Positions 1-64,000 of a stretch of 64,000 nucleotides of DNA are shown here, in pieces. Made by a program: the position numbers and the translations under genes. Positions within the stretch are counted from its first letter, which is position 1, and each line of letters opens with the position of its first letter. This stretch comes from Saprospira grandis str. Lewin (lineage in GTDB: Bacteria; Bacteroidota; Bacteroidia; Chitinophagales; Saprospiraceae). The notes under the pieces were generated by a model. The model was not told the origin of the DNA. It did no database searches and saw nothing but the letters and a program-made list of their open reading frames with translations. The stretch is from assembly GCF_000250635.1 (NCBI RefSeq), contig NC_016940.1, positions 930,001 through 994,000 on the forward strand, read 5' to 3'.

Positions 1-243
1 GGTCGGTGGTACAGGTTACGCCTGCCGGCTTATGAAAGGCGATATATAGTTTTTTGGGGGCTTTGGGCAGGGCTTTGCCATCTAGCAGCACCTCATCTCC
101 GGGCGACACTCGGTTTCCTTTTTTGGCCAATTGCCCGTTAATTTTCAAGCGGCCCTCTTCGATCCAACGATCGGCCTCTCGTCTAGAGCAAATCCCTTTG
201 CTGCTAATATATTTATTGAGGCTAATGCTATTATCTTGACTCA
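1..243 (-). CDS. RluF-like 23S rRNA pseudouridine synthase, N-terminal part
   Basis: The 3' part of the gene lies beyond the window's left edge; 81 residues are visible. The reading begins MSQDNSISLNKYISSKGICS, followed by an S4 RNA-binding domain (SRREADRWIEEGRLKINGQ, then a GDEV segment) and, from about residue 68, the start of the synthase domain (IAFHKPAGVTCTT). The S4 domain joined to a KPxGxxxTT strand is typical of the RsuA/RluB/RluE/RluF group, and the NKYIS-GICSRREADR wording most resembles RluF, which modifies 23S rRNA. The catalytic Asp lies outside the window, so the RluF assignment is tentative while the family call is firm. The ATG at 243 is chosen because the S4 domain starts directly after it. 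Confidence 0.8.
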
Positions 244-335
244 TATCTGTTGCTAATTTTCGGCCCTAAGATACGGCAGAAAATGAAAAGGAGGAGGAAA
301 AGCCGCCAACTTCCGTTTTGAAGTTTTTTTCTTTT

Positions 336-470
336 GGGGCCTCCGCCTCCCTTCGGTCGTCGGCGCTACGTTGCGCAGCTCGCAGGTCTGCTCGGCCCTG
401 CGGCCTGACGGCCTGGGTCTGCGGCTGCGCCGCACTGCTCCACATCGCTAGGCCGAATGGCCTTCGGCCA
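336..470 (+). repeat. VSE copy 1 (variable-stem intergenic element)
   Basis: First copy of a 24-copy intergenic family. Read from its GGGGC end, a copy has: GGGGCCT or a variant; a first hairpin; a conserved connector with GCTCGC and GCTCGGCCCT; a second, very variable hairpin; GTCTGGCC or GTCTGC leading a third hairpin; CATCGCT or CATCCCT; and a terminal block complementary to the start. Here the ends are GGCCT/AGGCC and the second stem is GGCC-tga-GGCC. It fills most of the gap between the pseudouridine synthase and the next gene. Short open frames across it are by-products of its GC-rich arms. Confidence 0.85.
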
Positions 471-497
471 ACCTTTGATAAAAATTTCAAACTAACT

Positions 498-528
498 TTG
501 CGTTTATAATTAAAAGTTACTACCTTTA
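498..528 (+). promoter_or_regulatory. putative Bacteroidota-type promoter of the 550-2823 gene
   Basis: TTG at 498-500 is followed after 20 nt by TACCTTTA at 521-528, close to the Bacteroidota consensus TTG-N(17-23)-TAnnTTTG with a final A for G. The ATG at 550 lies 21 nt further on. A second box, TAACTTTG, lies at 493-500. Confidence 0.5.
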
Positions 529-549
529 CGTAAACACAAAAACAAAACG

Positions 550-2823
550 ATGAAAGCATTAGCCATTTTTCTCTTATCCAGTTTATTTTTTGGCCACCTA
601 AATCTATTACAGATGAACCAGCGAGAACTTTTTTTGGCAAAACAGCAGCAGTATCAAGAAGACACAGCCCTTTATGAAGAAACCTTGGCCCAATATCAAG
701 AACTATATTCACTTTATCAGGAACTTCCGGCAGAGGATCCCGATCGCCCAAGCTTGAAGGCGGCTTTGCTCAAGACCAAAGAGGGCTTAAAAGCCTTTAA
801 GCCGCAGCTCAAAATGGATAAGGCCAATTTGAAGCAGCTATTTTTAGCCCTTAAGGAAGAGGAGATTCCGAAGGAGCAGTACAGAAAATTATTAGCAGAC
901 TTCTTTAAGGGGACATCTAAAGTACTTAAATCAAGAATTGGTAAATCGCCTAAACTAAAGGAGAGTACGCCTCTGAGTATTTTTCAATCGCAATTAGCTC
1001 AATTCTTCAAACAGATTCCAGGTCCACTCAGTAAACAACTCAATAAGGAGGTTAAAGCAATTCCTATTGATACCGATGTTGAAGACTTTCTAGCGGCCTT
1101 TTTGGCCATTTTAGACAAATACAACCAAGAAGATCAAATCAAGGCGAACTGGTTCAATACCTTTAGTATCAAAGAAAAGAATTTACTAAAGAAAATTAGC
1201 TATCAGCAACTAGAAAGCATTTTGGACCAAGCCCTGGCCAAAGATGACTTTTTGACGGAGGAGGAGGAGAAAGAGGCAAAAGAAAAAGCGGACTCCACTT
1301 ACCGAGAAGAACTGGCTAAGTTCCGTGAAACCTTAAAGGAAGGTAAATCTGAGCTTGTATTTGAACTCTTTAATCTGGGGGTAAAGCCTTTAGAAAAGGA
1401 AAGTGGATTAGAATATTGTATTTCTGCCAAAGAATTGGTAGAACGTTTAGGAAAGTTAAATACAGGACATCCTCTTGTTCGGGCAGAACTCATTAAACAA
1501 TTGGCTGCTCAACTAGATAGTAGTAAGCACTACTCGATAGAGGAGTTAAGCACTAAAATTCTTAGTAGCCTGACACTTTCTCCAATTTTTAGTGAAAATC
1601 TATTTTGTCAAGAATTTTATGACGTAAAGAAACATCAGTTAATTAAAAAAGATCCTGTTAGCTCAGAACTCTACCCCAATAATTGGGTCCGTAGTTGTTT
1701 TGATAAAGGATTACTACGGACCCAAGTAGGCCGAGAAGTTGCCATTATACAGCTAAAAGAAAAAATCGAAGCTTGGTTTGAAAAACTACAGCCCAGTATA
1801 AAAGATCCTAATATTAGCAATTACTGCCTAAACAAAAAGCGATGGAAGGCTAGTCTAAGCTACCTTTTTTCAGCATCGACAGCAACTGGGCTAAAAATGC
1901 CGCTTTTAGAAGACTATTTTTTAGCTAAAATGGATCAAATCGACCCCAAGGAAGATCATCTTTACATGAAAGATTTTGCCACAGAAGCTTGGGATGATTT
2001 TCTGGGCGATAAAGATTTTCAACGAGTAGATCCTTTCCATAACTTATTAGCCGAAGAGATTAAGCAATTGGCAGATAGTGCAGTAGTGCTCTTATCGCCA
2101 GCCAAAGAATGGGAAAAAGCAATTCGAGCAAGTCGTTGTCAGGGGCCCAAGCCACTGCTTTTAGAGCCTATAGATGCTGTTTACAACTTAGCCCAAATCC
2201 CAATAACATTTTCACTCCAAGGAGAAAAAAGACTTGCTCACTTTGATAAAGTGACTATTGGTTTTCCGCTAAAATATGAATATGGGATAGCCCCCGGAGT
2301 AGATAACAGCCTTCGGCAAGTTGCATTTCTCAGTTTTGATGAGAGCAAAAGCCCTATCATTGTAGGAGGGGCCAATATAGCCAACATGAAAATTCATAGC
2401 CTAACATCAGATGCTGTTCGATGCCAAAGGAATGGAAACAGCATGGATAGCTATTGGGTATTTAGCGTTCGTGCCGAGATTAACCTATTCTCTATATTAG
2501 GGATAGATACCACTGCTTTATCAACGCTTGATGAGGATGAGATTCCTTTTTATCTACTAGAAGAAATACGCAAGTACTTTGGCTCTTCAGTAAGTATAGG
2601 GCCAATATCCTTTGACATTAATAATCCAGAAATAAAAATAGATTACTTGGCAAAAATGGAATTCAAGTTAAGTTCTTATCCCAAAGGAATCGAAAGCCTG
2701 CTCCTCCAAAACCACTTAACAGGTCCTACTAAGTTCAATCCTATACCCAACTATGGGTTGAAGATAGATGATAAACATAAAGCCAGCCTTTTTTGGGAAC
2801 AACTGCCCAAAGTAAAAAAATAA
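550..2823 (+). CDS. large secreted or membrane-anchored protein of unknown function
   Basis: This 757-residue protein is not recognised. Residues 1-20 (MKALAIFLLSSLFFGHLNLL) are hydrophobic after a Lys and look like a signal sequence or anchor, with no clear cleavage site. Residues 25-430 are rich in Glu, Lys, Leu and Gln and probably mostly helical, with coiled-coil-like stretches such as KQQQYQEDTALYEETLAQ. From about residue 560 the composition shifts to beta-rich segments (FDKVTIGFPLKYEYGIAPG). The start is supported by the promoter-like boxes just upstream and the hydrophobic N-terminus. A strong hairpin terminator follows 13 nt after the stop, so it is probably transcribed alone. No catalytic motif was seen. 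Confidence 0.75.
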   Translation: MKALAIFLLSSLFFGHLNLLQMNQRELFLAKQQQYQEDTALYEETLAQYQELYSLYQELPAEDPDRPSLKAALLKTKEGLKAFKPQLKMDKANLKQLFLALKEEEIPKEQYRKLLADFFKGTSKVLKSRIGKSPKLKESTPLSIFQSQLAQFFKQIPGPLSKQLNKEVKAIPIDTDVEDFLAAFLAILDKYNQEDQIKANWFNTFSIKEKNLLKKISYQQLESILDQALAKDDFLTEEEEKEAKEKADSTYREELAKFRETLKEGKSELVFELFNLGVKPLEKESGLEYCISAKELVERLGKLNTGHPLVRAELIKQLAAQLDSSKHYSIEELSTKILSSLTLSPIFSENLFCQEFYDVKKHQLIKKDPVSSELYPNNWVRSCFDKGLLRTQVGREVAIIQLKEKIEAWFEKLQPSIKDPNISNYCLNKKRWKASLSYLFSASTATGLKMPLLEDYFLAKMDQIDPKEDHLYMKDFATEAWDDFLGDKDFQRVDPFHNLLAEEIKQLADSAVVLLSPAKEWEKAIRASRCQGPKPLLLEPIDAVYNLAQIPITFSLQGEKRLAHFDKVTIGFPLKYEYGIAPGVDNSLRQVAFLSFDESKSPIIVGGANIANMKIHSLTSDAVRCQRNGNSMDSYWVFSVRAEINLFSILGIDTTALSTLDEDEIPFYLLEEIRKYFGSSVSIGPISFDINNPEIKIDYLAKMEFKLSSYPKGIESLLLQNHLTGPTKFNPIPNYGLKIDDKHKASLFWEQLPKVKK

Positions 2824-2835
2824 AAATCAGCTATT

Positions 2836-2870
2836 CCAAGCCCCAAACTCCCGTTTGGGGCTTGGCTCTT
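2836..2870 (+). terminator. rho-independent terminator
   Basis: A 13-bp perfect stem (CCAAGCCCCAAAC paired with GTTTGGGGCTTGG, loop TCCC) is followed by a T-containing tract, directly after the stop at 2823. Confidence 0.8.
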
Positions 2871-2933
2871 TTAATAAAAGATTGCGAAGCAATACCGCTT
2901 CTAAACGGTTTTGCAGGCGGCGAAGCCGCCGCA

Positions 2934-3127
2934 GGCTGAGGGGCTGTAGCAGGGCCGCCGAAGGCGGCAGACCAAGGCGCTTCGCGCCGAAGGGCCGAGC
3001 GAACAGCGAGCTGCGCAATGGCCCGACCCGACCGATAATTCATGAGGGTTTCAACCCTCATTTTGTATAGCTTCGCAAAGCGATACCGCTTTGCGCTGGG
3101 TTTTAACCTAGCGGAAGGGGCAGCCCC
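2934..3127 (-). repeat. VSE copy 2, interrupted by a hairpin-bearing insert
   Basis: Ends pair as GGCTG/CAGCC; the second stem is GGCGC-ttc-GCGCC. Between about 3032 and 3110 the element carries roughly 80 extra nt with TGAGGGTTTCAACCCTCA (3044-3061) and a second stem around GGTTTTAACC. Most other copies lack this insert. It lies between two convergent genes. Confidence 0.8.
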
Positions 3128-3160
3128 AAAAAAAGGCCCTCCACAAAAAAGTGAAGGGCC
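3128..3160 (-). terminator. terminator of porT
   Basis: On the minus strand GGCCCTTCAC and GTGGAGGGCC pair around TTTTTT and are followed by seven T, just after the porT stop at 3183. Confidence 0.75.
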
Positions 3161-3182
3161 AGTTAGCTTTTATTGGCTTTAT

Positions 3183-3911
3183 TTAGCCTTCAAAATGGAC
3201 CGAGAAGGTAATTCCTTGGGCAAACAGCTTGTCGATAGTTCGAGAGTAAATCAACTGATCGTTTCGGCTATGGATATTATTGATGCCATGCGAAAACTTG
3301 ATTTCGGGCGAGAGGATGAAGTAGGGAAAGAAAAACTGCAGGCCTACGCCATACTCCACAAGGATGTCGCTACTTTGGATGCGGACCAAATCCTCGGCTT
3401 TGCGGGCTCTAGAATTGGAGGCGAGGTCGAGGCTATACTTGGCCCCCACAATAAAGAAAGCGCGGACATCTTGGTAGGGTTTCGATTTGTAGCGAAACTG
3501 AATGGGAAAATCGAGGAAAACCGATTCGATATTTCGGCTAATGACCTCTTGCGTGGGCAGAGTGTACTCTAGGCGGCGCTCGGCAAAAGAGAGGGTGGGC
3601 AAATTGAAGCGCAGGTCCATATTTTCGCCAAACTTAATGTTGGTCACGATTCCGAGGTTGAAACCGGGGCCATTAGAAGATTGGATCAGGCGAATGCTAT
3701 CGTTTTGGATTAGCGTTTCGGAGCGTTGAATTTGGTAGCGCGAGCTATTGTAGCCCAGGGTAATTCCAAAGTAATAGGTCTTTTTGGAAAAAGCGTAATA
3801 GTTAAAAGTTCCTCTTTGGGCAGACAAGCTAGGCCCCAAAAGGAGGAGGGCCATTATGCAGGTTTGCAAGCCGAGTAGAGCGAACAAATTCCGGTGGTGA
3901 GTGGCTGGCAT
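3183..3911 (-). CDS. porT: PorT-family outer-membrane protein of the type IX secretion/gliding machinery
   Basis: This 242-residue protein has a signal peptide (residues 1-32, ending GPSLSAQRG) and a beta-barrel-like body with alternating aromatic strands (YYFGITLGYNSSRYQI, LDFPIQFRYKSK, FILSPEIKFSHGINN). Size, order of strands and position directly after ubiE match PorT, a type IX secretion component with a conserved ubiE-porT arrangement in Bacteroidota. With the ATG at 3911 the gene overlaps ubiE by 58 nt. An in-frame ATG at 3854 forms a TAATG with the ubiE stop, but starting there would remove the charged n-region of the signal peptide, so 3911 is preferred. The overlap suggests translational coupling. 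Confidence 0.8.
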   Translation of the reverse strand: MPATHHRNLFALLGLQTCIMALLLLGPSLSAQRGTFNYYAFSKKTYYFGITLGYNSSRYQIQRSETLIQNDSIRLIQSSNGPGFNLGIVTNIKFGENMDLRFNLPTLSFAERRLEYTLPTQEVISRNIESVFLDFPIQFRYKSKPYQDVRAFFIVGAKYSLDLASNSRARKAEDLVRIQSSDILVEYGVGLQFFFPYFILSPEIKFSHGINNIHSRNDQLIYSRTIDKLFAQGITFSVHFEG

Positions 3912-4606
3912 TTCGTATCGGTTAGTCCAAGTTTAAGCAATAAGTTTTCAAAGTCTTTTCCTTCGGGAAAAGCCTGCACTGACTCATAGAGATAGGCATA
4001 GGCTTTCTGATCCTTGGAGGTCAGGCGGCCGATACCGGGCAGAATGCTACTGAAGTAAAAGTTGTAAACTTGCTTAATAGGAAAGACTTTAGGTTTGGAG
4101 AATTCGAGAACCACGCATTTTCCGCCAGGGCGCAAGACTCGTACCATTTCTTTGAGGCCGGCTTCTACATTGGCAAAGTTGCGTACTCCAAAAGCAACGA
4201 TGACGGCATCAAAACTATTGTCTTCAAAGGGCAGATGTTCAGAATCGCCTTCTTCGAGGACAATAATTTTATCGAGGCCTTTTTTAGTAATTTTTTTGCG
4301 GCCCACTTCGAGCATGCCTACAGAAATGTCTACACCAATAATTTCTTCGGGCGAAAGTTGTTTGTAGGCCTCTAGGGCGAGGTCGGCGGTTCCTGTAGCC
4401 ACATCGAGGATGCGTTTAGGCTGAATATCTTGGAGTTCGGCAATGGCTTTTCGGCGCCAGCTCTTATCTATGTTGAGTGAAAGGAAGTGATTGAGGAAGT
4501 CGTAGGTCTTAGAAATGTTGTTAAACATTTTAGAAACCTGGGCCTTTTTTTCGGCTTCTACTTCATAGGGCTTAACCTCTTCCGATTTTATCTTTTGAAC
4601 ACTCAT
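3854..4606 (-). CDS. ubiE: demethylmenaquinone methyltransferase
   Basis: MenG/UbiE methylates demethylmenaquinone with S-adenosylmethionine in the last step of menaquinone synthesis, at the inner face of the cytoplasmic membrane. The 250 residues contain the family signature near the N-terminus (KMFNNISKTYDFLNHFLSL), the SAM-binding motif DVATGTADLALEA around residues 66-78, the acidic strand IIGVDIS, and AVIVAFGVRNFANVEAGL leading to RVLRPGGKCVVLEFSKP. This is the usual family length. It is the promoter-proximal gene of a ubiE-porT unit and diverges from engB. Confidence 0.95.
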   Translation of the reverse strand: MSVQKIKSEEVKPYEVEAEKKAQVSKMFNNISKTYDFLNHFLSLNIDKSWRRKAIAELQDIQPKRILDVATGTADLALEAYKQLSPEEIIGVDISVGMLEVGRKKITKKGLDKIIVLEEGDSEHLPFEDNSFDAVIVAFGVRNFANVEAGLKEMVRVLRPGGKCVVLEFSKPKVFPIKQVYNFYFSSILPGIGRLTSKDQKAYAYLYESVQAFPEGKDFENLLLKLGLTDTKCQPLTTGICSLYSACKPA

Positions 4607-4649
4607 ATCAATTTTACTATTTTGTGAACGGAAAACAATTGAGTTGCCT

Positions 4650-4667
4650 CATTTGCCCTGGCAAATG
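4650..4667. promoter_or_regulatory. inverted repeat between ubiE and engB
   Basis: CATTTGCC and GGCAAATG form a perfect 8-bp inverted repeat around CT, in the gap between two divergent genes and just downstream of the ubiE promoter box. It could be an operator or a 5'-leader hairpin. Function is inferred only. Confidence 0.4.
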
Positions 4668-4672
4668 CGCTA

Positions 4673-4680
4673 CAAAGGTA
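4673..4680 (-). promoter_or_regulatory. promoter box for ubiE-porT
   Basis: The minus strand reads TACCTTTG, an exact match to TAnnTTTG, about 67 nt upstream of the ubiE ATG. A T-rich -33 region lies about 16 nt further upstream. Confidence 0.5.
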
Positions 4681-4706
4681 ACAGGAATAGCCCAATAAAG
4701 GTTGAT

Positions 4707-5315
4707 ATGATTATAAAAACTGCAGAATACCTCATTAGTGTGCCCAAAGTAGAGATGGCACCGCATTCCGATCGCCCCGAATACGCCTTTATTGGCCGTT
4801 CTAATGTGGGGAAATCTTCGCTCATCAATATGCTCACGGACCATAGTAAGTTGGCCCTGACCTCTGGCCGGCCCGGAAAAACCCGAATGATCAACTACTT
4901 TAATATCAATAAGGACTGGTATCTGGTCGATTTACCCGGCTATGGCTATGCCCAAACGGGCAAGCAAAGGCGGCAAAATTGGCGCAAAATGATTGAGGAG
5001 TATTTCCTGCTTCGGATTTCTATGCAGTGCGCTTTTTTACTCATTGATAGTGGGGTGCCTCCGCAGGATATTGATATTGAGTTTGCCAATTGGTTGGGCG
5101 AAAACCAAATCCCTTTTGTTATTGTCTTTACCAAAACCGATAAGAAAAAAGCCCGACAAGGCGATAATCATATTCGGGCCTTTAAGCAAAAACTAGGCGA
5201 ATACTGGGAGCAACTGCCGCCCTGCTACCTCAGTTCTGCCGAGACCAAAAGAGGCCGAGAGGAATTGCTAGAGTTTATCGAATCGGTCAATGCCAATTTC
5301 GAACCTCTGCATTAA
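4707..5315 (+). CDS. engB: ribosome biogenesis GTP-binding protein EngB (YsxC/YihA)
   Basis: EngB is a small GTPase needed for assembly of the large ribosomal subunit. About 202 residues are read from the ATG at 4707 (MIIKTAEYLISVPK). Visible motifs are G1 GRSNVGKSSLI, the switch region GRPGKTRMINYF, G3 DLPGYGYA, G4 TKTDK, and a late SSAETKRG in the G5 position. An upstream TTG at 4644 would add 21 residues unlike the family, while AAAGG lies just before 4707, so 4707 is preferred. It is divergent from ubiE and followed 31 nt later by the MATE gene. Confidence 0.93.
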   Translation: MIIKTAEYLISVPKVEMAPHSDRPEYAFIGRSNVGKSSLINMLTDHSKLALTSGRPGKTRMINYFNINKDWYLVDLPGYGYAQTGKQRRQNWRKMIEEYFLLRISMQCAFLLIDSGVPPQDIDIEFANWLGENQIPFVIVFTKTDKKKARQGDNHIRAFKQKLGEYWEQLPPCYLSSAETKRGREELLEFIESVNANFEPLH

Positions 5316-5346
5316 GCCATCTCCTTCTCTCAGCTAGCCTTTTTTT

Positions 5347-6669
5347 ATGATCACTTACAAGAGAATTTTTCAAATTTCTATGCCCATTATGGTGGGCTCC
5401 GCCGTACAAAACCTAATTACCCTCACCGATACCATTTTTTTGGGTCGGGTGGGCAAGGTAGAGCTGGGCGCCATTGGCCTAGTGGGCGTCTTTTATTTGC
5501 TCATTACTTCTATTGGCTATAGTTTTACCAAGGCGGGCCAAATTATGATCGCCCGAAGAATCGGGGCCGATCAGGAAAAAGAAGTGGGGCCACAAGTGCA
5601 CGCTATGGGCATTTTTGCCTTTTTGCTGGCCCTGCTTATGTTTTTTCTCCTGGCCTTTGGTAGCCGAACCTTCTTTGGCTGGTTTGTCACCGATCCCGAT
5701 ATTTATGAGGCCTGTATTGCCTATCTCGATTATCGATGTTATGGGGTCTTTTTCTCCTATCTAGGGGTCGCTTTTGTGGCTATGTATACCGGCCTGGCCC
5801 GCACCACCGTCATTATTTACAATGCCGTTGTAATGGGGATCGCCAATACAATTCTCAATTATGGGCTCATTTTTGGCCATTTTGGCCTGCCCGAAATGGG
5901 AATTTCTGGGGCCGCCCTAGCCTCTACCCTAGCCGAGGTTTTGGCCTTTGGCGTTTTTATCATTTATGTGCTATTTGATAAAAAATGCCATGATTATCAA
6001 CTCTTTAAATGGCCCGAACTCAATATTGAGCTCATTAAGGCCCAACTCCGCCTTTCTGGCCCCATCGTCCTGCAATCTATTGCTAGTGTGGGCAGTTGGT
6101 TTGTCTTTTTTGCCCTGATCGAACAGCTTGGCCAAAAAGAACTAGCAGTTTCCAATATCATCCGAGCCGCCTACATGATTTATATGATCCCCGCCTGGGG
6201 CTTCTCCTCTGGCATCAATACGATCGTTAGCCAACTCATTGGCCAAGAACAAAGCCGCTCCGTCATGACGGCCATCTACAAAACGGCCATCCTCTGTTTT
6301 GTCGTGACCATGCTGGTCACTAGCTCGGTGGTCATCGCCCCCGACTATATTCTGCGCATCGGCACCGACGACCCCGTCCTCATCCGAGAAGCCAGCAAAT
6401 TAGTCTGGGTGTTGGTTACCCTAATCACACTTTATAGCTTCAGCACAATCTATTTTAACGGCTTAGTAGGCACCGGCGCCACCAAACAATCCCTGCTCAT
6501 CCAAGTTTCTTCCGTCCTCCTCTATATGCTCTATGCCTATATCGTGGTGGGCGTTTTCCGCGCTAGCCTAGAATGGGCCTGGATGACCGAAACCGTCTAC
6601 TGGATCGCCTGTTTGGCCGCCTCTGCTTGGTATCTCCGTAGCAAAAAATGGGTAAAAATTAAGATTTAG
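5347..6669 (+). CDS. MATE family efflux transporter
   Basis: This is a multidrug/toxin extrusion transporter of the inner membrane, expected to export organic cations by Na+ or H+ antiport. The 440 residues form about 12 hydrophobic segments. The N-terminal hallmark SMPIMVGSAVQNLITLTDTIFLG is present in shifted form, and the second half shows the matching repeat (RLSGPIVLQSIASVGSWF). Length fits the family of about 440-460. It closely follows engB and may be co-transcribed with it. Substrate cannot be told from sequence. Confidence 0.9.
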   Translation: MITYKRIFQISMPIMVGSAVQNLITLTDTIFLGRVGKVELGAIGLVGVFYLLITSIGYSFTKAGQIMIARRIGADQEKEVGPQVHAMGIFAFLLALLMFFLLAFGSRTFFGWFVTDPDIYEACIAYLDYRCYGVFFSYLGVAFVAMYTGLARTTVIIYNAVVMGIANTILNYGLIFGHFGLPEMGISGAALASTLAEVLAFGVFIIYVLFDKKCHDYQLFKWPELNIELIKAQLRLSGPIVLQSIASVGSWFVFFALIEQLGQKELAVSNIIRAAYMIYMIPAWGFSSGINTIVSQLIGQEQSRSVMTAIYKTAILCFVVTMLVTSSVVIAPDYILRIGTDDPVLIREASKLVWVLVTLITLYSFSTIYFNGLVGTGATKQSLLIQVSSVLLYMLYAYIVVGVFRASLEWAWMTETVYWIACLAASAWYLRSKKWVKIKI

Positions 6670-6676
6670 TGGTTTT

Positions 6677-6836
6677 GGGGCCTCCGCTGCAGCTTCGCCT
6701 TGCGGCGCTACGCTTTGGGGCTCGCAGGTCTGCTCGGCCCTGCGCAAAAAAACAAGTTTTTTGCTTGGTCTGGCCTTCGGCCACCCCGCCGCATCGCTAG
6801 GCCATTTGGCCTTCGGCCAGGGCGGCTTCGCCGCCC
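6677..6836 (+). repeat. VSE copy 3
   Basis: Ends GGCCT/AGGCC. The first stem is CCGC...GCGG; the second is GCAAAAAA paired with TTTTTTGC, an AT-type version of an arm that is GC-rich in copy 1. Extra hairpins follow the end block. It lies between the MATE gene and a lipoprotein gene. Confidence 0.85.
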
Positions 6837-6866
6837 CTTCTTCCCTAAATAAAAGTACTATTGCTT

Positions 6867-7340
6867 ATGACCAAATTTAGCCTTTTTTTGCTTAGCTGCC
6901 TTAGCCTTTGGGCCTGCCAAAGTACAGCATCAGAAAATGAAATCCCTGAGGCAGAAGCCGAACTGCTCCGCAGCTTCCAAAATTTTAACCTAGAAAGCCA
7001 ACAGTTTTTTAATGGGGCCGCCAAATTACAATGCGCCTGCCTGCTCGAACAAGAAGGAGCACTCAGCGCCCTGCCCACAAATGCTCCTCTAGATAGTAGC
7101 CAACAACTCATTATGGAGCAATACCAAAACTGCAATGCCGATAGCCCGCCCCCTTCGGCAGAAGTCTTCGCCAAAATTTCAGAAGACCTCCAAAAGTTTT
7201 CTGGCGCTTCGGCTCCCGGAGGCAGTAGTGACCAAAAAATGCAGGCCCTCTCTACGGCTCTGCTCCGCCTGCATTGCCCAGAAAAACAAGCGCTAGCCAA
7301 AAAACTAAATGCGCTCTTAGGCCAAAAGGAAGAAGAGTAA
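6867..7340 (+). CDS. lipoprotein of unknown function with CxC motif
   Basis: About 157 residues from the ATG at 6867 (MTKFSLFLLSCLSLWACQST). The lipobox LWAC puts the lipidated Cys near residue 17, so the mature protein is expected on a membrane. The body holds a CAC motif (LQCACLLEQ), a further Cys in YQNCNAD, and HCPEKQAL near the C-terminus. The next gene shows the same order of motifs (CAC, then CPEQQAL), so the pair looks like an old tandem duplication. The function is unknown. A TTG at 6861 is a weaker alternative start. A strong hairpin terminator follows. Confidence 0.7.
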   Translation: MTKFSLFLLSCLSLWACQSTASENEIPEAEAELLRSFQNFNLESQQFFNGAAKLQCACLLEQEGALSALPTNAPLDSSQQLIMEQYQNCNADSPPPSAEVFAKISEDLQKFSGASAPGGSSDQKMQALSTALLRLHCPEKQALAKKLNALLGQKEEE

Positions 7341-7365
7341 ATTTTAAGTCCAAAAAATAGTAAAA

Positions 7366-7398
7366 GGCGAGTTGGAGCATGCTCCAACTCGCCCTTTG
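7366..7398 (+). terminator. rho-independent terminator
   Basis: GGCGAGTTGGAGC and GCTCCAACTCGCC form a perfect stem around AT, followed by CTTTGTTTT. The centre is fully palindromic. Confidence 0.75.
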
Positions 7399-7519
7399 TT
7401 TTAAACCCAAGCCTACAACAAGTAGTTTTTAAAGCCAAGGAACTAAACAATAAAATAAAATTTGGTAGTTTAGCAGGCAAGCAAAACACCCCCTAAAATT
7501 TGATCCTCAAATTTTTGGT

Positions 7520-8086
7520 ATGGACATACACTACTACTTTTCCTTTTTGATCCTCTTGCTAAGCTGTGCCTGCAATTCGCCAAAACCAGCGCCTATCTCT
7601 ATCCAACAGATTGGACCAGCAAGTAGACAACTACAGTTTTCCCCTATTGCCCTGAGCAAAGCCGAACTAACAGACAGTAGCCTAATCGCGCTAGAGCAGT
7701 TAGGCCAAAAGAGCTGTGCCTGCCTGGCCCATTTTAAAGACAGCCTAAGCCTCTTTCTTCAAGATGCAAAACTATCTCTCGACAAAATGAATGGCCAAGG
7801 AACAGAACATCCCGCCGACCTGCTGCAGCAAATTGTTCAACACCCCAAACTGCCAGCTGTTCTCGGCTTTGGCCGCTGCCTTAGCATTGCCCAAAGCCAA
7901 AGTCCCCAAATTTTAAACTGTATTCAGGCCAAACAAAAACAACAACTCCCCCTAAAAAAGTTATTAGCCCTAGAGCTGCCCCTCATTGAGGAACAAATGG
8001 GCCAAAGTTGCCCAGAACAACAAGCGCTCTTTCAGGCCTTTAATGAATTTGGCCAAGCCATGAACCGCTTCCAATATGGAGAATAA
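7520..8086 (+). CDS. lipoprotein of unknown function, likely paralogue of the preceding gene
   Basis: 188 residues. The N-terminus MDIHYYFSFLILLLSCACNS is a lipoprotein signal with Cys near residue 16 or 18. The mature part contains GQKSCACLAHF, a later Cys pair region (GFGRCLSIAQ, ILNCIQA) and SCPEQQALFQAF. The same CAC...CPExQAL layout occurs in the gene at 6867, with little other identity. The Cys pattern suggests disulfides or metal binding, but no known domain was recognised. It ends at a strong bidirectional hairpin shared with the opposing small gene at 8151-8300. Confidence 0.65.
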   Translation: MDIHYYFSFLILLLSCACNSPKPAPISIQQIGPASRQLQFSPIALSKAELTDSSLIALEQLGQKSCACLAHFKDSLSLFLQDAKLSLDKMNGQGTEHPADLLQQIVQHPKLPAVLGFGRCLSIAQSQSPQILNCIQAKQKQQLPLKKLLALELPLIEEQMGQSCPEQQALFQAFNEFGQAMNRFQYGE

Positions 8087-8120
8087 AAAACGCCAAATAG
8101 TAGCTACTATTTGGCGTTCA
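8082..8120. terminator. bidirectional terminator
   Basis: AACGCCAAATAGTAG and CTACTATTTGGCGTT (8089-8118) are perfectly complementary. The minus strand then reads TTTTTTATT and the plus side is T-rich, so it can end both the lipoprotein gene and the small opposing gene. Confidence 0.75.
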
Positions 8121-8150
8121 TCTTCTGTATCAATAAATGGCCCTAAAAGC

Positions 8151-8300
8151 CTAATTCTCGGGGCACTTCTTACAACGCTTGCCCTTCTTTTTCTTGTATT
8201 TTTTGCAACACTTCTTTTTGAGCTGATACTCAATAACAGGAAGTTCAAAAAAGCCCTGTTTGGGCAATTCAATCGGTTGAGGAATCTGTAATTTTTGCAT
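8151..8300 (-). CDS. 49-residue Cys/Lys-rich small protein
   Basis: An ATG at 8300 opens a 49-codon frame ending in TAG at 8151. It begins MQKLQIPQPIELPKQGFFEL and ends in the basic Cys cluster KKKCCKKYKKKKGKRCKKCP then EN. The two CC/CxxC-like pairs amid lysines suggest a small metal- or nucleic-acid-binding protein; this is inference. Support for a real gene: a TATATTTG promoter box 42 nt upstream, a terminator hairpin shortly after the stop, and a composition unlike random frames. Short KKCCKKYKK-type proteins occur in other Bacteroidota as I recall them, but no family name is claimed. Confidence 0.55.
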   Translation of the reverse strand: MQKLQIPQPIELPKQGFFELPVIEYQLKKKCCKKYKKKKGKRCKKCPEN

Positions 8301-8341
8301 GTCTCAGTAGTCAGTATGCGAATAGAATCAACTATCAAGAG

Positions 8342-8349
8342 CAAATATA
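8342..8349 (-). promoter_or_regulatory. promoter box of the small Cys/Lys-rich gene
   Basis: The minus strand reads TATATTTG, matching TAnnTTTG, 42 nt upstream of the ATG at 8300. No clear TTG box lies at the usual distance. Confidence 0.35.
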
Positions 8350-8440
8350 AATCTTTATTTAGATTTAGTACAGATAAAAACGATTTTTTAGGGTTTTTTT
8401 TGGGCCAAATAGCCGTATTTTGGGCCAAAATCAAGAAAAT

Positions 8441-9178
8441 ATGCTCTATTTGGTCCCTACGCCTATTGGCAATTTAGAAGATATGACCTACCGCTCGGTC
8501 CGCATCTTAAAAGAAGTCGATTATATTTTGGCCGAAGATACCCGCAGTTCTCGGCCACTTTTACAGCATTATGCTATAGATCAACCCCTTTATGCGCATC
8601 ATGCGCACAATGAGCAAGAAAGTAGCTTGCAGGTAGTCACGGACCTCAAGGCGGGCAAAAGCGTGGCCCTTATTTCTGATGCAGGCACCCCCGGCATTTC
8701 AGATCCTGGCTTTTATTTGTTGCGGGCCTGTGTGGCCGAGGGCTTAGCCGTTAGTTGTTTGCCTGGCGCCTCGGCGGTTATTCCGGCCCTGGTTGGCGCG
8801 GGCCTCGCCTGCGACCGCTTTCATTTTGAGGGTTTTTTGCCCCATAAAAAAGGGAGACAAACTCGACTAAATTATTTGGCCGATTTGCCCAATACCTTTG
8901 CCCTTTATGAATCGCCCCACCGCCTAGAAAAATGCCTACAGCAATTGGCCCAGGTTTGTGGCCAAGAGCGGCAAGCCGTAGTTTGCCGAGAGCTCTCTAA
9001 AAAGTTTGAGAGTTTTCATCGGGGAAGTTTAAGCGAGCTACAAGCCTTTTTTAAGGCCCATCCCGATAAGGTCCGAGGCGAAATTGTCATTGTGGTAGAA
9101 GGACAAACTGAAAAGAAAAAGAAGAAAGACAAATACGCCAAGTTCAAGAAAGCGCCCAAACGGCCAGAGCTCGACTAG
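8441..9178 (+). CDS. rsmI: 16S rRNA (cytidine-1402 2'-O)-methyltransferase
   Basis: RsmI methylates the ribose of C1402 in the ribosomal decoding centre using SAM. About 245 residues from the ATG at 8441 (MLYLVPTPIGNLEDMTYRSV). Family motifs in order are VPTPIGNLEDMTYR, YILAEDTRSS, LISDAGTPGISDPG, LPGASAVIPALVGAGL and CRELSKKFESFHRG. The C-terminus carries a Lys-rich tail (EKKKKKDKYAKFKKAPKR). A TTG at 8420 would add seven residues and is less likely. Its TAG stop lies in a CTAG shared with the convergent exonuclease gene (4-nt overlap). Confidence 0.95.
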   Translation: MLYLVPTPIGNLEDMTYRSVRILKEVDYILAEDTRSSRPLLQHYAIDQPLYAHHAHNEQESSLQVVTDLKAGKSVALISDAGTPGISDPGFYLLRACVAEGLAVSCLPGASAVIPALVGAGLACDRFHFEGFLPHKKGRQTRLNYLADLPNTFALYESPHRLEKCLQQLAQVCGQERQAVVCRELSKKFESFHRGSLSELQAFFKAHPDKVRGEIVIVVEGQTEKKKKKDKYAKFKKAPKRPELD

Positions 9179-9920
9179 GCATCTGCGCTCTCAAAAATGA
9201 GGGCCAAGGGATCTTCTAGCATAAAGCGCAATAGGACCTGAGCGGTAGCAAAAACATCTTTTTTGCAATAGACCTCAATTCGGTCCAAATCGCCATCTTC
9301 CCAATAACTTCGGCCCACTTGGCTGCCATCAATATCATCTTTGGGGGTGGGAATACCAAAAAGGCCACAAAGCAACTTGAGGGAAGTATAGGCCTTATAA
9401 TCGCCAAATTTCCAGAGCGTCATGGTATCCAAAAAATGATGCAGCTCCCAAGGCTTTTTGCCATAAATTTGAAGGGGCGCAGGCAAGGGCAAGCCCTGCA
9501 CAATCATGCGGCGGCAGATATAAGGCATATCAAATTCCTTAATATTATGGCCACAAACATATTGCTGTCCCCGCCGCTGAAAATATTTGCTCAGCATAGC
9601 GGAGAAATCTTGGAGTAGTGCTTTTTCATCATCTCCATAAAAGGATTTGAGGCGGAGCTTATACTGGCCCTCCTCATTTTTAGTAAATACGCCCACCGTA
9701 ATGCAGACAATTTTGCCAAATTCTGCATAAATACCTGCTTTTCTGGATAATAATCCTCGGCAGTCATTTTTTCTTCTTCGGCCAAGCGACGCTGTAAAGC
9801 CTCTGCTTTAAGCGCCCAAAGCTTTTGCATAGTTGGCGAAAGCTCGGCATAGCTAGCTGCGGCAGAAACTGTTTCAATATCAAGCACTAAGGTATGCTCT
9901 AATATACTTTTAGGTAACAT
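9175..9920 (-). pseudogene. PolB-type 3'-5' exonuclease, interrupted by a frameshift
   Basis: The N-terminal part (ATG at 9920) carries exonuclease motif I (LVLDIETVSA). A second frame, resuming near 9740, supplies the rest: VCITVGVF, YVCGHNIKEFDMPYICRR (motif II), DTMTLWKFGDYKAYTSLKLL and VYCKKDVFATAQVLLRF (motif III). Restoring one A to the run of four at 9739-9742 joins YYPEK to AGIYAEFGKIVCITVG in one continuous reading. The family is the DNA polymerase B-like exonucleases of the RNase H fold. It is either a true pseudogene or a homopolymer sequencing error. The motif I Asp/Glu and later acidic residues look intact on both sides, which favours a recent event or an error. Confidence 0.8.
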
Positions 9921-9963
9921 ATATTTTTTATTTTAGGAATAAATTGCCCAAAGGGCTAGGGAT

Positions 9964-10106
9964 TGGGCCAGACCAAGGCCTTCAGGCCGCAATGGCCTAG
10001 CGATGTGCAGCAGTGCGGCAAAGCCGCAGACCAAGGCCGTCAGGCCGCAGGGCCGAGCAGACTTGCGAGCTGCGAAACGTAGCGCCCGCCGCAGGCGGGA
10101 GGCCCC
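9964..10106 (-). repeat. VSE copy 4
   Basis: Ends GGCCT/AGGCC. First stem CCCGCC-tgc-GGCGGG; second stem GGCC-gtca-GGCC. It occupies the divergent gap between the exonuclease and the first TPM gene, which otherwise holds only AT-rich sequence and a promoter box. Confidence 0.85.
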
Positions 10107-10188
10107 AAAATAACATAAGTCTATTTTTTTGTATTTGCTTTAGTTTTATAAAGTTAAGGAAAAATCCTGACTCCCCTATTATTTTGTT

Positions 10189-10196
10189 TACTTTTG
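10189..10196 (+). promoter_or_regulatory. promoter box of the TPM gene pair
   Basis: TACTTTTG matches TAnnTTTG, 39 nt upstream of the ATG at 10235. No good TTG box was seen at the expected spacing. Confidence 0.35.
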
Positions 10197-10234
10197 TGTT
10201 GTGAAATCTATTTCCCTTTATTTTGCCCCCCCTT

Positions 10235-11044
10235 ATGAAAAATTTTCTTCTTTTTTGTACTCTCTTTTTTGCCCTTCATTTGGGGGCGCAAGTTCCTAAT
10301 CAGCGGCCCGATGCGCAGCAATACGTTTATGATTATGCTGATTTATTGGCCCAAAAGGAGCGCAATGCCCTGCAGCATTATTTGGAGCGGGTTGCGGCTG
10401 CACAGGAAGTAGATCCATTGATTGTGGTGGTCAAGCATTTGGGAAGTTCTACGGTAGAAGCCTATGCCTATACTTTGGCGAGTAATTGGGGGTTGGGCAA
10501 AGAAAAGGCCAATGCCCTACTTATTTTGGTGAGTCGGGCCGAGCATCAATTGCGGATTGAGGTGGGGGCAAATTTAGCCGAGCCCTTATCTTATGAAGTT
10601 TGCAAAAAAGTGATTGCGGACAAATTGAGCCCTGCCTTTAAGAAAGAAGAATACTACTTTGGTCTGCTAGAAAGTATGCAAGAGCTGCTAAAAAAAGGCG
10701 GTTTTCAGGCGCCCGATCCAGAAAAAATGGGCCTGTCGACTAGAAAATCGAGAGAGGCAAATCTGATTTGGCGAATACTTTTTTATCTTTTGCTCATTGT
10801 TGCGGCTCTCTTTGCCTTTTTTACCTTATACGGCTGGGGAGCGGGCAAAGCCTCTGCAGTTAATCATCATGATTATAGCCGCAAAGGCAAACAGGATAAC
10901 TACCGATATAGAAGGCGAAGAAGATGGTATAAAGACCATAGCGATTACTCGGACTATTCGGATAGCGATCGTTTTGATTATTCCGACAGTGATTCTTCTT
11001 CTGATAACTCCTTTTCTGGCGGCGGCGCCTCTGGCAGCTGGTAA
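10235..11044 (+). CDS. TPM-domain membrane protein
   Basis: About 269 residues from the ATG at 10235 (MKNFLLFCTLFFALHLGAQ, a signal peptide). A TPM domain spans about residues 30-165: YVYDYADLLAQKERNALQHY, then IVVVKHLG, ASNWGLGKEKANALLILVS and QLRIEVGANL. A membrane segment follows (about 180-205), then a basic stretch (GKQDNYRYRRRRRWYKDH) and a low-complexity Ser/Asp/Tyr tail ending SGGGASGSW. Domain order matches YgcG-like proteins, implicated in photosystem repair in plants and of mostly unknown role in bacteria. Tandem paralogue of the next gene. Confidence 0.85.
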   Translation: MKNFLLFCTLFFALHLGAQVPNQRPDAQQYVYDYADLLAQKERNALQHYLERVAAAQEVDPLIVVVKHLGSSTVEAYAYTLASNWGLGKEKANALLILVSRAEHQLRIEVGANLAEPLSYEVCKKVIADKLSPAFKKEEYYFGLLESMQELLKKGGFQAPDPEKMGLSTRKSREANLIWRILFYLLLIVAALFAFFTLYGWGAGKASAVNHHDYSRKGKQDNYRYRRRRRWYKDHSDYSDYSDSDRFDYSDSDSSSDNSFSGGGASGSW

Positions 11045-11065
11045 AACTCTCTTAATTCTATTCCC

Positions 11066-12022
11066 ATGAAAAATTTTTCTCTTCTCTTTCTCTTTTTGCT
11101 GCTGGCTCTCTCGCCAGCCTTGGCCCAATATCCCGCAGCCCCCGATCCCGTCCGATATGTGACGGATCTGGGTGGCTTTTTAAATGAGGAGGAAGAGCTG
11201 CTGCTCGAACGCTACCTCCTAGAGGTCTACAAACAAAATGAAGAGCAACTCCAAATTATTGTCGTTACGGTCCCCAATCTCCAAGGCCAAAGTATTAAGG
11301 AATACGCCAACGGCCTAGCCCGAAGCTGGGGCATTGGCCAAAAGGGCAAGGACAATGGCCTGCTCATTCTGGCCACTAAAGCCGAAAGAAAAACCCGCAT
11401 AGAAGTAGGCTACGGCCTAGAGGGCAGCTTTCCAGATATCTTCTGCCAAAAGGTGGTCGATGAACAATTAGTCGCCAATTTCAAAAAAAGAAAGTTCTTC
11501 GATGGCTTTGCCTCCGCTGCCGATGCCCTGCTCGAAAAAGGCTTGTACAAAAGGCCTAATATGCAAGCTATCCTAGCTGCAGAGCAACAAATCCAAGAGC
11601 AAGAAAATGTAAAAAGAGGCGATGATAATCCCGGCCCAAACACCTATGACTATACGCCCAGCTCGCCCTCTAGACCGAAAAAAAACTCTTCTGGAGATAA
11701 AGCGGGTGCCACGTTTATCCTTATTGCCTTCTTTATCTTTATCATTTTTTTGATCATCAAACACGGATTCACTACAACCAATAGCAGCCGAGATTATAGC
11801 CGAAAAGGCCGAAACCGATACCGCAGCAAAAGCAGCAGCTATAAAGACTATTCTGACAGTAGCAATAATACCACAATCGTGAGCAGCTATTCCGATTATT
11901 CTGACTACTCAGATTATAGCGATTATTCCGATTATAGCGACTACTCTGACTATTCCGATTACTCCGATAGTAGCTTCGGCGGTGGCGATTTTGGCGGCGG
12001 TGGTGCCGATGGAGATTGGTAA
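11066..12022 (+). CDS. TPM-domain membrane protein with SDY-repeat tail
   Basis: 318 residues with signal peptide MKNFSLLFLFLLLALSPALA. The TPM domain (about 25-165) includes YVTDLGGFLNEEEELLLERY, IIVVTVP, ARSWGIGQKGKDNGLLILAT and TRIEVGYGLEGSFPD. A membrane segment lies near 215-237 (ATFILIAFFIFIIFLII), then a basic region and a tail of about nine tandem SDY units before SSFGGGDFGGGGADGDW. It begins 21 nt after the first TPM gene and shares its domain layout, so the pair is a tandem duplication and probably an operon. The SDY tract is longer here and may vary in length between strains. Role unknown. Confidence 0.85.
   Translation: MKNFSLLFLFLLLALSPALAQYPAAPDPVRYVTDLGGFLNEEEELLLERYLLEVYKQNEEQLQIIVVTVPNLQGQSIKEYANGLARSWGIGQKGKDNGLLILATKAERKTRIEVGYGLEGSFPDIFCQKVVDEQLVANFKKRKFFDGFASAADALLEKGLYKRPNMQAILAAEQQIQEQENVKRGDDNPGPNTYDYTPSSPSRPKKNSSGDKAGATFILIAFFIFIIFLIIKHGFTTTNSSRDYSRKGRNRYRSKSSSYKDYSDSSNNTTIVSSYSDYSDYSDYSDYSDYSDYSDYSDYSDSSFGGGDFGGGGADGDW
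11887..11970 (+). repeat. 9-bp coding microsatellite (SDY repeat)
   Basis: About nine tandem copies of a 9-bp unit of the form TCNGAYTAY encode (SDY)n. Synonymous third positions vary between units, so the tract is not freshly expanded. Confidence 0.8.
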
Positions 12023-12040
12023 GTTTTTTATTCTTTTTTT

Positions 12041-12195
12041 GGGGCTGCCCCTGCGGCCTTCGGCCTTGGGTCGGGCTGTATCGCAGCTCGCTGTTCGCTC
12101 GGCCCTGCGTTTTTTTTCGCTACGCTCAAAAAACTAGGTCTGGCCTGCGGCCACTGCTGCCCATCCCTCAGCCTGCGGCGCTGCGCGCCTGCTAG
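12041..12195 (+). repeat. VSE copy 5
   Basis: Ends GGCTG/CAGCC. The second stem is AT-type (GTTTTTTT with AAAAAAC around cgctacgctc); the first is CCC...GGG with an inner GGCC-ttc-GGCC. It lies after the second TPM gene. Confidence 0.85.
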
Positions 12196-12202
12196 ACCCA
12201 AG

Positions 12203-12237
12203 AAAGGGGCAAAACTTAGGTTTTGCCCCTTTTTTTA
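12203..12237 (+). terminator. rho-independent terminator
   Basis: AAAGGGGCAAAAC and GTTTTGCCCCTTT pair around TTAG and run into seven T. It likely ends transcripts coming through the TPM genes and VSE copy 5. Confidence 0.8.
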
Positions 12238-12301
12238 TCAAAAAAATATAAGTTTCCATATAGGCTGGACAAAACCGCTTTTTCTTTGCTCTTGCCAGCT
12301 T

Positions 12302-12332
12302 TTGAAAGATTTAGTTTTTTTGCGTAGCTTTT
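12302..12332 (+). promoter_or_regulatory. putative promoter of the CARF-nuclease gene
   Basis: TTG at 12302-12304, 20-nt spacer, TAGCTTTT at 12325-12332 (one mismatch to TAnnTTTG). The ATG lies 14 nt downstream. Confidence 0.45.
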
Positions 12333-12346
12333 AGAAAAATTTAACC

Positions 12347-13399
12347 ATGAATACTGTAGTCTTACTTTTATCTAAACAGGCTTTGCCTAATCTTTCTTTT
12401 GTCAAATTACTCAAGGCCCAAAATAGCCCCATCCAACGCTATATCTTAATTGGGAGCGATTTTACAGAAAAAAACAAGTTTCATCTCCACCTCATTGAGG
12501 CCCTAGGCCTAAAAGAAGGAGAATACGAACTCTGGAAAATAGATGCTGAGTCTTATGTACAAGCCAAAAAAGACCTGGCTCAGCAACTGGCCCAAGCACA
12601 ACATCAAGCCGCACAAAAGTTTTGGCTCCACCTTACCGGCGGCACCAAAATGATGGCCATGGCCGCCCAAGACAGCTTTAAAAAGCATAGCAAAACAACT
12701 AAATCAGTACAATTAGGAAGCTACTATATGCCTTTTGGCGGAAAAGTGCTGCATAAAATTTACCCTCAGGCAAAAAGCAAGAAAATCAGCCTTCATTATA
12801 CACTAGAAGAATACTTTACGAGCTACGGCTTTGATATCCAAGCAGAACAAGCGGTCTGCAAAGCAGACGAAATGGAGGCTTACTGGACACTATTAAAAGA
12901 AAACAATTTTGACCTCAAATCTGCTGCGCTCAATAAATATAGACTCCATAAGAAAGAGAATGCTACTCTCTGGGAAGAGCTTATCTATCATAAGGTAAAA
13001 ACATCACTAAATTTAGCCGATGACCAAATTGCAATCAGCCTAAAAATTAGCTCTAAATACAGAAACCTCAAGCACCTAAAAGATAGTACAAACGACAATG
13101 AACTAGATGTCGTTTTTGTCCTCAAAGATAAACTCTACATCATTGAGTGTAAAAGCTCTAAGTCTACCGCCAATAGAACTATTAAGAAAACAGCCCAAGA
13201 AGCAATCTATAAATTGACTGCTATTAAAGATGGGCTTGGTCTACACGCTACAGGAGTAGTGGCTATTCTGGCTGGCGATAAACTAGATGGCGCCTCTTTA
13301 GAACGCATCGAGCTCCAAGGCAAAGCCATGAATAATAAGTTTGTTGAAGCTCAAGACTTAGTCAGCAGCACAATTAAAGACTGCTTAGAAATTAAATAA
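12347..13399 (+). CDS. CARF-domain PD-(D/E)XK nuclease, Card1/Can2-like (DUF1887)
   Basis: 350 residues in two domains. Residues 1-150 form a Rossmann-type CARF sensor with the diagnostic LTGGTK (96-101) in WLHLTGGTKMMAMAA. Residues 200-300 form a PD-(D/E)XK nuclease: Glu near 210 (TLWEELIYHK), Asp254 in NELDVVF and E267-C-K269 in YIIECKS. Family knowledge: Card1/Can2 proteins bind cyclic tetra-adenylate made by type III CRISPR Cas10, which activates DNA/RNA cleavage. No cas10, RAMP gene or CRISPR array is visible here, so it is either an orphan effector or acts in trans. It has its own promoter-like region and is followed 18 nt later by a small ring-nuclease-like gene, which suits an effector/off-switch pair. 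Confidence 0.8.
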   Translation: MNTVVLLLSKQALPNLSFVKLLKAQNSPIQRYILIGSDFTEKNKFHLHLIEALGLKEGEYELWKIDAESYVQAKKDLAQQLAQAQHQAAQKFWLHLTGGTKMMAMAAQDSFKKHSKTTKSVQLGSYYMPFGGKVLHKIYPQAKSKKISLHYTLEEYFTSYGFDIQAEQAVCKADEMEAYWTLLKENNFDLKSAALNKYRLHKKENATLWEELIYHKVKTSLNLADDQIAISLKISSKYRNLKHLKDSTNDNELDVVFVLKDKLYIIECKSSKSTANRTIKKTAQEAIYKLTAIKDGLGLHATGVVAILAGDKLDGASLERIELQGKAMNNKFVEAQDLVSSTIKDCLEIK

Positions 13400-13417
13400 A
13401 ACAAAAAAAACTTTATT

Positions 13418-13780
13418 ATGTTCCTCAATTTATCTAACCACCCAAGCAGCCGCTGGAGCGGCAAACAACTGACAACGGCCCAATCTTACGGAGATCTGCA
13501 AGATCTCCCTTTTCCTAATATCCCTCCTGCTGCAACAACAGCAGAAGTAGAAGCAATGGCCGAAAACTATAAGAACAAAGTCATCGAACTCGCCCCAAAG
13601 ATTGTCCATCTTATGGGAGAAATGACCTTTACGGCCTGCTTGCTTCGCAAGCTGCAAGCCGAAGGCTTGCATTGTGTGGCCAGCACAACAGAACGCATTG
13701 TTTTAGAGGAAGAAGACGGTTCAAAAACCGTAAAATTCAACTTTGTTCAATTTAGAACCTATCCGAATCTACTAGAGTAA
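13418..13780 (+). CDS. small Csx15/Csx20-like protein, possible ring nuclease
   Basis: 120 residues. It begins MFLNLSNHPSSRWSGKQLTT and later has PKIVHLMGEMTFTACLLRKL, GLHCVASTTERIV and a C-terminal strand KFNFVQFRTY. The layout (strand, NHPS turn, helix, central Gly-Glu strand-helix, TTERIV strand) fits a single Rossmann-like domain. From memory, small families of this kind (Csx15, Csx20) accompany type III CRISPR loci and are proposed to degrade cyclic oligoadenylates. Its position 18 nt after a CARF nuclease supports that reading. The family assignment is tentative; the catalytic residues are not known to me. The stop abuts the next ATG, so the three genes form one operon. Confidence 0.55.
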   Translation: MFLNLSNHPSSRWSGKQLTTAQSYGDLQDLPFPNIPPAATTAEVEAMAENYKNKVIELAPKIVHLMGEMTFTACLLRKLQAEGLHCVASTTERIVLEEEDGSKTVKFNFVQFRTYPNLLE

Positions 13781-14413
13781 ATGCCTATTATCTTAGAGCG
13801 AAAACTAGGGGTTTCCCAACTTTGGGTTTGGGAGCAAACAGAGCCTTTGGACCAACTAAAAGCGGCTTTGCCCCAATGCCTATTGGCCCGAACGCCCCAA
13901 CAAGCGCAAGCCGCCCTAGCCTACTGTAGCAGCCGATTGCTGTTGCAGGAGGTGTTTGGACGGCCTGCGCTTTTGTCATTGACAAAAGATGCCCAAGGCC
14001 GCCCTTTCATAAATGATAAAGCTATTTCAATTAGTCATTGTCAGGGCTTTTCGGCCCTGACGATGGCTGGCCCAAGACCCGGCCTAGATGTAGAAGGTCC
14101 AAGAGGGGCCCAACTAGCCCGCATTGCCCACAAATTTATTCTGCCCGATAAATTGCAGGCCCTGCAAGAACGGCCCAAAGAGGAATATCTAGAAGCCCTG
14201 GCCAATATCTGGTCGGCCAAAGAGGCTTTGTTTAAAGCGATGGGCGGAGGCGGCATCGATTTTAGGGAACATCTCTCTGTTGATTACCCCCCAGAAATGC
14301 TCCAACTGCCGGGCCGCTTTAGCGCCCGTTATCATGGTCCAAAAGGCCAAGTAGAATTTGCCCTAGAAGCCCTGCCCCTCCCCCAACAACATCGCCTGAT
14401 TTGGTGCATCTAG
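13781..14413 (+). CDS. 4'-phosphopantetheinyl transferase superfamily protein
   Basis: 210 residues. Transfers the phosphopantetheine arm of coenzyme A to a serine of acyl- or peptidyl-carrier proteins. The Mg-binding motif GLDVEGPR (about residues 104-111) and the WSAKEALFKAMG motif (about 146-157) are both present. Upstream ISISHCQGFSALTM matches the SxSH substrate motif. Size fits the Sfp/AcpT-like group. The ATG immediately follows the stop of the preceding gene with no gap, so it is translated from the same message as the CARF pair, although no functional link is known. Confidence 0.9.
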   Translation: MPIILERKLGVSQLWVWEQTEPLDQLKAALPQCLLARTPQQAQAALAYCSSRLLLQEVFGRPALLSLTKDAQGRPFINDKAISISHCQGFSALTMAGPRPGLDVEGPRGAQLARIAHKFILPDKLQALQERPKEEYLEALANIWSAKEALFKAMGGGGIDFREHLSVDYPPEMLQLPGRFSARYHGPKGQVEFALEALPLPQQHRLIWCI

Positions 14414-14428
14414 AGGAGCGAAGCGACT

Positions 14429-14644
14429 GGCCTAGCGATGTGAAGCAGTGCGGCAAAGCCGCAGACCAAAGCCGCCAGAGGCGGCTGCAGGGCCGAGCGA
14501 ACAGCGAGCTGCGAAACGTAGCGCCGACGACCGAAGGGAGGCGGAGGCCCCAAAATAGCAGCGAGCCCCAAAGCGACAACAAGAACTTTAGTTCGCAGTT
14601 CGACGACCAAAGGGAGTAACCGCCCGCCGAAGGCGGGAGGCCCC
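14429..14644 (-). repeat. VSE copy 6, with a second GGCCCC end
   Basis: Ends GGCCT/AGGCC, second stem AGCCGCC-aga-GGCGGCT. After the first AGGCCCC (14545-14551) the element continues with AGCGAGCCCC, the hairpin GAACTTTAGTTC, CGCAGTTCGACGACCAA, AGGGAGTAACCG, and a second CCCGCC...GGCGGG stem ending in AGGCCCC. This extended form recurs near 45.8, 48.4 and 50.8 kb. Confidence 0.8.
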
Positions 14645-14770
14645 AAAAAATCCCCCAAAAACAGCAGAATTTTATTTTTGTTGCGCATTAAGCCCAGACA
14701 GATTTGAAAAAAGACCAAAAAAAACGCATTTTGCGGCCGTTTTTCTACACTTTGAAAAGAATGTCAAGAG

Positions 14771-16561
14771 ATGTCTAAATATAGATCACATCATTGTAAT
14801 GAATTGAATGCTAGCCACCTAGAACAAGAGGTACGCCTAGCGGGTTGGGTGGCCGATATCCGCCACCTCAGTAAATCGCTGTCTTTTATTACGATTCGCG
14901 ACCATTACGGCAAGACCCAATTGGTATTTTCTGAGGAACAAGGCCAGGCTTTTGAGCTCGCCCGCAGCCTCAAGCCCGAAAGCGTGATCCTTGTGAAAGG
15001 AATTGTGCGCTCTCGCGGAAAAGATGTGAACCCCGATATGGCCACCGGAGAAATTGAGGTGGAAGTGCAAGAATTGACCATCGATTCTTTGGTGGAACAA
15101 CTCCCTTTTCAGTTGCATGAACAACCCAATGAAGACCTTCGCCTGAAGTATCGCTTTATCGATTTGCGCCGCAATGAGCTGCAAGAAGCCCTCAAGTTGC
15201 GCTTTAAGTTGATGATGGAGATCCGTACTTTTTTGGCCCAAAAAGGCTTCTTGGAAATCCAAACGCCTATTCTCACGGCTTCTTCGCCCGAAGGTGCCCG
15301 CGATTATGTGGTGCCCTCTCGCCTTTATCCTGGGCAGTTTTATGCCCTCCCTCAGGCCCCTCAGCAGTATAAGCAGCTGTTGATGTGCTCGGGTATTGAT
15401 AAATATTTCCAGATTGCGCCCTGCTTCCGCGATGAAAACGCCCGTGCAGACCGCTCTCCCGGCGAGTTCTATCAGCTGGATATGGAAATGGCCTTTATTG
15501 AGCAAGATGAACTTTTTGCCCTCTTGGAAGAGATGTACGAATACCTCTTGCCCAAGGTGACCAAAAAGAAAATGCAGGAGTTTCCCTTCCCTCGTATCAA
15601 GTTCAATGACTCGATGGAATGGTACGGCTCTGATAAGCCCGATATTCGCTTCGAGATGAAGATGAAGGAGCTCACGCCTTTGTTTGAGCATTCTGGTTTT
15701 AAGGTCTATCAAGAGATGTTTAAGACAGGCCAAGTGGTCAAGGCTATTTTGGTAGAAGGTGGTGCCAGCCAATCTCGTAAGTTCTTTGATAAGGCCCAAA
15801 AAGAGGCCAAGGAAAAAGGCGCTTTTGGTATCGGTTACCTACAATATAAGGATGGGGAAGTGAAAGGCTCTGTGGCCAAACCCCTCAGCGAAGAAGAAAT
15901 TGCCGCTATTGCCGAGCAGATGGGCGCCAAAACTGGCGATGCCGTTATTTTGATGGCTGGCGGTCGCAATTTGGTCAATAAAGCCCTCGGACATGTCCGC
16001 GTTTGGGTGGCCCAACAAATGGGCTTGGCCGATGAAGACACCCTAGCCTTCTGCTGGATCGTGGATTTCCCCATGTACGAGTATGATGAGGAAGCCGAAA
16101 AATGGGACTTCTCGCATAACCCCTTCTCTATGCCTCAGGGCGAGATGGAGGCCCTAGATCAAGCCGCAGCTTCTGGCAATTATGGCGATGTCCTTGCCTA
16201 CCAATACGATATTGTTTGTAATGGTATCGAGCTCTCTTCTGGCGCTATCCGTAACCACCGTCCCGACATTATGTACAAGGCTTTTGATATCGTTGGCTAT
16301 AGCCGCGAGGTGGTCGATGAGCGCTTTGGCCACATGATCTCCGCCTTCAAATATGGTGCTCCGCCCCATGGAGGTATCGCTCCCGGCCTCGACCGTATGG
16401 TGATGATTTTTGCCGATAAGGAGAATATCCGCGAGGTGATTGCTTTTCCGCTCAACCAACAGGCCAAAGACCCCATGATGGGTTCTCCCGCGCCTATCAT
16501 GCCCGAACAATGGGAGGAGCTACAACTTCAAGTGGTTCCCAAAAAAGAAGAAGCCAAATAA
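14771..16561 (+). CDS. aspS: aspartate--tRNA ligase
   Basis: 596-residue class II aminoacyl-tRNA synthetase charging tRNA-Asp in the cytoplasm. An N-terminal OB-fold anticodon-binding domain (about 15-105, VRLAGWVADIRHLSKSLSF) precedes the catalytic core with motif 1 around FLEIQTPIL, motif 2 FRDENARADR and motif 3 GIAPGLDRMVMIF. A bacterial GAD insertion lies between them (about 290-400). Length fits the bacterial type. ATG at 14771 gives the standard start. A strong terminator follows. Confidence 0.97.
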   Translation: MSKYRSHHCNELNASHLEQEVRLAGWVADIRHLSKSLSFITIRDHYGKTQLVFSEEQGQAFELARSLKPESVILVKGIVRSRGKDVNPDMATGEIEVEVQELTIDSLVEQLPFQLHEQPNEDLRLKYRFIDLRRNELQEALKLRFKLMMEIRTFLAQKGFLEIQTPILTASSPEGARDYVVPSRLYPGQFYALPQAPQQYKQLLMCSGIDKYFQIAPCFRDENARADRSPGEFYQLDMEMAFIEQDELFALLEEMYEYLLPKVTKKKMQEFPFPRIKFNDSMEWYGSDKPDIRFEMKMKELTPLFEHSGFKVYQEMFKTGQVVKAILVEGGASQSRKFFDKAQKEAKEKGAFGIGYLQYKDGEVKGSVAKPLSEEEIAAIAEQMGAKTGDAVILMAGGRNLVNKALGHVRVWVAQQMGLADEDTLAFCWIVDFPMYEYDEEAEKWDFSHNPFSMPQGEMEALDQAAASGNYGDVLAYQYDIVCNGIELSSGAIRNHRPDIMYKAFDIVGYSREVVDERFGHMISAFKYGAPPHGGIAPGLDRMVMIFADKENIREVIAFPLNQQAKDPMMGSPAPIMPEQWEELQLQVVPKKEEAK

Positions 16562-16581
16562 GCTGATTCAAGCATAAATAT

Positions 16582-16616
16582 AAACGCCCGCTACCCTATA
16601 GTAGTGGGCGTTTTTG
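16582..16616 (+). terminator. aspS terminator
   Basis: AAACGCCCGCTAC pairs with GTAGTGGGCGTTT (one mismatch) and runs into T-rich sequence, 21 nt after the stop. Confidence 0.8.
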
Positions 16617-16710
16617 TTTCCCCTCCCCTACTACAGTTTTTAGCGCTTAACTTCATTTTGCCTAACATTTTTTGCCTTTAACTGTTGTTTGCTTATTAGT
16701 AGGATGTTTT

Positions 16711-16850
16711 GGGGCTGCCCCTCCCTTCGGTCGGGTCGGGCTGTTTCGCAGCTCGCTATTCGCTCGGCCCTTCGGCGCTTTCAGCGCCTCGGTCTGGCCC
16801 TGCGGGCCACTGCTGTCCATCCCTCAGCCTGCGGCCCTATCGGGCCTGTA
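16711..16850 (+). repeat. VSE copy 7
   Basis: Ends GGCTG/CAGCC; second stem GGCGCT-ttc-AGCGCC; the end block is followed by GGCCC-tatc-GGGCC. It lies between aspS and the flavin reductase gene. Confidence 0.85.
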
Positions 16851-16892
16851 GAAGCCCTACACAAGCAAAAAATTAGTTAAAAGATACAGCTT

Positions 16893-17522
16893 ATGATCAA
16901 AACCTTTCAGGCTCAAGAGATTGCCAATTTGCCCAAGCGGCAGCGCACCACCTTTGTCAACCATCTATCGGGGTTTAAGTCGGCCAATTTGGTGGGCAGT
17001 ATTTCGGCTGAGGGCCAGGAGAACCTGGCCATTTTTAGTTCTGCGGTACATTTGGGGGCCCATCCTGCCCTCATTGGCCTTATTTCTCGGCCCTTCACGG
17101 CCGAAGTGGTTCGCCATAGTCTGCGCAATATTCGACAGCAGAAATACTTTAGCCTCAATCAGGTGCATCAGGGCATCTATGAGCAGGCGCATCATAGCTC
17201 GGCCCGTTATCCCGATGGAGTTTCAGAATTTGAGGCCACGGGCTTGCACCCTCAATATATTGCTGATTTTCCGGCCCCTTTTGTCCAAGAGGCCCAGTTA
17301 AAAATAGGCTTGCGGCTAGAAGAGGAAATCCCCATCATAAAAAATGGGACCTACCTCATTGTTGCGGCCATAGAATACGTAGAGCTGCCCCAAGCCACTT
17401 TTGATGAAGCAACTGGGCAAATTGATTTGGAGAAAATGCAGGTCGTTTGTATTTCGGGTTTAGATAGCTACCATAAAACGGAGCAGTTGCAGCGCCTGCC
17501 TTATGCTAAGCCTAGGCAATAG
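16893..17522 (+). CDS. flavin reductase family protein
   Basis: 209 residues with a split-barrel FMN-binding fold: NLVGSISAEGQENLAIFSS, then HPALIGLISRP near residue 50-65, and late strands ETEIP-like EEEIPIIKNGTYLIVAAIEYVEL. Family members bind FMN and use NAD(P)H or act as FMN-dependent reductases. Substrate cannot be told. The gene stands alone between two VSE copies; copy 8 begins at its stop codon. Confidence 0.75.
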   Translation: MIKTFQAQEIANLPKRQRTTFVNHLSGFKSANLVGSISAEGQENLAIFSSAVHLGAHPALIGLISRPFTAEVVRHSLRNIRQQKYFSLNQVHQGIYEQAHHSSARYPDGVSEFEATGLHPQYIADFPAPFVQEAQLKIGLRLEEEIPIIKNGTYLIVAAIEYVELPQATFDEATGQIDLEKMQVVCISGLDSYHKTEQLQRLPYAKPRQ

Positions 17523-17643
17523 GCGGCCAAAGACCGCCTTGGCCGAAGGCCAAATGGCCTAGCGATGTGCAGCAGTGGCCCGAAGGGCCAGACCCAGGCA
17601 GCTTTGCTGCCGCAGGGCCGAGCAGACTTGCGAGCTGCGCAAC
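17522..17643 (-). repeat. VSE copy 8, left part (split by an IS)
   Basis: Starts at the stop of the flavin reductase gene. End block GGCCT; second stem GGCAGC-ttt-GCTGCC. It stops at CTGCGCAAC, the left copy of the IS target duplication, and resumes at 19202. Confidence 0.85.
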
Positions 17644-19201
17644 CTTGGGTTGACCCACTTTTTATAGCGGTGTCAATTTAGGGATCGATATCCATCATAC
17701 ATAAATATGAATCTCTCTAACCCTAGTCCTATTTTCTTGACGGATACGGCATGCCTAGTTTTCTTCACTGCGCCATTAAATCCGCCCAACCTTGCTATGA
17801 TCCAATAGGCCCAAGCTATTGATTTAGAGGTAAATGGGTTACGCAAAGAAGGGCTTTGGCTTTCGCCTTTTAGATATTGTTTAAATATAAGATCTAAGAC
17901 TTCTACTTCATCTTCTGTGAAAATAGAGGTTGCTGGAGTCTCATTATCTTGGTTAAGTCCAGCTTCTTTAAGCTTAAGGACCTTGTCAGATGCACTGATT
18001 GCCATAAGTATCATTTTGCGGATAGCTTTACCTGTTTTTAAACATATGTTTTCAATATCAAAGCCATCTGATTTTAAATATTTAAAGTATGTTTCAATTA
18101 ACCACCTCTTGCGGTAGCAAAGAACAAGCTCTAAGAGCTCTTCTTCGCTGTTGATTTCTTCATTTGTGAGTAAGCGCCAACTGATGGTTTCATCATCATG
18201 ATCTTTTTTTGTTCGGCTTCTTTTTCTAGCGGCAGATTTTGAAAAACCTTTGCCCTTTTCAAAGACCTCAATAACATTGATTGTCATTGGTTTAGGCCTT
18301 GGTTCGCCAAGAACATACTTACAAGATTTGGGAACGGCAAAAGTCACTTTTTTAGATCGAACAACTAGCTTCTTCCCGTTAAGTTTTTTACGGCTACTCT
18401 TGACCGTTTCTGTCGTCTCAAAGTCTGCTGGATAATGTTCAAAGACATCACATAATGGAATCTTTTTGCCATCCTCCCAAATCGTTGCTCGTCTATCTGT
18501 TCGAGACCGAATCAAGAACTTAATATGCTGTCTGAAAAAACTTTCCATCATGGGATAAACATCTCCTTCTCGATCACAAACATGTAAAATATCAATTAGG
18601 TCGTTAATTACTTTTAACGCAGATTCTGTCTCTTCTACATTTACTTTCCATCTCGTAATTTCACCTCTAAAATGACCCGTATTTCTATTTTCAGCCTCCT
18701 TACAAGTTACTCTATTTTTATATCGATTATAAAGCTGAACACCTCCTAAGCCATGATAATGAAAGCTTTCTCGACCATATAGTAGAGCCATGTGAAGAAA
18801 TACAGACAAATTTGTTTCCCGACCTCCAGGGCCTAAACCCTCTTTGTCCGTTAGTCTATTTCTTTGCTTATTCAGTACAACTTCAGAGGTGTCGTGAAAG
18901 GCCAGAAGCTTTTCTTCAACCACCTTCATAGACTCCCTACTTTTGCCAATAAACTCAAATTGAATGTATTCCTCAGTAAGATTTTTGTTTGATAACAACC
19001 TCATGAAAGCCTTACGGTCTGCATCAGTTTTTGCTACATTTGTTAAATGTGGGTTAGGATTATTTTTTAGACTCTCTGCTAATCTATAACATACTCTCAC
19101 TGATTGCTTATTTAGCATAAATGAAGATACCTTTGTACTGTCCATATAAATCTTGATTTAGAGCTAAGTTAAGCTTATTTTTAAAAGTGGGTCAACCCAA
19201 G
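17644..19201 (-). mobile_element. IS4-family (IS50/Tn5-like) insertion sequence, 1558 bp
   Basis: Perfect 19-bp terminal inverted repeats CTTGGGTTGACCCACTTTT at 17644-17662 and, inverted, at 19183-19201. The flanks carry a 9-bp direct duplication CTGCGCAAC at 17635-17643 and 19202-19210. It holds one transposase gene. Insertion was into VSE copy 8; removing the IS and one duplication restores a normal copy. The exact ends and intact gene suggest a recent, possibly active insertion. Confidence 0.93.
17673..19145 (-). CDS. IS4-family transposase (Tn5-like DDE)
   Basis: 490 residues. The RNase H-type catalytic core is visible as the first Asp in LLAFHDTSEVV (about residue 96-106), the second in CDREGDVYPMMESFF (about 196-212), and the Y-x-x-R-W...E motif YRKRWLIETYFKYLKS (about 358-373) supplying the catalytic Glu. 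The NKQRNRLTDKEGLGPGGR region and the late FKQYLKGESQSPS fit Tn5/IS50-like enzymes. Length and the 9-bp target duplication agree with that group. It fills the IS between its inverted repeats and has AT-rich, host-unlike codon use compared with its neighbours. Confidence 0.93.
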   Translation of the reverse strand: MDSTKVSSFMLNKQSVRVCYRLAESLKNNPNPHLTNVAKTDADRKAFMRLLSNKNLTEEYIQFEFIGKSRESMKVVEEKLLAFHDTSEVVLNKQRNRLTDKEGLGPGGRETNLSVFLHMALLYGRESFHYHGLGGVQLYNRYKNRVTCKEAENRNTGHFRGEITRWKVNVEETESALKVINDLIDILHVCDREGDVYPMMESFFRQHIKFLIRSRTDRRATIWEDGKKIPLCDVFEHYPADFETTETVKSSRKKLNGKKLVVRSKKVTFAVPKSCKYVLGEPRPKPMTINVIEVFEKGKGFSKSAARKRSRTKKDHDDETISWRLLTNEEINSEEELLELVLCYRKRWLIETYFKYLKSDGFDIENICLKTGKAIRKMILMAISASDKVLKLKEAGLNQDNETPATSIFTEDEVEVLDLIFKQYLKGESQSPSLRNPFTSKSIAWAYWIIARLGGFNGAVKKTRHAVSVKKIGLGLERFIFMYDGYRSLN

Positions 19202-19245
19202 CTGCGCAACGTAGCGCCGCAAGGCAAAGCCGCAGCGGAGGCCCC
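19202..19245 (-). repeat. VSE copy 8, right part
   Basis: Begins with the second target duplication and continues through GTAGCGCCGC and CGCAGCGG to AGGCCCC (19239-19245), completing the copy interrupted at 17643. Its last base is part of the nadK stop codon. Confidence 0.85.
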
Positions 19246-20132
19246 TAATAATTCCGAGAATCGGTCCCCCAATGCAGCTTTTTACGGATCATGTACAAAA
19301 AGTTGCGATCATCGGGGCGGAGCAAAGTCGTTTGGAAATCGCATTTGCGGATAGCCAGTTGGCAGCTGGCCTGAATGGCCCGATAGCGAGAATCTAGGGT
19401 GCAGAGAAAATGCTCGGCTCGGCCCTCCACCTCAAAAGAGATGACCACATCATCGGAAAGGACGATGGGACGGACATTGAGGTTGTGTGGGGCTACGGGC
19501 GTGATGATAAAATTGCCAGAGCGGGGAAAAATAATGGGTCCCCCACAGCTCAGGGAGTAGCCCGTAGAGCCCGTGGGGCTGGCCACAATAATCCCATCGG
19601 CCCAGTAAGAATTGAGAAATTCGCCATTCACATAGGTGTGAATAATGACCATAGAAGAGGTATCTCGTTTGAGAATAGCGAAATCATTGAGGGCAAAATT
19701 GGCGCTGCCAAAGAGCGGGCTAGAAGACTCTAGCTGCAAAAGTACCCGCTTATCTTCCACCAAAGCGCCCTGCTCAAAGGCCTGCAAACTCTCTTCTATT
19801 CGGTGCTTTTCGATCATGGCCAAAAAGCCGAGGCGGCCCATATTGAGGCCCAAAATAGGGACTCCAGTATCACGGACATAAGTCACCGCTTCTAGAATGG
19901 TCCCATCTCCTCCCAAGGTAATACAGCAATCGAGTTCGGCAGCACGGAAATCCTCATGCGTTTGGAAACAATGAAAGGGATTATTGATTTTGATACGGCC
20001 CATAAAGGAGTCGTAGTACTCTTGATAAATATAGAGTTCCCATTCGGGGCGGCGGGCGAGGGCATCAAAGACCTCTTGGACCAACTGCTGTTGTTCCTTT
20101 TTTAGAAAGCGGCTAAACAGAGCGATACGCAT
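19245..20132 (-). CDS. nadK: NAD kinase
   Basis: 295 residues. Phosphorylates NAD to NADP with ATP in the cytoplasm. Family motifs: GGDGTILEA (about 74-82), GLNMGRLGFLA (about 95-105), ANFALNDFAI (NE/D region), and the glycine-rich GSTGYSLSCGGPI (about 183-195). Length is typical. Last gene of a three-gene unit (thioesterase, Omp85-like protein, nadK) with 4-nt spacing to the gene before. Its TAG stop overlaps the final base of VSE copy 8, so the repeat begins exactly where the gene ends. Confidence 0.95.
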   Translation of the reverse strand: MRIALFSRFLKKEQQQLVQEVFDALARRPEWELYIYQEYYDSFMGRIKINNPFHCFQTHEDFRAAELDCCITLGGDGTILEAVTYVRDTGVPILGLNMGRLGFLAMIEKHRIEESLQAFEQGALVEDKRVLLQLESSSPLFGSANFALNDFAILKRDTSSMVIIHTYVNGEFLNSYWADGIIVASPTGSTGYSLSCGGPIIFPRSGNFIITPVAPHNLNVRPIVLSDDVVISFEVEGRAEHFLCTLDSRYRAIQASCQLAIRKCDFQTTLLRPDDRNFLYMIRKKLHWGTDSRNY

Positions 20133-20136
20133 AAGG

Positions 20137-21519
20137 CTAGAGATTCATTTTGAGGCGGAAAAAGAAGGCAGTTTCTCGAGATTGGTTGAGGCTATACTCA
20201 AATTGGAGCACAAAGCGGTACTGCATCAGGCCGAGGTCAATCGCTGGGCCAGTGCCCCAAAGCGAGCGATTGACCAAACCGCCCTGCTGCTGATAAAAGC
20301 GGTCCCAAACATAGCCATAATCTAAATGATAACGCAGATGCAGGGCCATGAAAGGGGCATCCCTCTCGCCCAATTCCATCAATTTGACATTGAGGTCGCT
20401 GCGCCAGAGCAAATAATCTTGTCCATAAATTACATAATATTGATTGCCCCGCACCAATTCTTCCTCAAAACCTAGGGCTTCTTGTTCAAAAAAGGCTTGC
20501 TTTTGTCGGAGCAAGCTCAGTTTGCCACTCAATTGGCCGCCCACACTCCAATAGCCACGGCCAAATTTGTGATAATAGCCCAGATGTCCGCCCAAGGTCC
20601 ATTGATTGAGCTCATTGAAGATGCCTAGGCCTTTTTTCTCGGTTTCGGCTTGTAGGTAATAGCCCTGAAAGGGGTAGTTTCGGAAATCTCTGCGGTCCTT
20701 GGACCAGCTATAGCGCAGGCGAAAATCTCTTTGGCGGGCTTTGCCCAAGAGAAAGTCGGCATTTTGGGCAAAAATAGAATCGCTCACCCCATAATTATGA
20801 AAGCCTAGGGTCAGTTGCTGTTGGCTCCATACATCTTGGCGAAAATAGAGGCCCAATCGAAAGCGCAGGCGGTCAAACTGTGGGCTTTTGCTGTTGAGGT
20901 CTCTATAAAAAAGGCGTTTGTTATCGGCTATTCCATAGGCGAGCTCTTTATTATTGGACCAAAGGCCCTCTATGCTGTAGCCCCAAGCGTTTTTGTTGCC
21001 TAATGGGGGCATAACATAGACCAACTCAACCTTGGGGCTATAGCCAATTTGTCCAATCAGTTTGAGCAGATCGTTATAGCCTCTGGGGTTGCGCCAAAGG
21101 CCCCAAAGGCCCAGATTTATTCTTCGGAGATCAAAGTTGAAGCTTTTCCACCAAACATTAAAGTTGCGGTCGGCTAGTTCAACCATAGGGATGGGATAAA
21201 GGCCTAGGTTTTCATCTAGCTCGATGCCTAGAACAATGCTCTTGCCCTCCCATTCTTTTACTCGAACCACCACCGTTTTAAACAGGCGGCTATTGAGTAA
21301 AGTTTGTTGGGCCAAATCAAGCTGCTCTTGCAACTCATTAAGCCGAACGCTATCGCCTACACTAAAGGGCAGATAGGCGGCCACCGTTTTGGCTTTGGTC
21401 CGCAACTTCCCCCCCTCTATATCAGAGAGGATAAGGCTATCGATACGGACATAAGGAAGCTGCGCCTGGGCCAACTGGACAAAGCTCAGCAAGAAAAAGA
21501 TAAAAAGAAGAAAACGCAT
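20137..21519 (-). CDS. Omp85-type outer-membrane protein with POTRA-like domain
   Basis: 460 residues. Signal peptide MRFLLFIFFLLSFVQLAQAQ, then one POTRA-like domain (about 22-110: VRIDSLILSDIEGG, AAYLPFSVGDSVRLNELQE, LLNSRLFKTVVVRVKEW), then alternating strands of a beta barrel (RLGLYFRQDVWSQQQLTLGF, GYYHKFGRGYWSVGGQL). The C-terminus ends in aromatic strands (RFVLQFEYSLNQ...FFFRLKMNL), usual for outer-membrane insertion. Related to BamA/TamA/ShlB-like proteins but much shorter than BamA, so BamA itself is unlikely. ATG directly follows the thioesterase stop. Confidence 0.8.
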   Translation of the reverse strand: MRFLLFIFFLLSFVQLAQAQLPYVRIDSLILSDIEGGKLRTKAKTVAAYLPFSVGDSVRLNELQEQLDLAQQTLLNSRLFKTVVVRVKEWEGKSIVLGIELDENLGLYPIPMVELADRNFNVWWKSFNFDLRRINLGLWGLWRNPRGYNDLLKLIGQIGYSPKVELVYVMPPLGNKNAWGYSIEGLWSNNKELAYGIADNKRLFYRDLNSKSPQFDRLRFRLGLYFRQDVWSQQQLTLGFHNYGVSDSIFAQNADFLLGKARQRDFRLRYSWSKDRRDFRNYPFQGYYLQAETEKKGLGIFNELNQWTLGGHLGYYHKFGRGYWSVGGQLSGKLSLLRQKQAFFEQEALGFEEELVRGNQYYVIYGQDYLLWRSDLNVKLMELGERDAPFMALHLRYHLDYGYVWDRFYQQQGGLVNRSLWGTGPAIDLGLMQYRFVLQFEYSLNQSRETAFFFRLKMNL

Positions 21520-21957
21520 TTAGCTGCTGGGAATTTGAAGATAATTAGAACTGCCATGGGCCAAGACTTTGCCCTCTTGGTCTAGAAGTAGGCAGCGCAT
21601 ATTGGCCGAGCGCTTCCCAATGCGGATGAGCTCGGGCTGAGCAATAACTTTTTGGCCCTCAAAAGCAGCTCGCACAAAATCTAGCTGTAAGCTAGTGGCA
21701 TAATAGGCCCGATCTTCTGAAAGCACAAAGAGCTGCATGCCCATGCTTTCATCCAAAATGGCCGAGATGGCCCCGCCATGTAGGCTGCCCATAGGGTTGA
21801 GCATATCGGGGCGGACCTCAAACTCTAGTTGGAGCATGCCCGTTTTTTCATTGACAGACAGAATTCTGGCATTGAGCCAAGCCCCCAAACCACTGATATT
21901 TCCCTCAATATGTTGGCCTTCATGGGCCTTGACAAAGGCAATCTTTTCTTTAGACAT
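21520..21957 (-). CDS. PaaI-family hotdog thioesterase
   Basis: 145 residues. The hotdog signature lies around NPMGSLHGGAISAILDESMGMQ (about 56-77), with the Asp/Glu of the central helix and the HGG typical of PaaI-type acyl-CoA thioesterases, and a later strand YYATSLQLDFVRAAFEGQ. It hydrolyses an acyl-CoA of unknown chain. First gene of an operon ending in nadK; its stop abuts the next ATG. A promoter box lies 30 nt upstream. Confidence 0.85.
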   Translation of the reverse strand: MSKEKIAFVKAHEGQHIEGNISGLGAWLNARILSVNEKTGMLQLEFEVRPDMLNPMGSLHGGAISAILDESMGMQLFVLSEDRAYYATSLQLDFVRAAFEGQKVIAQPELIRIGKRSANMRCLLLDQEGKVLAHGSSNYLQIPSS

Positions 21958-21986
21958 TTGTTTTTGATTTTACATTATAGGATCTG

Positions 21987-22013
21987 CAAAAGTAATTTTT
22001 TTTTGCTGGCCAA
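21987..22013 (-). promoter_or_regulatory. promoter of the thioesterase-Omp85-nadK unit
   Basis: The minus strand reads TTG (22013-22011), 16-nt spacer, TACTTTTG (21994-21987), matching the Bacteroidota pattern. The ATG at 21957 is 30 nt downstream. Confidence 0.5.
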
Positions 22014-22146
22014 GGGAATGTTTTTGCTCCCTTGCGTCCTACAGGCGGCAAAGCCGCCGCAGGCAATAGCCAAATTTAACCGCACTCACTTTTATAGTTT
22101 GCAGCAATTTCCCGCTAGTCGGCCCTATTTTTCTCCACCATAGCGA

Positions 22147-22348
22147 AGGCTATGCCCTTAAAAAATAGCTGGCCTAGCCAAAAATTCATAGCAAAGATGG
22201 CCAAAGCAGCGCGATTAAATCTGGCTGAGGGGCTGTAGCAGGGCCGCCGAAGGCGGCAGACCAAAGCGGCTTTGCCGCTGCAGGGCCGAGCAGACCTGCG
22301 AGCTGCGCAATGGCCCGACCCAAGGCCGAAGGCCGCAGGGGCAGCCCC
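22147..22348 (-). repeat. VSE copy 9 with upstream extension
   Basis: The core (22223-22348) has ends GGCTG/CAGCC and second stem AGCGGC-ttt-GCCGCT. The 75 nt before it (ATGCCCTTAAAAAATAGC, then TGGCC-AGCCAAAAA and GATTAAATCTGGCTGA) closely match the sequence before copy 16 near 42.0 kb, so those two copies share a longer unit. Confidence 0.8.
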
Positions 22349-22410
22349 AAAAAAAGAGCAGTTCCTCCCGAAAGAGCAACTGCTACAAACAAACTACTTA
22401 AAATTAAGTC

Positions 22411-24834
22411 TTAAGAGCCGCACATCAAGCAATCATCGGGATTGTCGATGCTACAGGCTACGCCTTCTTGGCTGTTGGCCTCCTCGATTTGGGCGGCGGT
22501 ACGGCCAGCCAAAGCTTGATTGCTGCCGCCATTTTGGCCCACAAATTTTTGTTGGTACTTGGCGCTGAGCGTAAACTTAATGGGGTCTACCGCAGCTTTG
22601 GAACGGAGGTAGTACATGCCCGTTTTCAGCCCACGTTTCCAAGCATGGAAGTGCATGGAGGTCAGTTTGGCAAAGTTGGGACTCTCGACGAAGAGGTTGA
22701 GGCTTTGCGACTGGCAAATGAAGGCGCCACGATCGGCGGACATATCAATAATGGCCCGTTGTTTAATTTCATAGGCCGTTTTGTAAAGCTCCTTGATTTC
22801 TTGGGGCAGTCCCTCGATATTTTGGACCGAGCCATTGGCGGCGATCAACATCTCTTTGAGTTCTTGGGTCCAATATCCACGTTCAATCAGGTCTTTGAGT
22901 AGGTGTTTATTGACCACCACATACTCGCCAGAAAGGGTGCGGCGGCTATAAATATTAGAAGTGTAGGGCTCAAAACACTCGTTATTTCCAAGAATTTGAG
23001 AGGTGGAAGCGGTAGGCATAGGCGCTACGAGCAGGCTATTGCGCACCCCATGTGCCAAAATTTCTTGGCGGAGGGCTTCCCAATCCCAGCGGTCCGAGGG
23101 AGTGACATCCCAAAGGTCAAATTGGAATTTTCCTTGGCTAATCGGCGAGCCTTCATAAGTTGAATAAGGGCCCTCTTCCTTGGCCATTTGGCAAGATTCG
23201 CTCATGGCCGCAAAATAAATCGTCTCGAAAATATCGCGGTTGAGTTGGCGGGCTGCTTCGCTTTCAAAAGGCAGACGCATCATGAGAAAGGCATCGGCTA
23301 GGCCCTGCACGCCAATTCCGACGGGGCGGTGGCGCATATTGCTATTTTTGGCCTCTTGAATGGGGTAATAATTGATGTCGATGACCTTATTGAGGTTGCG
23401 GGTAACAATTCGAGTTACCTCATAAAGACGTTGGAAATCATATTGACCATCTTCGGTTACAAATTTAGAAAGTGCGATAGAAGCTAGGTTACAAACGGCC
23501 ACCTCATCGGGGCTACTATACTCCATAATCTCGGTACAGAGGTTACTCGAGCGAATTACGCCTAAGTTTTTCTGATTCGATTTGCGGTTTGCATGGTCCT
23601 TATACAACATATAAGGGGTACCCGTTTCGATTTGAGATTCTAATATTTTCATCCAAAGTTCGCGGGCTTTTATCGTTTGGCGGCCCTTACCTTCTGCCTC
23701 AAAGGCGAGGTAGCGTTTTTCAAACTCTTCGCCATAGCTATCATAGAGGCCGGGGCATTCATTGGGGCACATCAAGGTCCATTCGGCATCCTGTTCTACT
23801 CTTTGCATAAAGAGGTCGGGAATCCAAAGGGCATAAAAGAGGTCGCGGGCACGTTGTTCTTCTTTACCGTGGTTCTTTTTGAGGTCCAAAAACTCAAAAA
23901 CATCGGCATGCCAGGGTTCTAAATAAATAGCAAAAGCGCCTTTGCGTTTTCCGCCCCCTTGGTCCACATAACGAGCCGTATCATTATAGACGCGAAGCAT
24001 GGGCACAATGCCGTTCGAGTTGCCGCCGGTGCCTTTGATATAACTGCCTTTGGCGCGGATATTATGGATGCTCAGGCCAATTCCCCCCGCCGATTGCGAG
24101 ATTTTGGCGCAGCGGCTAAGGGTTTCAAAAATGCCGGGAATAGAATCGTCGGTCATGCTGAGCAAAAAGCAAGAAGAGAGCTGCGGGCGGGGCGTTCCAG
24201 AGTTGAATAAGGTAGGCGTAGCATGGGTAAACCAGCGCTCAGACATCAGTTTATAGGTTTGCAAGGCGGCCTCGATATTTTCGCCATGAATGCCCAGAGC
24301 TGTGCGCATAATCATATACTGCGGGCGCTCGATAATCTTTCCATTGACCTTCATGAGGTAAGAGCGCTCAAGGGTCTTAAAGCCAAAGAAATCATAGTCG
24401 TAATCGCGTTCGTGCACGATAGCCGCATCCAGTTGTTCGCTGTGTTTTTCCACCAAAGCCATAAAATCATCGGCGATCATTTGGGCATTTTCGCCTGTTT
24501 TGGGGTCAATATATTGGTGGAGTCGGCGCATGGTTTCGGTAAAAGAATTGGAGCTCCCCTTATGTAGGTCCGAAACCGAAATTCTAGCGGCCAAGATCGC
24601 ATAATCGGGATGTTCGGTGGCCATAGAGGCGGCGGTTTCTGCCGCTAGCTTGTCGAGCACCTCGGTAGAGACCCCATCATAAAGGCCCAAAATGACCTTT
24701 TTAGAAATCTCAATCACATCGATATAACGATTGTCCAATCCGTCGCAGAGGTAATAAATCCGCCGCATAATTTTATCAAAACTAACGTCCTCTTTGCGGC
24801 CGTTTCGCTTGGTCACTTGCATCAATTGCATCAT
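22411..24834 (-). CDS. nrdA: ribonucleoside-diphosphate reductase, alpha subunit (class Ia)
   Basis: 807 residues. Reduces ribonucleoside diphosphates to deoxyribonucleotides with NrdB. N-terminal ATP-cone ([20 protein letters not shown]), then the barrel with the first active-site Cys in [14 protein letters not shown], the [10 protein letters not shown] segment, and the SIS-type loop [20 protein letters not shown]. The C-terminal tail DCLMCGS carries the redox CxxC pair. ATG at 24834 (or the next codon) starts the ATP-cone. It lies downstream of nrdB on the same strand, with VSE copy 10 between them. Confidence 0.96.
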
Positions 24835-24918
24835 AATATATCTTGGCTTTGGCTAAAAAAGCGCTTAGTCGGTTCTGCCTAAGCGCTGATTAGTCTGTTT
24901 TTTAATATTTGTTGTTTT

Positions 24919-25057
24919 GGGGCCTCCCGCCTTCGGCGGGCGCTACGCTTTGGGGCTCGCAGGTCTGCTCGGCCCTTCGTTTTTTTCGCTACGCTCAAAA
25001 AACTCGGTCTGGCCTTCGGCCACCCCGTCGCATCGCTAGGCCAGCGGCTGCGCCGCT
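24919..25057 (+). repeat. VSE copy 10, between nrdB and nrdA
   Basis: Ends GGCCT/AGGCC; first stem CCCGCC-ttc-GGCGGG; second stem AT-type (GTTTTTTT with AAAAAAC). It is opposite in direction to both nrd genes and would be transcribed as antisense of the element in an nrdBA message. Confidence 0.85.
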
Positions 25058-25072
25058 TGTTTTAGCGCTTGG

Positions 25073-26044
25073 CTAAAAATCCTCATCCAAAGAGAAGGTT
25101 TGTTTTTCTCTTTCGGCCATTACGCCAGCTTTTTGGTAATCGCCCACTCTTTTTTCAAAGAAGTTGGTTTTTCCTTGCAGCGAGATGAGTTCCATCCAGG
25201 GGAAGGGGTTGCTACTGCCATAGACCTTAGGTTGGCCCAAAGAAACGAGCAGGCGGTCGGCCACAAACTCAATATATTGCGACATCAGCTTAGCGTTCAT
25301 TCCGATTAGGGAAACGGGCAGAGCATCGGTAACAAACTCTTGTTCTAGGCTAACGGCCTCGGTAATAATGCTGCGAAGCTCTTCTGAAGGGATGGGATTT
25401 TCTAGCATAGAATAGAGCAGGCAGGCAAAATCGCAATGCATGCCTTCATCTCGGCTGATGAGCTCATTGGAAAAGGTAAGGCCGGGCATAATGCCTCTTT
25501 TCTTTAGCCAGTAAATCGAGCAAAAGCTGCCTGAAAAGAAAATGCCTTCTACGGCGGCAAAAGCGACTAGGCGGTGGGCAAAAGAGGGGGCCTCTTCAAT
25601 CCATTTGATGGCCCATTTGGCTTTGCGCTGAACGCAAGGCAGGGTTTGCATAGCATTAAAAAGGGCGTTTTTCTCGGCGCTATCTTGAATGTAGGTATCT
25701 ATGAGGAGGCTGTAGGTTTCGGCGTGGATATCTTCGATTTGGATTTGCGTAGCATAAAAAGAGCGAGCTTCGGCAAGTTGGACATCTCGGTAGAAGTTGA
25801 GGACCAAATTTTCGTTCACGATGCCATCGCTGGCAGCAAAAAAGGCCAAAACGTGTTTGATAAAGTGTTGTTCATTGGCCGAAAGCTTTTTCCAGTCGTG
25901 CAGGTCGGCTGCTAGGTCAATTTCGTCGGTGGTCCAAAAACAGGCAAGGGCCTGTTTGCGCATTTCCCAAATGGCATCATGTTGAATGGGAAAAAGGACA
26001 AAACGCTGGTCATTTTCTTGGAGAATAGGCTCTATTACAGACAT
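25073..26044 (-). CDS. nrdB: ribonucleoside-diphosphate reductase, beta subunit
   Basis: 323 residues. Houses the di-iron centre and tyrosyl radical for NrdA. Metal ligands appear in [24 protein letters not shown] and [16 protein letters not shown], where the Tyr after HAE is in the radical position; a second set lies around [14 protein letters not shown] and [12 protein letters not shown]. The C-terminal FSLDEDF tail is the usual NrdA-docking peptide. ATG at 26044. The upstream 600 nt holds no gene. Confidence 0.95.
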
Positions 26045-26487
26045 TTATTGGGCAATTTACTGAAGCTTAGAAAACATTTTGGTGTAAGGCAAAAAACAGC
26101 AGAGGCTGCTTCATTTGCGCGCTATGCAAAGGTCTGAAAAAAGCCCTAAAACTGCAAGTGAACAAATTAGTGGACAGGCTGTAAAGCCCATAAACATTGA
26201 GTTATTTTATAAAAATAAGTTATTCCCATTTTGGGAACGGCATGTGAATATCTTTGTGTATAAGTCGCTCTAAGTTCGATAGCGGGCGGCTTTGAGCAAG
26301 CTCAAAAGCTGCGGTTGTACAGCAGGATTGGAAACAAAAAAATTTAGTTAAACCAATTTGGTTTTAATCGTTAGCAACTATTAGGAAGCACAAAAAAAGC
26401 GGCCCACTGCTGCAGTTTTTAGGGGCCAAAAGCGGGGAGTTGGGCCAAAATTCTGCTGCGCTATTCTTAAGCGGAGCGGGGGCATTT
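26045..26487. other. gene-free divergent region upstream of nrdB
   Basis: No coding frame with good support. Visible: TATCTTTG at 26249-26256 (plus strand, promoter-like but far from any plus-strand gene) and a hairpin TTTGAGC-aa-GCTCAAA at 26291-26306. An unrecognised small RNA or a long leader is possible. No NrdR box was identified. Confidence 0.5.
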
Positions 26488-26618
26488 GGCTGAGGGATGG
26501 AAAGTGGTGGCCGCAGGCCAGACCCAAGTTTTTTGAAGCGAAGCGAAAAAAACTGCAGGGCCGAGCAGACCTGCGAGCCACGACACAGCCCGACCCGCCC
26601 GCAGGGCGGGGCAGCCCC
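26488..26618 (-). repeat. VSE copy 11
   Basis: Ends GGCTG/CAGCC; first stem CCCGCCC-tgc-GGGCGGG; second stem AGTTTTTT with AAAAAACT. It precedes the subtilase gene. Confidence 0.85.
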
Positions 26619-26647
26619 AAAAAATAGGTTTTTAAAACAGTTCCCTG

Positions 26648-26655
26648 TACCTTTG
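26648..26655 (+). promoter_or_regulatory. promoter box of the subtilase gene
   Basis: TACCTTTG matches TAnnTTTG exactly, 16 nt upstream of the ATG at 26672, predicting a leader of about 10 nt. Confidence 0.45.
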
Positions 26656-26671
26656 TACAAAATGAAAAACC

Positions 26672-28333
26672 ATGATACAAAAAAGCAGTCTTAGCCTTTT
26701 GTTCTTCATCTGCCTACTGGCTGGAGCAAAAGCCCAGAGTTTTAACCACGACCTTTATGCGGTCTTTTTTACTGACAAAGAAGAGAATCCCTACAGTGTT
26801 TTGCGGCCTTGGGAGTACCTTAGTCCCGCTGCATTGGAGCGCCGAGCGATTGGAGGAGTAGAGATTGACGAGCGAGATTTGCCCCTAAATCCGCAATATG
26901 TGCAGGCGGTCTGCGCAGAAGGAGTAGACTATTGGCTGGCCTCGAAATGGCTAAATTCCTTGGCTATTTATGTAGAAGATACGAGCAAATTGGCCGCCAT
27001 TAGAGAGCTGACCTTTGTGCGAGAAATCATGCCCTTGGGCAAAAAGCGTCGTTTAGAAGAAGCAAAATGGCATAAGCATTTTAAGCCAGAAGAGTATAAT
27101 AAAACGGAGCATCCCTTGGGTTATTCGCTCAATCAGATTGCCATGTTGGGCGGGCATTTGCTACATGGGCTAAACATTAAGGGGCAGGGACGAAAAGTCG
27201 CTATTTTTGATGGAGGCTTTTTGAATGTCTACCGCATGCCCGCCTTTGACAGCTTATTTGCCAACAACCAAATTTGGGGAACCCATGACTTTGTTCAGGG
27301 CGATGAATTTGTGTATGAGCAGAGCACGCATGGCACCAATGTACTGTCTTGTATGGCGGCCAATCTGCCCTATTTGATTCAGGGCACGGGGCCCAAAGCC
27401 AACTACTACCTCTTTAAGACCGAAGATGTGGGGGGGGAATTTAGGATTGAGGAGTTTAACTGGGCGGCGGCGGCTGAGCGGGCCGACAGTTTAGGGATTG
27501 AGATCATCAATTCTTCTTTGGGCTATACCTCCTTTAATGACAAAAGCATGAGCTATGAGTACAAAGATATGGATGGCAAAACAGCCCTTTGCTCTCAGGC
27601 GGCAGATGTGGCCGTAGAAAAGGGCATTTTGGTCATCAATAGTGCAGGAAATGAGGGAAATGGTCCATGGAAATACATTGGCGCCCCAGCCGACGCCCAG
27701 AATGTGCTTTCTATTGGGGCCGTTCGGCCCAATGGCAAAAAAGCGGGATTTAGTTCTTTTGGACCTACTGCCGACGGTCGCATCAAGCCCAATGTAGTGG
27801 CCCAAGGCCGCAGCACCAAAGTGGCAGGCCTCAATGGCTATTCGGTCAGCTCAACCGATGGCACCTCTTTTTCTTCTCCTGTTTTGGCGGGGATGGCGGC
27901 CAGCCTTTGGTCTGCTTTTCCAGAAAAAAACAACTGGGAAATTCGGCATGCGATTGAGTGGGCTGGACAGCAAGCCGAGGCCGATACCGCTATAGGTTTT
28001 GGCATCCCCAACCTTTTTACGGCCTACCTCTCTCTTTCTGAAACGGCTTTATTGCTGACTGAAGAGGGAATTTTACAGCTTCGGGAGCGGCCTTTGCAGG
28101 CAAAAAACGGTCTGCGTTTGGCCATAGGGCAGCCAGGAACTGTTTTTGAGCTGCGCTACTACAATAGTTTGGGCCAACTACTGGCCGAACAAACGCTAGA
28201 AGTTGGCGAAGAGCAGCTTCTTCGCTTTGAGCTGCCCGAGCAATTGCCCGCCAATGGGCTCTATCATTTAGAGGTAGATATTGCCGATTATCGGTTTTAT
28301 GAAACCTTAGGTTGCTTGCAAGATAAGCCCTAA
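26672..28333 (+). CDS. secreted S8 (subtilisin-type) serine peptidase
   Basis: 553 residues with signal peptide MIQKSSLSLLFFICLLAGAKAQ. The catalytic triad is complete: Asp in VAIFDGGFLN (about 185-194), His in STHGTNVLSCMAAN (about 220-233) and Ser in DGTSFSSPVLAGMAAS (about 397-412), plus the oxyanion Asn in NSAGNEGNG. The C-terminal ~85 residues (VFELRYYNSLGQLLAEQTL...GLYHLEVDI) resemble a type IX sorting domain, though its usual conserved end is weak. Probably an exported or surface protease. A perfect-stem terminator follows the stop. Confidence 0.92.
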   Translation: MIQKSSLSLLFFICLLAGAKAQSFNHDLYAVFFTDKEENPYSVLRPWEYLSPAALERRAIGGVEIDERDLPLNPQYVQAVCAEGVDYWLASKWLNSLAIYVEDTSKLAAIRELTFVREIMPLGKKRRLEEAKWHKHFKPEEYNKTEHPLGYSLNQIAMLGGHLLHGLNIKGQGRKVAIFDGGFLNVYRMPAFDSLFANNQIWGTHDFVQGDEFVYEQSTHGTNVLSCMAANLPYLIQGTGPKANYYLFKTEDVGGEFRIEEFNWAAAAERADSLGIEIINSSLGYTSFNDKSMSYEYKDMDGKTALCSQAADVAVEKGILVINSAGNEGNGPWKYIGAPADAQNVLSIGAVRPNGKKAGFSSFGPTADGRIKPNVVAQGRSTKVAGLNGYSVSSTDGTSFSSPVLAGMAASLWSAFPEKNNWEIRHAIEWAGQQAEADTAIGFGIPNLFTAYLSLSETALLLTEEGILQLRERPLQAKNGLRLAIGQPGTVFELRYYNSLGQLLAEQTLEVGEEQLLRFELPEQLPANGLYHLEVDIADYRFYETLGCLQDKP

Positions 28334-28336
28334 AGA

Positions 28337-28370
28337 CAAAAGGCCCAGAACGTTTGTTCTGGGCCTTTTG
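28337..28370. terminator. bidirectional terminator between convergent genes
   Basis: CAAAAGGCCCAGAAC and GTTCTGGGCCTTTTG form a perfect 15-bp stem around GTTT. A and T runs on both sides allow it to serve the subtilase gene and the opposing lipoprotein gene at 28373. Confidence 0.85.
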
Positions 28371-28372
28371 TA

Positions 28373-29356
28373 CTAAATGACTCTACCTTTGAGTATTATT
28401 TTTTTGGTCCTTAATTTAAGCAGGCCATCAAAGAGTGGATCAATAGACAAGAGATTATTTTCTGAGGTCTTTCGAGCCGTATAAATATTGATTTCTAATT
28501 GCATATCGAGGTTTTTGCAAGCCTCTAAAGCGGCTCTAGGCAGCTCCAAATCATCGACCAAAAAGGCGGTACTTTTTTGCTGCATTTCTTTTTGGAGCAA
28601 GAGCAAATACTCCATATCCTCATCCCAATATTTTTGCATATCGGCAGCTAGGGGCAGGCTGGCCTCATTATGTAGCAAAATACTGAGGACCAATTCTTCT
28701 GGACTTTCGTCTAAGATTTTCTGGGCCCCAGCAGTTAATTTTAGCTTAAAGGAAAAAGCGGGCAGGCGGACCATATCGCCATTGCAGACAAAGCGTTTTT
28801 CTAGGGGCAAGCTTTTATCGGGCGCATTAGTTTGGTCCAAAATGGCCTCTTGATATTCTTCTAGGCCTTCTTCATTGACAAAGCGAAAGAGAAAGCGGTC
28901 TTTTCCTTTGGCCCAAACAAAAGGGCGGTCCTCCTTAATTTGATCCTCTCGAATTTCAAAGCGGAAAGGCATTTTCCAGCCTTTTTTCCAAGAAACAATC
29001 TGAACATGGTTGATGGAGGAATTATCTTCATAATTGGGTACATAGGCCAACTCTTCTCCGCCATCGCCATCCAAATCGCCTAGATTTTTCCAGAGCAGCA
29101 GGCTTTCGGCAGGGCCCTCTAGGGGCAAGTCAAAACGCTGTCCGCTCAGAGTTTCCCAATACAGCCCTTCTTGATTGGCATAGAGGGCCAACTTTTCTTT
29201 TTGGCCATCTCCATTAAGGTCGATTTCTAGTACCCTCTCGGGCATTTCTATACTTCGGAGATGATGGGCCAAATTTTGGTCTAGCTGAGGTTGGGGCGGA
29301 GCGCTTTGGCAGGCATAAGCAAGACAAAGGATAAACAGTAGACTAAGTTTTTGCAT
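28373..29356 (-). CDS. lipoprotein with calcium-loop-like repeats
   Basis: About 327 residues from the ATG at 29356 (MQKLSLLFILCLAYACQSAP), with lipobox AYAC giving a lipidated Cys near residue 17. Two acidic loops, DLNGDGQKEKLALY and DLDGDGGEELAYV, resemble FG-GAP/VCBS or EF-hand-type calcium loops seen in surface proteins. The rest is unrecognised; the C-terminal half (NIYTARKTSENNLLSIDPLF) is mixed alpha/beta. A start at 29377 is possible but adds residues before the signal. It overlaps the end of the ABC gene by 14 nt and is probably co-transcribed with it. Confidence 0.75.
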   Translation of the reverse strand: MQKLSLLFILCLAYACQSAPPQPQLDQNLAHHLRSIEMPERVLEIDLNGDGQKEKLALYANQEGLYWETLSGQRFDLPLEGPAESLLLWKNLGDLDGDGGEELAYVPNYEDNSSINHVQIVSWKKGWKMPFRFEIREDQIKEDRPFVWAKGKDRFLFRFVNEEGLEEYQEAILDQTNAPDKSLPLEKRFVCNGDMVRLPAFSFKLKLTAGAQKILDESPEELVLSILLHNEASLPLAADMQKYWDEDMEYLLLLQKEMQQKSTAFLVDDLELPRAALEACKNLDMQLEINIYTARKTSENNLLSIDPLFDGLLKLRTKKIILKGRVI

Positions 29357-30065
29357 GATAAGGGGAGGTTTGTTCAAAAATTTCTTCTATTTTTTGGCTA
29401 GCGCCTTGGGGGGCTAAAGCCAGGAGGCCCTGATTTTCCAAAAGCAAAATATGGTCGGCAAAGGCTTCGGCTAGAGCGAGCTCATGGCTCACGAGGATAA
29501 TCAGTTTCTTTTGGGCCAAGGTCTTCAATCGTTGAAAGCTTTGTTTTTTATTGATAAAATCGAGATGGGCCGATATTTCATCTAATAATAAGATGGGAGT
29601 ATCTTGGACCAAAACACGGGCCAAGCCGAGCAGTTGCTTTTCGCCATCGCTACATTGCCCTACTTTTGCCTGGGCCAATTCTTCAATTTGGAGGGTTTGC
29701 ATGACCTCCCTAATTCGCTGTCGGTCTTTTTGGCCCAGCAGGCCATGCCAAGCCAAATAAGGGTGTCGGCCAAGGCTCACATACTCCTCCCCTCGCATAA
29801 AAGCGGTAGTGCTTTGCTTACTTTGCAAAAGGGCCAATTCTTGGGCAAAATCGCTGCGTTTCCAAGCCGAATAGGGCTTATTTTGCAAAAAAAGTTGCCC
29901 CGCTTGAGGCTGTTCCAATCCCGCCAAAAGGCGTAAAAAGCTGCTTTTCCCGCTACCATTACGGCCCAAAATGACATAAAAGCCCTTTTCTTCAAACTGA
30001 AAATTGGGCAAACTCAACAGCCTGCGCTCACCATACTGTAACAACAGCCCCTCACAACTAATCAT
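29343..30065 (-). CDS. ABC transporter ATP-binding protein, iron/haem/B12 type
   Basis: 240 residues. Walker A GRNGSGKSS (about 34-42), Q-loop ALLQSKQS, signature CSDGEKQLLGLAR (a variant of LSGGQ), Walker B PILLLDEIS followed by AHLDF, and the H-loop ILVSHELALAEAFA. The VSLGRHPYLAWHG segment is typical of FecE/HmuV/BtuD-type ATPases that pair with FecCD permeases. No permease or binding protein is adjacent, so the substrate is uncertain. Stop overlaps the lipoprotein gene; start overlaps the upstream gene by 8 nt. Confidence 0.88.
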   Translation of the reverse strand: MISCEGLLLQYGERRLLSLPNFQFEEKGFYVILGRNGSGKSSFLRLLAGLEQPQAGQLFLQNKPYSAWKRSDFAQELALLQSKQSTTAFMRGEEYVSLGRHPYLAWHGLLGQKDRQRIREVMQTLQIEELAQAKVGQCSDGEKQLLGLARVLVQDTPILLLDEISAHLDFINKKQSFQRLKTLAQKKLIILVSHELALAEAFADHILLLENQGLLALAPQGASQKIEEIFEQTSPYHAKT

Positions 30066-30549
30066 CTAAAAATACAATTGAGGTTAATACCTTAGATAGC
30101 TTTTTTTGAGCAAAAGCATTCATCTTTTCTTCTCGGCCCCAAAGGTACAACAAATAATACTGCTCCCCTTTTTTCCAGGCCCAAGAACGAACCAATTCTA
30201 GGTTATCTTCTCGCCAATGTCCTCTTTTTTCCCAAAGGCCAAAATCCCCCTGCAAACTATCCGCAGGCAGGCTATCTAGGCCCACAAAATGATAATTCCA
30301 AACCGCTTTTTGGCCCAATTCCTCCGCCTTAAGCTCCTCGCTATACAGCAACAACATGTTAATATGCCCCTTGGGCGCCGTGTTCAAACTCCGCCAATAA
30401 TCTGCCTGTTTTTCCAAACCACCCACAAACCAATTGTACGGAATTTTGTATGCTATCTGAATGGGCTCTTGCCGCAACTGCATCCAAGATTGCCCATAAA
30501 GGCCCCAAGCCATAAAAAAAAGTAACCCAACAAGTATAGTTTTTTGCAT
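30058..30549 (-). CDS. secreted protein of unknown function
   Basis: About 163 residues from the ATG at 30549 (MQKTILVGLLFFMAWGLYGQ), a signal peptide ending at QSW. The mature part (PIQIAYKIPYNWFVGGLEKQ, WAWKKGEQYYLLYLWGRE) is rich in aromatic residues and ends KVLTSIVFLDD. No family recognised. An ATG at 30585 would add 12 residues ahead of the signal. First gene of a three-gene overlapping unit with the ABC ATPase and the lipoprotein, hinting at a shared envelope role. Confidence 0.65.
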   Translation of the reverse strand: MQKTILVGLLFFMAWGLYGQSWMQLRQEPIQIAYKIPYNWFVGGLEKQADYWRSLNTAPKGHINMLLLYSEELKAEELGQKAVWNYHFVGLDSLPADSLQGDFGLWEKRGHWREDNLELVRSWAWKKGEQYYLLYLWGREEKMNAFAQKKLSKVLTSIVFLDD

Positions 30550-30682
30550 CCTCTTTATAATTTTGTTAGCAAACAAATTAAGCATTTTTAAAATATATTT
30601 GAGGCGATCACAAAAAGGAGAACGTTAGAGCGATTCCTTTTTCCTCAAAAAACTGCGAGCTATATTTTTTTCCTCTTATTTT

Positions 30683-30832
30683 GGGGCTTCCCCGCCTGCG
30701 GGCGGGTCGGGCTGTGCCGCAGCTCGCAGGTCTGCTCGGCCCTTCGCCGCTTTCAGCGGCTCGGTCTGGCCTGACGGCCACTGCTATCCATCCCTAAGCC
30801 GTTTGGGGCCAAGGCCCCAGGGCCATTCGGCC
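30683..30832 (+). repeat. VSE copy 12, variant ends GGCTT/AAGCC
   Basis: The start is GGGGCTT and the end CCCTAAGCC, so both sides have changed together relative to GGCTG/CAGCC. First stem CCCGCC-tgc-GGGCGGG; second stem GCCGCT-ttc-AGCGGC; then GGGGCC-aa-GGCCCC after the end block. Confidence 0.85.
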
Positions 30833-30869
30833 CAAAGCAGCCGCCTTATCTACTAAATATCAATAGAAT

Positions 30870-31067
30870 ATGGACCAACAAGCCACTCCCGCCTCCTATG
30901 AAGCCGCCCTACTAGAGCTTCAGCAAATCTTAGAAGCCATTGAGGGCCAGCTTCCTCTAGAAGAGCTCAATGCGCAAAGCCGACGCGCGCAATTCTTACT
31001 CCAATATTGCCAGCAACGACTCCGCCATATTGAAGAAGAGCAAAATAATATTTATGAAGAGGACTAA
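30870..31067 (+). CDS. xseB: exodeoxyribonuclease VII small subunit
   Basis: 65 residues. The small subunit of the enzyme that degrades single-stranded DNA; it binds XseA. The family pattern is clear: SYEAALLELQQILEAIEGQL then PLEELNAQSRRAQFLLQYC and LRHIEEE. Length is typical. No xseA lies next to it in this window. Confidence 0.88.
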   Translation: MDQQATPASYEAALLELQQILEAIEGQLPLEELNAQSRRAQFLLQYCQQRLRHIEEEQNNIYEED

Positions 31068-31128
31068 AAGCAGCTTTTTGCTCTTCTCTTCGTTCTTTAT
31101 TTAATTAACTAAACTTATAGTTGTAACT

Positions 31129-31683
31129 TTGGAAAAGCCAAGCACCCTCCAACAATACGCCCATGAATTGGCCCAATGTAAGGCCCTATTTATTAAGAAG
31201 CAGCGAGATTATGGCTCGGCTTGGCGGATTTTGCGGCCAAGTTCTTTAACCGACCAATTATATATTAAGGCCAAGCGCATTCGCTCTATAGAGGAAAAGC
31301 AAAGCCAAAAGGTGGGAGAATCTATTGCGGGCGAGTATTTGGCCCTAGTCAATTATAGTTTTATGGCCCTGATTCAGTTGGAGTTGCCTTTGGCCGCTGG
31401 GCTTTATCTGCCTAGCGAGCAAGTGGAGGCCCTTTATCAGGAGCAGGCCGAGATTTGCCAAGAGCTGATGCTGCGCAAAAACCATGACTATGGCGAAGCC
31501 TGGCGAGATATGCGCCTCAGTTCTTTGACGGACCTCATTTTGATGAAGCTTTTGCGGACCAAAGAAATTGAGGACCATAAAGAGCAGCTTTTGGTTTCGG
31601 AGGGTTTGGCCGCCAATTATCAGGATATTGCCAATTATGCGCTCTTTGCTTTGATTCGTTTGCGCGAAAAAGAGGCAAAGTAG
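31129..31683 (+). CDS. DUF1599 protein (two tandem domains)
   Basis: 184 residues. Two copies of the same domain: KKQRDYGSAWRILRPSSLTD with YIKAKRIRSIEE, and LRKNHDYGEAWRDMRLSSLTD with LMKLLRTKEIED. Bacteroidota DUF1599 proteins have this double form; the domain has been linked to nucleotide-modification systems by others, but the function here is unknown. No ATG is near the N-terminus; a TTG at 31129 (reading L/MEKPSTLQQYAHELAQC) fits best. A TAACTTTG box overlaps this TTG, so leaderless transcription or a downstream start should be considered. Confidence 0.8.
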   Translation: MEKPSTLQQYAHELAQCKALFIKKQRDYGSAWRILRPSSLTDQLYIKAKRIRSIEEKQSQKVGESIAGEYLALVNYSFMALIQLELPLAAGLYLPSEQVEALYQEQAEICQELMLRKNHDYGEAWRDMRLSSLTDLILMKLLRTKEIEDHKEQLLVSEGLAANYQDIANYALFALIRLREKEAK

Positions 31684-31698
31684 TTGGCCCAAAAAGCA

Positions 31699-31856
31699 AG
31701 GCCTTTAGGCCGCCGCTTTACGGCCTAGCGATGTGCAGGGGTGGCCGAAGGCCAGACCGAGTTTTTTTGAGCAAAGCGAAAAAAAACGAAGGGCCGAGCA
31801 GACCTGCGAGCCCCGAAACGTAGCGCCGCAAGGCCGCAGGCCGCAGCGGAGGCCCC
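31699..31856 (-). repeat. VSE copy 13
   Basis: Ends GGCCT/AGGCC; first stem CCGC...GCGG with inner GGCC pairs; second stem AT-type (GTTTTTTT with AAAAAAAC around gagcaaagcg). Confidence 0.85.
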
Positions 31857-31901
31857 AAAACAGCAGAAGAACAATCATTTTATATCAATCTGTTTATCAT
31901 T

Positions 31902-33596
31902 ATGACCGTATATACACTTTTTCTTTACATTGGCATTGTGGCCTTGGTACTGACCTTTAGTTTGGGCTTGGGACTATCTAAAAAGCGGGAATTTGTGCGG
32001 ACGCATCTGCCGCTTTGGTTTGTACAATATTTTGTGGGAGCCCTGCTTGTTTTTTCGGGGGCGGTCAAGGTCGTTGACCCCTTGGGGACGGCTTATAAAA
32101 TGGCCGATTACTTTACGCTTTTGCTGCCGGTATTGTCCTTTATGAAGCCTTTTGTGGTTCCTTTTGGCCTACTGATGATTGTTTTGGAGGTCGTGCTTGG
32201 GATCAACTTAATTTTGGGCCATGGAAAAAAATGGACCACGAGTTTGAGCTTTTTGATGATGCTCTTTTTCACCTTTCTAACGGGCTACAACTACCTCACG
32301 GGCTACATTCCGCAGGATGTTTCGCCTTTTGCGACGGGGCAGTGGGTGGCCTTTAATGAAAATAACATTCGGGTGAGTGATTGTGGTTGTTTTGGCGACT
32401 TCATGAAGCTTTTGCCAATTGAAACCTTTGGGAAGGACATCATTTTGACCTTCATGACCATTTTTCTTTATATCCGAACGGAAAGCCTGCAATATGTGAT
32501 TCCGGAGCGAGGCAAAGGGCGTTTGATTAGCACTTCTTTTTGGACCGTAGCGATAACGGTGGCTAGTTTGTTCAACTTTTACTTTGGATTGCCTTGGGTA
32601 GATTTTCGCCCCTTTGCAGAAGGGCGCAACATAGTGATTGAGCGAGAAATTTGTGCTTTGGACCAGCCCGAAGTATTGCTTACTTATACTTATAAGAACA
32701 AAAACACGGGAGAAGAGGTCAAGGTCAATAACAAACAGATGTCTGAAGAGACCGAGAAATACAGCTACCTTTGGAAGACCAAAGATGCCGATGGCAACAA
32801 AATTTGGGAGACCCAAAATGACAAAACGAAAGAAGAAGTATTGAAAAAAGGCTGCGACTCTAAAGTGGCTGAAATGGATGCTTCTAAGCAGCATAGTTTT
32901 GCGAGTCAGGGCTATAGTTTTTTGGTTGTTGCCGATGATTTGAGCAAATCTTCAAAGGAAGGCTTCAAAAAAATTGCGGCCTTGAGTTTGGCGGCAGAAA
33001 AGCAGAAAGGCATCCCCACGCATGCGCTTTATTACTACATCAAAGATGCGGATGCCGATGGCGATTATAGTGATGATTTGGAGGCTTTTCGGCAGGAATT
33101 AGGCACCGCCTTTGATTTTACGCAGGGCGATGAAAAGTTGGTCAAGACGATCATTCGTTCTAGTCCGGGCCTTTTGCTTTTGCATAATGGAACAATTGTT
33201 AAGAAATGGCATCATCGTCAGTTGCCTGGCAGCTTTGAAGAATTGGCCGAGGCTTATATTCAGGAGCCTACTGTAGATCTAGAATTGGAATTAGCGATTC
33301 AGGACTACATGCCTGAGGGGACAAAACATGGCTTTTTCTGTTCTGTGGACAAAGTAAATCAGGGAGATTTTGGGCAACAAGAGCTTGATCTTGTTATTTT
33401 GGATGGCAATGATGCCCTATTGCGGCCCTTAATGGATGAGAATACAGATTTGGGCGTTACGGAGCGTAAATTGAACGTCAAGTTGAGCAAAAACCCGCAA
33501 CTAGTTCCTAGCAACCCCAACTTAAAATGGGTTCCCAATGGCATTTTGGACCAAAAGGGGCAAGCTTGGGAAATTGTTAGTATTGAATTGAAGTAG
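31902..33596 (+). CDS. BT_3928-family DoxX-type membrane protein
   Basis: 564 residues. Residues 1-225 hold about six membrane segments of a DoxX/MauE-like fold, with FVGALLVFSGAVKVVDPLGT and the motif SDCGCFGDFMKL, a Cys pair often linked to thiol-disulfide chemistry. Residues 230-564 are soluble, with PGLLLLHNGTIVKKWHHRQL resembling a thioredoxin-type strand-turn (about 425-445). This architecture is a conserved Bacteroidota family (BT_3928). It is likely in the inner membrane; substrate unknown. A hairpin terminator follows. Confidence 0.8.
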   Translation: MTVYTLFLYIGIVALVLTFSLGLGLSKKREFVRTHLPLWFVQYFVGALLVFSGAVKVVDPLGTAYKMADYFTLLLPVLSFMKPFVVPFGLLMIVLEVVLGINLILGHGKKWTTSLSFLMMLFFTFLTGYNYLTGYIPQDVSPFATGQWVAFNENNIRVSDCGCFGDFMKLLPIETFGKDIILTFMTIFLYIRTESLQYVIPERGKGRLISTSFWTVAITVASLFNFYFGLPWVDFRPFAEGRNIVIEREICALDQPEVLLTYTYKNKNTGEEVKVNNKQMSEETEKYSYLWKTKDADGNKIWETQNDKTKEEVLKKGCDSKVAEMDASKQHSFASQGYSFLVVADDLSKSSKEGFKKIAALSLAAEKQKGIPTHALYYYIKDADADGDYSDDLEAFRQELGTAFDFTQGDEKLVKTIIRSSPGLLLLHNGTIVKKWHHRQLPGSFEELAEAYIQEPTVDLELELAIQDYMPEGTKHGFFCSVDKVNQGDFGQQELDLVILDGNDALLRPLMDENTDLGVTERKLNVKLSKNPQLVPSNPNLKWVPNGILDQKGQAWEIVSIELK

Positions 33597-33618
33597 AGCA
33601 TCTCTATTTATAAAACAG

Positions 33619-33654
33619 ATCCCTCTAGGCCTTAGGCTTAGGGGGATTTTTTTT
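33619..33654 (+). terminator. rho-independent terminator
   Basis: ATCCCTCTAGGCC pairs imperfectly with GGCTTAGGGGGAT and runs into eight T, 22 nt after the stop at 33596. Confidence 0.65.
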
Positions 33655-33656
33655 GC

Positions 33657-34073
33657 TTAACTACCTTTTAGGTCTGCGGCTTGCTTTTTAACTGCGGCCG
33701 CATGCACCCAGCCCAAATAGCCTAACTCTGTTTTTACTCGATAAAAAGGAGCATAATATTTTTTCCCTCTCAACTGAACTGTCACACTATCGCTAGAAAT
33801 CTCGCCCATAAAATAGAGCTCGCTCCCTTCTGGCAAATGGCGCAAAACCTTGGCCTCTAGCTGCTCATGTTCTCGGAGTCGGAGGTTTTGCACCTCTACG
33901 CGGAGCAGGTCACCTCGCTTCAACCCATTGGTTATCTTTTGCTTATTATCTACAACAGACAAAGAAGCATTTTCTTCTGGGGGGCTAATTAAGGCTGTTT
34001 TTTCTGTATCTTGCTGGCAAGCGGTACAGCTAAAGAGAGTAAACAGCAGGATATAAATTAAAGCATTTGGCAT
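33657..34073 (-). CDS. lipoprotein with SH3-type domain
   Basis: 138 residues. Signal with lipobox (LFTLFSCTACQQD; Cys near 16-19). Residues 55-130 look like a bacterial SH3 (SH3_3) domain: GDLLRVEVQNLRLREHEQLE, VLRHLPEGSELYFMGE, VKTELGYLGWVHAAAV. Such domains bind peptidoglycan or protein partners at the envelope. It stands alone, divergent from the desaturase gene. Confidence 0.75.
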   Translation of the reverse strand: MPNALIYILLFTLFSCTACQQDTEKTALISPPEENASLSVVDNKQKITNGLKRGDLLRVEVQNLRLREHEQLEAKVLRHLPEGSELYFMGEISSDSVTVQLRGKKYYAPFYRVKTELGYLGWVHAAAVKKQAADLKGS

Positions 34074-34255
34074 ATATTCAGTCTTAATTCAAATCACATA
34101 ATCGACTTAAATATAGAAAAAGCGCTTTATTTCTTAAAAGTTTTAAGCACTTCTTTGGGGGGTATCCCTTTTTTGTACATCCATAAACAAAGGCGCAAGC
34201 TAGCGCCCCTTATCCTTTTGAACTGGCACCGAAAAGGGCCAAAAGAAACAGATTT

Positions 34256-35389
34256 ATGCCAAAAACCATTCGTTTTAGCCTAGCTGATCAGGCTAAATTT
34301 TTTCCTACCCTACGCAAAAGGGTCAATCAGCACTTTCGTAGCCAAGATATTGACCGTAATGCAGATAGCCGCATGTACCTCAAGTCAGCGGTTATGTTAG
34401 GGCTCTATTTAATTCCTTTTGTGGTTATTCTGCTCAATATTTTGCCCCTTTGGGCTGTCATGATCGCCTATATCGTTATGGGTATTGGCCTTGTTGGCAT
34501 TGGGATGAACATTATGCATGATGCCAATCATGGCGCCTACTCCAAAAACCCTACAGTCAATGCTATTTTTGGCTATACCATCAATTTAGTTGGTGGAAAT
34601 GCCTTTACCTGGAAGGTGCAGCACAATATGATGCACCACACCTATACCAATATCTACGGCTTCGATGAAGATATTGAAGATAAACCCTTTTTGCGCCTTT
34701 CTCCCAATGGAAAGCTCAAGGGCTACCACCGTTTTCAGCACCTTTATGCGCCTATTCTCTATGGTTTAGCTACCGTTTCTTGGATTTTATGGAAGGATTT
34801 TGTGGCCCTAAAGGGCTATAGCCAAGACGGTAAAACAGCCGCCATGGGCAGTACCCACAGCAGAGAGTTCTGGATCCTACTTAGCACTAAAATTGGCTAC
34901 TGGGCCATCTTTTTTATCCTTCCTATTGTCCTCACTAGCTATGCTTGGGGCTATTTGCTACTCGGCTTTTTCATGATGCACATGACGGCAAGTATGATTA
35001 TGACTTTGGTCTTTCAAGTAGCTCATGTTGTAGAGCTTACCGACCATTTTCAGCCCGATGAGCAAAATGAGGTAGAAAATGTTTGGGCCATGCACCAGCT
35101 GGCCACCACCTCTAATTTTGCCCGCCAAAACAAAGCGCTTTCTTGGTTCTTGGGCGGACTAAATTTTCAGGTAGAACACCACCTTTTTCCCAATATTTGC
35201 CATGTGCACTACCCCGAGGTCGCCAAAATTGTCAAGGCAACCGCCGAGGAGTTTGGCGTGCCCTATTATGAGTTCAAAACCTTTGGTGGCGCAATCAGCT
35301 CTCATTTTAAGAGCCTAAAAGCCTTGGGCAATAATGAGCTACAAGCGGTAGAATTGCCAAAAAATACTGGAGCCGCAGTGATGAAGTAA
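34256..35389 (+). CDS. membrane fatty acid desaturase
   Basis: 377 residues. Three His boxes are present: HDANHGAY (about 85-92), HNMMHHTYTN (about 121-130) and QVEHHLFPNICHVHYPEV (about 306-323), the QxxHH third box typical of front-end/linoleoyl-CoA-type desaturases. Four to six hydrophobic segments lie between (YLIPFVVILLNILPLWAVMI, GYWAIFFILPIVLTS). It inserts a double bond in membrane lipids with di-iron chemistry. No cytochrome b5 domain is fused. Terminator follows. Confidence 0.93.
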   Translation: MPKTIRFSLADQAKFFPTLRKRVNQHFRSQDIDRNADSRMYLKSAVMLGLYLIPFVVILLNILPLWAVMIAYIVMGIGLVGIGMNIMHDANHGAYSKNPTVNAIFGYTINLVGGNAFTWKVQHNMMHHTYTNIYGFDEDIEDKPFLRLSPNGKLKGYHRFQHLYAPILYGLATVSWILWKDFVALKGYSQDGKTAAMGSTHSREFWILLSTKIGYWAIFFILPIVLTSYAWGYLLLGFFMMHMTASMIMTLVFQVAHVVELTDHFQPDEQNEVENVWAMHQLATTSNFARQNKALSWFLGGLNFQVEHHLFPNICHVHYPEVAKIVKATAEEFGVPYYEFKTFGGAISSHFKSLKALGNNELQAVELPKNTGAAVMK

Positions 35390-35412
35390 AAACTATTGTT
35401 CTATATCCATAC

Positions 35413-35448
35413 AAAAGGCCTTCTCGCTAAGCAGAGAAGGCCTTTTTT
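35413..35448 (+). terminator. desaturase terminator
   Basis: AAAAGGCCTTCTC pairs perfectly with GAGAAGGCCTTTT around a GCTAAGCA loop, followed by more T. Confidence 0.85.
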
Positions 35449-35500
35449 GGTCCTCTAAAAGCTTTTAGCTATATTCTGAACTCAAAAAACAATACAATTT

Positions 35501-36007
35501 ATGCAAAAGAAAATGGGGCATACGCCCAAATTGATTTTAAAGCTAGAAGGACAGTATTGGCAACTCGCTCAAAACAAAACCGAAACCGCTCAGGAGTTTC
35601 AGGCCCTAGCCCCTCCCCTACAGCGGATGATGTTGGGCGCATTTTCGGCCCTCCTACTCAAAATTGATCGGGCGGCTATCTATTTCTTTGCCGCCGAAAA
35701 AGAAGGACCTTCGGCTAGCTACCACTGCCTAGAAGAACAAGATGAGCTCCTCCGATTGAAGATCCAGCCCCTAGACGAAAAACAAAAAGCCAGAGAAATT
35801 GAACTCTCTTGCACAAATGACTATTTGAAGATCGTTGGTTTATTGCCTGCCCAAGCGGCCCTTTTCTATGAAAAAGCCGACTGGAAAAGCTACAGCCAAG
35901 AGGAACAAGCCGCCTATGAGGCCCAAATGCAAAAAATTGTCGATCAATTTGGCCAAGATATGCGACAACAAATCCAACAACAACATCAAACTAAAGAAAA
36001 ACTTTAA
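35501..36007 (+). CDS. cytoplasmic protein of unknown function
   Basis: 168 residues from the ATG at 35501 (MQKKMGHTPKLILKLEGQYW). No signal peptide. It has two halves: a hydrophobic middle (RMMLGAFSALLLKIDRAAIYFFAAEKEGP) and a helical Gln-rich end (FGQDMRQQIQQQHQTKEKL). Composition is not that of a shadow frame, and its A/T-rich start region suggests a true gene. No motif recognised. The SAM hydrolase follows 81 nt later and may share a transcript. Confidence 0.6.
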   Translation: MQKKMGHTPKLILKLEGQYWQLAQNKTETAQEFQALAPPLQRMMLGAFSALLLKIDRAAIYFFAAEKEGPSASYHCLEEQDELLRLKIQPLDEKQKAREIELSCTNDYLKIVGLLPAQAALFYEKADWKSYSQEEQAAYEAQMQKIVDQFGQDMRQQIQQQHQTKEKL

Positions 36008-36088
36008 GCGCCTATTCAATTGTTTATAAATTAAAAGCTGCTTTTACAAACTTCTTTTAATTTTGTGCTCGCTTAATCCATCTTTTTT

Positions 36089-36874
36089 ATGCAAGCCTCT
36101 GGAATCATTACCCTAACGACCGACTTTGGCGTCCGCGATCATTATGCGGCCCTACTCAAAGGACATATTTTGTCGGAAGGGCAGGCTGTGCAATTTATCG
36201 ATATCTCTCATCAGGTGCAGGCCTACAATATTGGCCAAGCGGCTTATTTGTTGGGCGCTAGCTTTTGGGCCTTTCCCAAAGGGAGCATTCATATTGTGAG
36301 TGTGCACAATTTCTATCAAGAGCATCCCCGTTTTTTGGTCATTGCCCATAAGGGCCACTATTTTATTGGGCCCGATAATGGCGTTTTCTCTCTTTTGTTT
36401 AAAGAAAAACCCCAAGAAATTTATCAGCTCATTAGTGAGGAGCCTCCTTCTTTGCTCAGCATGCAGCGCCTATTTGCCAAGGCCTCGGCCCATTTGTTGG
36501 CCCAACAACCCCTAGAGGAAATTGGCCAAAAAAGCGATGAGCTGCTCGAGCGCATTAGCCTCAATGCCGTGGTGAGCAAGGATTATATCCGCGCCGCGGT
36601 CCTCTACATCGATGTCTATGAAAATGTGGTCCTCAATGTAGACCGAGAACTCTTTGAGGAAATTGCCCAGGGCCGCTCTTTCGAGCTTTATTTCAAACGC
36701 TTCGATCCCATTAGCGACCTCAGTTTGCATTATGCCGAACAGGCCGTGGGCGAGGTCCTTTGTCTGTTCAATTCTTCGGGCTTGCTAGAAATTGCTGTCA
36801 ATGCAGGCAAGGCCGCCTCGCTATTTGGCCTAAAAGTAGACGATAGCGTCCAGCTCGAGTTTCTCAATGATTAG
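36089..36874 (+). CDS. SAM hydroxide adenosyltransferase (DUF62 / fluorinase-chlorinase fold)
   Basis: 261 residues. These enzymes hydrolyse S-adenosylmethionine to adenosine and methionine, and share the fold of the fluorinase/chlorinase. The signature TLTTDFGVRDHYAALLKGHI (about 7-26), then VQFIDISHQVQAYNIGQAAYLL, and HYFIGPDNGVFSLLF (about 89-103) are present; the C-terminal domain starts near FELYFKRFDP. The usual PGVG-type strand before DxN is replaced by VHNFYQEHPRFLVIAHKG. Physiological role is unclear in the family. Ends near VSE copy 14. Confidence 0.88.
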   Translation: MQASGIITLTTDFGVRDHYAALLKGHILSEGQAVQFIDISHQVQAYNIGQAAYLLGASFWAFPKGSIHIVSVHNFYQEHPRFLVIAHKGHYFIGPDNGVFSLLFKEKPQEIYQLISEEPPSLLSMQRLFAKASAHLLAQQPLEEIGQKSDELLERISLNAVVSKDYIRAAVLYIDVYENVVLNVDRELFEEIAQGRSFELYFKRFDPISDLSLHYAEQAVGEVLCLFNSSGLLEIAVNAGKAASLFGLKVDDSVQLEFLND

Positions 36875-36911
36875 TAGAAGAGTCCATTTTTTTGTGCTCT
36901 TCTCTTTTTTT

Positions 36912-37031
36912 GGGGCCCGCGGCCAGCAAAGCTGGCCGCCGCTATGCTGCGCGGCTCGCAAGTCTGCTCGGCCCTGCGCGGGCTGCGCCCGCTGGGTCTG
37001 GCCTGCGGCCACCGCTGCGCAGCGCTGGGCC
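36912..37031 (+). repeat. VSE copy 14, variant ends GGCCC/GGGCC
   Basis: The start is GGGGCCC and the end block GGGCC, a third paired change at the ends. The second stem is GCGGGC-tgc-GCCCGC and the first stem is GCGGCCAGC with GCTGGCCGC. Confidence 0.8.
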
Positions 37032-37075
37032 GCTCATCTCTCTTTTTCACTTTTTGGCCCTCTTCTTCGGCCTCC

Positions 37076-37112
37076 AAAAGGATCAAAACCCTAGGGTTTT
37101 GATCCTTTTTTT
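37076..37112 (+). terminator. 34-bp perfect palindrome, terminator
   Basis: The 17-nt arm AAAAGGATCAAAACCCT is followed at once by its exact reverse complement (centre CTAG), then more T. It lies after the SAM hydrolase and VSE copy 14. Confidence 0.75.
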
Positions 37113-37177
37113 ATGCCCAATTGTTAATGATAAGTTAAGTTGCTGACTTAATGAACTTATCACTCCATAGCAATGAG

Positions 37178-37527
37178 CTAGCTTTTTGTTAGCTCGACCT
37201 AGCTTTTTACCAGCTCGACCTAGTTCTGCTCTAGCTCGACCTAGTTCTGCTCTAGCTCAACCTAGCTTTTTACTAGCTCGACCTAGCTCTGCTTTAGCTC
37301 AACCTAGCTTTTTGTTAGCTCGACCTAGTTCTGCTCTAGCTCAACCTAGCTTTTTACTAGCTCGACCTAGTTCTGCTCTAGCTCAACCTAGCTTTTTACT
37401 AGCTCGACCTAGCTCTGCTCTAGCTCAACCTAGCTTTTTACTAGCTCGACCTAGCTCTGCTCTAGCTCAACCTAGCTTTTTACTAGCTCGACCTAGCTCT
37501 GCTCTAGCTCAACCTAGCTTTTTACTA
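37178..37527 (+). repeat. 21/42-bp tandem array with CTAG every 10-11 bp
   Basis: About 16.6 units of 21 bp in two alternating types form a 42-bp period: CTAGCTTTTTA + CTAGCTCGAC and CTAGYTCTGCT + CTAGCTCAAC. CTAG (or a one-base variant) therefore recurs at 11- and 10-bp steps, 10.5 bp on average, close to one DNA helical turn. The array lies between convergent genes. A frame reading (LARPSFL)n stays open only because 21 is a multiple of three and lacks an ATG, so no protein is called. Confidence 0.95.
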
Positions 37528-37576
37528 CAATTTTCTTGCTCTAGGTTTCCAGCTAGAGGTCCAGATCCCCACGCTA

Positions 37577-37725
37577 CAGGGCCGAAGGCCCGCAGGCTGA
37601 GGGATGGGCAGCAGGGCGGCGAAGCCGCAGACCCAGCAAAATGAGCAAAGCGAAATTTTGCGCAGGGCCGAGCGAACAGCGAGCTGCGAGACAGCCCGAC
37701 CCGAGCGAAGCGAGTGGGCAGCCCC
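37577..37725 (-). repeat. VSE copy 15
   Basis: Ends GGCTG/CAGCC; second stem GCAAAAT with ATTTTGC around gagcaaagcga. It follows the tandem array. Confidence 0.85.
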
Positions 37726-37734
37726 AAAAAAAGA

Positions 37735-37771
37735 TAAAAAAAATCCTGTCCAACCGAAGTTAGACAGGACT
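37735..37771 (-). terminator. htpG terminator
   Basis: On the minus strand TCCTGTCTAAC pairs with GTTGGACAGGA around TTCG and is followed by a T run, 27 nt after the htpG stop. Confidence 0.8.
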
Positions 37772-37798
37772 GCACTGTATTCACTACTTACTAAACTA

Positions 37799-39658
37799 CT
37801 ACTTATCCATCCAGCTGAGGGCTTGTTGCACAAAGTTGGTTAAGTCTGCCCCTTTGAGCATACCTTGCTGTAATTGGGCCAATTGATACAATTGCTTGGC
37901 CTTATCGGCATCTTTGCTTTCCAAAATGCTGCTGATTAGGGGGTGGTTGCTATTGACCACCAGATTGAAAAACTCGGGCATATTGTTATTGCCGCCTTGG
38001 AGCATAGACATCTCCTGCATACGGCGCATAAACTCTGGGCGAGTAATCATCAGCGGGAAGCTATCGGGAGAAAGGGCCTCGAGTTGGATATTCACTTGGC
38101 TATTGCTGACAGCCGTGCGGAAAATCTCTTCGACCTCCTCGCTTCGCTCCTCATTGAGGACCGACTCCTGCTCTTCGTCTTTTTGGATCAATTTGTCGAT
38201 GCTATCGCTATCTACACGCACAAAGCGGGTATTTTCTAGCTCTTGCTCCAACTTTTGGATAAAATGCGTGTCAATAACGCTATCAAATTGGAGGACATCG
38301 TAGCCGGCTTGTTTGGCCGTTTGGATGTAAGCATCTTGGGCCTCTACCTGGTTGGCATAAAGATAAATGAGCTGGCCGTTTTTGTCGGTTTGTTGCTCCT
38401 TAATCTGCTCCTTATACTCCTCTAGAGTGGCCAACTTGCCTTCGGTATTTTGCAAGAGCATAAACTTGCTGGCCTTTTTGGCAAACTTATCTTCAGAGAT
38501 GTAGCCATACTTGATGAAGATGTTCATATTCTCCCATTTTTCCTCAAAGGTTTGGCGTTCTTTACGGAAAATCTCGTGGAGTTTATCGGCCACCTTCTTC
38601 GTGATATAGTCCGTAATTTTCTTTACGTTGCGATCACTTTGTAGGTAAGAGCGAGAAACGTTTAGGGGAATATCGGGCGAGTCGATCACCCCATGCAAGA
38701 GCGTGAGAAACTCGGGAACAATCTCTTTGACCTCATCGGTCACATAGACCTGATTGGCATAAAGTTGAATTTTATTGCGCTGTACCTCCATTTGGTTGCC
38801 CAATTTGGGGAAGTACAAAATACCAGTTAGATCAAAGGGATAATCGATATTGAGGTGGACCCAGAACAAAGGGGGCTCGCTAGTGGGGTAAAGCTCGTTG
38901 TAAAAGGCTTTATAATCCTCTTCGCTAAGCTCATTGGGTTGTTTTTTCCAGGCTGGACGAGGATTATTGATGATATTGGGAACCGTCTTCGTTTCATAAG
39001 TAGGTTCGTCCTCTTCATTTTCCTTGGGCAGTTCGATTTGCTCTTCACGACTTCCGAATTGGATTTCGATGGGCAAGAACTTACAATATTTATCGAGTAG
39101 GCCTTGGATGCGGGCATCTTGGGCAAACTCATCATCCTCATCATTGAGGTAAAGGATGACTTCGGTACCGCGATCTGTTTTTTCGATATCCTCTAGGGTA
39201 TATTCGGGATCGCCTTCACAGCTCCATTGCACAGCTTTGGCGCCTTCTTTATAAGAGAGGGTGCGCACTTCTACCTTTTTGGCCACCATAAAAGCCGAGT
39301 AAAAGCCCAGACCAAAATGGCCGATAATGCTGGCTTCGTCTTGGTATTGCTCCAAAAACTCTTTGGCAGAAGAAAAGGCGACCTGATTGAGGTACTTCAT
39401 CACTTCTTCTTCCGTCATACCGATCCCTTGGTCCTTAATGGTTAGGGTTTTGGCCTCTGGGTTGGCGATAATTTGGATGCGGGGGTTATCTACCTTGCCG
39501 GGGACTTCGCCACGGTTGGCCAAGGTAAGTAACTTAGAGCTGGCATCTACAGCATTGGCGACAAGCTCGCGCAAAAAGATTTCATGATCAGAGTAGAGAA
39601 ATTTCTTAATAATCGGGAAGATATTCTCGGTTTGTACCGAAATGTTACCTTTCTGCAT
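37799..39658 (-). CDS. htpG: molecular chaperone HtpG (Hsp90)
   Basis: 619 residues. ATP-dependent cytoplasmic chaperone. N-terminal GHKL ATPase motifs: RELVANAVDASSKL (N-box, about 29-42), KDQGIGMTEEEVMKYL (G1), IGHFGLGFYSAFMVA (G2) and a conserved GTEVILYL strand. The middle domain shows IKNEIQLYANQVYV-like NKIQLYANQVYVTDE and NVSRSYLQSD. An acidic insert (ELPKENEEDEPTYETK) sits in the linker. Length is typical for bacterial Hsp90. Monocistronic by its terminator. Confidence 0.97.
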   Translation of the reverse strand: MQKGNISVQTENIFPIIKKFLYSDHEIFLRELVANAVDASSKLLTLANRGEVPGKVDNPRIQIIANPEAKTLTIKDQGIGMTEEEVMKYLNQVAFSSAKEFLEQYQDEASIIGHFGLGFYSAFMVAKKVEVRTLSYKEGAKAVQWSCEGDPEYTLEDIEKTDRGTEVILYLNDEDDEFAQDARIQGLLDKYCKFLPIEIQFGSREEQIELPKENEEDEPTYETKTVPNIINNPRPAWKKQPNELSEEDYKAFYNELYPTSEPPLFWVHLNIDYPFDLTGILYFPKLGNQMEVQRNKIQLYANQVYVTDEVKEIVPEFLTLLHGVIDSPDIPLNVSRSYLQSDRNVKKITDYITKKVADKLHEIFRKERQTFEEKWENMNIFIKYGYISEDKFAKKASKFMLLQNTEGKLATLEEYKEQIKEQQTDKNGQLIYLYANQVEAQDAYIQTAKQAGYDVLQFDSVIDTHFIQKLEQELENTRFVRVDSDSIDKLIQKDEEQESVLNEERSEEVEEIFRTAVSNSQVNIQLEALSPDSFPLMITRPEFMRRMQEMSMLQGGNNNMPEFFNLVVNSNHPLISSILESKDADKAKQLYQLAQLQQGMLKGADLTNFVQQALSWMDK

Positions 39659-39762
39659 GTTGTGTTATTTTTTAGTCGATCTAAACAAGTTTATTGATCC
39701 AGTATGGATCTCGGCAGCCTTTTTTCAAAGCTTGTTCCAAGGCCGTATTTACTGACAGTTTG

Positions 39763-40314
39763 TCAGTTTTTGTCTTTTTCTGTCAGAGGATACTGGGCCA
39801 AAAGGGCCAAAATTTTGGGATCGCCTTGGAGCTCGGCATGTTGGCGGATGCTCATTCCGCGTTGGTCCTTATGTTCTGGATTGGCTCCGGCATCGAGCAG
39901 GGCCTTGGCGAGTTCTTCATGGCCAAAGGTAACGGCAAAAGTAAGGGCGGTAGCTCCATTATAATTTTCTTGATCGACTGTTGCGCCGGCCTCAATCAGT
40001 TGCTGCAGGGCTTGGGCGTAGCCTTTGAAACAAACGCCCATCAAGGCGGTATTGCCAGAGGCATCTTGATGGTCCAAATTGGCCCCGGCTTTAATGAGCT
40101 GGGCCAAAATGTCGGCTTGCTCGTAATAAGCGGCTAAAATGAGTAGATTATGGCCCCTCGCATTTTGGGCCTGCAACAAAGTCGGATCCTCTTTAAGCAA
40201 AGTTTGGAGTTTGGCCAAATCGCCTTGGCGGACCGCCTCAAAGGCGGCTTCTTTTTGGGCCGAAAGAAATTGAGTGCTCAACAAAAACAAGAAGAGATAT
40301 AGGTAGTTTTTCAT
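39763..40314 (-). CDS. exported ankyrin-repeat protein
   Basis: 183 residues. Signal peptide MKNYLYLFLFLLSTQFLSAQ then about five ankyrin repeats: GDLAKLQTLLKEDPTLLQAQ, RGHNLLILAAYYEQADILAQ, SGNTALMGVCFKGYAQALQQ, NGATALTFAVTFGHEELAKA, and a partial last one (RGMSIRQHAELQGDPKILAL). It follows the exported catalase gene on the same strand. In Pseudomonas aeruginosa a periplasmic ankyrin protein (AnkB) is encoded with catalase KatB and supports its activity, so a similar partner role is plausible here (inference). Confidence 0.85.
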   Translation of the reverse strand: MKNYLYLFLFLLSTQFLSAQKEAAFEAVRQGDLAKLQTLLKEDPTLLQAQNARGHNLLILAAYYEQADILAQLIKAGANLDHQDASGNTALMGVCFKGYAQALQQLIEAGATVDQENYNGATALTFAVTFGHEELAKALLDAGANPEHKDQRGMSIRQHAELQGDPKILALLAQYPLTEKDKN

Positions 40315-40335
40315 GGCTAATGGGCTTAATTTTTT

Positions 40336-40365
40336 TTTGAAAAAGCAGCCCCAAAAGGGGCTGCT
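40336..40365 (-). terminator. terminator after katA
   Basis: AGCAGCCCC and GGGGCTGCT pair around four bases; on the minus strand TTTTTC and a long A run follow. Read-through to the ankyrin gene 29 nt further on remains possible. Confidence 0.6.
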
Positions 40366-40380
40366 AGCGGTAGAATAGAA

Positions 40381-41895
40381 TTACTTCATGAAATCCTTTT
40401 GGCTAAAGCCTAGGGCTTTGGCTAGGCGCATGCCGTATTCTGCATCGGCCTTATAGAAATAGCCGATCATCGTTTTTTGGATATTTTTGTCTTTCACTTG
40501 GCCAAGATCGCCGGCTAGGTTGCTAATCAAGTTCTTTTGGTCCTGTTTAGAGAGGCTGCGGTAGAACTCGCCAGCTTGGGCAAAATCATTGGTTTTAGAG
40601 ATTTTTTTCTGTCCAATTTTAGCCTGCTTAATCATTTGTTGATTGGCTCGGTACTGATTATCATCAGTGAGTTGGGCGCGGCTACTGGGTTGGTAATTCA
40701 CATCTGCATTTTCAAAGTTTTGGTTGCGGCTGCTGGCGTAGCTATCTGAATTATAGTTATCGACCTGCATTTTGGGACGGTTCACTTCTGACTGCAGATA
40801 GTTGGGGCCTAAGCGGTGGCGGTGCGTATCGAAATAAGAGAACAGGCGGCCTTGCAAAAGCTTATCTTCAGAGGGTTCTACGCCGGGGATGAGGCTGCCC
40901 GGAGAAAAGGCGATAGACTCTACCTCTTGAAAATAATTGCGTGGATTTTTATTCAAATACATGGTCCCGATTTTAATCATTTCGATTTTATCTTCGGGCC
41001 AGTGTTTAGTGGCATCTAGGGGCCAAAAATCAAAGCTATGGATATCCTCTGCTTTGATAATTTGTACATAGAGGTCCCAAGCTGGGTAGCGGCCTTCTTT
41101 GATATCGGTAAACAAAGAAACCGTAGCATGTTGCCAGTCCTTGGCTTGTTGTTCGGCGGCTTCTTTTACCGTTAGGTTCTTTTCGCCTTGTTTAGAGACC
41201 CAAGTATACTTCACATAGACCATTTCGCCCTTTTTGTTGATCCATTTGAAGCCATGCACACTACTTCCATTCATATACTGATAGCCCTTGGGGATACCAT
41301 AATCAGAATAGAGGCGAGTGAGCATATGAGTAGACTCTGGAATATGCGAGAAGAAGTCGAAAAAGCGGTTGGGGTCTTGTTTATTGGTCACTGGAGAAGG
41401 CTTTAGCGAGTGGACCATATCGGGAAACTTGATGGCATCTCGGATAAAGAAGACTGGCAGGTTATTGCCCACAATATCATAATTGCCCATTTCGGTATAA
41501 AACTTCACGGCAAAACCGCGGGGATCACGGGCTGTTTCGGGAGACCCTTTACCGTGAATTACAGTAGAGAAGCGAACGGCCACCTCTGTTTTTTGTCCTA
41601 CTTTTTGAAAAGGGGCCGCCAGGGTATATTCCGACATATCCTTACTGGCCTCAAAATAGCCAAAGGCGCCAGCGCCACGGGCGTGGACCACTCTTTCGGG
41701 GATGCGTTCACGGTCAAAAGCGGCTAGCTTTTCAATCAGGTAAATATCTTCTAAAAGCACAGGGCCATACTCCCCTACTGTTTTAGAATTTTGGTTGTCG
41801 CCAACAGGGGCGCCAGTGTTGGAGCGCAATACTTCTTGAGCTTGCAGGCCAAAGCCAAGCAGCAAGAAAAGCGCAATGCATAGTGGTTTACTCAT
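40381..41895 (-). CDS. katA: exported clade-3-type catalase
   Basis: 504 residues. Haem catalase converting hydrogen peroxide to water and oxygen. A signal peptide (MSKPLCIALFLLLGFGLQAQ) sends it out of the cytoplasm, unlike most catalases. Core motifs: active-site His in RIPERVVHARGAGAFGYFE (about 64-82), Asn in YDIVGNNLPVFFIRDAIKFP (about 134-153), and the haem-ligand Tyr in RLFSYFDTHRHRLG (about 342-355). Length fits the small-subunit type. The ankyrin gene follows. Confidence 0.95.
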   Translation of the reverse strand: MSKPLCIALFLLLGFGLQAQEVLRSNTGAPVGDNQNSKTVGEYGPVLLEDIYLIEKLAAFDRERIPERVVHARGAGAFGYFEASKDMSEYTLAAPFQKVGQKTEVAVRFSTVIHGKGSPETARDPRGFAVKFYTEMGNYDIVGNNLPVFFIRDAIKFPDMVHSLKPSPVTNKQDPNRFFDFFSHIPESTHMLTRLYSDYGIPKGYQYMNGSSVHGFKWINKKGEMVYVKYTWVSKQGEKNLTVKEAAEQQAKDWQHATVSLFTDIKEGRYPAWDLYVQIIKAEDIHSFDFWPLDATKHWPEDKIEMIKIGTMYLNKNPRNYFQEVESIAFSPGSLIPGVEPSEDKLLQGRLFSYFDTHRHRLGPNYLQSEVNRPKMQVDNYNSDSYASSRNQNFENADVNYQPSSRAQLTDDNQYRANQQMIKQAKIGQKKISKTNDFAQAGEFYRSLSKQDQKNLISNLAGDLGQVKDKNIQKTMIGYFYKADAEYGMRLAKALGFSQKDFMK

Positions 41896-41972
41896 CTTAA
41901 AATAGATTTTGATTAAAAACTAGGGCTAAGGTAAAAGATGAGTAGTATTGTTGCAATTGATGTTATTCGGCG

Positions 41973-41986
41973 TTATATCGATATAA
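41973..41986. promoter_or_regulatory. possible peroxide-response operator
   Basis: TTATATCGATATAA is a perfect 14-bp palindrome 77 nt upstream of katA. AT-rich palindromes of this size are typical of Fur/PerR-family sites; regulation by such a protein is inference only. Confidence 0.35.
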
Positions 41987-42011
41987 TCAATATTAGATTT
42001 TAGAGGACCGA

Positions 42012-42218
42012 AGGCGATGCCTTAAAAAAATAGCTGGCCGAGCCAAAAAACCAGAGCAAAGAGGGTCAAAGCAGGGCGATTACATCTGGCTGAGGGATGG
42101 ACAGCAGGGCGGCGAAGCCGCAGACCCAGCAAAATGAGCGCAGCGAAATTTTGCGCAGGGCCGAGCGAACAGCGAGCTGCGAAACAGCCCGACCCGAGCG
42201 AAGCGAGTGGGCAGCCCC
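42012..42218 (-). repeat. VSE copy 16 with the same upstream extension as copy 9
   Basis: Core 42088-42218: ends GGCTG/CAGCC; second stem GCAAAAT with ATTTTGC around gagcgcagcga, close to copy 15. The sequence before it (GGCGATGCCTTAAAAAAATA, GCTGGCCGAGCC, GGGCGATTACATCTGGCTGA) repeats that before copy 9. Confidence 0.85.
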
Positions 42219-42255
42219 AAAAAAAACTCCCCTCAATAAAGATTGAGAGGAGTTT
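42219..42255 (-). terminator. terminator of the metalloprotease gene
   Basis: On the minus strand ACTCCTCTCAAT pairs with ATTGAGGGGAGT around CTTT and runs into eight T. Confidence 0.8.
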
Positions 42256-42299
42256 AGAAAATAGGAACCAGCTTAAAGGGTTGCTCTATTATTTAGGGC

Positions 42300-43871
42300 T
42301 TAGGGTTGCACCACCACTTTGTGGCTAATGCGTTCTTGAGCCGTTTCGATTTGCACGAAATAAACGCCGGGGGCAAGATCGTTGGTGTAGAGTGTTTCTA
42401 CTTGTTTGCCGGGGGCGATTTGGATGCTTTGGCTAGGCAACATTTGCTGGCCGAGCTGGTTCGTCAACTTGATGTTCACCTCAGTCAACTGGCTCACTTC
42501 GATTTCGATATTGAGCTCATCGTTATTCCCGATAGGATTGGGAAAAACGCGAGAAGACTGCAAAGGAAGAGCGGTTGTTTCAATGCCTGTGGCCCAGTTG
42601 GCCGTGCTAAAGTCTGCGGGAGCAGAAACGAAGTTGCTACAAACATCGTAGGCGGTCATTCCTTGAACAGACCAGCGGTACTGCGAGTTAGGTTGTAGGC
42701 TCACCCAGTAGAACTCATCGCTAGTGATATAGCTAGCTACGGGTATGGCTGCGCCACCTACGATGCGTTCCAACTTAACGAGATAATAGCTATTAGAAGC
42801 GTCGCCGGTCCAGCGCAACTCTACTTGATTAGGGCTACCGACTAGGGCGCCAGCGTTGGGCCAGTCAATAGAAGGAGCGGCTGAGCTATAAAGCGGGCTA
42901 GGGGTATCGAAGAGGTGGTATCCTCTAGACACAAAATCGAGGAGGATAGCATCTTTTTGCTCATCAGAGAACTGCGAGAGGCAGTTATCATTGAAATAGC
43001 TCATGAAGTTTGTTTCATCGGGATCGATCATTACGCTATCGGGATCGTAGAAAATGGCCGTTTGGGGACAGTTTGCACGATCAGAAGAGTAATCGGGGCG
43101 GGTATCGCAGAAACCATCGGCAGCGATTTGGCAGTTTTCGCCAGCAGCGCCACGGACTACTTTTTCTACTTGCATACCGCCCACTTGGCCGGGAGCTTTA
43201 CCGTTTAGTTCCTCATTGGCGTAGTTGGTTCCTTCCCAACCGAAGAAAGTATGCGGGAGGGTAAAGAAGTGGCCCAACTCATGCGTAAGCGTGGGGTCGC
43301 CGGGGCCTACACCTGTTTTGAAAGAGAAAACTACATCCAAAAAGCTAGTATAATAAGCCAAGAACTGATCATTGGCTGTTACATTTCGGCCCACAAAGAT
43401 ATTGAGTACTCCGGGCACCTTATATAGCGACATGAAGTAGATGGCCGTGGGGTTTCCTGAGCCATTACCGTGGTTATAGAGTAGGCTATTGGGAATGTAA
43501 TTGATATTATAGATATAGAACTGGATATTTTGGCCACGGTAGTCATCATTCAAGCGACAAACTGAGCCCAAAACACGCTCTACATCTACATAACCAGAAC
43601 CGTCATTTTCTCCACAGACATGAAACTGCAAAGGCACATAAGAGATGCTATCATTGGCGGCCCGGCTTGCTTTGAAGGCCGTAAACTCTTGCATGAGCTC
43701 GGCCCGATTGCGGCGGTGTTCCATCAAGCTATTTTTACGTTCTAGCTGTGTTTCCACTGTAGTTCCGCAACCAATATGGTTGTGGCCTGTTTGCTGAGCC
43801 TGTAGGCCCGAAAATGCGCTACCCCCCAACAGGCAGAAGAGGAAAAGTAGGCGGAATAAAGATGTTTGCAT
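42300..43871 (-). CDS. M43-type metalloprotease with type IX sorting domain
   Basis: About 523 residues from the ATG at 43871 (MQTSLFRLLFLFCLLGGSAF), a signal peptide. The zinc site HELGHFFTLPHTF (about 205-217) and Met-turn NFMSYFNDNC (about 286-295) mark the pappalysin/cytophagalysin family (M43B). A fibronectin-like domain follows (about 345-420, QVELRWTGDASNSYYLVKLE), then a C-terminal sorting domain (about 440-523) starting VFPNPIGNNDELNIEIE and ending GVYFVQIETAQERISHKVVV, which directs export by the type IX system. An ATG at 43883 adds four residues and is less likely. Confidence 0.92.
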   Translation of the reverse strand: MQTSLFRLLFLFCLLGGSAFSGLQAQQTGHNHIGCGTTVETQLERKNSLMEHRRNRAELMQEFTAFKASRAANDSISYVPLQFHVCGENDGSGYVDVERVLGSVCRLNDDYRGQNIQFYIYNINYIPNSLLYNHGNGSGNPTAIYFMSLYKVPGVLNIFVGRNVTANDQFLAYYTSFLDVVFSFKTGVGPGDPTLTHELGHFFTLPHTFFGWEGTNYANEELNGKAPGQVGGMQVEKVVRGAAGENCQIAADGFCDTRPDYSSDRANCPQTAIFYDPDSVMIDPDETNFMSYFNDNCLSQFSDEQKDAILLDFVSRGYHLFDTPSPLYSSAAPSIDWPNAGALVGSPNQVELRWTGDASNSYYLVKLERIVGGAAIPVASYITSDEFYWVSLQPNSQYRWSVQGMTAYDVCSNFVSAPADFSTANWATGIETTALPLQSSRVFPNPIGNNDELNIEIEVSQLTEVNIKLTNQLGQQMLPSQSIQIAPGKQVETLYTNDLAPGVYFVQIETAQERISHKVVVQP

Positions 43872-44273
43872 AAATATAAGCACTTTAGGATTTTATTAAA
43901 GCAGGCCTGCAAAAGCCCAAAAGTTAGTTCGCTTTGGTAGCGTCTATTATAATAACGTAGCAAAGTGTAGAGAGGTTTTTCGATTTTTTTTGGCCTACTG
44001 CTAAGCTTTTGTAAAAAAGTAAGGGCGGGCTTTAGAATCATCGAAAAAACTGTATATTAGCTGCTGTTCTTGGGCCTAAATTAAGGAATTCTTAATTATA
44101 CCTTGAGCAAAAGCCTAGCAAAATTACATTATATAGATGTATTGACAAAATGCCTTGGCGCATTTAGTCCAGACTTAGGCTTGGCAAATGCCAAAGAATT
44201 TCATCCGCAGCAAAGAACGACAAGCGCTCTTTGCCTATTCAAAATATCCTATAAAACTTATATTCAATACAGT
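43872..44273. other. divergent gap between metalloprotease and mdh
   Basis: No supported gene. An open frame continues upstream of the mdh ATG from 44103 but has no family similarity. TATTATAATA (43945-43954) is a short palindrome within flanking CTTTG/CAAAG; no clear TAnnTTTG box was found for mdh. Confidence 0.5.
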
Positions 44274-45227
44274 ATGAAAAAAGTAACTGTAGTTGGAGCC
44301 GGAAATGTAGGTGCTACTTGCGCTAATGTTTTGGCTCACGAAAACATCGTGAACGAAGTAGTATTGCTAGACCTTAAAGGCGATATGGCCGCAGGTAAAG
44401 CCCTTGATAGCTTCCAACAAGCCCCCATCGATGGCTATAGCACTCGTATCATCGGTACTTCTGACTATAAATATACCGAGAACTCTGATATCGTAGTCAT
44501 TACTGCGGGTATCCCTCGCCGCCCTGGCATGAGCCGCGATGACTTGATCGCTACTAACGCCAAAATTGTTACTTCTGTAACTAAATCTATCCTTGAGTAT
44601 AGCGAAAATCCCATCATCATTGTGGTCTCTAACCCTCTTGATGTAATGACTTACGCTGCTTTCAAAGCTTCTGGTTTGCCCTCAAACCGCGTAATGGGTA
44701 TGGCTGGTATCCTCGATACTGCCCGCTACCGCGCTTTCTTGTCTATGGAGCTCAATGTTTCTCCCCGCGATATCCAGGCGGTGCTTATGGGTGGACATGG
44801 CGACACGATGGTGCCTTTGCCCCGCTACACCACTGTAGCCGGTATCCCTGTTACTGAACTTATCGAGGAAGATAAACTCAATGCGATCATTGAGCGCACT
44901 AAAAAAGGTGGTGGAGAACTCGTTAAACTAATGGGTACTTCTGCTTGGTATGCTCCCGGTGCTGCTGCTGCCCAAATGGTAGGCGCTATCGTGCGCAACG
45001 AACAACGCATTTTCCCTTGCTGCGCTTGGCTAAAAGGCCAGTATGGCGTAGAAGATCTTTACCTTGGTGTTCCCGTGAAATTGGGTAGCAACGGTATCGA
45101 ACAGGTAATCGAATTGAAACTCAATGAGGAAGAAAAGCAGTTGCTCGATACTTCTGAAAAGGCGGTACGCTCTGTCGTAAAAACCTTTGAAGGGATGGGC
45201 TTGCTAGAAGAGAAAGAAGAGGCTTAG
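44274..45227 (+). CDS. mdh: malate dehydrogenase
   Basis: 317 residues. NAD-dependent interconversion of malate and oxaloacetate in the TCA cycle. Start at 44274 (MKKVTVVGAGNVGATCANVL) gives the usual GxGxxG dinucleotide-binding N-terminus; the 57 codons before it look non-coding. Other motifs: VVLLDLKGDMAAGKALDSFQ, ITAGIPRRPGMSRDDLI, VVSNPLDVMTYAAFK and the catalytic MGGHGDTMVPLPRYTTVAGI (His-Gly-Asp). It is the LDH-like MDH type common in Bacteroidota. A terminator and VSE copy 17 follow. Confidence 0.96.
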   Translation: MKKVTVVGAGNVGATCANVLAHENIVNEVVLLDLKGDMAAGKALDSFQQAPIDGYSTRIIGTSDYKYTENSDIVVITAGIPRRPGMSRDDLIATNAKIVTSVTKSILEYSENPIIIVVSNPLDVMTYAAFKASGLPSNRVMGMAGILDTARYRAFLSMELNVSPRDIQAVLMGGHGDTMVPLPRYTTVAGIPVTELIEEDKLNAIIERTKKGGGELVKLMGTSAWYAPGAAAAQMVGAIVRNEQRIFPCCAWLKGQYGVEDLYLGVPVKLGSNGIEQVIELKLNEEEKQLLDTSEKAVRSVVKTFEGMGLLEEKEEA

Positions 45228-45247
45228 TCCTTTCTTTATAGCTATCC

Positions 45248-45292
45248 AAAAGGCTTAAAAGTGGTGTTTACTGCTTTTAAGCCTTTTTTTTT
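45248..45292 (+). terminator. mdh terminator
   Basis: AAAAGGCTTAAAAG pairs with CTTTTAAGCCTTTT around an 11-nt loop, with further T. VSE copy 17 starts at the next base. Confidence 0.85.
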
Positions 45293-45423
45293 GGGGCCTC
45301 CTGCCTGCGGCAGGCGCTACGCTTTGGGGCTCGCTGTTCGCTCGGCCCTTCGGCGCTTTCAGCGCCTTGGTCTGGCCTGACGGCCACCCCGCCGCATCGC
45401 TAGGCCTGCGGCGGCTTCGCCGC
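45293..45423 (+). repeat. VSE copy 17
   Basis: Ends GGCCT/AGGCC; first stem CCTGCC-tgc-GGCAGG; second stem GGCGCT-ttc-AGCGCC. It opens the toxin island and forms an inverted pair with copy 18. Confidence 0.85.
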
Positions 45424-45666
45424 CTGCTAGCTGTGGCTGCAGGTTGAAACCAGCAGCCAATTTAGGTGCAGCAGAGCCCGCTCCTGACCAACAATTGGCC
45501 TGCAGCTTAAAAGCCGCAGGACCTGAAAACCAAATATATCCTTCCCACAAACAAAGCAGGGGCTTTTAAGCCGCTGCGGCGAGAAAGACCAAAGCCCAAC
45601 AAGAATGGCTGCGGCCTTTAGGCTGCAGATAGCGGCAAAGCCGCCATGGCCGAAGGCCAAACGGCC
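45409..45666. repeat. duplicated ~255-bp segment, copy a
   Basis: Nearly the same sequence occurs at 48108-48366: GGCTTCGCCGCCTGCTAGC, GGCTGCAGGTTGAAACCAGC, then GCTTAAAAGCCGCAGGACC, AGGGGCTTTTAAGCCGCTGC and AAGCCCAACAAGAATGGCTG. Its own hairpins include GCTTAAAAGC and GGCTTTTAAGCC. The middle is more diverged, with small indels. A short third piece occurs near 50.35 kb. Confidence 0.85.
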
Positions 45667-45851
45667 TAGCGATGGTAGGCAGTGCGGCGAAGCCGCAGAC
45701 CAAGGCCGTCAGGCCACAGGGCCGAGCGACCCGACCAACGGGAGCCGACGCAGCGAAGCAAGTAACAGCGAGCCCCGAAACGACAACAAGGACTTTAGTC
45801 CGCAGTTCGACGACCAACGGGAGTAACCGCCCGCCGAAGGCGGGAGGCCCC
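45663..45851 (-). repeat. VSE copy 18 (extended form)
   Basis: Ends GGCCT/AGGCC, second stem GGCC-gtca-GGCC. It carries the accessory part with hairpin GGACTTTAGTCC, CGCAGTTCGACGACCAA and a final CCCGCC...GGCGGG. Some inner connector appears deleted or rearranged. Confidence 0.75.
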
Positions 45852-45913
45852 ATGATTTTGAAATCTAAATTAGATGTATAGTATTTTTGATTACAAGCTA
45901 TAAATAACTTAGG

Positions 45914-46363
45914 TTACTTTCCCCACTCATCAACATTTAAGTCCTCATAAATATCAGCCTCTAAATAGAATTCTTTAAAGAAATCATAACGATTTTTACC
46001 AATACCCGGTATCATTATTTTTTTATCTTCAAAGGTATATACCCTAATAATTTGCCCTAAACTGCCATCAGGACCTCCAACAGGACTAATATTAATATTG
46101 ATAAACGAAGAGTTGTCAAAATACAAATAATAATTATCATCATCTATTGAATCTCGTATATCAATTAGGGTGGCTCTTTTCCTGTCCCCATCAAAAGATA
46201 TATCTATTTCTTCAAACAAAGAAAGATCAATTTCTTTTCTATCCTTAAGATAGAAGGAGATACCGCTGAAAAATATTACAGTCTGACAGCCACTTCTTAA
46301 GATGATTATTTCTTTTAGTCCTAGACTACTTCCTTCAATATTTCTAAAAAAAACTTTATCCAT
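45914..46363 (-). CDS. possible immunity protein to the adjacent RHS toxin
   Basis: 149 residues, no signal peptide, acidic (ISFDGDRKRATLIDIRDSID, YEDLNVDEWGK). It lies 89 nt downstream of an RHS-linked toxin gene, is AT-rich like it, and has the size of immunity proteins, so that role is inferred from position. No family recognised. Confidence 0.55.
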   Translation of the reverse strand: MDKVFFRNIEGSSLGLKEIIILRSGCQTVIFFSGISFYLKDRKEIDLSLFEEIDISFDGDRKRATLIDIRDSIDDDNYYLYFDNSSFININISPVGGPDGSLGQIIRVYTFEDKKIMIPGIGKNRYDFFKEFYLEADIYEDLNVDEWGK

Positions 46364-46452
46364 AATTATTACATTTTATACGGCTATAAAGCCCATATTT
46401 TATTATTGAATTTTACACACAATCTCTAATAATCCTCGAAAGTCATTATTTT

Positions 46453-47952
46453 TTATTTTCCACCAATCTGAACCCCTGATCTAGTCACATAATCATATGT
46501 TATTTCTGTAGTTTCTCGACCGAGAAAGTAACCAGTAAAACCTCCAACAGCAGAGCCAATAACTGCTCCGATTCCAGCTCCAGGTATAGCGCAAACACCA
46601 GCACCTACAGAACCGGCCGCTCCTCCAATTGCAGCTCCTCCAGCTGCACCTAATTTAGCGCCTATATAAGCTCCAGCCATGCCCCCTACAACACTAGTTA
46701 TTGTTCTTGGTTCGTAGCCAGAAGTATGTATTTCATATAAATCTAATCCAATTGAAACTATCCCTAAGATTCTACCACCAACTTTTAACCCTTTTAGAGC
46801 TTTCACACTAGCTGCACTTCCTCGTATTGCGGTAATAGTACCTTTATTTGCGAAAGCATCCGAAACAGCATAGGTCCCATCTCTAGCAACAAAATAAACA
46901 TCTTTTCCCATAGCATCTATGTACTTACCGACTTTAGCCCAAGTACGCCCCCGCCTTACAAATTCTAGCTCCTTCTTAATAGCTTCCGACTCTTTAATAG
47001 CCTCTTTCCATGAGGCCTTAGTAGTATAGCCCATTTCTATCCTAGATTCAGCACTCCAAGCTTTCCATTGTGCGTCTGTTATTACTTCTGGATTACTAAC
47101 ATCTATCCCCTCTACAATAAGTGTTGTAGAAGCATTAGCCCGTCCTGTTTTTTTAGATGGGACCTCAGTTGCAAACCAGTTATATCTAGAGTATCTACCA
47201 TATTTTGTAGAATTGAACCCATTTTTTATTATGCCTTCTGCAGCATCAGTATTATGGTATAGTTTTTCTGGGGGAGGATCACCTCCACCATTAGCCACTT
47301 CTGCCACATAACTCCTCGCAAAGGAGGTAGAGCTAATTTCCGTTGATACAGTAGCTTTATAAGACTCTTCTTTTTCTGGATAGCCCACACTTGCCCCAGA
47401 AGCATCCGTATAATAAATCGGATTTCCATCAAAGGTATTATAGGGCGATTGATGCGGGAAGGTAATGGGATCCGCAGACCACCAACGGCCCATGCGCCCA
47501 TCTAGCTCTCTAAAGTATGTAGTATGATGCCCTGAGCCAATTTCTGGACTTTTGCGCATTCCATTATGGCCATATTCGGGAGGAATAGCCCCAGGAAAGT
47601 TCCGGCCAGGCATTTCCCAACCGTAGGCATAAGCATCTGTAGCCGATAATACATCTGCAAGATAGTAAGTTGCTACCGTTAAGTCTGTTCCCATTGGGAG
47701 CTTAATATCGCTAATTTCCATCCGCAAATCTCCTCGGAAATTGCTTAGCGCATAACGATGATAGCCTCTTTCGTTTTGATATTGTACTGGAGCTGCGCTA
47801 TCTATATCACTATAAAACGCTATGCCTTCTCTTCTCAATGTCGCCACGCCCAGTTCTTGCGTACGCAAATAAACTGCTGTAGAGATTTCTGTCGTCACTG
47901 TTGAGTAGGGTGTCCAAGCGGGTTTGGCTTCATACTCATAAGTAGCTTCCAA
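46453..47952 (-). CDS. 5'-truncated RHS protein with C-terminal toxin
   Basis: About 499 residues, probably from a TTG at 47952 (no ATG near). Residues 1-140 are the end of an RHS shell: NFRGDLRMEISDIKLPMG, YGWEMPGRNFPGAIPPEY and the RHS-associated core GMRKSPEIGSGHHTTYFREL, RMGRWWSADPI, GNPIYYTDASG. Most of an RHS gene is missing. Residues 225-310 (KLYHNTDAAEGIIKNGFNS) resemble ADP-ribosyltransferase/HYD1-type toxin starts. The C-terminus has a Gly-rich zipper region (GAYIGAKLGAAGGAAIGGAA) that could enter membranes. Probably an orphan toxin cassette. A leader shared with the second cassette precedes it. Confidence 0.8.
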   Translation of the reverse strand: MEATYEYEAKPAWTPYSTVTTEISTAVYLRTQELGVATLRREGIAFYSDIDSAAPVQYQNERGYHRYALSNFRGDLRMEISDIKLPMGTDLTVATYYLADVLSATDAYAYGWEMPGRNFPGAIPPEYGHNGMRKSPEIGSGHHTTYFRELDGRMGRWWSADPITFPHQSPYNTFDGNPIYYTDASGASVGYPEKEESYKATVSTEISSTSFARSYVAEVANGGGDPPPEKLYHNTDAAEGIIKNGFNSTKYGRYSRYNWFATEVPSKKTGRANASTTLIVEGIDVSNPEVITDAQWKAWSAESRIEMGYTTKASWKEAIKESEAIKKELEFVRRGRTWAKVGKYIDAMGKDVYFVARDGTYAVSDAFANKGTITAIRGSAASVKALKGLKVGGRILGIVSIGLDLYEIHTSGYEPRTITSVVGGMAGAYIGAKLGAAGGAAIGGAAGSVGAGVCAIPGAGIGAVIGSAVGGFTGYFLGRETTEITYDYVTRSGVQIGGK

Positions 47953-47963
47953 TGCCCATTTTA

Positions 47964-48010
47964 TTTCAAAGAACGAGAGCTAAAGATACTATTTTTTGGG
48001 GCCTGCCGCC
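47964..48010 (-). promoter_or_regulatory. shared leader of toxin cassette 1
   Basis: The minus strand reads GGCAGGCCCC, A run, TAGTATCTTTAGCTCTCG, TTCTTTGAAAT. The same segment precedes cassette 2 (50179-50226) with one substitution and one extra A/T in the run. TATCTTTA inside it resembles a promoter box. Confidence 0.6.
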
Positions 48011-48109
48011 TAAGGCGGCCGGGCCCTTGCAGGGCTCGCAAGGCTGCTCGGCCCTGCGGGCTTCGCCCTTGGTCTGCCGCTGCGCGGCACCCTTACAGGC
48101 CCCTAGGCC
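47998..48109 (+). repeat. VSE copy 19 (GGGGCCTGCC subtype)
   Basis: Ends GGCCT/AGGCC; first stem GCCGCC-taa-GGCGGC, then GGGCCC-ttgca-GGGCTC; second stem GGGC-ttc-GCCC. Its end block reads CAGGCCCCTAGGCC, a subtype shared with copies 21 and 24. Confidence 0.8.
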
Positions 48110-48366
48110 TGCGGCGGCTTCGCCGCCTGCTAGCTGTGGCTGCAGGTTGAAACCAGCAGCCAATTTAGGTACAGCATAGTCCCCTCAGAACCAACAACTG
48201 GCCTGCAGCTTAAAAGCCGCAGGACCTGAAAACATAATACCTCCTTTCCATAAACAAAGCAGGGGCTTTTAAGCCGCTGCGGCGAGAAAGACCAAAGCCC
48301 AACAAGAATGGCTGCGGCCTTTAGGCTGCAGATAGCGGCAAAGCCGCCATGGCCGAAGGCCAAACG
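48108..48366. repeat. duplicated ~255-bp segment, copy b
   Basis: Matches 45409-45666 almost base for base at both ends; the middle differs (for example TAGGTACAGCATAG against TAGGTGCAGCAGAG). Each copy lies between a forward and a reverse VSE. Confidence 0.85.
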
Positions 48367-48520
48367 GCCACAACAAGCCCTTTAGGGCGCAGTTCGACGA
48401 CCAAAGGGAGTAACCGATGTGCAGGGGTGGCCGAAGGCCAGACCCAGCGGGCGCAGCCCGCGCAGGGCCGAGCGAGCAGCGAGCCCCGAAACGTAGCGCC
48501 CGCCGAAGGCGGGAGGCCCC
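48365..48520 (-). repeat. VSE copy 20 (rearranged extended form)
   Basis: Starts with the accessory module (hairpin GCCCTTTAGGGC, then CGCAGTTCGACGACCAA and GGGAGTAACCGATGTG) in place of the usual GGCCTAGCGATG end, then the normal core with GCGGGC-gca-GCCCGC, ending AGGCCCC. Confidence 0.75.
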
Positions 48521-48597
48521 TACTACAAATCAATATAGATAGAATAACTGGCCGAGTATGGACGTGAACTAGTACGGATGAACGCCTATCCCAAATA

Positions 48598-49041
48598 TCA
48601 CCAAATACTATCCAAAATCTTTTCCCACCATTTTTTTTTGTACTTAGGAGTCCCTAGAATTTTTTCATGTTGTTTCTCTGATAGGCTATTTAAAGGTCTT
48701 TTTGTCCAGTATGGTAATTTCACATTTGGCTCAACTTGCCCCCCAAAATCCTTTAAGACCTTTAGTAAATGTCCCTCTAGATAATATAACCTAAAAGTAG
48801 TAGTATAAAGTTTTAACTCATTATTATTGGTGTCTACTTCAACTTCCACTGAAGAAGAACCTTCAAGATAGATATCAACATAATAATTCTTTTCTTCTAA
48901 ATCTAGAGAACTGAAATCAAAGTCAGTACCTGAATTTTTTAACAGAGCACTTCGGATTTCTTTTATTTTGGGTAGATTATTGAATGAAACAATATATTTT
49001 AAATGCATTGGCATTGGAAGACTATTTAACAGTTTTATCAA
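48598..49041 (-). CDS. probable immunity protein of toxin cassette 2
   Basis: Up to 147 residues; the start is uncertain (ATG at 49041, 49014 or 49008, giving MHLKYIVSFNNLPKIKEI). With the first it overlaps the toxin's end by 20 nt, suggesting coupling. Acidic strand-rich middle (DLEEKNYYVDIYLEGSSSVE) and a Lys/Trp-rich end (PKYKKKWWEKILDSIW). No family known; the role is inferred from its place directly after an RHS toxin. Confidence 0.6.
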   Translation of the reverse strand: MIKLLNSLPMPMHLKYIVSFNNLPKIKEIRSALLKNSGTDFDFSSLDLEEKNYYVDIYLEGSSSVEVEVDTNNNELKLYTTTFRLYYLEGHLLKVLKDFGGQVEPNVKLPYWTKRPLNSLSEKQHEKILGTPKYKKKWWEKILDSIW

Positions 49042-50179
49042 AAAAATCTCTTAATCCATAAGGTGATCTAGTTCCATGGGGAGGTTTTATATAAAAAGTT
49101 TTTGGAATATTCATGCCTCCCTTATTCATTAAATCTATACAATATGTCGTGCAGTTTTTCCCACCAAGCAATCCAAACATATTATAGTATGGTGGTCGTA
49201 AAACACTTTTTCTAGCTGCACTCTGTATGAGACTAAACTGTTTGGGATGTATAGATATTTCTTGCCAAGTATAATGTTTAAATTTTTCTGAAGTAATTGG
49301 TCGATTTCGTGCCAACCCTGGCCTGAGCGTAGCAGTAAGAATCGGATTATCACGACCTTTATAAATTAAATCAAAAACTTCATCATCTAATTGTAAAGCG
49401 CTATGCGCCTGTCGAGGAGACGCCCCCGTTTTTGTTCCTAGTTTAATTATTTTTTTAGTTCCTGATTGAGCTAGATCCGTAAAAGAAGTAGGAGGCAAAC
49501 TATAACCTGTCGCATATTCAACAGCTTGATCTGCCACTTCATCAGCAATCTCACGTGCAACATTTGCAGACATTCCACTTGCAGCTATGGCCAGCCCTGG
49601 TCCTACTACTACGGCAACGGTCCCCATAGTGCCTACAACACTGCTTACCCCTCTTCCATAATCACTCGAATAGATGCCACTATTCCAACTCGCCCTCCAC
49701 TTGTCAGCATAAGGTGAATTCGGATCATAAATTGGTTCGTACCGTCCTTCTGCAATACGCGATTCTATATTGTTGACAATTGGGTTATTTCCCTTTTTTT
49801 TCAGCTTTAGGTAAGTATTGACATCCGCTTGGGTATAGCCTATACTTCTCATATACTTGATAAACGCAGCACGCTTTTTAGCATGTTTACCTGCTTTGCC
49901 TTTTTTAATAGCTGCTCTCTCGGTCCAACCACCATATTCCTCATCCCAAACTTGCCCATTGGCTTCTCTATGTTCAATTTCTTCCTCTGAACAGTCAGGA
50001 CATCCAGAATCTGCCCCTAAGGGATCTACATAGTAAATTGGGTTGCCATCAAAAGCCGAATAAGGAGACATTCCTGCATGAATCACAGGATCCGCAGACC
50101 ACCAGCGCCCCATCCGCCCATCTAGCTCTCTAAAGTATGTAGTATGATGCCCTGAGCCAATTTCTGGGCTTTTGCGCAT
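49022..50179 (-). CDS. 5'-truncated RHS protein with C-terminal toxin, cassette 2
   Basis: 385 residues from the ATG at 50179. It begins inside the RHS-associated core (MRKSPEIGSGHHTTYFREL, RMGRWWSADPV, GNPIYYVDPLGA), so only the last shell segment remains. The linker (residues 60-200) includes a hydrophobic Gly/Ala stretch (GTVAVVVGPGLAIAASG). The toxin end has HYTWQEISIHPKQFSL, then MFGLLGGKNCTTYCIDLMNK; the NCTTY motif recalls the Cys nucleophile of papain-like/NlpC-type folds (inference). It shares a leader and the 90-bp core with cassette 1. Confidence 0.8.
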   Translation of the reverse strand: MRKSPEIGSGHHTTYFRELDGRMGRWWSADPVIHAGMSPYSAFDGNPIYYVDPLGADSGCPDCSEEEIEHREANGQVWDEEYGGWTERAAIKKGKAGKHAKKRAAFIKYMRSIGYTQADVNTYLKLKKKGNNPIVNNIESRIAEGRYEPIYDPNSPYADKWRASWNSGIYSSDYGRGVSSVVGTMGTVAVVVGPGLAIAASGMSANVAREIADEVADQAVEYATGYSLPPTSFTDLAQSGTKKIIKLGTKTGASPRQAHSALQLDDEVFDLIYKGRDNPILTATLRPGLARNRPITSEKFKHYTWQEISIHPKQFSLIQSAARKSVLRPPYYNMFGLLGGKNCTTYCIDLMNKGGMNIPKTFYIKPPHGTRSPYGLRDFFDKTVK

Positions 50180-50226
50180 TTCAAAAAACGAGAGCTAAAG
50201 ATACTATTTTTTTGGGGCCTGCCGCC
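50179..50226 (-). promoter_or_regulatory. shared leader of toxin cassette 2
   Basis: Same segment as at 47964-48010 (TAGTATCTTTAGCTCTCG and a TTTGAAAT join), here fused directly at the Met of MRKSPE. It may provide a promoter to truncated cassettes. Confidence 0.6.
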
Positions 50227-50328
50227 TTCGGCGGCCGGGCCCTTGCAGGGCTCGCAAGCCTGCTCGGCCCTGCGCCAGCAAGCTGGCTAGGTCTGCCGCT
50301 ACGCGGCCCCCTTTCAGGCCCCTAGGCC
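50214..50328 (+). repeat. VSE copy 21 (GGGGCCTGCC subtype)
   Basis: Ends GGCCT/AGGCC; first stem GCCGCC-ttc-GGCGGC then GGGCCC...GGGCTC; second stem GCCAGC-aa-GCTGGC. It ends in CAGGCCCCTAGGCC like copy 19. Confidence 0.8.
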
Positions 50329-50339
50329 AAGTCGCTTCG

Positions 50340-50613
50340 GGCCTTTGCGGCGGCTTCGCCGCCTGCTAGCCGTGGCTGCAGGTTGAAACCAGCAGCCATA
50401 CAACAACCCCATTCTACATCTATAGTGCGGAGAGGATTAAAATCCTCTACCGCTTTGAACAAGGGTTGTTTTTTCTTTGGTAGTTTGATTTTGTTTTTTT
50501 CTCCCCCATAAATTTCATAATAACCCTAGGGCCAAGGCCCTAGGCTATTGAAAAAATCGCCATCCCCTCATTCGAGGGGATTTTCTGTTCCACTAGGCTC
50601 CATCAGCAAAGAA
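50340..50613. other. gene-free stretch of small hairpins
   Basis: Starts with a short piece of the 255-bp duplicated segment (GCCTGCTAGCCGTGGCTGC, AGGTTGAAACCAGCAGCC). It then has separate hairpins: AGAGGATT-aa-AATCCTCT (50431-50448), CCTAGGGCC-aa-GGCCCTAGG (about 50525-50544) and TCCCCTC-attc-GAGGGGA (50563-50580, T run after). No coding frame is convincing. Confidence 0.6.
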
Positions 50614-50733
50614 GGGCTAAAATGTTTATTTATGGAGGGTTTCAACCCTCCATTGAACACAAAAATGCATTCGTTAATTGGCTGTAGGTTTCAACCTACA
50701 GGCCCATATAGCAGGCCCCTAGGGCCGCAGGCC
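50614..50733. repeat. duplicated ~120-bp segment, copy a
   Basis: Nearly repeated at 52288-52407: AAAATGTTTATTTATGGAGG, GGTTTCAACC, CCATTGAACACAAAAATGCA, TTCGTTAATTGGCTGTAGG, TTTCAACCTACAGGCCC. It contains hairpins GGAGGGTTTCAACCCTCC and GTAGGTTTCAACCTAC, like the insert in VSE copy 2. Confidence 0.85.
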
Positions 50734-50883
50734 ACAACAAGCCCTTTAGGGCGCAGTTCGACGACCAACGGGAGTAACCGATGTGCAGGGGTGGCCGAAG
50801 GCCAGACCCAGCGGGCGCAGCCCGCGCAGGGCCGAGCGAACAGCGAGCCCCGAAACGTAGCGCCCGCCAAAGGCGGGAGGCCT
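50728..50883 (-). repeat. VSE copy 22 (rearranged extended form)
   Basis: Like copy 20: the accessory module with GCCCTTTAGGGC comes first, then the core with GCGGGC-gca-GCCCGC, ending GGGAGGCCT. Copies 20 and 22 are almost identical, consistent with duplication of the cassette surroundings. Confidence 0.75.
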
Positions 50884-50932
50884 ATACAAAACAGCTATCA
50901 GCTTTCATATCTTAGATCTGCCAACTATTCTT

Positions 50933-51346
50933 CTAATAGTTTTGTTCATATCTTAGATTTACCAACTTTTTTTCTAAAAAGTCATCTCCAGGATTAAGCT
51001 TTAAGGCCTCTAGCAAATGATATTCAGCTAAATACAAAGCATAGGGCATGTACAGAAGACAATTTCTCAGTAAAATACAACAGTCAAAATGTGCTTGATA
51101 TTTTTTTTCACTGCTTTTTGAATGCCATAAAGGGTAAGCATAAAATGCATAGTAAACCATCTGATAATCACTATAACTCCATATAGTAATTGCAACCTTT
51201 CTCCAAAAGGCTGCTTGCTCTTCTTTTTTCTCACTTTCGGGCGTTTTAGTCCGATCTAACTCTGCCCAAACCTCTCCAAATCTGCCTTCCTGAATAAGTT
51301 TAATCATTTTTTTAAAGCGAATCTCTTCTAGAATTTCAAGTAACAT
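50933..51346 (-). CDS. immunity-like protein, member of a tandem pair
   Basis: 137 residues. Helical, aromatic-rich (YSDYQMVYYAFYAYPLWHS) with a TPR-like end AEYHLLEALKLNPGDDFLEK. The next upstream gene has the matching end AIYHLREALALAPDKEENKL, so they are paralogues. No toxin gene is adjacent; such stand-alone genes are common in polymorphic-toxin islands as spare immunity (inference). Starts overlap: its ATG lies within the end of the upstream gene (11 nt). Confidence 0.6.
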   Translation of the reverse strand: MLLEILEEIRFKKMIKLIQEGRFGEVWAELDRTKTPESEKKEEQAAFWRKVAITIWSYSDYQMVYYAFYAYPLWHSKSSEKKYQAHFDCCILLRNCLLYMPYALYLAEYHLLEALKLNPGDDFLEKKLVNLRYEQNY

Positions 51347-51692
51347 TGTCTAAGAGTTTTTCTAACTGTAATTTATTTTCTTCTTTATCAGGCGCAAGAG
51401 CCAAAGCCTCTCTTAAGTGATAAATGGCCGTCATTTTGCCTCCTCCCATGATGTCATTCATTTCTGCAGAAAGTATGTGGCCTAAGGTTTCATGTATAGC
51501 CAAATGCTTCTCTATTGGCCAATAGGATAATAAATAAACAAAAAAACCATAACAACTTATTGCGGGACCTTCTTCTCTAAGCTGTGCAATGATGATAGAC
51601 GTCATTTTCTCTAAGCTCCAATCTTTGGCTACAACCATTGCATTCTCATATTCTGCAAAGAATACACATTCTACAAATTTTTCCTCTTTCAT
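51336..51692 (-). CDS. immunity-like protein, member of a tandem pair
   Basis: 118 residues from MKEEKFVECVFFAEYENAMV. The middle (SCYGFFVYLLSYWPIEKHLA) aligns in style with the aromatic region of its neighbour and both end in a YHLxEAL...P...LxKL helix pair. It overlaps the neighbour by 11 nt, so both are one transcript. Function unknown; the immunity role is inferred from the island context. Confidence 0.6.
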   Translation of the reverse strand: MKEEKFVECVFFAEYENAMVVAKDWSLEKMTSIIIAQLREEGPAISCYGFFVYLLSYWPIEKHLAIHETLGHILSAEMNDIMGGGKMTAIYHLREALALAPDKEENKLQLEKLLDNVT

Positions 51693-51798
51693 TATCTATT
51701 TATTTTAGTGCTTCATTATACGACTTTTTTCTTTCGTTTTTCCACCTTAAACTACTGTCCTAATTTTGGGGGTAAGGGCTATTCGTACAGATGAACAG

Positions 51799-52191
51799 CT
51801 ATTTCCCTTTTTCTAATAGAGGAAATATATATTTATTTTGCCCCCTATCAAAAAATGCTTCATAAGCAACCATTTCTACTCCATAATATTTAGCGGCCCA
51901 ACTAGCCATAGCGAAAAAAAAGCCTTCCTTTTGATAATCAGCACAATGAAAGTTAATTGACCTAATCTTTATTAGAGTTGACTCATTCACACAACTTACA
52001 ACATCCACATTTTTTAAAAACCATTCTAAACCCAACTTTAAGTATTCACGAACTTCTTTATTAACATTCACATTTTCTAAATCCAATAATACGCTATCGT
52101 CATTTACAGGATTGGTATTTGTAACAACCTCTGCATCAATAGTTATTGAAATACCCCAATCAGCTTTTAACAACCTAAATGTGTGTACCAT
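51799..52191 (-). CDS. small protein of unknown function in toxin island
   Basis: 130 residues (MVHTFRLLKADWGISITIDA), no signal, with NVNVNKEVREYLKLGLEWFL, then INFHCADYQKEGFFFAMASW and YGVEMVAYEAFFDRG. AT-rich codon use like the other island genes, and of immunity-protein size. No family recognised. The sequence after its stop (GTACAGATGAACAGCTAT, plus strand, about 51785) resembles that after the cassette-2 immunity gene (GTACGGATGAACGCCTAT, about 48572), hinting at a shared cassette end. Confidence 0.6.
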   Translation of the reverse strand: MVHTFRLLKADWGISITIDAEVVTNTNPVNDDSVLLDLENVNVNKEVREYLKLGLEWFLKNVDVVSCVNESTLIKIRSINFHCADYQKEGFFFAMASWAAKYYGVEMVAYEAFFDRGQNKYIFPLLEKGK

Positions 52192-52287
52192 TTTAATCTA
52201 ATTTGGTCATCTGAAGACTAATGATGAACAATAATATTTCCTACCATATACTAACAAAAGCGACTTAGCTCCCTTCTCAAAGAACAA

Positions 52288-52407
52288 GGGCGAAAATGTT
52301 TATTTATGGAGGGTTTCCCCCCTCCATTGAACACAAAAATGCATTCGTTAATTGGCTGTAGGTTTCAACCTACAGGCCCATATAGCAGGCCCGTAGGGCC
52401 GCAGGCC
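52288..52407. repeat. duplicated ~120-bp segment, copy b
   Basis: Second copy of 50614-50733. In the first hairpin the loop side reads GGGTTTCCCCCC instead of GGGTTTCAACCC, leaving GGAGGG/CCCTCC paired. It joins straight into VSE copy 23. Confidence 0.85.
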
Positions 52408-52524
52408 TAGCGATGGTAGGCAGTGCGGCAAAGCCGCAGAGCAAGCAAAAACTTGTTTTTTGCGCAGGGCCGAGCGAACAGCGAGCTGCCGAACGTAGCG
52501 CCGCAGCTTTGCTGCGGAGGCCCC
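52404..52524 (-). repeat. VSE copy 23
   Basis: Ends GGCCT/AGGCC; first stem CCGCAGC-aaa-GCTGCGG; second stem GCAAAAA with TTTTTGC. It closes the toxin island. Confidence 0.85.
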
Positions 52525-52541
52525 AAAAAAAGAAGCACCTC

Positions 52542-54686
52542 CTAATCGTTCACGGCTGTATTTCGGCCCAAATCTAAGCGATTGATGCGCCAGAAAAAAA
52601 TGAGCAGGGCCAAAAGGCTAAAGCTGGCCAAAATAGAATAGAGCCAATATTGTTCAAAAAAACTTCTTTTGGCCAGAGCCATCGTTTGGCGGTCGCCCAG
52701 ATAGAGGTAGCCGCTCCAAAACTGAGGGGCCGCCCATTCTGAGCTCAGTAAAAGGCTCAGTTGGGCCTCTCGGAAAGCCTCCTCTTTTTGGTAGCCCTTG
52801 GCTAGTAAATCGTAGAAAATAGACAAAAAAGCGGCTTCGGCTTCGGCAGATTTGGACCAGCGGCTCAGCAAAAGCGAAGAGCAGCCATCATGAGCAAAAA
52901 GATGTCGCCAGCGCAACAGCTCCTCAGCCTCGGCCTGCCGCTCGGGCAAGGGCACAAAATAAAGCAGAGCCGTTTGTATCGGCAACTGTCGGAGCTGCCA
53001 GGCCGACAGACTATCGGTAGCAAATAGATAGGGGGCTTGGGGGCCTTTTTGGGCCAAAGCCAAATGCAGCAGACTATAATCGCCAGAAGCTGCCAGGGGC
53101 TTAAAATCGGCCAAACTGGCCTCCTCTGCTCGATAAAAAGAGCCTCTAAAGCGTTGAAAAAGCAGATCGAAGCCAGAAGTAGGCAGCAAGCCCATAGCTG
53201 GCGCCCGCTGATCTATGGCCAAGACATTTTTGCCCAAATTGGCCTTTTGGCTGCTGCTATCTGTAGGCAAAAAGCGATAACTCAGCTCCAGCTCCTTGAT
53301 CAAATAGGGCAATTCGGCATAGCTTTTCTCTTCGGTAACCGCCTGGCGCAAAAGGGCCTCAAAAGGCAGCTGCCAGAGGGGGCCATCCAGATAAAGCTGT
53401 ATTCCTTCTTTGTTTTCGGCCAGTCCGAGGGCCAAAAAGCGCTTATAAAAGCTATGCGCCTGCTGCAAATAGACCTTAGAGGGCTGGGTATTTTTTTGGG
53501 CTAATAGGCTGGCTAGTTGCGCCGTTGCCTGTTGGAGATCCTCGCTGCGGCCTAGCTTCCAGAAGCCCAGTAGCTGCTCTGCATCGGCAGCCAAAAGGTA
53601 GCTTTCTTCTTCGGCGGTATAATAAAGCAAAAACTCTTCGTTTTCCTTCAGTTGCTGCCGCAATTGGGACAGACTAAATTGGGGCAAGGGCGCATAAGTA
53701 AGCGCATATCGGCTAGGCGATTCTTCTGCTAGGCGAGCCTGCCAAAGGGCCAAATTGGGGGTGGTTTGTCCGGCCAAAAGCAAACTATCGCTGCGAACAT
53801 CCTTTCGTTGAGGCCAAAGCAATGCTCTTTTTTGCCAAACTCTAGCCTCTAGGGCCAGCTGCAGGGCCTGCTCAAAATACTGCGCTTGGGCCTCTTGGCT
53901 AAACTGCTGTTGGTAAAGGGCCACCGACTGCTCCCAAACCGCTGCGCTGAGGGTTAGCAAGCGTTTGCGCAATGGGCTATAAGGCCGCAATTGGGTCCAG
54001 GCTTGTTCTAGTTTTTGGCGACTCACCTGCAAGGACAACAAAGCAGACTTTGCGGGTTCCCAGCTGGCTTGTCGGCTCAAAATTTCGGCTTCTAATAATA
54101 GGCTCTCGGCCTGTTGGCCCAAGCTAGCCAAAAGCTCCAGAGACCTTTCGGCCAAATACTTTTTGCGAAAGCGGTTTTGGCTTCGCTGCAGCTCTAAAAA
54201 ATAAGCTTTAGCCAAGAGAAACAGCTGTTGTTCTCGGCTCAGGAACTGAATCGCCTGCTCCAAATAAATAGAAGAGCTGGGGCGTTTTTTGGCCAAATGC
54301 AGCAGGATTTCGCCCCAATAGGCCGTTCCTTCCAAGCCTTCCCAATAAGTGAGGGCCTTTTCTGTATCTTCCTCAATTAGGGCTTGGCCCGTCTTCCAGC
54401 GCCAAAACAGGCGCAGGCTATCTCCCTGCTCGAGGCTATCCATCAGGCTAAGCCCCTCTTGCCAAAAAGGCGCACGATTAGGCAGCGGCAGCTCGCCCAA
54501 TAATTGGAGATAAGCTAAGCGGTCTGCGCCCTCCAAACTGGCTAAAGCCGTTTGGGCGGCAGCTTGGGCGCCTTCCCAATCTAGGGCGGCTTGGCGATTT
54601 TGAATGCTAGAAAGCGATTGGCCGAAGCTGCTCAAAGCAGTCAAGCCAAGGAATAAGATGGTAAAAATGGGCTGTATTCGAGCCAT
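52542..54686 (-). CDS. membrane-anchored CHAT-like protein lacking catalytic residues
   Basis: 714 residues. Signal peptide (MARIQPIFTILFLGLTALSSFGQ), a helical, TPR-like Leu/Ala/Gln-rich part (about 25-330), then a CHAT (caspase-like) domain to about residue 665, and a membrane helix (about 680-699, YSILASFSLLALLIFFW) with a short tail. CHAT landmarks are clear: LYLDGPLWQLPFEALL, and near the end FLSIFYDLLAKGYQKEEAFR, AQLSLLLSSEWAAPQFWSGY. But the His motif (usually HIATHG) reads DYSLLHLALAQ (536-546), and the Cys strand (usually LSAC) reads LLYFVPLPE, so it is probably an inactive homologue. The active domain side would face the periplasm. Confidence 0.8.
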   Translation of the reverse strand: MARIQPIFTILFLGLTALSSFGQSLSSIQNRQAALDWEGAQAAAQTALASLEGADRLAYLQLLGELPLPNRAPFWQEGLSLMDSLEQGDSLRLFWRWKTGQALIEEDTEKALTYWEGLEGTAYWGEILLHLAKKRPSSSIYLEQAIQFLSREQQLFLLAKAYFLELQRSQNRFRKKYLAERSLELLASLGQQAESLLLEAEILSRQASWEPAKSALLSLQVSRQKLEQAWTQLRPYSPLRKRLLTLSAAVWEQSVALYQQQFSQEAQAQYFEQALQLALEARVWQKRALLWPQRKDVRSDSLLLAGQTTPNLALWQARLAEESPSRYALTYAPLPQFSLSQLRQQLKENEEFLLYYTAEEESYLLAADAEQLLGFWKLGRSEDLQQATAQLASLLAQKNTQPSKVYLQQAHSFYKRFLALGLAENKEGIQLYLDGPLWQLPFEALLRQAVTEEKSYAELPYLIKELELSYRFLPTDSSSQKANLGKNVLAIDQRAPAMGLLPTSGFDLLFQRFRGSFYRAEEASLADFKPLAASGDYSLLHLALAQKGPQAPYLFATDSLSAWQLRQLPIQTALLYFVPLPERQAEAEELLRWRHLFAHDGCSSLLLSRWSKSAEAEAAFLSIFYDLLAKGYQKEEAFREAQLSLLLSSEWAAPQFWSGYLYLGDRQTMALAKRSFFEQYWLYSILASFSLLALLIFFWRINRLDLGRNTAVND

Positions 54687-54722
54687 AGGAGTAGCACTAA
54701 AGGTGTTGGTAGATGCTGCGCA

Positions 54723-55835
54723 TCAAAGCGCTTCATAATAAGTTAATAGCTTTTGGGCTTCCTTTTCCCAAAGCCAATCTTGCTTAGCCAAACGGCAATT
54801 TGCTTGTAATTGTTGATAAAGCTGGGGCTCATCTAGTAGTCGGCGAATAGCCCTTGAAATTGCCTTGGGACTCAGTTCTTCTAGCAAAAGGGCCACCTCA
54901 TATTCGGCCAGATGCCGTTGATATTCTGGAAAAGCCATATTCAGGCTGGGTTTTTCTGCTTGAACGTAATCAAAGAACTTATTGGCCAAAGAAAAGTAGT
55001 AACTCTGTCCCTGATGCTTGAGCAGATTGAGGCCCAAATGCGCCTGAGGGGTTATTTTTTGCAGTTCTTCGGGCGGCAGGAAGCCCCAAAACTTAAGCTG
55101 TTCTCCCAAGTTAAGACTTTGCGCTTGTTCTTGCAAACTCGCCATTTTGTCGCCCTTGCCCAAAAGCCAAAGCTGAACTTCTTGAGGCGAAAAATCGGCT
55201 AAAGCGGCAAGGAGTTCCTCTAGCCCCCTACCCTCGTTCAACATCCCTTGATAAATAAGAATCAGAGGACCATTTTCGGGATAACGAACGGCTGGCTGGG
55301 CTTTGGGCTGTGCAAGAGGCAGGTTGCGAATTACGCCAAAGGGCTGGCCGTGCTGCTCCTCAAACAAATCGGCCAAACTCTGACAGACCGTATAGGCCAG
55401 ATCTACCTTCGGAATATAGTGGCGGGCAATCCAAGCCCAGATAGCTCGTATTTTAGGGCGACGGACCACCTCTGGCATTTCTTCAAAGTATTCATGGGCA
55501 TCAAAAACTAAGCGTTTCCCCTTTAGGCGAGCCGCCGCATGTCCTGCCGGCAAACTATCTAAATCTACAGCGCAAAGAATATCAAATTGCTGAAAAAGCA
55601 GAAAGAAGAATAGCCGCAATTGGTACTCGATATAAAAGAATTTTCCAGCCTGAAAAAAACAGTTTAGGCGCTTTTGCGCATAAGGCCTATCGGGCAAAGG
55701 CAGAGAGTCTTTTTGCTTTCGCCCCACCAAAGTAAGTTGATAACCTGCAGTCTGCAAGCTTAAACAAATACGGTGCATTCGCTGATCTTGCAAGAGGTCA
55801 TTTGTGACACTACAATATATTTTTTTCTTCAACAT
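54723..55835 (-). CDS. GT4-type glycosyltransferase
   Basis: 370 residues. GT-B fold: the N-terminal domain KIYCSVTNDLLQDQRMHRIC with VFDAHEYFEEMPEVV, and the C-terminal domain PLILIYQGMLNEGRGLEELL, VQLWLLGKGDKMASLQEQ, KFWGFLPPEELQKI and a final YFSLANKFFDYVQAEKPSLN in place of the E-x7-E. Likely adds a sugar to an envelope polysaccharide or glycan. A TATCTTTG box ends only 5 nt before the ATG, so the message may be leaderless. Confidence 0.87.
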   Translation of the reverse strand: MLKKKIYCSVTNDLLQDQRMHRICLSLQTAGYQLTLVGRKQKDSLPLPDRPYAQKRLNCFFQAGKFFYIEYQLRLFFFLLFQQFDILCAVDLDSLPAGHAAARLKGKRLVFDAHEYFEEMPEVVRRPKIRAIWAWIARHYIPKVDLAYTVCQSLADLFEEQHGQPFGVIRNLPLAQPKAQPAVRYPENGPLILIYQGMLNEGRGLEELLAALADFSPQEVQLWLLGKGDKMASLQEQAQSLNLGEQLKFWGFLPPEELQKITPQAHLGLNLLKHQGQSYYFSLANKFFDYVQAEKPSLNMAFPEYQRHLAEYEVALLLEELSPKAISRAIRRLLDEPQLYQQLQANCRLAKQDWLWEKEAQKLLTYYEAL

Positions 55836-55840
55836 AAGCC

Positions 55841-55848
55841 CAAAGATA
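55841..55848 (-). promoter_or_regulatory. promoter-like box at the glycosyltransferase start
   Basis: The minus strand reads TATCTTTG, an exact TAnnTTTG, 5 nt before the ATG at 55835. If used, transcription would begin at or just after the start codon. Confidence 0.3.
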
Positions 55849-55900
55849 GAGAAGAGATGGCAAGAACCTATAGCTTTTATCCTCTAGACGCTATTTTTTT

Positions 55901-56012
55901 GGGGCCTGCCGCCTTCGGCGGCCGGGCCCTTTCGGGGCTCGCAGGTCTGCTCGGCCCTGCAGCCCTACGGGCTTGGGTCTGGCCTGCGGCCACCCCTGCA
56001 GGCCCCTAGGCC
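55901..56012 (+). repeat. VSE copy 24 (GGGGCCTGCC subtype)
   Basis: Ends GGCCT/AGGCC; first stem GCCGCC-ttc-GGCGGC then GGGCCC...GGGCTC; second stem AGCCC-tac-GGGCT; end block CAGGCCCCTAGGCC. Third member of the subtype with copies 19 and 21. Confidence 0.8.
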
Positions 56013-56261
56013 AATCCTCCCCTACTGCTCAGCTACAAGACGCTTCGCGCCTTCAAGCTTCGCAGGCTCGCGCCAAGCGCGCCCGGCCGGCGGCTGGCGG
56101 CGGCCACAACATTCTCTGCACTTGAGCTAATCTACCCCTCAATATATTCCATTTCAGGCCTAGTCCTCCCCTGCGCCGCCCCCGCCTGGGGGCTGGGCTC
56201 CTTTGGCCTTGGAGGCCAAAGCGCCCAGCATTACGATGCCCCCCTCCGGGGCGCATCCCCC
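56013..56261. other. GC-rich gene-free spacer with hairpins
   Basis: No gene supported. Hairpins include CTTTGGCC-ttgga-GGCCAAAG (about 56201-56222) and GATGCCCCCC/GGGGCGCATC (about 56235-56257). GC content is well above its neighbours. Confidence 0.5.
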
Positions 56262-56298
56262 ATAAAAAAAGGGCTGTCGGGAAAACCCGACAGCCCTT
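56262..56298 (-). terminator. terminator of the adhesin gene
   Basis: AAGGGCTGTCGGG and CCCGACAGCCCTT form a perfect 13-bp stem around four bases; on the minus strand seven T follow. Confidence 0.85.
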
Positions 56299-56319
56299 CA
56301 CTACATCATCAACTCAGCA

Positions 56320-56700
56320 CTAACGAAGCAAATTCACTGCGCCCTTAATCACTGCCGTCTCTCCATCAATATAGAGCACCTCAGCATACCAAGCATAAAC
56401 CCCAGAATTCATTGGCTTGCCCTTAAAGCTACCATCCCAACCCTGTTGAGGATCATTAGGATCAAGGTCTACACCTTCATACACCAACTCCCCCCAGCGG
56501 TCATACACTCTAAACACCAACACCTGCTCCACCTTCTCATCGCCCTGAATAAAGAAGCGGTCATTATTTCCGTCATTATTCGGCGTAAAGGCCGTAGGTG
56601 CAGCGGCATTTCTAGGCTTCTCCATCTTCACCACAATCGAGCTATCCTGCATACAGCCAGAAGCATTCATGGCCGTAAACTGATAAAATGCCCGACTCAT
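56320..56700 (-). pseudogene. C-terminal sorting part of the SprB-like adhesin, out of frame
   Basis: 127 codons continuing the adhesin after a frameshift. The frame reads AFYQFTAMNASGCMQDSS, then PTAFTPNNDGNNDRFFIQG, VFRVYDRWGELVYEGVD and GWDGSFKGKPMNSGVYAWYA, the gliding-motility-associated C-terminal (type B, CHU_C-like) sorting domain. Without it the adhesin could not be exported by the type IX system. Removing one base from the run of three C at 56691-56693 joins it to the main frame. No good start codon or upstream signal makes an independent gene likely. Confidence 0.8.
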
Positions 56701-59700
56701 AAGGCGTAATATCCATCATTAGACTACTATCCAGCAATGCTCCAGAGTTAATCTCGGTCCACCACCAACTAGCTGCAGTCGTATCATTCAAGTCCGCAAA
56801 AAGCGTCAAGGTATCGCCATACTCTAGCACATACTCCACCTCGCCCGAATCTAAGGCCGGACCAAAGCTCGTGATAAAGAAGGGATCTGCCGCTTCTACC
56901 GTCACCAAAGTATCAAAGAGACAACCATTGTTATCTTGGACATACAAAGGATAAATCCCCGCTTCCAAGCCCACAAAGAGGTTACCGCCCTGGAACGTCA
57001 AGCTATCTAGACTATAAGTATAGCCTCCCAACAAAGTCGATCCGCCCGTTCCATCCAACTGAATGCTTCCGTTCGCATCGCCCACACAGGCCACGCCTGT
57101 AATATTGAGGTTGCCAATACCTACTTCCGTCGGATTCGCCAAGCTAATGCTTGTATCTACCTTACATCCGTTGGCATCTTCCACATTAAGCGTATAGTTG
57201 CCTGCCGCTATGCTATCCAAACTAGGCGTTAGCGCCCCATTGGACCATAGATAACTATAAGGCGAAGTTCCACCAGCTACCGTAGAGCCCAAAGCTCCTG
57301 TACTGTTGTTGTAGCAATCTACCGCGCGAACTTGATTCAAGCTCAACTCCAATTCAGCAGGCTGACCCACTTGGTAGCTAAAGCTATCCACACAACCACT
57401 AATCGATTGGACCACCACGCCATATTGGCCAGCGGGTACAGCCGTAATGCTTGTGCCTACAACTCCATTGCTCCAGTAACTCGCCTGCAAAGGCTCATTC
57501 GAGTTCGTAATGCTAATCGAGCCCGTAGAAGCCCCATAGCAATCTACATCATCAATCGCTACCGTAATGCTCAAGGCCAAGGCCTCGTCTACTACTGCCG
57601 TATCTACCTGCGTACAGCCATTAAGGTCTGTTACACTCACATAATAAGTGCCTGCAGAAAGGCCAGTGGCTACATTCGTCGTCTGACCCAAAGGATCTGA
57701 CCACTGATAGCTTAGAGTTCCTGTTCCACCAGAAGCCATCACCTGAGCGCTTCCATCTGCGCTGCCTGTACAGCTTGCATCTGTTACATTCACTATTTGG
57801 CTACTGATTCCTGAGCTTTCATTTACCGTTGCCGAACGGACCAGAGAACAGCCGTTAGCATCTGTAATCGTCACGCTATAGCTGCCTACTGTCAAGTTCG
57901 AATTTACATCCGTACTCGCTCCATTCGACCAAGCATAAGTATAGTCTCCATTGCTGTTTGGCGTTCCACCACTCACAATAGCCGTAATTTGACCAGAGGC
58001 CCCACCAAAGCAAAGCGCATCCGCAGTATTTAGGGTCGCCACTAGCTCACTAGCGGGTTCACTCACTATAATCTGGCTGTTGGTCACACAACCATTCGCA
58101 TCCGTTACGCTGACCACATAAGTACCTGCGGCCAAACCGCTAATACTTTGGCCAGTCATTCCGTTGGACCAAGCAAAGCTGTATGGTAGGGTTCCGCCAC
58201 TCAAGAAGACCGTGGCCGTTCCATCGGCTCCCCCTTTACAGTTCACCGCCGTCATCCGAATCGTATCGACGACTAGGGCCGCAGGTTCTACCATATTGAC
58301 ATCCAAGGTCGTGCTACAGCCATTGGCATCTGTTGCCGTTACTGTATTTATGCCAGCGCCTAGGCTTGTTGCAGTTGCTGTGGTCTCCCCATTGGGCCAG
58401 AGATAAGTATAAGGGGCAGTCCCTCCGCTAGCCACTACTGTTGCCGTTCCATCTTGATCGCCATTACAGCTAGGGTTACTGCTCGATACAAAGCTCAATA
58501 CTACAGGATCTGGATTTTGTAGCAAGACTTGTTCTATAACAGAACAACCTTGGCTATCCACTACTACCACAGAGTAAGCGCCTGGCGCTAGGTTCATTGC
58601 GGTGGCTGTAGTTTGTCCATCCGACCAAAGGTAAGTATAAGGGGCGGTTCCTCCTGTGGGAACTGCCGTAGCGCTACCGCTATTCGCTCCAGCACAGGCG
58701 GCTGTATTGGTGCTAATCGTTGCAGTCAACAAGCTAGGCTCGCCAATCACAATACTTTCTACTAGCTGACAGGCATTGGCATCGGTTATCGTCACGCTAT
58801 GCGTTCCTGCCGATAGCCCTACTGCAGTCGCCGTTCCTTGGCCATCTGACCAGAAGTAAGTATAAGGCATTGTTCCACCTTGTACGCTTACCGTAGCATT
58901 ACCATCTGTACTTCCGTTACAGCTAGGTGCATTGGCGCTCATGCTAGCCGTTAGGGCTGCGGGCTCTTCTACTTCTGTAGTAGATACCATATCACAACCA
59001 TTGGCATCGGTGACCGTCACCTCATAAGTACCGGCCATTAGGCCCGTAATTGTGGCTCCCGTCATACCATTATCCCAGTTGTAGTTATAAGGAGGCGTTC
59101 CACCGCTAGCGCTTACACTAGCCGTTCCATCGCTTCCACCTGCACAAGATACATCCGTATCGCTTAGGCTCAACTGAATGGCCGTGGGCTCTGTAATCGT
59201 TACCGAAATCGGCAATACACAGTTGTTTCCATCTCGGACCTCTACGGTGTAGGTGCCTGCGCAGAGACCCGTAAAGTTATTATTGCTGCTAAACACATTG
59301 CCTGTTTGACCAGGACCCAAAATGCGGTATTCATAGCCATTTACGCCCAAGGTACCCGTTCCAGATACTGCAGTAGCGATAATTTGGCCATCGCAATCAT
59401 TGGCACAGAATACATTCACTTGCTGGATCGTCGCATCCAAAGGTACTGGATCGGCTAAGCTGATGCTATCAATAGCGGTACAGCCAGAAGCATCCGTTAC
59501 CGTTACGGCATAAGTCCCTGCCGCCAAGTTGCTAGCAATTGTACCGTTTTGAGCTTGGGCGCCAGACCAGGCATAAGTATAAGGGGCAATGCCACCACTA
59601 GCCGTAACCTGAGCCGCTCCATCTGCTGCACCAGGGCAGCTAATTGCTGCGCCGTTGTAGTTCGAGTATTGTTGAACAGCCATCACGATAGGAGCTGGCT

Positions 59701-62700
59701 GCAACAAAACAGCAACCGCAGTATCTGAACAACCTCGGCTATCTGTAGCCAAAAGGGTGTAGGTACCTGCCCCCAAATTGAAGAGGTCCTCTGTTGTTTC
59801 CCCTGTAGACCAAGAGAAGGTATAGTTAGGCGTACCACCCTGAGCATCGGCGTCAATCATTCCAGTACTATCTCCAGCACAACCAGGCTGTGTAATAGAT
59901 AGAATGTTGGCTTGTACTGCAGTAACAGGTTGGCCTACCGCTACAGAAGCAGTATTCGTACAACCTGTAGCATCAGTCAAAGTTAAATCATAACTACCGG
60001 CAGCCAAGTTAGAAATTTGGCTTGTTGTCGCTCCATTCGACCAGTTGTAGCTATAAGGGGTAACCCCACCTACAGCCGAAGCGCTAGCGCTTCCATCTGT
60101 ACCACCAAAACAAGTGACATCTACAGTACTAAAGTTGATCTGAATAGGAGCAGGATCTACCAGTGTGCCATTATCTGTAACTACACAGCCATTGGCATCT
60201 GTAATTGTTACGCTATAAGCAGCCGCTGTAAGGTTAATAGCGGGATTGCTTGTTTGGTTATCTGACCAAAGGTAGCTATAGGGTTGAGTTCCTCCTGTTA
60301 CAGTGGCCTCTAGGGTTCCATCAGAACCAGCAAAACAGCTAGGGTTAGTAGCGAGCATAGCTGCAGTGGCCAAAACAGTAGGTTCAGTAATAATAAAGCA
60401 GCTATCCATTGTACAGCCATTATTATCCGTTACTGTTACACAATAAGTGTCTGCTACGAGGTTGCTATTAGTGGCTGTAGTTGCTCCATTGCTCCAGTTA
60501 TAGCTAAAAGGTGCAGTACCTGCAGATGCCGTCAAGGCGATTTCGCCATCATTTCCGCCATTACAACTTACGGCACTTACTGTTGCTGCCAGCTGAATAG
60601 CCAAAGGATCTGTAAGTGTAATGCAATCTGTAAATGTACAGCCATTAGCATCTGTAACCGTCACACAGTGGTTCGCTGCCAAAAGGTTGCTAGCCGTAGG
60701 AGTGGTCTGTCCATCAGACCAAAGGTAGCTATAAGGCTGTGTTCCACCAGTCGCCACTGCAGAGGCTTGACCTGTAGCAGTTCCTGCACAAGCAGGATCT
60801 ATTCCCGATAATGTAGCATTTAAAGCTGCGGCAGGTTCTGCTACCGTAGCAGTAGTAACTAGACTACAGCTATTTCCGTCTGTAATCGTCACATTATATG
60901 TCCCTGCGATGAGGTTGCTAGCGGTTGCTGTAGTTTGAGCAGAAGCATCATCCCATACATAAGTATAAGTTCCTGTTCCGCCTGTTGCTGTTACCGTGGC
61001 AGCACCATCATTTCCAGCAAAACAATTTACAGCCACAGTAGAGCTAGTAGCAGAAATCGCCGTAGGTTCATTGACTGTTGCCGTTGCCGTGATGCTACAG
61101 TTATTAGCATCTGTAATGGTTACTGTATAAGTAGCGGCGCTAAGAGCAGTTGCTGTTGCTGTAGTTTGGCCAGAAGCATCATCCCATACATAAGTATAAG
61201 TTCCTGTTCCGCCTGCTACGACTACGCTTGCCGTACCATCTGTTCCAGCATTACAATTCACATCAGTAGCTGAGGTTGTAGCCGTAAGCGCAGCGGGTTC
61301 TGTCACTACTTGCTGATCTGTTATAGAACAAGCATTTCCATCTGTTACCGTCACGGTATAAGTGCCAGCAGCTAGGCCAGTAGCCGTTGCTGTAGTTTGA
61401 GCAGAAGCATCATCCCACTCATAAGTGTAAGGAAGTGTACCATTACTTACAGTTACTGTAGCCGTACCACTATTATCTCCAGCACAGTTGAGATCTGATC
61501 CCCCCATCACTGTTTGTATTGCTGTAGGCTCGGCGACTATTCCACAATCAGTAAAGACACAACCATTATTATCTGTTACCGTCACACAATAACTTCCTGC
61601 AACTAAACTAGTTGCTGTAGCCGTAATTTGTGTAGCTGGATCATTCCAAACATAAGTATAAGGAGCTGTACCTCCTGTTCCTCCTGCAGCAATCACCCCA
61701 TCTGCAAATCCATTACAACTAGCATCAGTCACTGTTAAGGTAGCTCCTAAGGATTGAGCAGGTTCACTCACTGTTCCACAATCAACAATGCTACAACCAT
61801 TCACATCTGTAATGGTTACACAATAAGTACCTGCGCTTAAGTTGCTAGCCGTAGCTGTTGTTTGTGCAGAAGCATCATCCCATACATAAGTATAAGTTCC
61901 AGTGCCCCCCGCTACAGTTGTAGCCAAGCTACCATCATTTCCGGCATGGCAATTTACATCTGTCACTGTGGTTGTTACCGTCAAGGCAGCAGGCTCAGTG
62001 ACTACAATATTCGCTGTATCTCTACAACCTGCAGCATCTTCTACAATCAAGTTGTATGTTCCTGCTGCAGCATTATATACCGTATCGGCAGAAGTGCTAA
62101 ACAAGAAAGAAGAACCTCCGGTCCAAGTATAAGTATAAGGAGCTGTTCCCTGTGTTGTTCCTGTCGCTAAAGTTGCGCTATCAGCATTACAAGCAATAGG
62201 GGTTACTTCATTGAGGGCTAAAACAGGAGGGTTATTGCTTGCCGTAATGTTCAAGCTCGTATCTGCAGTACAACCATTGGCATCTGTAATCGTCACGCCA
62301 TAGGTTCCTGAGTTAAGGCCAGTAATAGCCGCTGTAGTTCCTCCATTAGACCAATCATAGGTATAAGCAGCTGTTCCACCCAACGCTTCTACTTCTATGG
62401 CGCCTAAGGTACCACAAGCAGGACCAGTTTGCGAGACGACAGCCATTTGTAGTTGGTCCGGACGAACAATGTCCAAACAAATAGAAGATGTACATCCATT
62501 ATTATCAGTCATGGTCACACAGTAGTTGCCCGGAGCAAGGTTGCTCTGGCTAGCGGTTGTTCCTCCATTAGACCAAAGGAAACTATAAGGAGCAGTTCCT
62601 CCTGTTCCAGCAACCGTCGCACTACCATCATTGGCAGAACAACCTGCTTGCGTACTCGATTGCAAAAAGACTACTGGCGCAGTAGGTGCAGGATATAAAT

Positions 62701-64000
62701 AACTGCTATCTACGCTGCTACAGCCTGTAGTACTCTCGGTAACGGTCAAATAGTAAACGCCAGTTGGAATAGTCAAAAGACTTGAACTACTCACGGCATT
62801 GTCTACCTGTCCAGTAGACCAGCTAAAGTCATAGGCGGTGCCGCCAGTGGCTGTAGCATCAATTTGTCCATTGTTATTACAGAGAGGGCCGGTATTCGTA
62901 AAGTTGATGATGGGGTTAGCATCAATGGTTACTTGGAAGTCGACCGTTTGAGGACAGCTCAAAACTTGGACACCACTATGGTCCACTACCGATAGAATGG
63001 TAGCGGTATAGCTCTGGGTACTGCTTGGCGCTACCGTAATACTATTAGCAGTACTGCTCAAAATCCCTGTACTGGGGCTCCAAACTACACTGTCCGTAGC
63101 TGTCAAGCCCGTAAGGCTGAGGGTCGTATTTTCTCCACTACAAATTGTTACATCTCCAGAACCAGTAGCCTGAGGTACAGGATCTACATATAGATAGACG
63201 GTATCTTCTGTAGAGAGTCCACAACAATCTGTGAAAATAGAAAGGGTAATCGTATAAAAGCCAGCTACATTAAATTGAGTATAAGAGGTAGACATGACAT
63301 TACCGGGGTTGGGAATTGCCCCATTAAAGCCCCAGTTATAGGTATCTGCATTTTGTAGGCTCTCAAAGCTCGCAAAATCGCCTTGGCAAAGCTGGAAAGT
63401 ATCCGCACTCAAGGCTGTTGCTCCTGCCACTAGAATTTCTGGACGAGTAACCAAGAAGGATACATTATGAAAGCCTTCATAGCTATCTCCAGCATGCTCT
63501 ACAGTATAACGGTCCAAGTTGGTATATACCAAGTTGGCAGGGTTGTCTGTACTTGTTACTGGTGTAGCGGCTCCTGTAATAGGGTCAAAGTTCCAGTTAG
63601 TTACTCCTGTACCAGTTGCCGTAGCAGGAGCTTCAAAGCTCATAGGAGTATTGATACAGTTTACGTTTTGGGCCAAGATGACTGGCTGGGCAGCCAAATT
63701 AAAGCTAGATACATTGGTCGACAAAGCCGTACCGCCAGCAAGATGAATAGCCGCAGCTTCCCCAGGGAAGCCATCGCCACCATCACCGCCAAGACCACCG
63801 CTTCCGCCGTCTCCGCCGTCTCCGCCGCCACCAATGCTACAGGCAGATCCGCCACCTACACCACCAGCACCTCCAGTTCCAGCAGCACCACCATTACCGC
63901 CCAAACCAGCGGCACCAGCAGAACCAGCCAAAACATTACTCTGGCTCAAACGACCATTGGCTCCATTCAAATAGAGGTAGAGACCAAAAGAAGCCCCTCC
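56642..64000 (-). CDS. SprB-like giant repeat adhesin, 5' end outside the window
   Basis: More than 2450 residues; the frame is open through the right edge. Order visible: a Gly-rich segment (about 20-95, GGNGGAAGTGGAGGVGG), a region to about 200, a PKD-like domain (about 205-265), then about 26 SprB-type repeats of 75-80 residues of the pattern CxG-DG-A-V-ASGGTxPYTYxWSDG...AGTYxVTVTDANGC. In flavobacteria SprB is moved along the cell surface to drive gliding. The frame leaves its normal end at 56691-56693 and stops 17 codons later (SVYGHECFWLYAG), losing the sorting domain. Each repeat has a Cys near its start and another near its end, suggesting disulfide links. Confidence 0.88.
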   Translation of the reverse strand, partial: GGASFGLYLYLNGANGRLSQSNVLAGSAGAAGLGGNGGAAGTGGAGGVGGGSACSIGGGGDGGDGGSGGLGGDGGDGFPGEAAAIHLAGGTALSTNVSSFNLAAQPVILAQNVNCINTPMSFEAPATATGTGVTNWNFDPITGAATPVTSTDNPANLVYTNLDRYTVEHAGDSYEGFHNVSFLVTRPEILVAGATALSADTFQLCQGDFASFESLQNADTYNWGFNGAIPNPGNVMSTSYTQFNVAGFYTITLSIFTDCCGLSTEDTVYLYVDPVPQATGSGDVTICSGENTTLSLTGLTATDSVVWSPSTGILSSTANSITVAPSSTQSYTATILSVVDHSGVQVLSCPQTVDFQVTIDANPIINFTNTGPLCNNNGQIDATATGGTAYDFSWSTGQVDNAVSSSSLLTIPTGVYYLTVTESTTGCSSVDSSYLYPAPTAPVVFLQSSTQAGCSANDGSATVAGTGGTAPYSFLWSNGGTTASQSNLAPGNYCVTMTDNNGCTSSICLDIVRPDQLQMAVVSQTGPACGTLGAIEVEALGGTAAYTYDWSNGGTTAAITGLNSGTYGVTITDANGCTADTSLNITASNNPPVLALNEVTPIACNADSATLATGTTQGTAPYTYTWTGGSSFLFSTSADTVYNAAAGTYNLIVEDAAGCRDTANIVVTEPAALTVTTTVTDVNCHAGNDGSLATTVAGGTGTYTYVWDDASAQTTATASNLSAGTYCVTITDVNGCSIVDCGTVSEPAQSLGATLTVTDASCNGFADGVIAAGGTGGTAPYTYVWNDPATQITATATSLVAGSYCVTVTDNNGCVFTDCGIVAEPTAIQTVMGGSDLNCAGDNSGTATVTVSNGTLPYTYEWDDASAQTTATATGLAAGTYTVTVTDGNACSITDQQVVTEPAALTATTSATDVNCNAGTDGTASVVVAGGTGTYTYVWDDASGQTTATATALSAATYTVTITDANNCSITATATVNEPTAISATSSTVAVNCFAGNDGAATVTATGGTGTYTYVWDDASAQTTATASNLIAGTYNVTITDGNSCSLVTTATVAEPAAALNATLSGIDPACAGTATGQASAVATGGTQPYSYLWSDGQTTPTASNLLAANHCVTVTDANGCTFTDCITLTDPLAIQLAATVSAVSCNGGNDGEIALTASAGTAPFSYNWSNGATTATNSNLVADTYCVTVTDNNGCTMDSCFIITEPTVLATAAMLATNPSCFAGSDGTLEATVTGGTQPYSYLWSDNQTSNPAINLTAAAYSVTITDANGCVVTDNGTLVDPAPIQINFSTVDVTCFGGTDGSASASAVGGVTPYSYNWSNGATTSQISNLAAGSYDLTLTDATGCTNTASVAVGQPVTAVQANILSITQPGCAGDSTGMIDADAQGGTPNYTFSWSTGETTEDLFNLGAGTYTLLATDSRGCSDTAVAVLLQPAPIVMAVQQYSNYNGAAISCPGAADGAAQVTASGGIAPYTYAWSGAQAQNGTIASNLAAGTYAVTVTDASGCTAIDSISLADPVPLDATIQQVNVFCANDCDGQIIATAVSGTGTLGVNGYEYRILGPGQTGNVFSSNNNFTGLCAGTYTVEVRDGNNCVLPISVTITEPTAIQLSLSDTDVSCAGGSDGTASVSASGGTPPYNYNWDNGMTGATITGLMAGTYEVTVTDANGCDMVSTTEVEEPAALTASMSANAPSCNGSTDGNATVSVQGGTMPYTYFWSDGQGTATAVGLSAGTHSVTITDANACQLVESIVIGEPSLLTATISTNTAACAGANSGSATAVPTGGTAPYTYLWSDGQTTATAMNLAPGAYSVVVVDSQGCSVIEQVLLQNPDPVVLSFVSSSNPSCNGDQDGTATVVASGGTAPYTYLWPNGETTATATSLGAGINTVTATDANGCSTTLDVNMVEPAALVVDTIRMTAVNCKGGADGTATVFLSGGTLPYSFAWSNGMTGQSISGLAAGTYVVSVTDANGCVTNSQIIVSEPASELVATLNTADALCFGGASGQITAIVSGGTPNSNGDYTYAWSNGASTDVNSNLTVGSYSVTITDANGCSLVRSATVNESSGISSQIVNVTDASCTGSADGSAQVMASGGTGTLSYQWSDPLGQTTNVATGLSAGTYYVSVTDLNGCTQVDTAVVDEALALSITVAIDDVDCYGASTGSISITNSNEPLQASYWSNGVVGTSITAVPAGQYGVVVQSISGCVDSFSYQVGQPAELELSLNQVRAVDCYNNSTGALGSTVAGGTSPYSYLWSNGALTPSLDSIAAGNYTLNVEDANGCKVDTSISLANPTEVGIGNLNITGVACVGDANGSIQLDGTGGSTLLGGYTYSLDSLTFQGGNLFVGLEAGIYPLYVQDNNGCLFDTLVTVEAADPFFITSFGPALDSGEVEYVLEYGDTLTLFADLNDTTAASWWWTEINSGALLDSSLMMDITPYESGILSVYGHECFWLYAG

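Follow-up and report, generated by a model that had tools for sequence, protein, structure and literature searches.

The element and its copies

Saprospira grandis is a predatory marine bacterium. In strain Lewin, the window (the whole stretch of 64,000 nt analysed here) contains 24 covariance-model matches to a dispersed element of about 120 nt that is intergenic for the most part, including copy 13, between a DUF1599 gene and a MauE-domain gene (Table 1). The first 16 matches are copies 1-16 of a preliminary description of this DNA. A copy is encountered about every 3 kb, and extrapolation from a 1.06 Mb sample of the Lewin genome gives approximately 1,480 copies per genome, or roughly 4% of the DNA. 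Among Saprospiraceae genomes, 24 carry the family and 175 lack it. Searches with nhmmer recovered 536 matches (358 in S. grandis Lewin), of which 506 (340 in Lewin) were parsed; 283 of the parsed Lewin copies had both ends callable and the remainder were dropped from the counts of end pairing.

The earlier proposal that the paired ends define the boundaries of the element agrees with the flanking sequence: TTT lies immediately 5' of GGGG in 19 of the 24 window copies and the sequence past the 3' arm is varied, a few starts being recurrent. The span of 30683-30832 given earlier for copy 12 has to be shortened, its actual end being 30800. The frequency of T after the 3' end is at most 0.49 at each of 25 positions (in the same tally the values for T at -3 to -1 are conditioned on the parse), and an intrinsic terminator was rejected because the T-run stands on the wrong side.

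The element has no Rfam match at gathering in the window, and at E<=10 no match in 30600-37100 overlaps any copy. At E<=1, seven loci yielded 18 Rfam matches, none of them to a family of this element; they are mainly tRNA models and antisense look-alikes in one array (L094), the others being a microRNA model (L107) and a weak leader (L084) that overlaps a copy end by one base. The repeat was not described in the literature searched, a scope that left aside the genome papers of strains Lewin and HR1, and a Saprospira genome paper (PMC10508125) makes no mention of it.

Table 1. Copies of the element in the window and parts of copy 12 (CM, covariance model; ends, letters paired of five)
Feature	Position	Strand	Remarks
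Copy 1	336..454	+	CM match; ends 5/5
Copy 2	2934..3058	-	CM match; ends 4/5; foreign sequence in place of 5' part
Copy 3	6677..6803	+	CM match; ends 5/5
Copy 4	9994..10106	-	CM match; ends 5/5
Copy 5	12041..12173	+	CM match; GGCTG/CAGCC
Copy 6	14429..14551	-	CM match; ends 5/5
Copy 7	16711..16829	+	CM match; GGCTG/CAGCC
Copy 8	17556..17674	-	CM match; ends 2/5; insertion-like end in place of 5' part
Copy 9	22223..22348	-	CM match; GGCTG/CAGCC
Copy 10	24919..25042	+	CM match; ends 5/5
Copy 11	26488..26618	-	CM match; GGCTG/CAGCC
Copy 12, GGGG to AAGCC	30683..30800	+	CM R1 98.1 bits; ends 5/5
Copy 12, T-run	directly upstream of 30683	+	sequence
Copy 12, P1a 5' arm GGCTT	30685..30689	+	partner 30796-30800
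Copy 12, hairpin 1, variable	30690..30706	+	sequence; MFE
Copy 12, P2 5' arm GCAG	30719..30722	+	partner CTGC 30781-30784
Copy 12, conserved core	30723..30742	+	3-bp hairpin GCA/TGC and P3 5' arm GGCC
Copy 12, hairpin 2	30743..30762	+	module often swapped
Copy 12, P3 3' arm GGTC, TG, hairpin 3	30763..30780	+	fixed G.T pair
Copy 12, P1a 3' arm AAGCC	30796..30800	+	partner 30685-30689
Copy 13	31722..31856	-	CM match; ends 5/5; convergent with copy 12
Copy 14	36912..37031	+	CM 95.3 bits; ends 5/5
Copy 14, ends GGCCC/GGGCC	36914-36918 / 37027-37031	+
Copy 15	37595..37725	-	CM match; GGCTG/CAGCC; convergent with copy 14
Copy 16	42088..42218	-	CM match; GGCTG/CAGCC
Copy 17	45293..45406	+	CM match; ends 5/5
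Copy 18	45663..45776	-	CM match; ends 3/5; 5' half chimeric
Copy 19	47998..48109	+	CM match; ends 5/5
Copy 20	48407..48520	-	CM match; ends 3/5; 3' end merges into another repeat
Copy 21	50214..50328	+	CM match; ends 5/5
Copy 22	50773..50885	-	CM match; ends 2/5; two altered ends
Copy 23	52404..52524	-	CM match; ends 5/5
Copy 24	55901..56012	+	CM match; ends 5/5

Covariation of the two ends

The central claim of the preliminary description, that the first letters after GGGG and the last block of the element change together, is upheld well beyond the copies on which it was made. All five letters pair in 19 of the 24 window copies (those without full pairing being 2, 8, 18, 20 and 22) and in 271 of the 283 callable genomic copies, as against a mean of 118 and a maximum of 143 in 1000 shuffles of the Lewin sample. 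The matched types are GGCCT/AGGCC (162 copies), GGCTG/CAGCC (67), GGCCC/GGGCC (31) and GGCTT/AAGCC (11). The combination GGCTG...AGGCC, many instances of which were to count against the claim, occurs in one callable copy, and GGCCT/CAGCC, GGCCC/AGGCC and GGCCT/GGGCC in none of the 283. An earlier, cruder parse had matched 142 of 155, with 8 of the 13 mismatches judged by eye to be artefacts of the caller. The assignment of GGCTT/AAGCC to copy 12, GGCCC/GGGCC to copy 14 and GGCCT/AGGCC to most others stands, as does that of GGCTG/CAGCC to copies 5, 7, 9, 11, 15 and 16, leaving out copy 2, whose foreign 5' part has GGTTG in place of a GGCTG start. The four versions hold as a local set within a wider one, since other genera add further complementary ends, GGGTT/AACCC and GCATC/GATGC among them.

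A conserved multi-branched fold

In the consensus alignment the end helix P1a closes a multi-branched fold, as had been proposed, with a variable hairpin 1, P1b, an internal-loop module, P2 and an inner domain following in that order; the inner domain comprises a small core hairpin, P3 with the variable hairpin 2, and hairpin 3. P2 is complementary in 316 of the 340 parsed Lewin copies (shuffled mean 154). The core occurs 13 times in the window at <=3 mismatches and not at all in shuffles, and its hairpin covaries from GCA/TGC to ACA/TGT. Pair cells are standard in 96.1% and 92.2% of cases, compared with 27-56% when the partners are slid, and two-sided changes were found at 23 and 21 of 26 pairs (0/500 shuffles), one-sided intermediates being nearly absent (2 cells in alignment A1). 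Covariation extends to a non-Watson-Crick loop pair, C.T with T.G or G.G, in 260/260 copies holding the TA.G and CT landmark (3 without it were left out). Letters of the core and the loops are, by eye, conserved between genera.

Energy folding alone does not predict the end helix on the strand in which the element is read here, where its mean probability as RNA is 0.32 over 119 sampled copies, falling to 0.07 when the 3' end of another type is swapped in. By folding, the proposed closure is not fully supported: the helix has a probability of 0.99 in copy 14, whose minimum-energy structure is the consensus fold, 0.34 in copy 12 and approximately 0.00 in copy 5. Hence the support for the end helix comes from covariation and not from energy. 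On the opposite strand its mean over 98 copies reaches 0.83 for RNA and 0.67 for DNA, whereas P3 pairs more poorly there (0.05 versus 0.22 as RNA). P3 contains a G.T (G.U) pair that is fixed in 42/42 rows of A1 (columns 78-120) and in 50/60 of A3. Outside this column G.T and A.C stand at 19/12 in A2, 19/9 in A3, which shares rows with A2, and 21/21 in A4; these mismatches were counted per alignment column, a stacking-based count over all hairpins having been dropped as too noisy.

Orientation along the chromosome

Neighbouring copies are opposite in orientation in 274/320, 98/115 and 53/61 pairs; the alternation is also seen in another genus (G098, 11/12) and is weak in G036 (8/15 opposite). 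The convergent pairs are the closely spaced neighbours, and the two copies of such a pair resemble each other no more than other neighbours do. A search for decayed partners between same-oriented neighbours found 2 in 71 intervals, so that loss of partners was not seen. Within tandem gene pairs 93 copies are sense and 85 antisense to the transcript, a weak bias. The orientation of copies is not wholly independent of genes: the gene on the 5' side of the element points at it in 172 cases and away from it in 134, and 79 copies lie in convergent gene gaps as against 49 in divergent ones. No replication-strand bias was detected by local GC skew (52+/57- at positive skew, 117+/123- otherwise).

Stable sites and exchanged stems

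In two sister genomes, G057 and G152, the Lewin sites are occupied in 60 of 61 and 33 of 35 cases respectively, the remainder being unclear. In reverse, with a copy in either orientation scored as occupied, the figures are 64/66 for G057 against Lewin, 35/36 for G152 against Lewin and 34/37 for G152 against G057. A single G152 copy is absent from both other genomes and has no clean target duplication. Two other G152 copies, scored as empty in G057, form a tandem pair, and deletion fits this case, as G057 retains a GGGGCCTCCGCC remnant at the site.

At these unchanged sites whole stems have been replaced, usually in both arms at once, with the core letters fixed. The similarity of hairpin 2 between Lewin and G057 orthologues is two-humped (27/60 at >=0.9, 31/60 at <0.8), and 18 of the 27 strongly changed G057 versions are found exactly among the 340 sampled Lewin copies. 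P2 differs in 24 of 60 Lewin-G057 orthologues and remains complementary on both sides in 21 of these; the corresponding values are 12/16 for Lewin-G152 and 11/12 for G057-G152. End matching is less clean among orthologues than in the genome sample. With both ends called, the end pairs differ in 4/53 Lewin-G057 orthologues (2 two-sided, 2 one-sided), in 5/26 of Lewin-G152 (2 two-sided, 3 one-sided) and in 5/23 of G057-G152 (1 clean two-sided, 4 leaving or repairing a mismatch).

Relationship to Flavo-1 and other repeats

The nearest known relative of the element appears to be Flavo-1 (RF01705) of flavobacteria, likewise a dispersed repeat that Bacteroidota carry in many copies. When read on the other strand from the Rfam matches, several Flavo-1 copies display a frame that consists of TTTGGG, an end helix with GCGTG/CACGC or GCGTT/AACGC, hairpin 1 and GGGTCGGGC...ATCCCT. 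The inner domains differ: Flavo-1 has one stem, ATCTTTT...AAAAGGAT, in place of the P2, core hairpin, P3 with hairpin 2 and hairpin 3 of the S. grandis element. The Flavo-1 model finds nothing in the window at its gathering score of 42 bits, nothing in 30600-37100 at E<=10, and at E<=0.001 none of the 150 scored among 593 candidates in the Lewin genome. Of seven loci on which it was tried, it scores three above gathering and three below. An outer frame of GGG, end helix, hairpin 1 and TCGGGC...ATCCCT, compared by a criterion of our own outside the Rfam model, is present in most pattern-selected loci, part of it having been preselected by the search pattern; the Flavo-1 frame described above is missing from 5 of the 10 loci listed. 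Model R2, run on 22 pattern-selected loci, matched L148 (34.4 bits, no Flavo-1 match), L190 weakly (E 0.01) and no others. The Flavo-1 matches that we followed start within hairpin 1, so that the end helix has its 5' arm outside them; the presence of this helix is a sign that Flavo-1 may have been cut too short in its Rfam model.

REP/BIME repeats, which bind nucleoid-associated proteins, are likewise high-copy, intergenic and palindromic and occur with RAYTs. The S. grandis element differs in being multi-branched rather than a single hairpin, in alternating on a kilobase scale and in having no adjoining RAYT. The convergent CTCF sites of animals, which face each other, offer an analogy that implies no homology; the rule of facing pairs is common to both, whereas the scale, about 1 kb in S. 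grandis, differs.

Possible roles of the element

As a tentative explanation, which we hold to be possible though short of probable, we propose that the element is a DNA element whose fold is under selection, which evolves by tract conversion and which is read by a putative protein in inward-facing pairs bounding segments. Selection would keep the fold on most copies, and copies would exchange stems with one another by short-tract conversion, the mismatched products being lost afterwards. The fold would be extruded or formed on one strand of the DNA, a putative host protein would recognise it, and inward-facing pairs would bound short chromosomal segments, somewhat as in REP/BIME. To invoke selection at this number of loci is to claim a great deal; intact donors could, through conversion, be an alternative source of intact copies without local function, and the one-sided end changes between orthologues count to some extent against a DNA-level fold kept by selection. 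The partial dependence of orientation on genes and the weak alternation in G036 also speak against the proposal.

Alternatively, the element could be a structured RNA, either a cis element of transcripts or a small RNA, closed by the end helix, which we regard as rather unlikely. Covariation alongside conserved loop letters would also be compatible with RNA, the fixed pair in P3 is easier to understand as G.U, and the roughly twofold excess of G.T over A.C in A3 counts against DNA. Yet outside that one column the excess is absent or at most about twofold, and the sense bias in tandem gene pairs is almost nil. The stronger end helix of the opposite strand also favours RNA, and Rfam, which types Flavo-1 as an sRNA, places its matches on that strand; the poorer P3 pairing there speaks against it. 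In a study of F. psychrophilum (PMC9723704), Flavo-1 matches coincide with several 5' transcribed regions, but the matches occur in sense and antisense without distinction, and many of them fall where no transcribed region was mapped.

It is unlikely that the copies are non-autonomous mobile elements (MITE/REP-like) or ends of composite units, with the fold as substrate of a transposase acting in trans. The high copy number, the T-rich 5' side and the G152 copy missing from both other genomes would fit such an origin, as would the convergent pairs at 45293 and 47998, whose interiors of about 300 bp are similar by eye, and the pair at 50214, which begins like them. Against it, the sister genomes share nearly all sites, the one tandem difference fits deletion, and pair members are not unusually alike. 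The genome has a single Y1_Tnp match, with no copy within 1.5 kb on either side, and a RAYT was rejected as the driver; a reverse transcriptase was also rejected, one such gene inside a convergent pair having little meaning at the observed copy spacing. For the pair 30683/31722 we rejected a cargo unit: of four other Bacteroidetes loci, two (L208 and L209) have the DUF1599 and MauE-domain genes side by side with no copy found, and hence the interior gene is native.

That covariation merely follows from ancestry and from a mutational process, in which template switching would perfect inverted repeats, with no selection on the fold, is very doubtful. The scarcity of one-sided intermediates, the wholesale swapping of stems and the exact occurrence of changed hairpin 2 versions among Lewin copies speak for it; the core and loop letters kept between genera, the covarying mismatch pair, and P2 matched across a conserved core, where homology-driven exchange should break it, speak against it.

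To our knowledge, no function has been established for the folded repeats that are dispersed in Bacteroidota genomes, and the passages on Flavo-1 that we consulted name none. The favoured reading of a protein-read DNA element suggests a previously unrecognised way to mark or organise a bacterial genome. Its fullest form, in which inward-facing pairs of the folded DNA element delimit hundreds of short chromosomal segments and are read by a putative protein recognising shape and orientation, is improbable on present evidence; if true, it would be a prokaryotic counterpart to the convergent-site rule, in which stems diversify while the shape is kept. With about 1,500 copies per genome, close sister genomes that share the sites while differing in exchanged stems, and a strict rule of orientation, S. 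grandis makes testable the questions of the reader of the fold, of the strand on which it is read and of the reason for the facing arrangement of neighbours.

Copies and the end helix

Allowing three mismatches, the 64-kb window (G000:C1:930001-994000, in a genome of 4,400,185 bases on two contigs) contains 13 instances of the conserved core CTCGCAGGTCTGCTCGGCCC, and shuffled sequence contains none. A covariance model of the element (R1), built from 42 copies, recovers 24 copies in the window, and its matches agree with the numbering of the first 16 in the preliminary description. In 1.064 Mb of the genome nhmmer detected 358 copies, which extrapolates to about 1,480 genome-wide; 340 of the 358 could be parsed, 283 of them with both ends callable. 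The two ends had been proposed to be complementary in four versions. In the window all five pairs of this end helix (P1a) are present in 19 of the 24 copies, and the proposal holds in the larger sample, with perfect ends in 271 of the 283 copies against a mean of 118 and a maximum of 143 on shuffling the ends; the conflicting mixture of a GGCTG start with an AGGCC end was seen only once among them.

Other genera display, by eye, new matched arms (GGACT/AGTCC, GGGTT/AACCC, GGGCT/AGCCC, GGACC/GGTCC, GCGTG/CACGC, GCGTA/TACGC, GCATC/GATGC, GCGCA/TGCGC and CCACC/GGTGG), along with some copies whose arms mismatch at the middle position (for example GGCCT/AGTCC); in genome G036 a central C.T mismatch is common (GGCCA/TGTCC, seven matches). 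Stretches from five genera gave 52 matches; these form 4.35 of the five end pairs on average, versus 2.87 when shuffled (maximum 3.38), and 32 of them pair perfectly. Immediately past the 3' end the sequence is TGCGGC in 39 of the 283 copies, and C is the first letter in a fraction of only 0.01. A variable GC hairpin of the type TGCGGCGGCTTCGCCGCCTGC often lies directly 3' of copies.

Inner fold and strand

RNAalifold predicted 27 pairs from 42 copies, 16 with two-sided changes; the pair of columns 38-44, a product of misaligned hairpin 1, was removed before model building. In alignments that were fitted to the model, and are hence biased towards it, 96.1% of cells pair with two-sided changes in 23 of 26 pairs (62 sequences, 60 distinct, 24 from the window), and 92.2% with such changes in 21 of 26 in the five-genus alignment (A4). 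None of 500 shuffles of the 62-sequence alignment matched any measure, and sliding one partner by 1-3 columns reduced pairing to only 27-56%. Covariation is clear in six of the seven helices other than P1a, the near-invariant P3 being the exception. In three related genomes the loop motif changes from TACG/CATC to TATG/CAGC or TAGG/CAGC, a non-Watson-Crick change followed by 260 of the 260 copies with a CT landmark. Covariation alone cannot separate selection on the fold from exchange that keeps its shape; we favor selection because unpaired letters are fixed and a mismatch covaries.

Energy folding of single copies followed the proposed end helix in part: as RNA on the strand of the preliminary description (hereafter the described strand), copy 14 forms it (0.99), copy 12 does so partially (0.34) and copy 5 does not (0.00), the corresponding values as DNA being 0.88, 0.13 and 0.04. 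The mean over 119 sampled copies on this strand is 0.32, falling to 0.07 if the final five letters are taken from a different end type. On the opposite strand, which is that of the matches to the flavobacterial family Flavo-1 (RF01705), 98 copies average 0.83 as RNA and 0.67 as DNA, and the probability of P3 as RNA goes from 0.22 on the described strand to 0.05. The P3 pair GGCC/GGTC contains a fixed G.T on the described strand. Outside this column G.T and A.C cells are both rare (19 versus 12 in alignment A2, 19 versus 9 in A3, whose rows are partly those of A2, and 21 versus 21 in A4); a stronger preference for G.U would be expected of an RNA family.

The element is interrupted by two recurrent insertion-like ends, which carry TGGGTCAACCCA and GAGGGTTAAAACCCTCATGAATTAT, respectively. 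They sit mostly at hairpin 1 and in one case at hairpin 2, as though the element were the target of an insertion sequence. In some copies an end or hairpin 1 is replaced by a second repeat family, GTTACTCC...GGTCGTCGAACTGCG...TTGTTGTC, yielding chimeras.

Features on and near element copies
Feature	Location	Remark
Window copies 1-24	window	strands of R1 copies: + - + - + - + - - + - + - + - - + - + - + - - +
Insertion-like ends	window 17556-17674, 2934-3058; loci L021, L022, L026, L042, L052, L057	
Composite repeat	window 45293-45776	
Composite repeat	window 47998-48520	interior like that of 45293-45776, by eye
Composite repeat	window 50214-50885	begins in the same manner
Chimeras with second repeat family	window 45663-45776, 48407-48520; L024:3853-3992	
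Variable GC hairpin	window, from 45407	example
Card1-like gene	window 12347-13399	Card1 CARF domain and Card1-like endonuclease domain
Reverse transcriptase ORF	L144:1105-2769	RVT_1 match; retron-like by eye; flanked by two convergent copies
Copy inside tRNA gene array	L094:185-291	genome G099
Inverted segment	G152 counterpart of window 36900-37500	breakpoint near an element copy

Distribution and relation to Flavo-1

With up to 17 candidates scored per genome, R1 matches at least 24 of 199 Saprospiraceae genomes and at least 19 of 112 genera. Scoring up to 150 candidates gave at least 150 matches in G098 and in G036, at least 149 in G013, and fewer in G009 (75), G195 (49), G120 (17), G030 (16), G099 (16) and G062 (11). 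Phylum-wide, four of 395 genomes matched, namely S. grandis, two other Saprospiraceae (one of them, G028, with two matches, both weak) and G483 of another family, whose locus L148 carries GGGTGCGA...TCGCAC plus the core motif of the element. A pattern typical of flavobacterial genomes matched 21 of 247 genomes and pointed to loci most of which combine the outer frame of the element, for part of which the pattern itself selects, with a different inner stem. Rfam assigned six of seven tested loci to Flavo-1 (three above and three below the gathering score), L148 being the exception. Flavo-1 is listed as a probable RNA that is probably not cis-regulatory (Weinberg et al. 2010, PMC2864571), and a transcriptome study of F. 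psychrophilum reports that several 5' transcribed regions overlap Flavo-1 matches, which lie indistinctly sense or antisense and in many cases beyond transcribed regions (PMC9723704).

Stable sites and exchanged stems

Among copies with both flanks found, the only ones counted, 60 of 61 sites of S. grandis Lewin hold a copy in the sister genome G057 (one unclear) and 33 of 35 in the sister genome G152 (two unclear), at mean flank identities of 93.8% (93-94% near copies) and 88.0%, respectively. Conversely, occupancy is 64 of 66 from G057 to Lewin (two unclear), 35 of 36 from G152 to Lewin and 34 of 37 from G152 to G057. One G152 copy is absent from both other genomes, and the site of a tandem pair of G152 copies is empty in G057, where a GGGGCCTCCGCC remnant stays. 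The inversion in G152 looks as if inverted copies had recombined.

Hairpin 2 is identical in just 16 of 60 orthologous Lewin-G057 pairs, and by its similarity the pairs split in two, with 27 at 0.9 or above and 31 below 0.8, the latter scattering as widely as copies taken at random but with some upward shift. P2 changed in 24 of the 60 pairs and is complementary in both copies in 21 of these 24, as it is in 12 of 16 changed cases between Lewin and G152 and 11 of 12 between G057 and G152. Eighteen of 27 strongly changed G057 hairpin-2 sequences recur exactly among the 340 sampled Lewin copies. Modules thus appear to be exchanged between copies with the fold preserved; alternatively, intact donor copies may overwrite everything, in place of such fold-keeping exchange of modules.

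Orientation and gene context

Neighboring copies alternate in orientation (Lewin, 274 of 320 pairs; G057, 98 of 115; G152, 53 of 61), counts that are not independent because the genomes have sites in common. Opposite neighbors also make up 11 of 12 pairs in G098, 3 of 4 in G013 and 8 of 15 in G036. The median spacing is 1.1 kb for convergent and 3.4 kb for divergent pairs; neighbors less than 1 kb apart comprise 66 convergent, one divergent and four same-orientation pairs. With the three related genomes pooled, the same-orientation fraction at lags 1-6 is 0.14, 0.74, 0.33, 0.65, 0.36 and 0.61, so that memory persists. Copies that form a pair do not resemble each other more closely than other neighbors do. 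Composite repeats of about 0.5-0.7 kb consist of two convergent copies flanking an interior of about 300 bp.

Copy orientation does not follow that of the genes: by simple ORF calls, 33 of the single genes within convergent pairs lie on the plus strand and 31 on the minus strand. In Lewin, convergent gene gaps hold 79 copies and divergent gaps 49, only 11 of 340 copies lie inside long ORFs, and in tandem gene settings 93 are sense and 85 antisense. This weak bias agrees with the F. psychrophilum report on Flavo-1 (PMC9723704). Elsewhere in the window lies a Card1-like gene. Card1-type proteins are accessory nucleases of type III CRISPR systems.

A proposed mechanism

A DNA element is favored by where the copies lie, by their weak transcript bias, by the similar rates of G.T and A.C cells and by the pairwise orientation. 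The data show the fold, the stable sites, the exchange of modules and the alternation; the reading protein, the strand and the effect are our inference: most likely, a host protein would recognize the element as a fold, and the elements would act in facing pairs.
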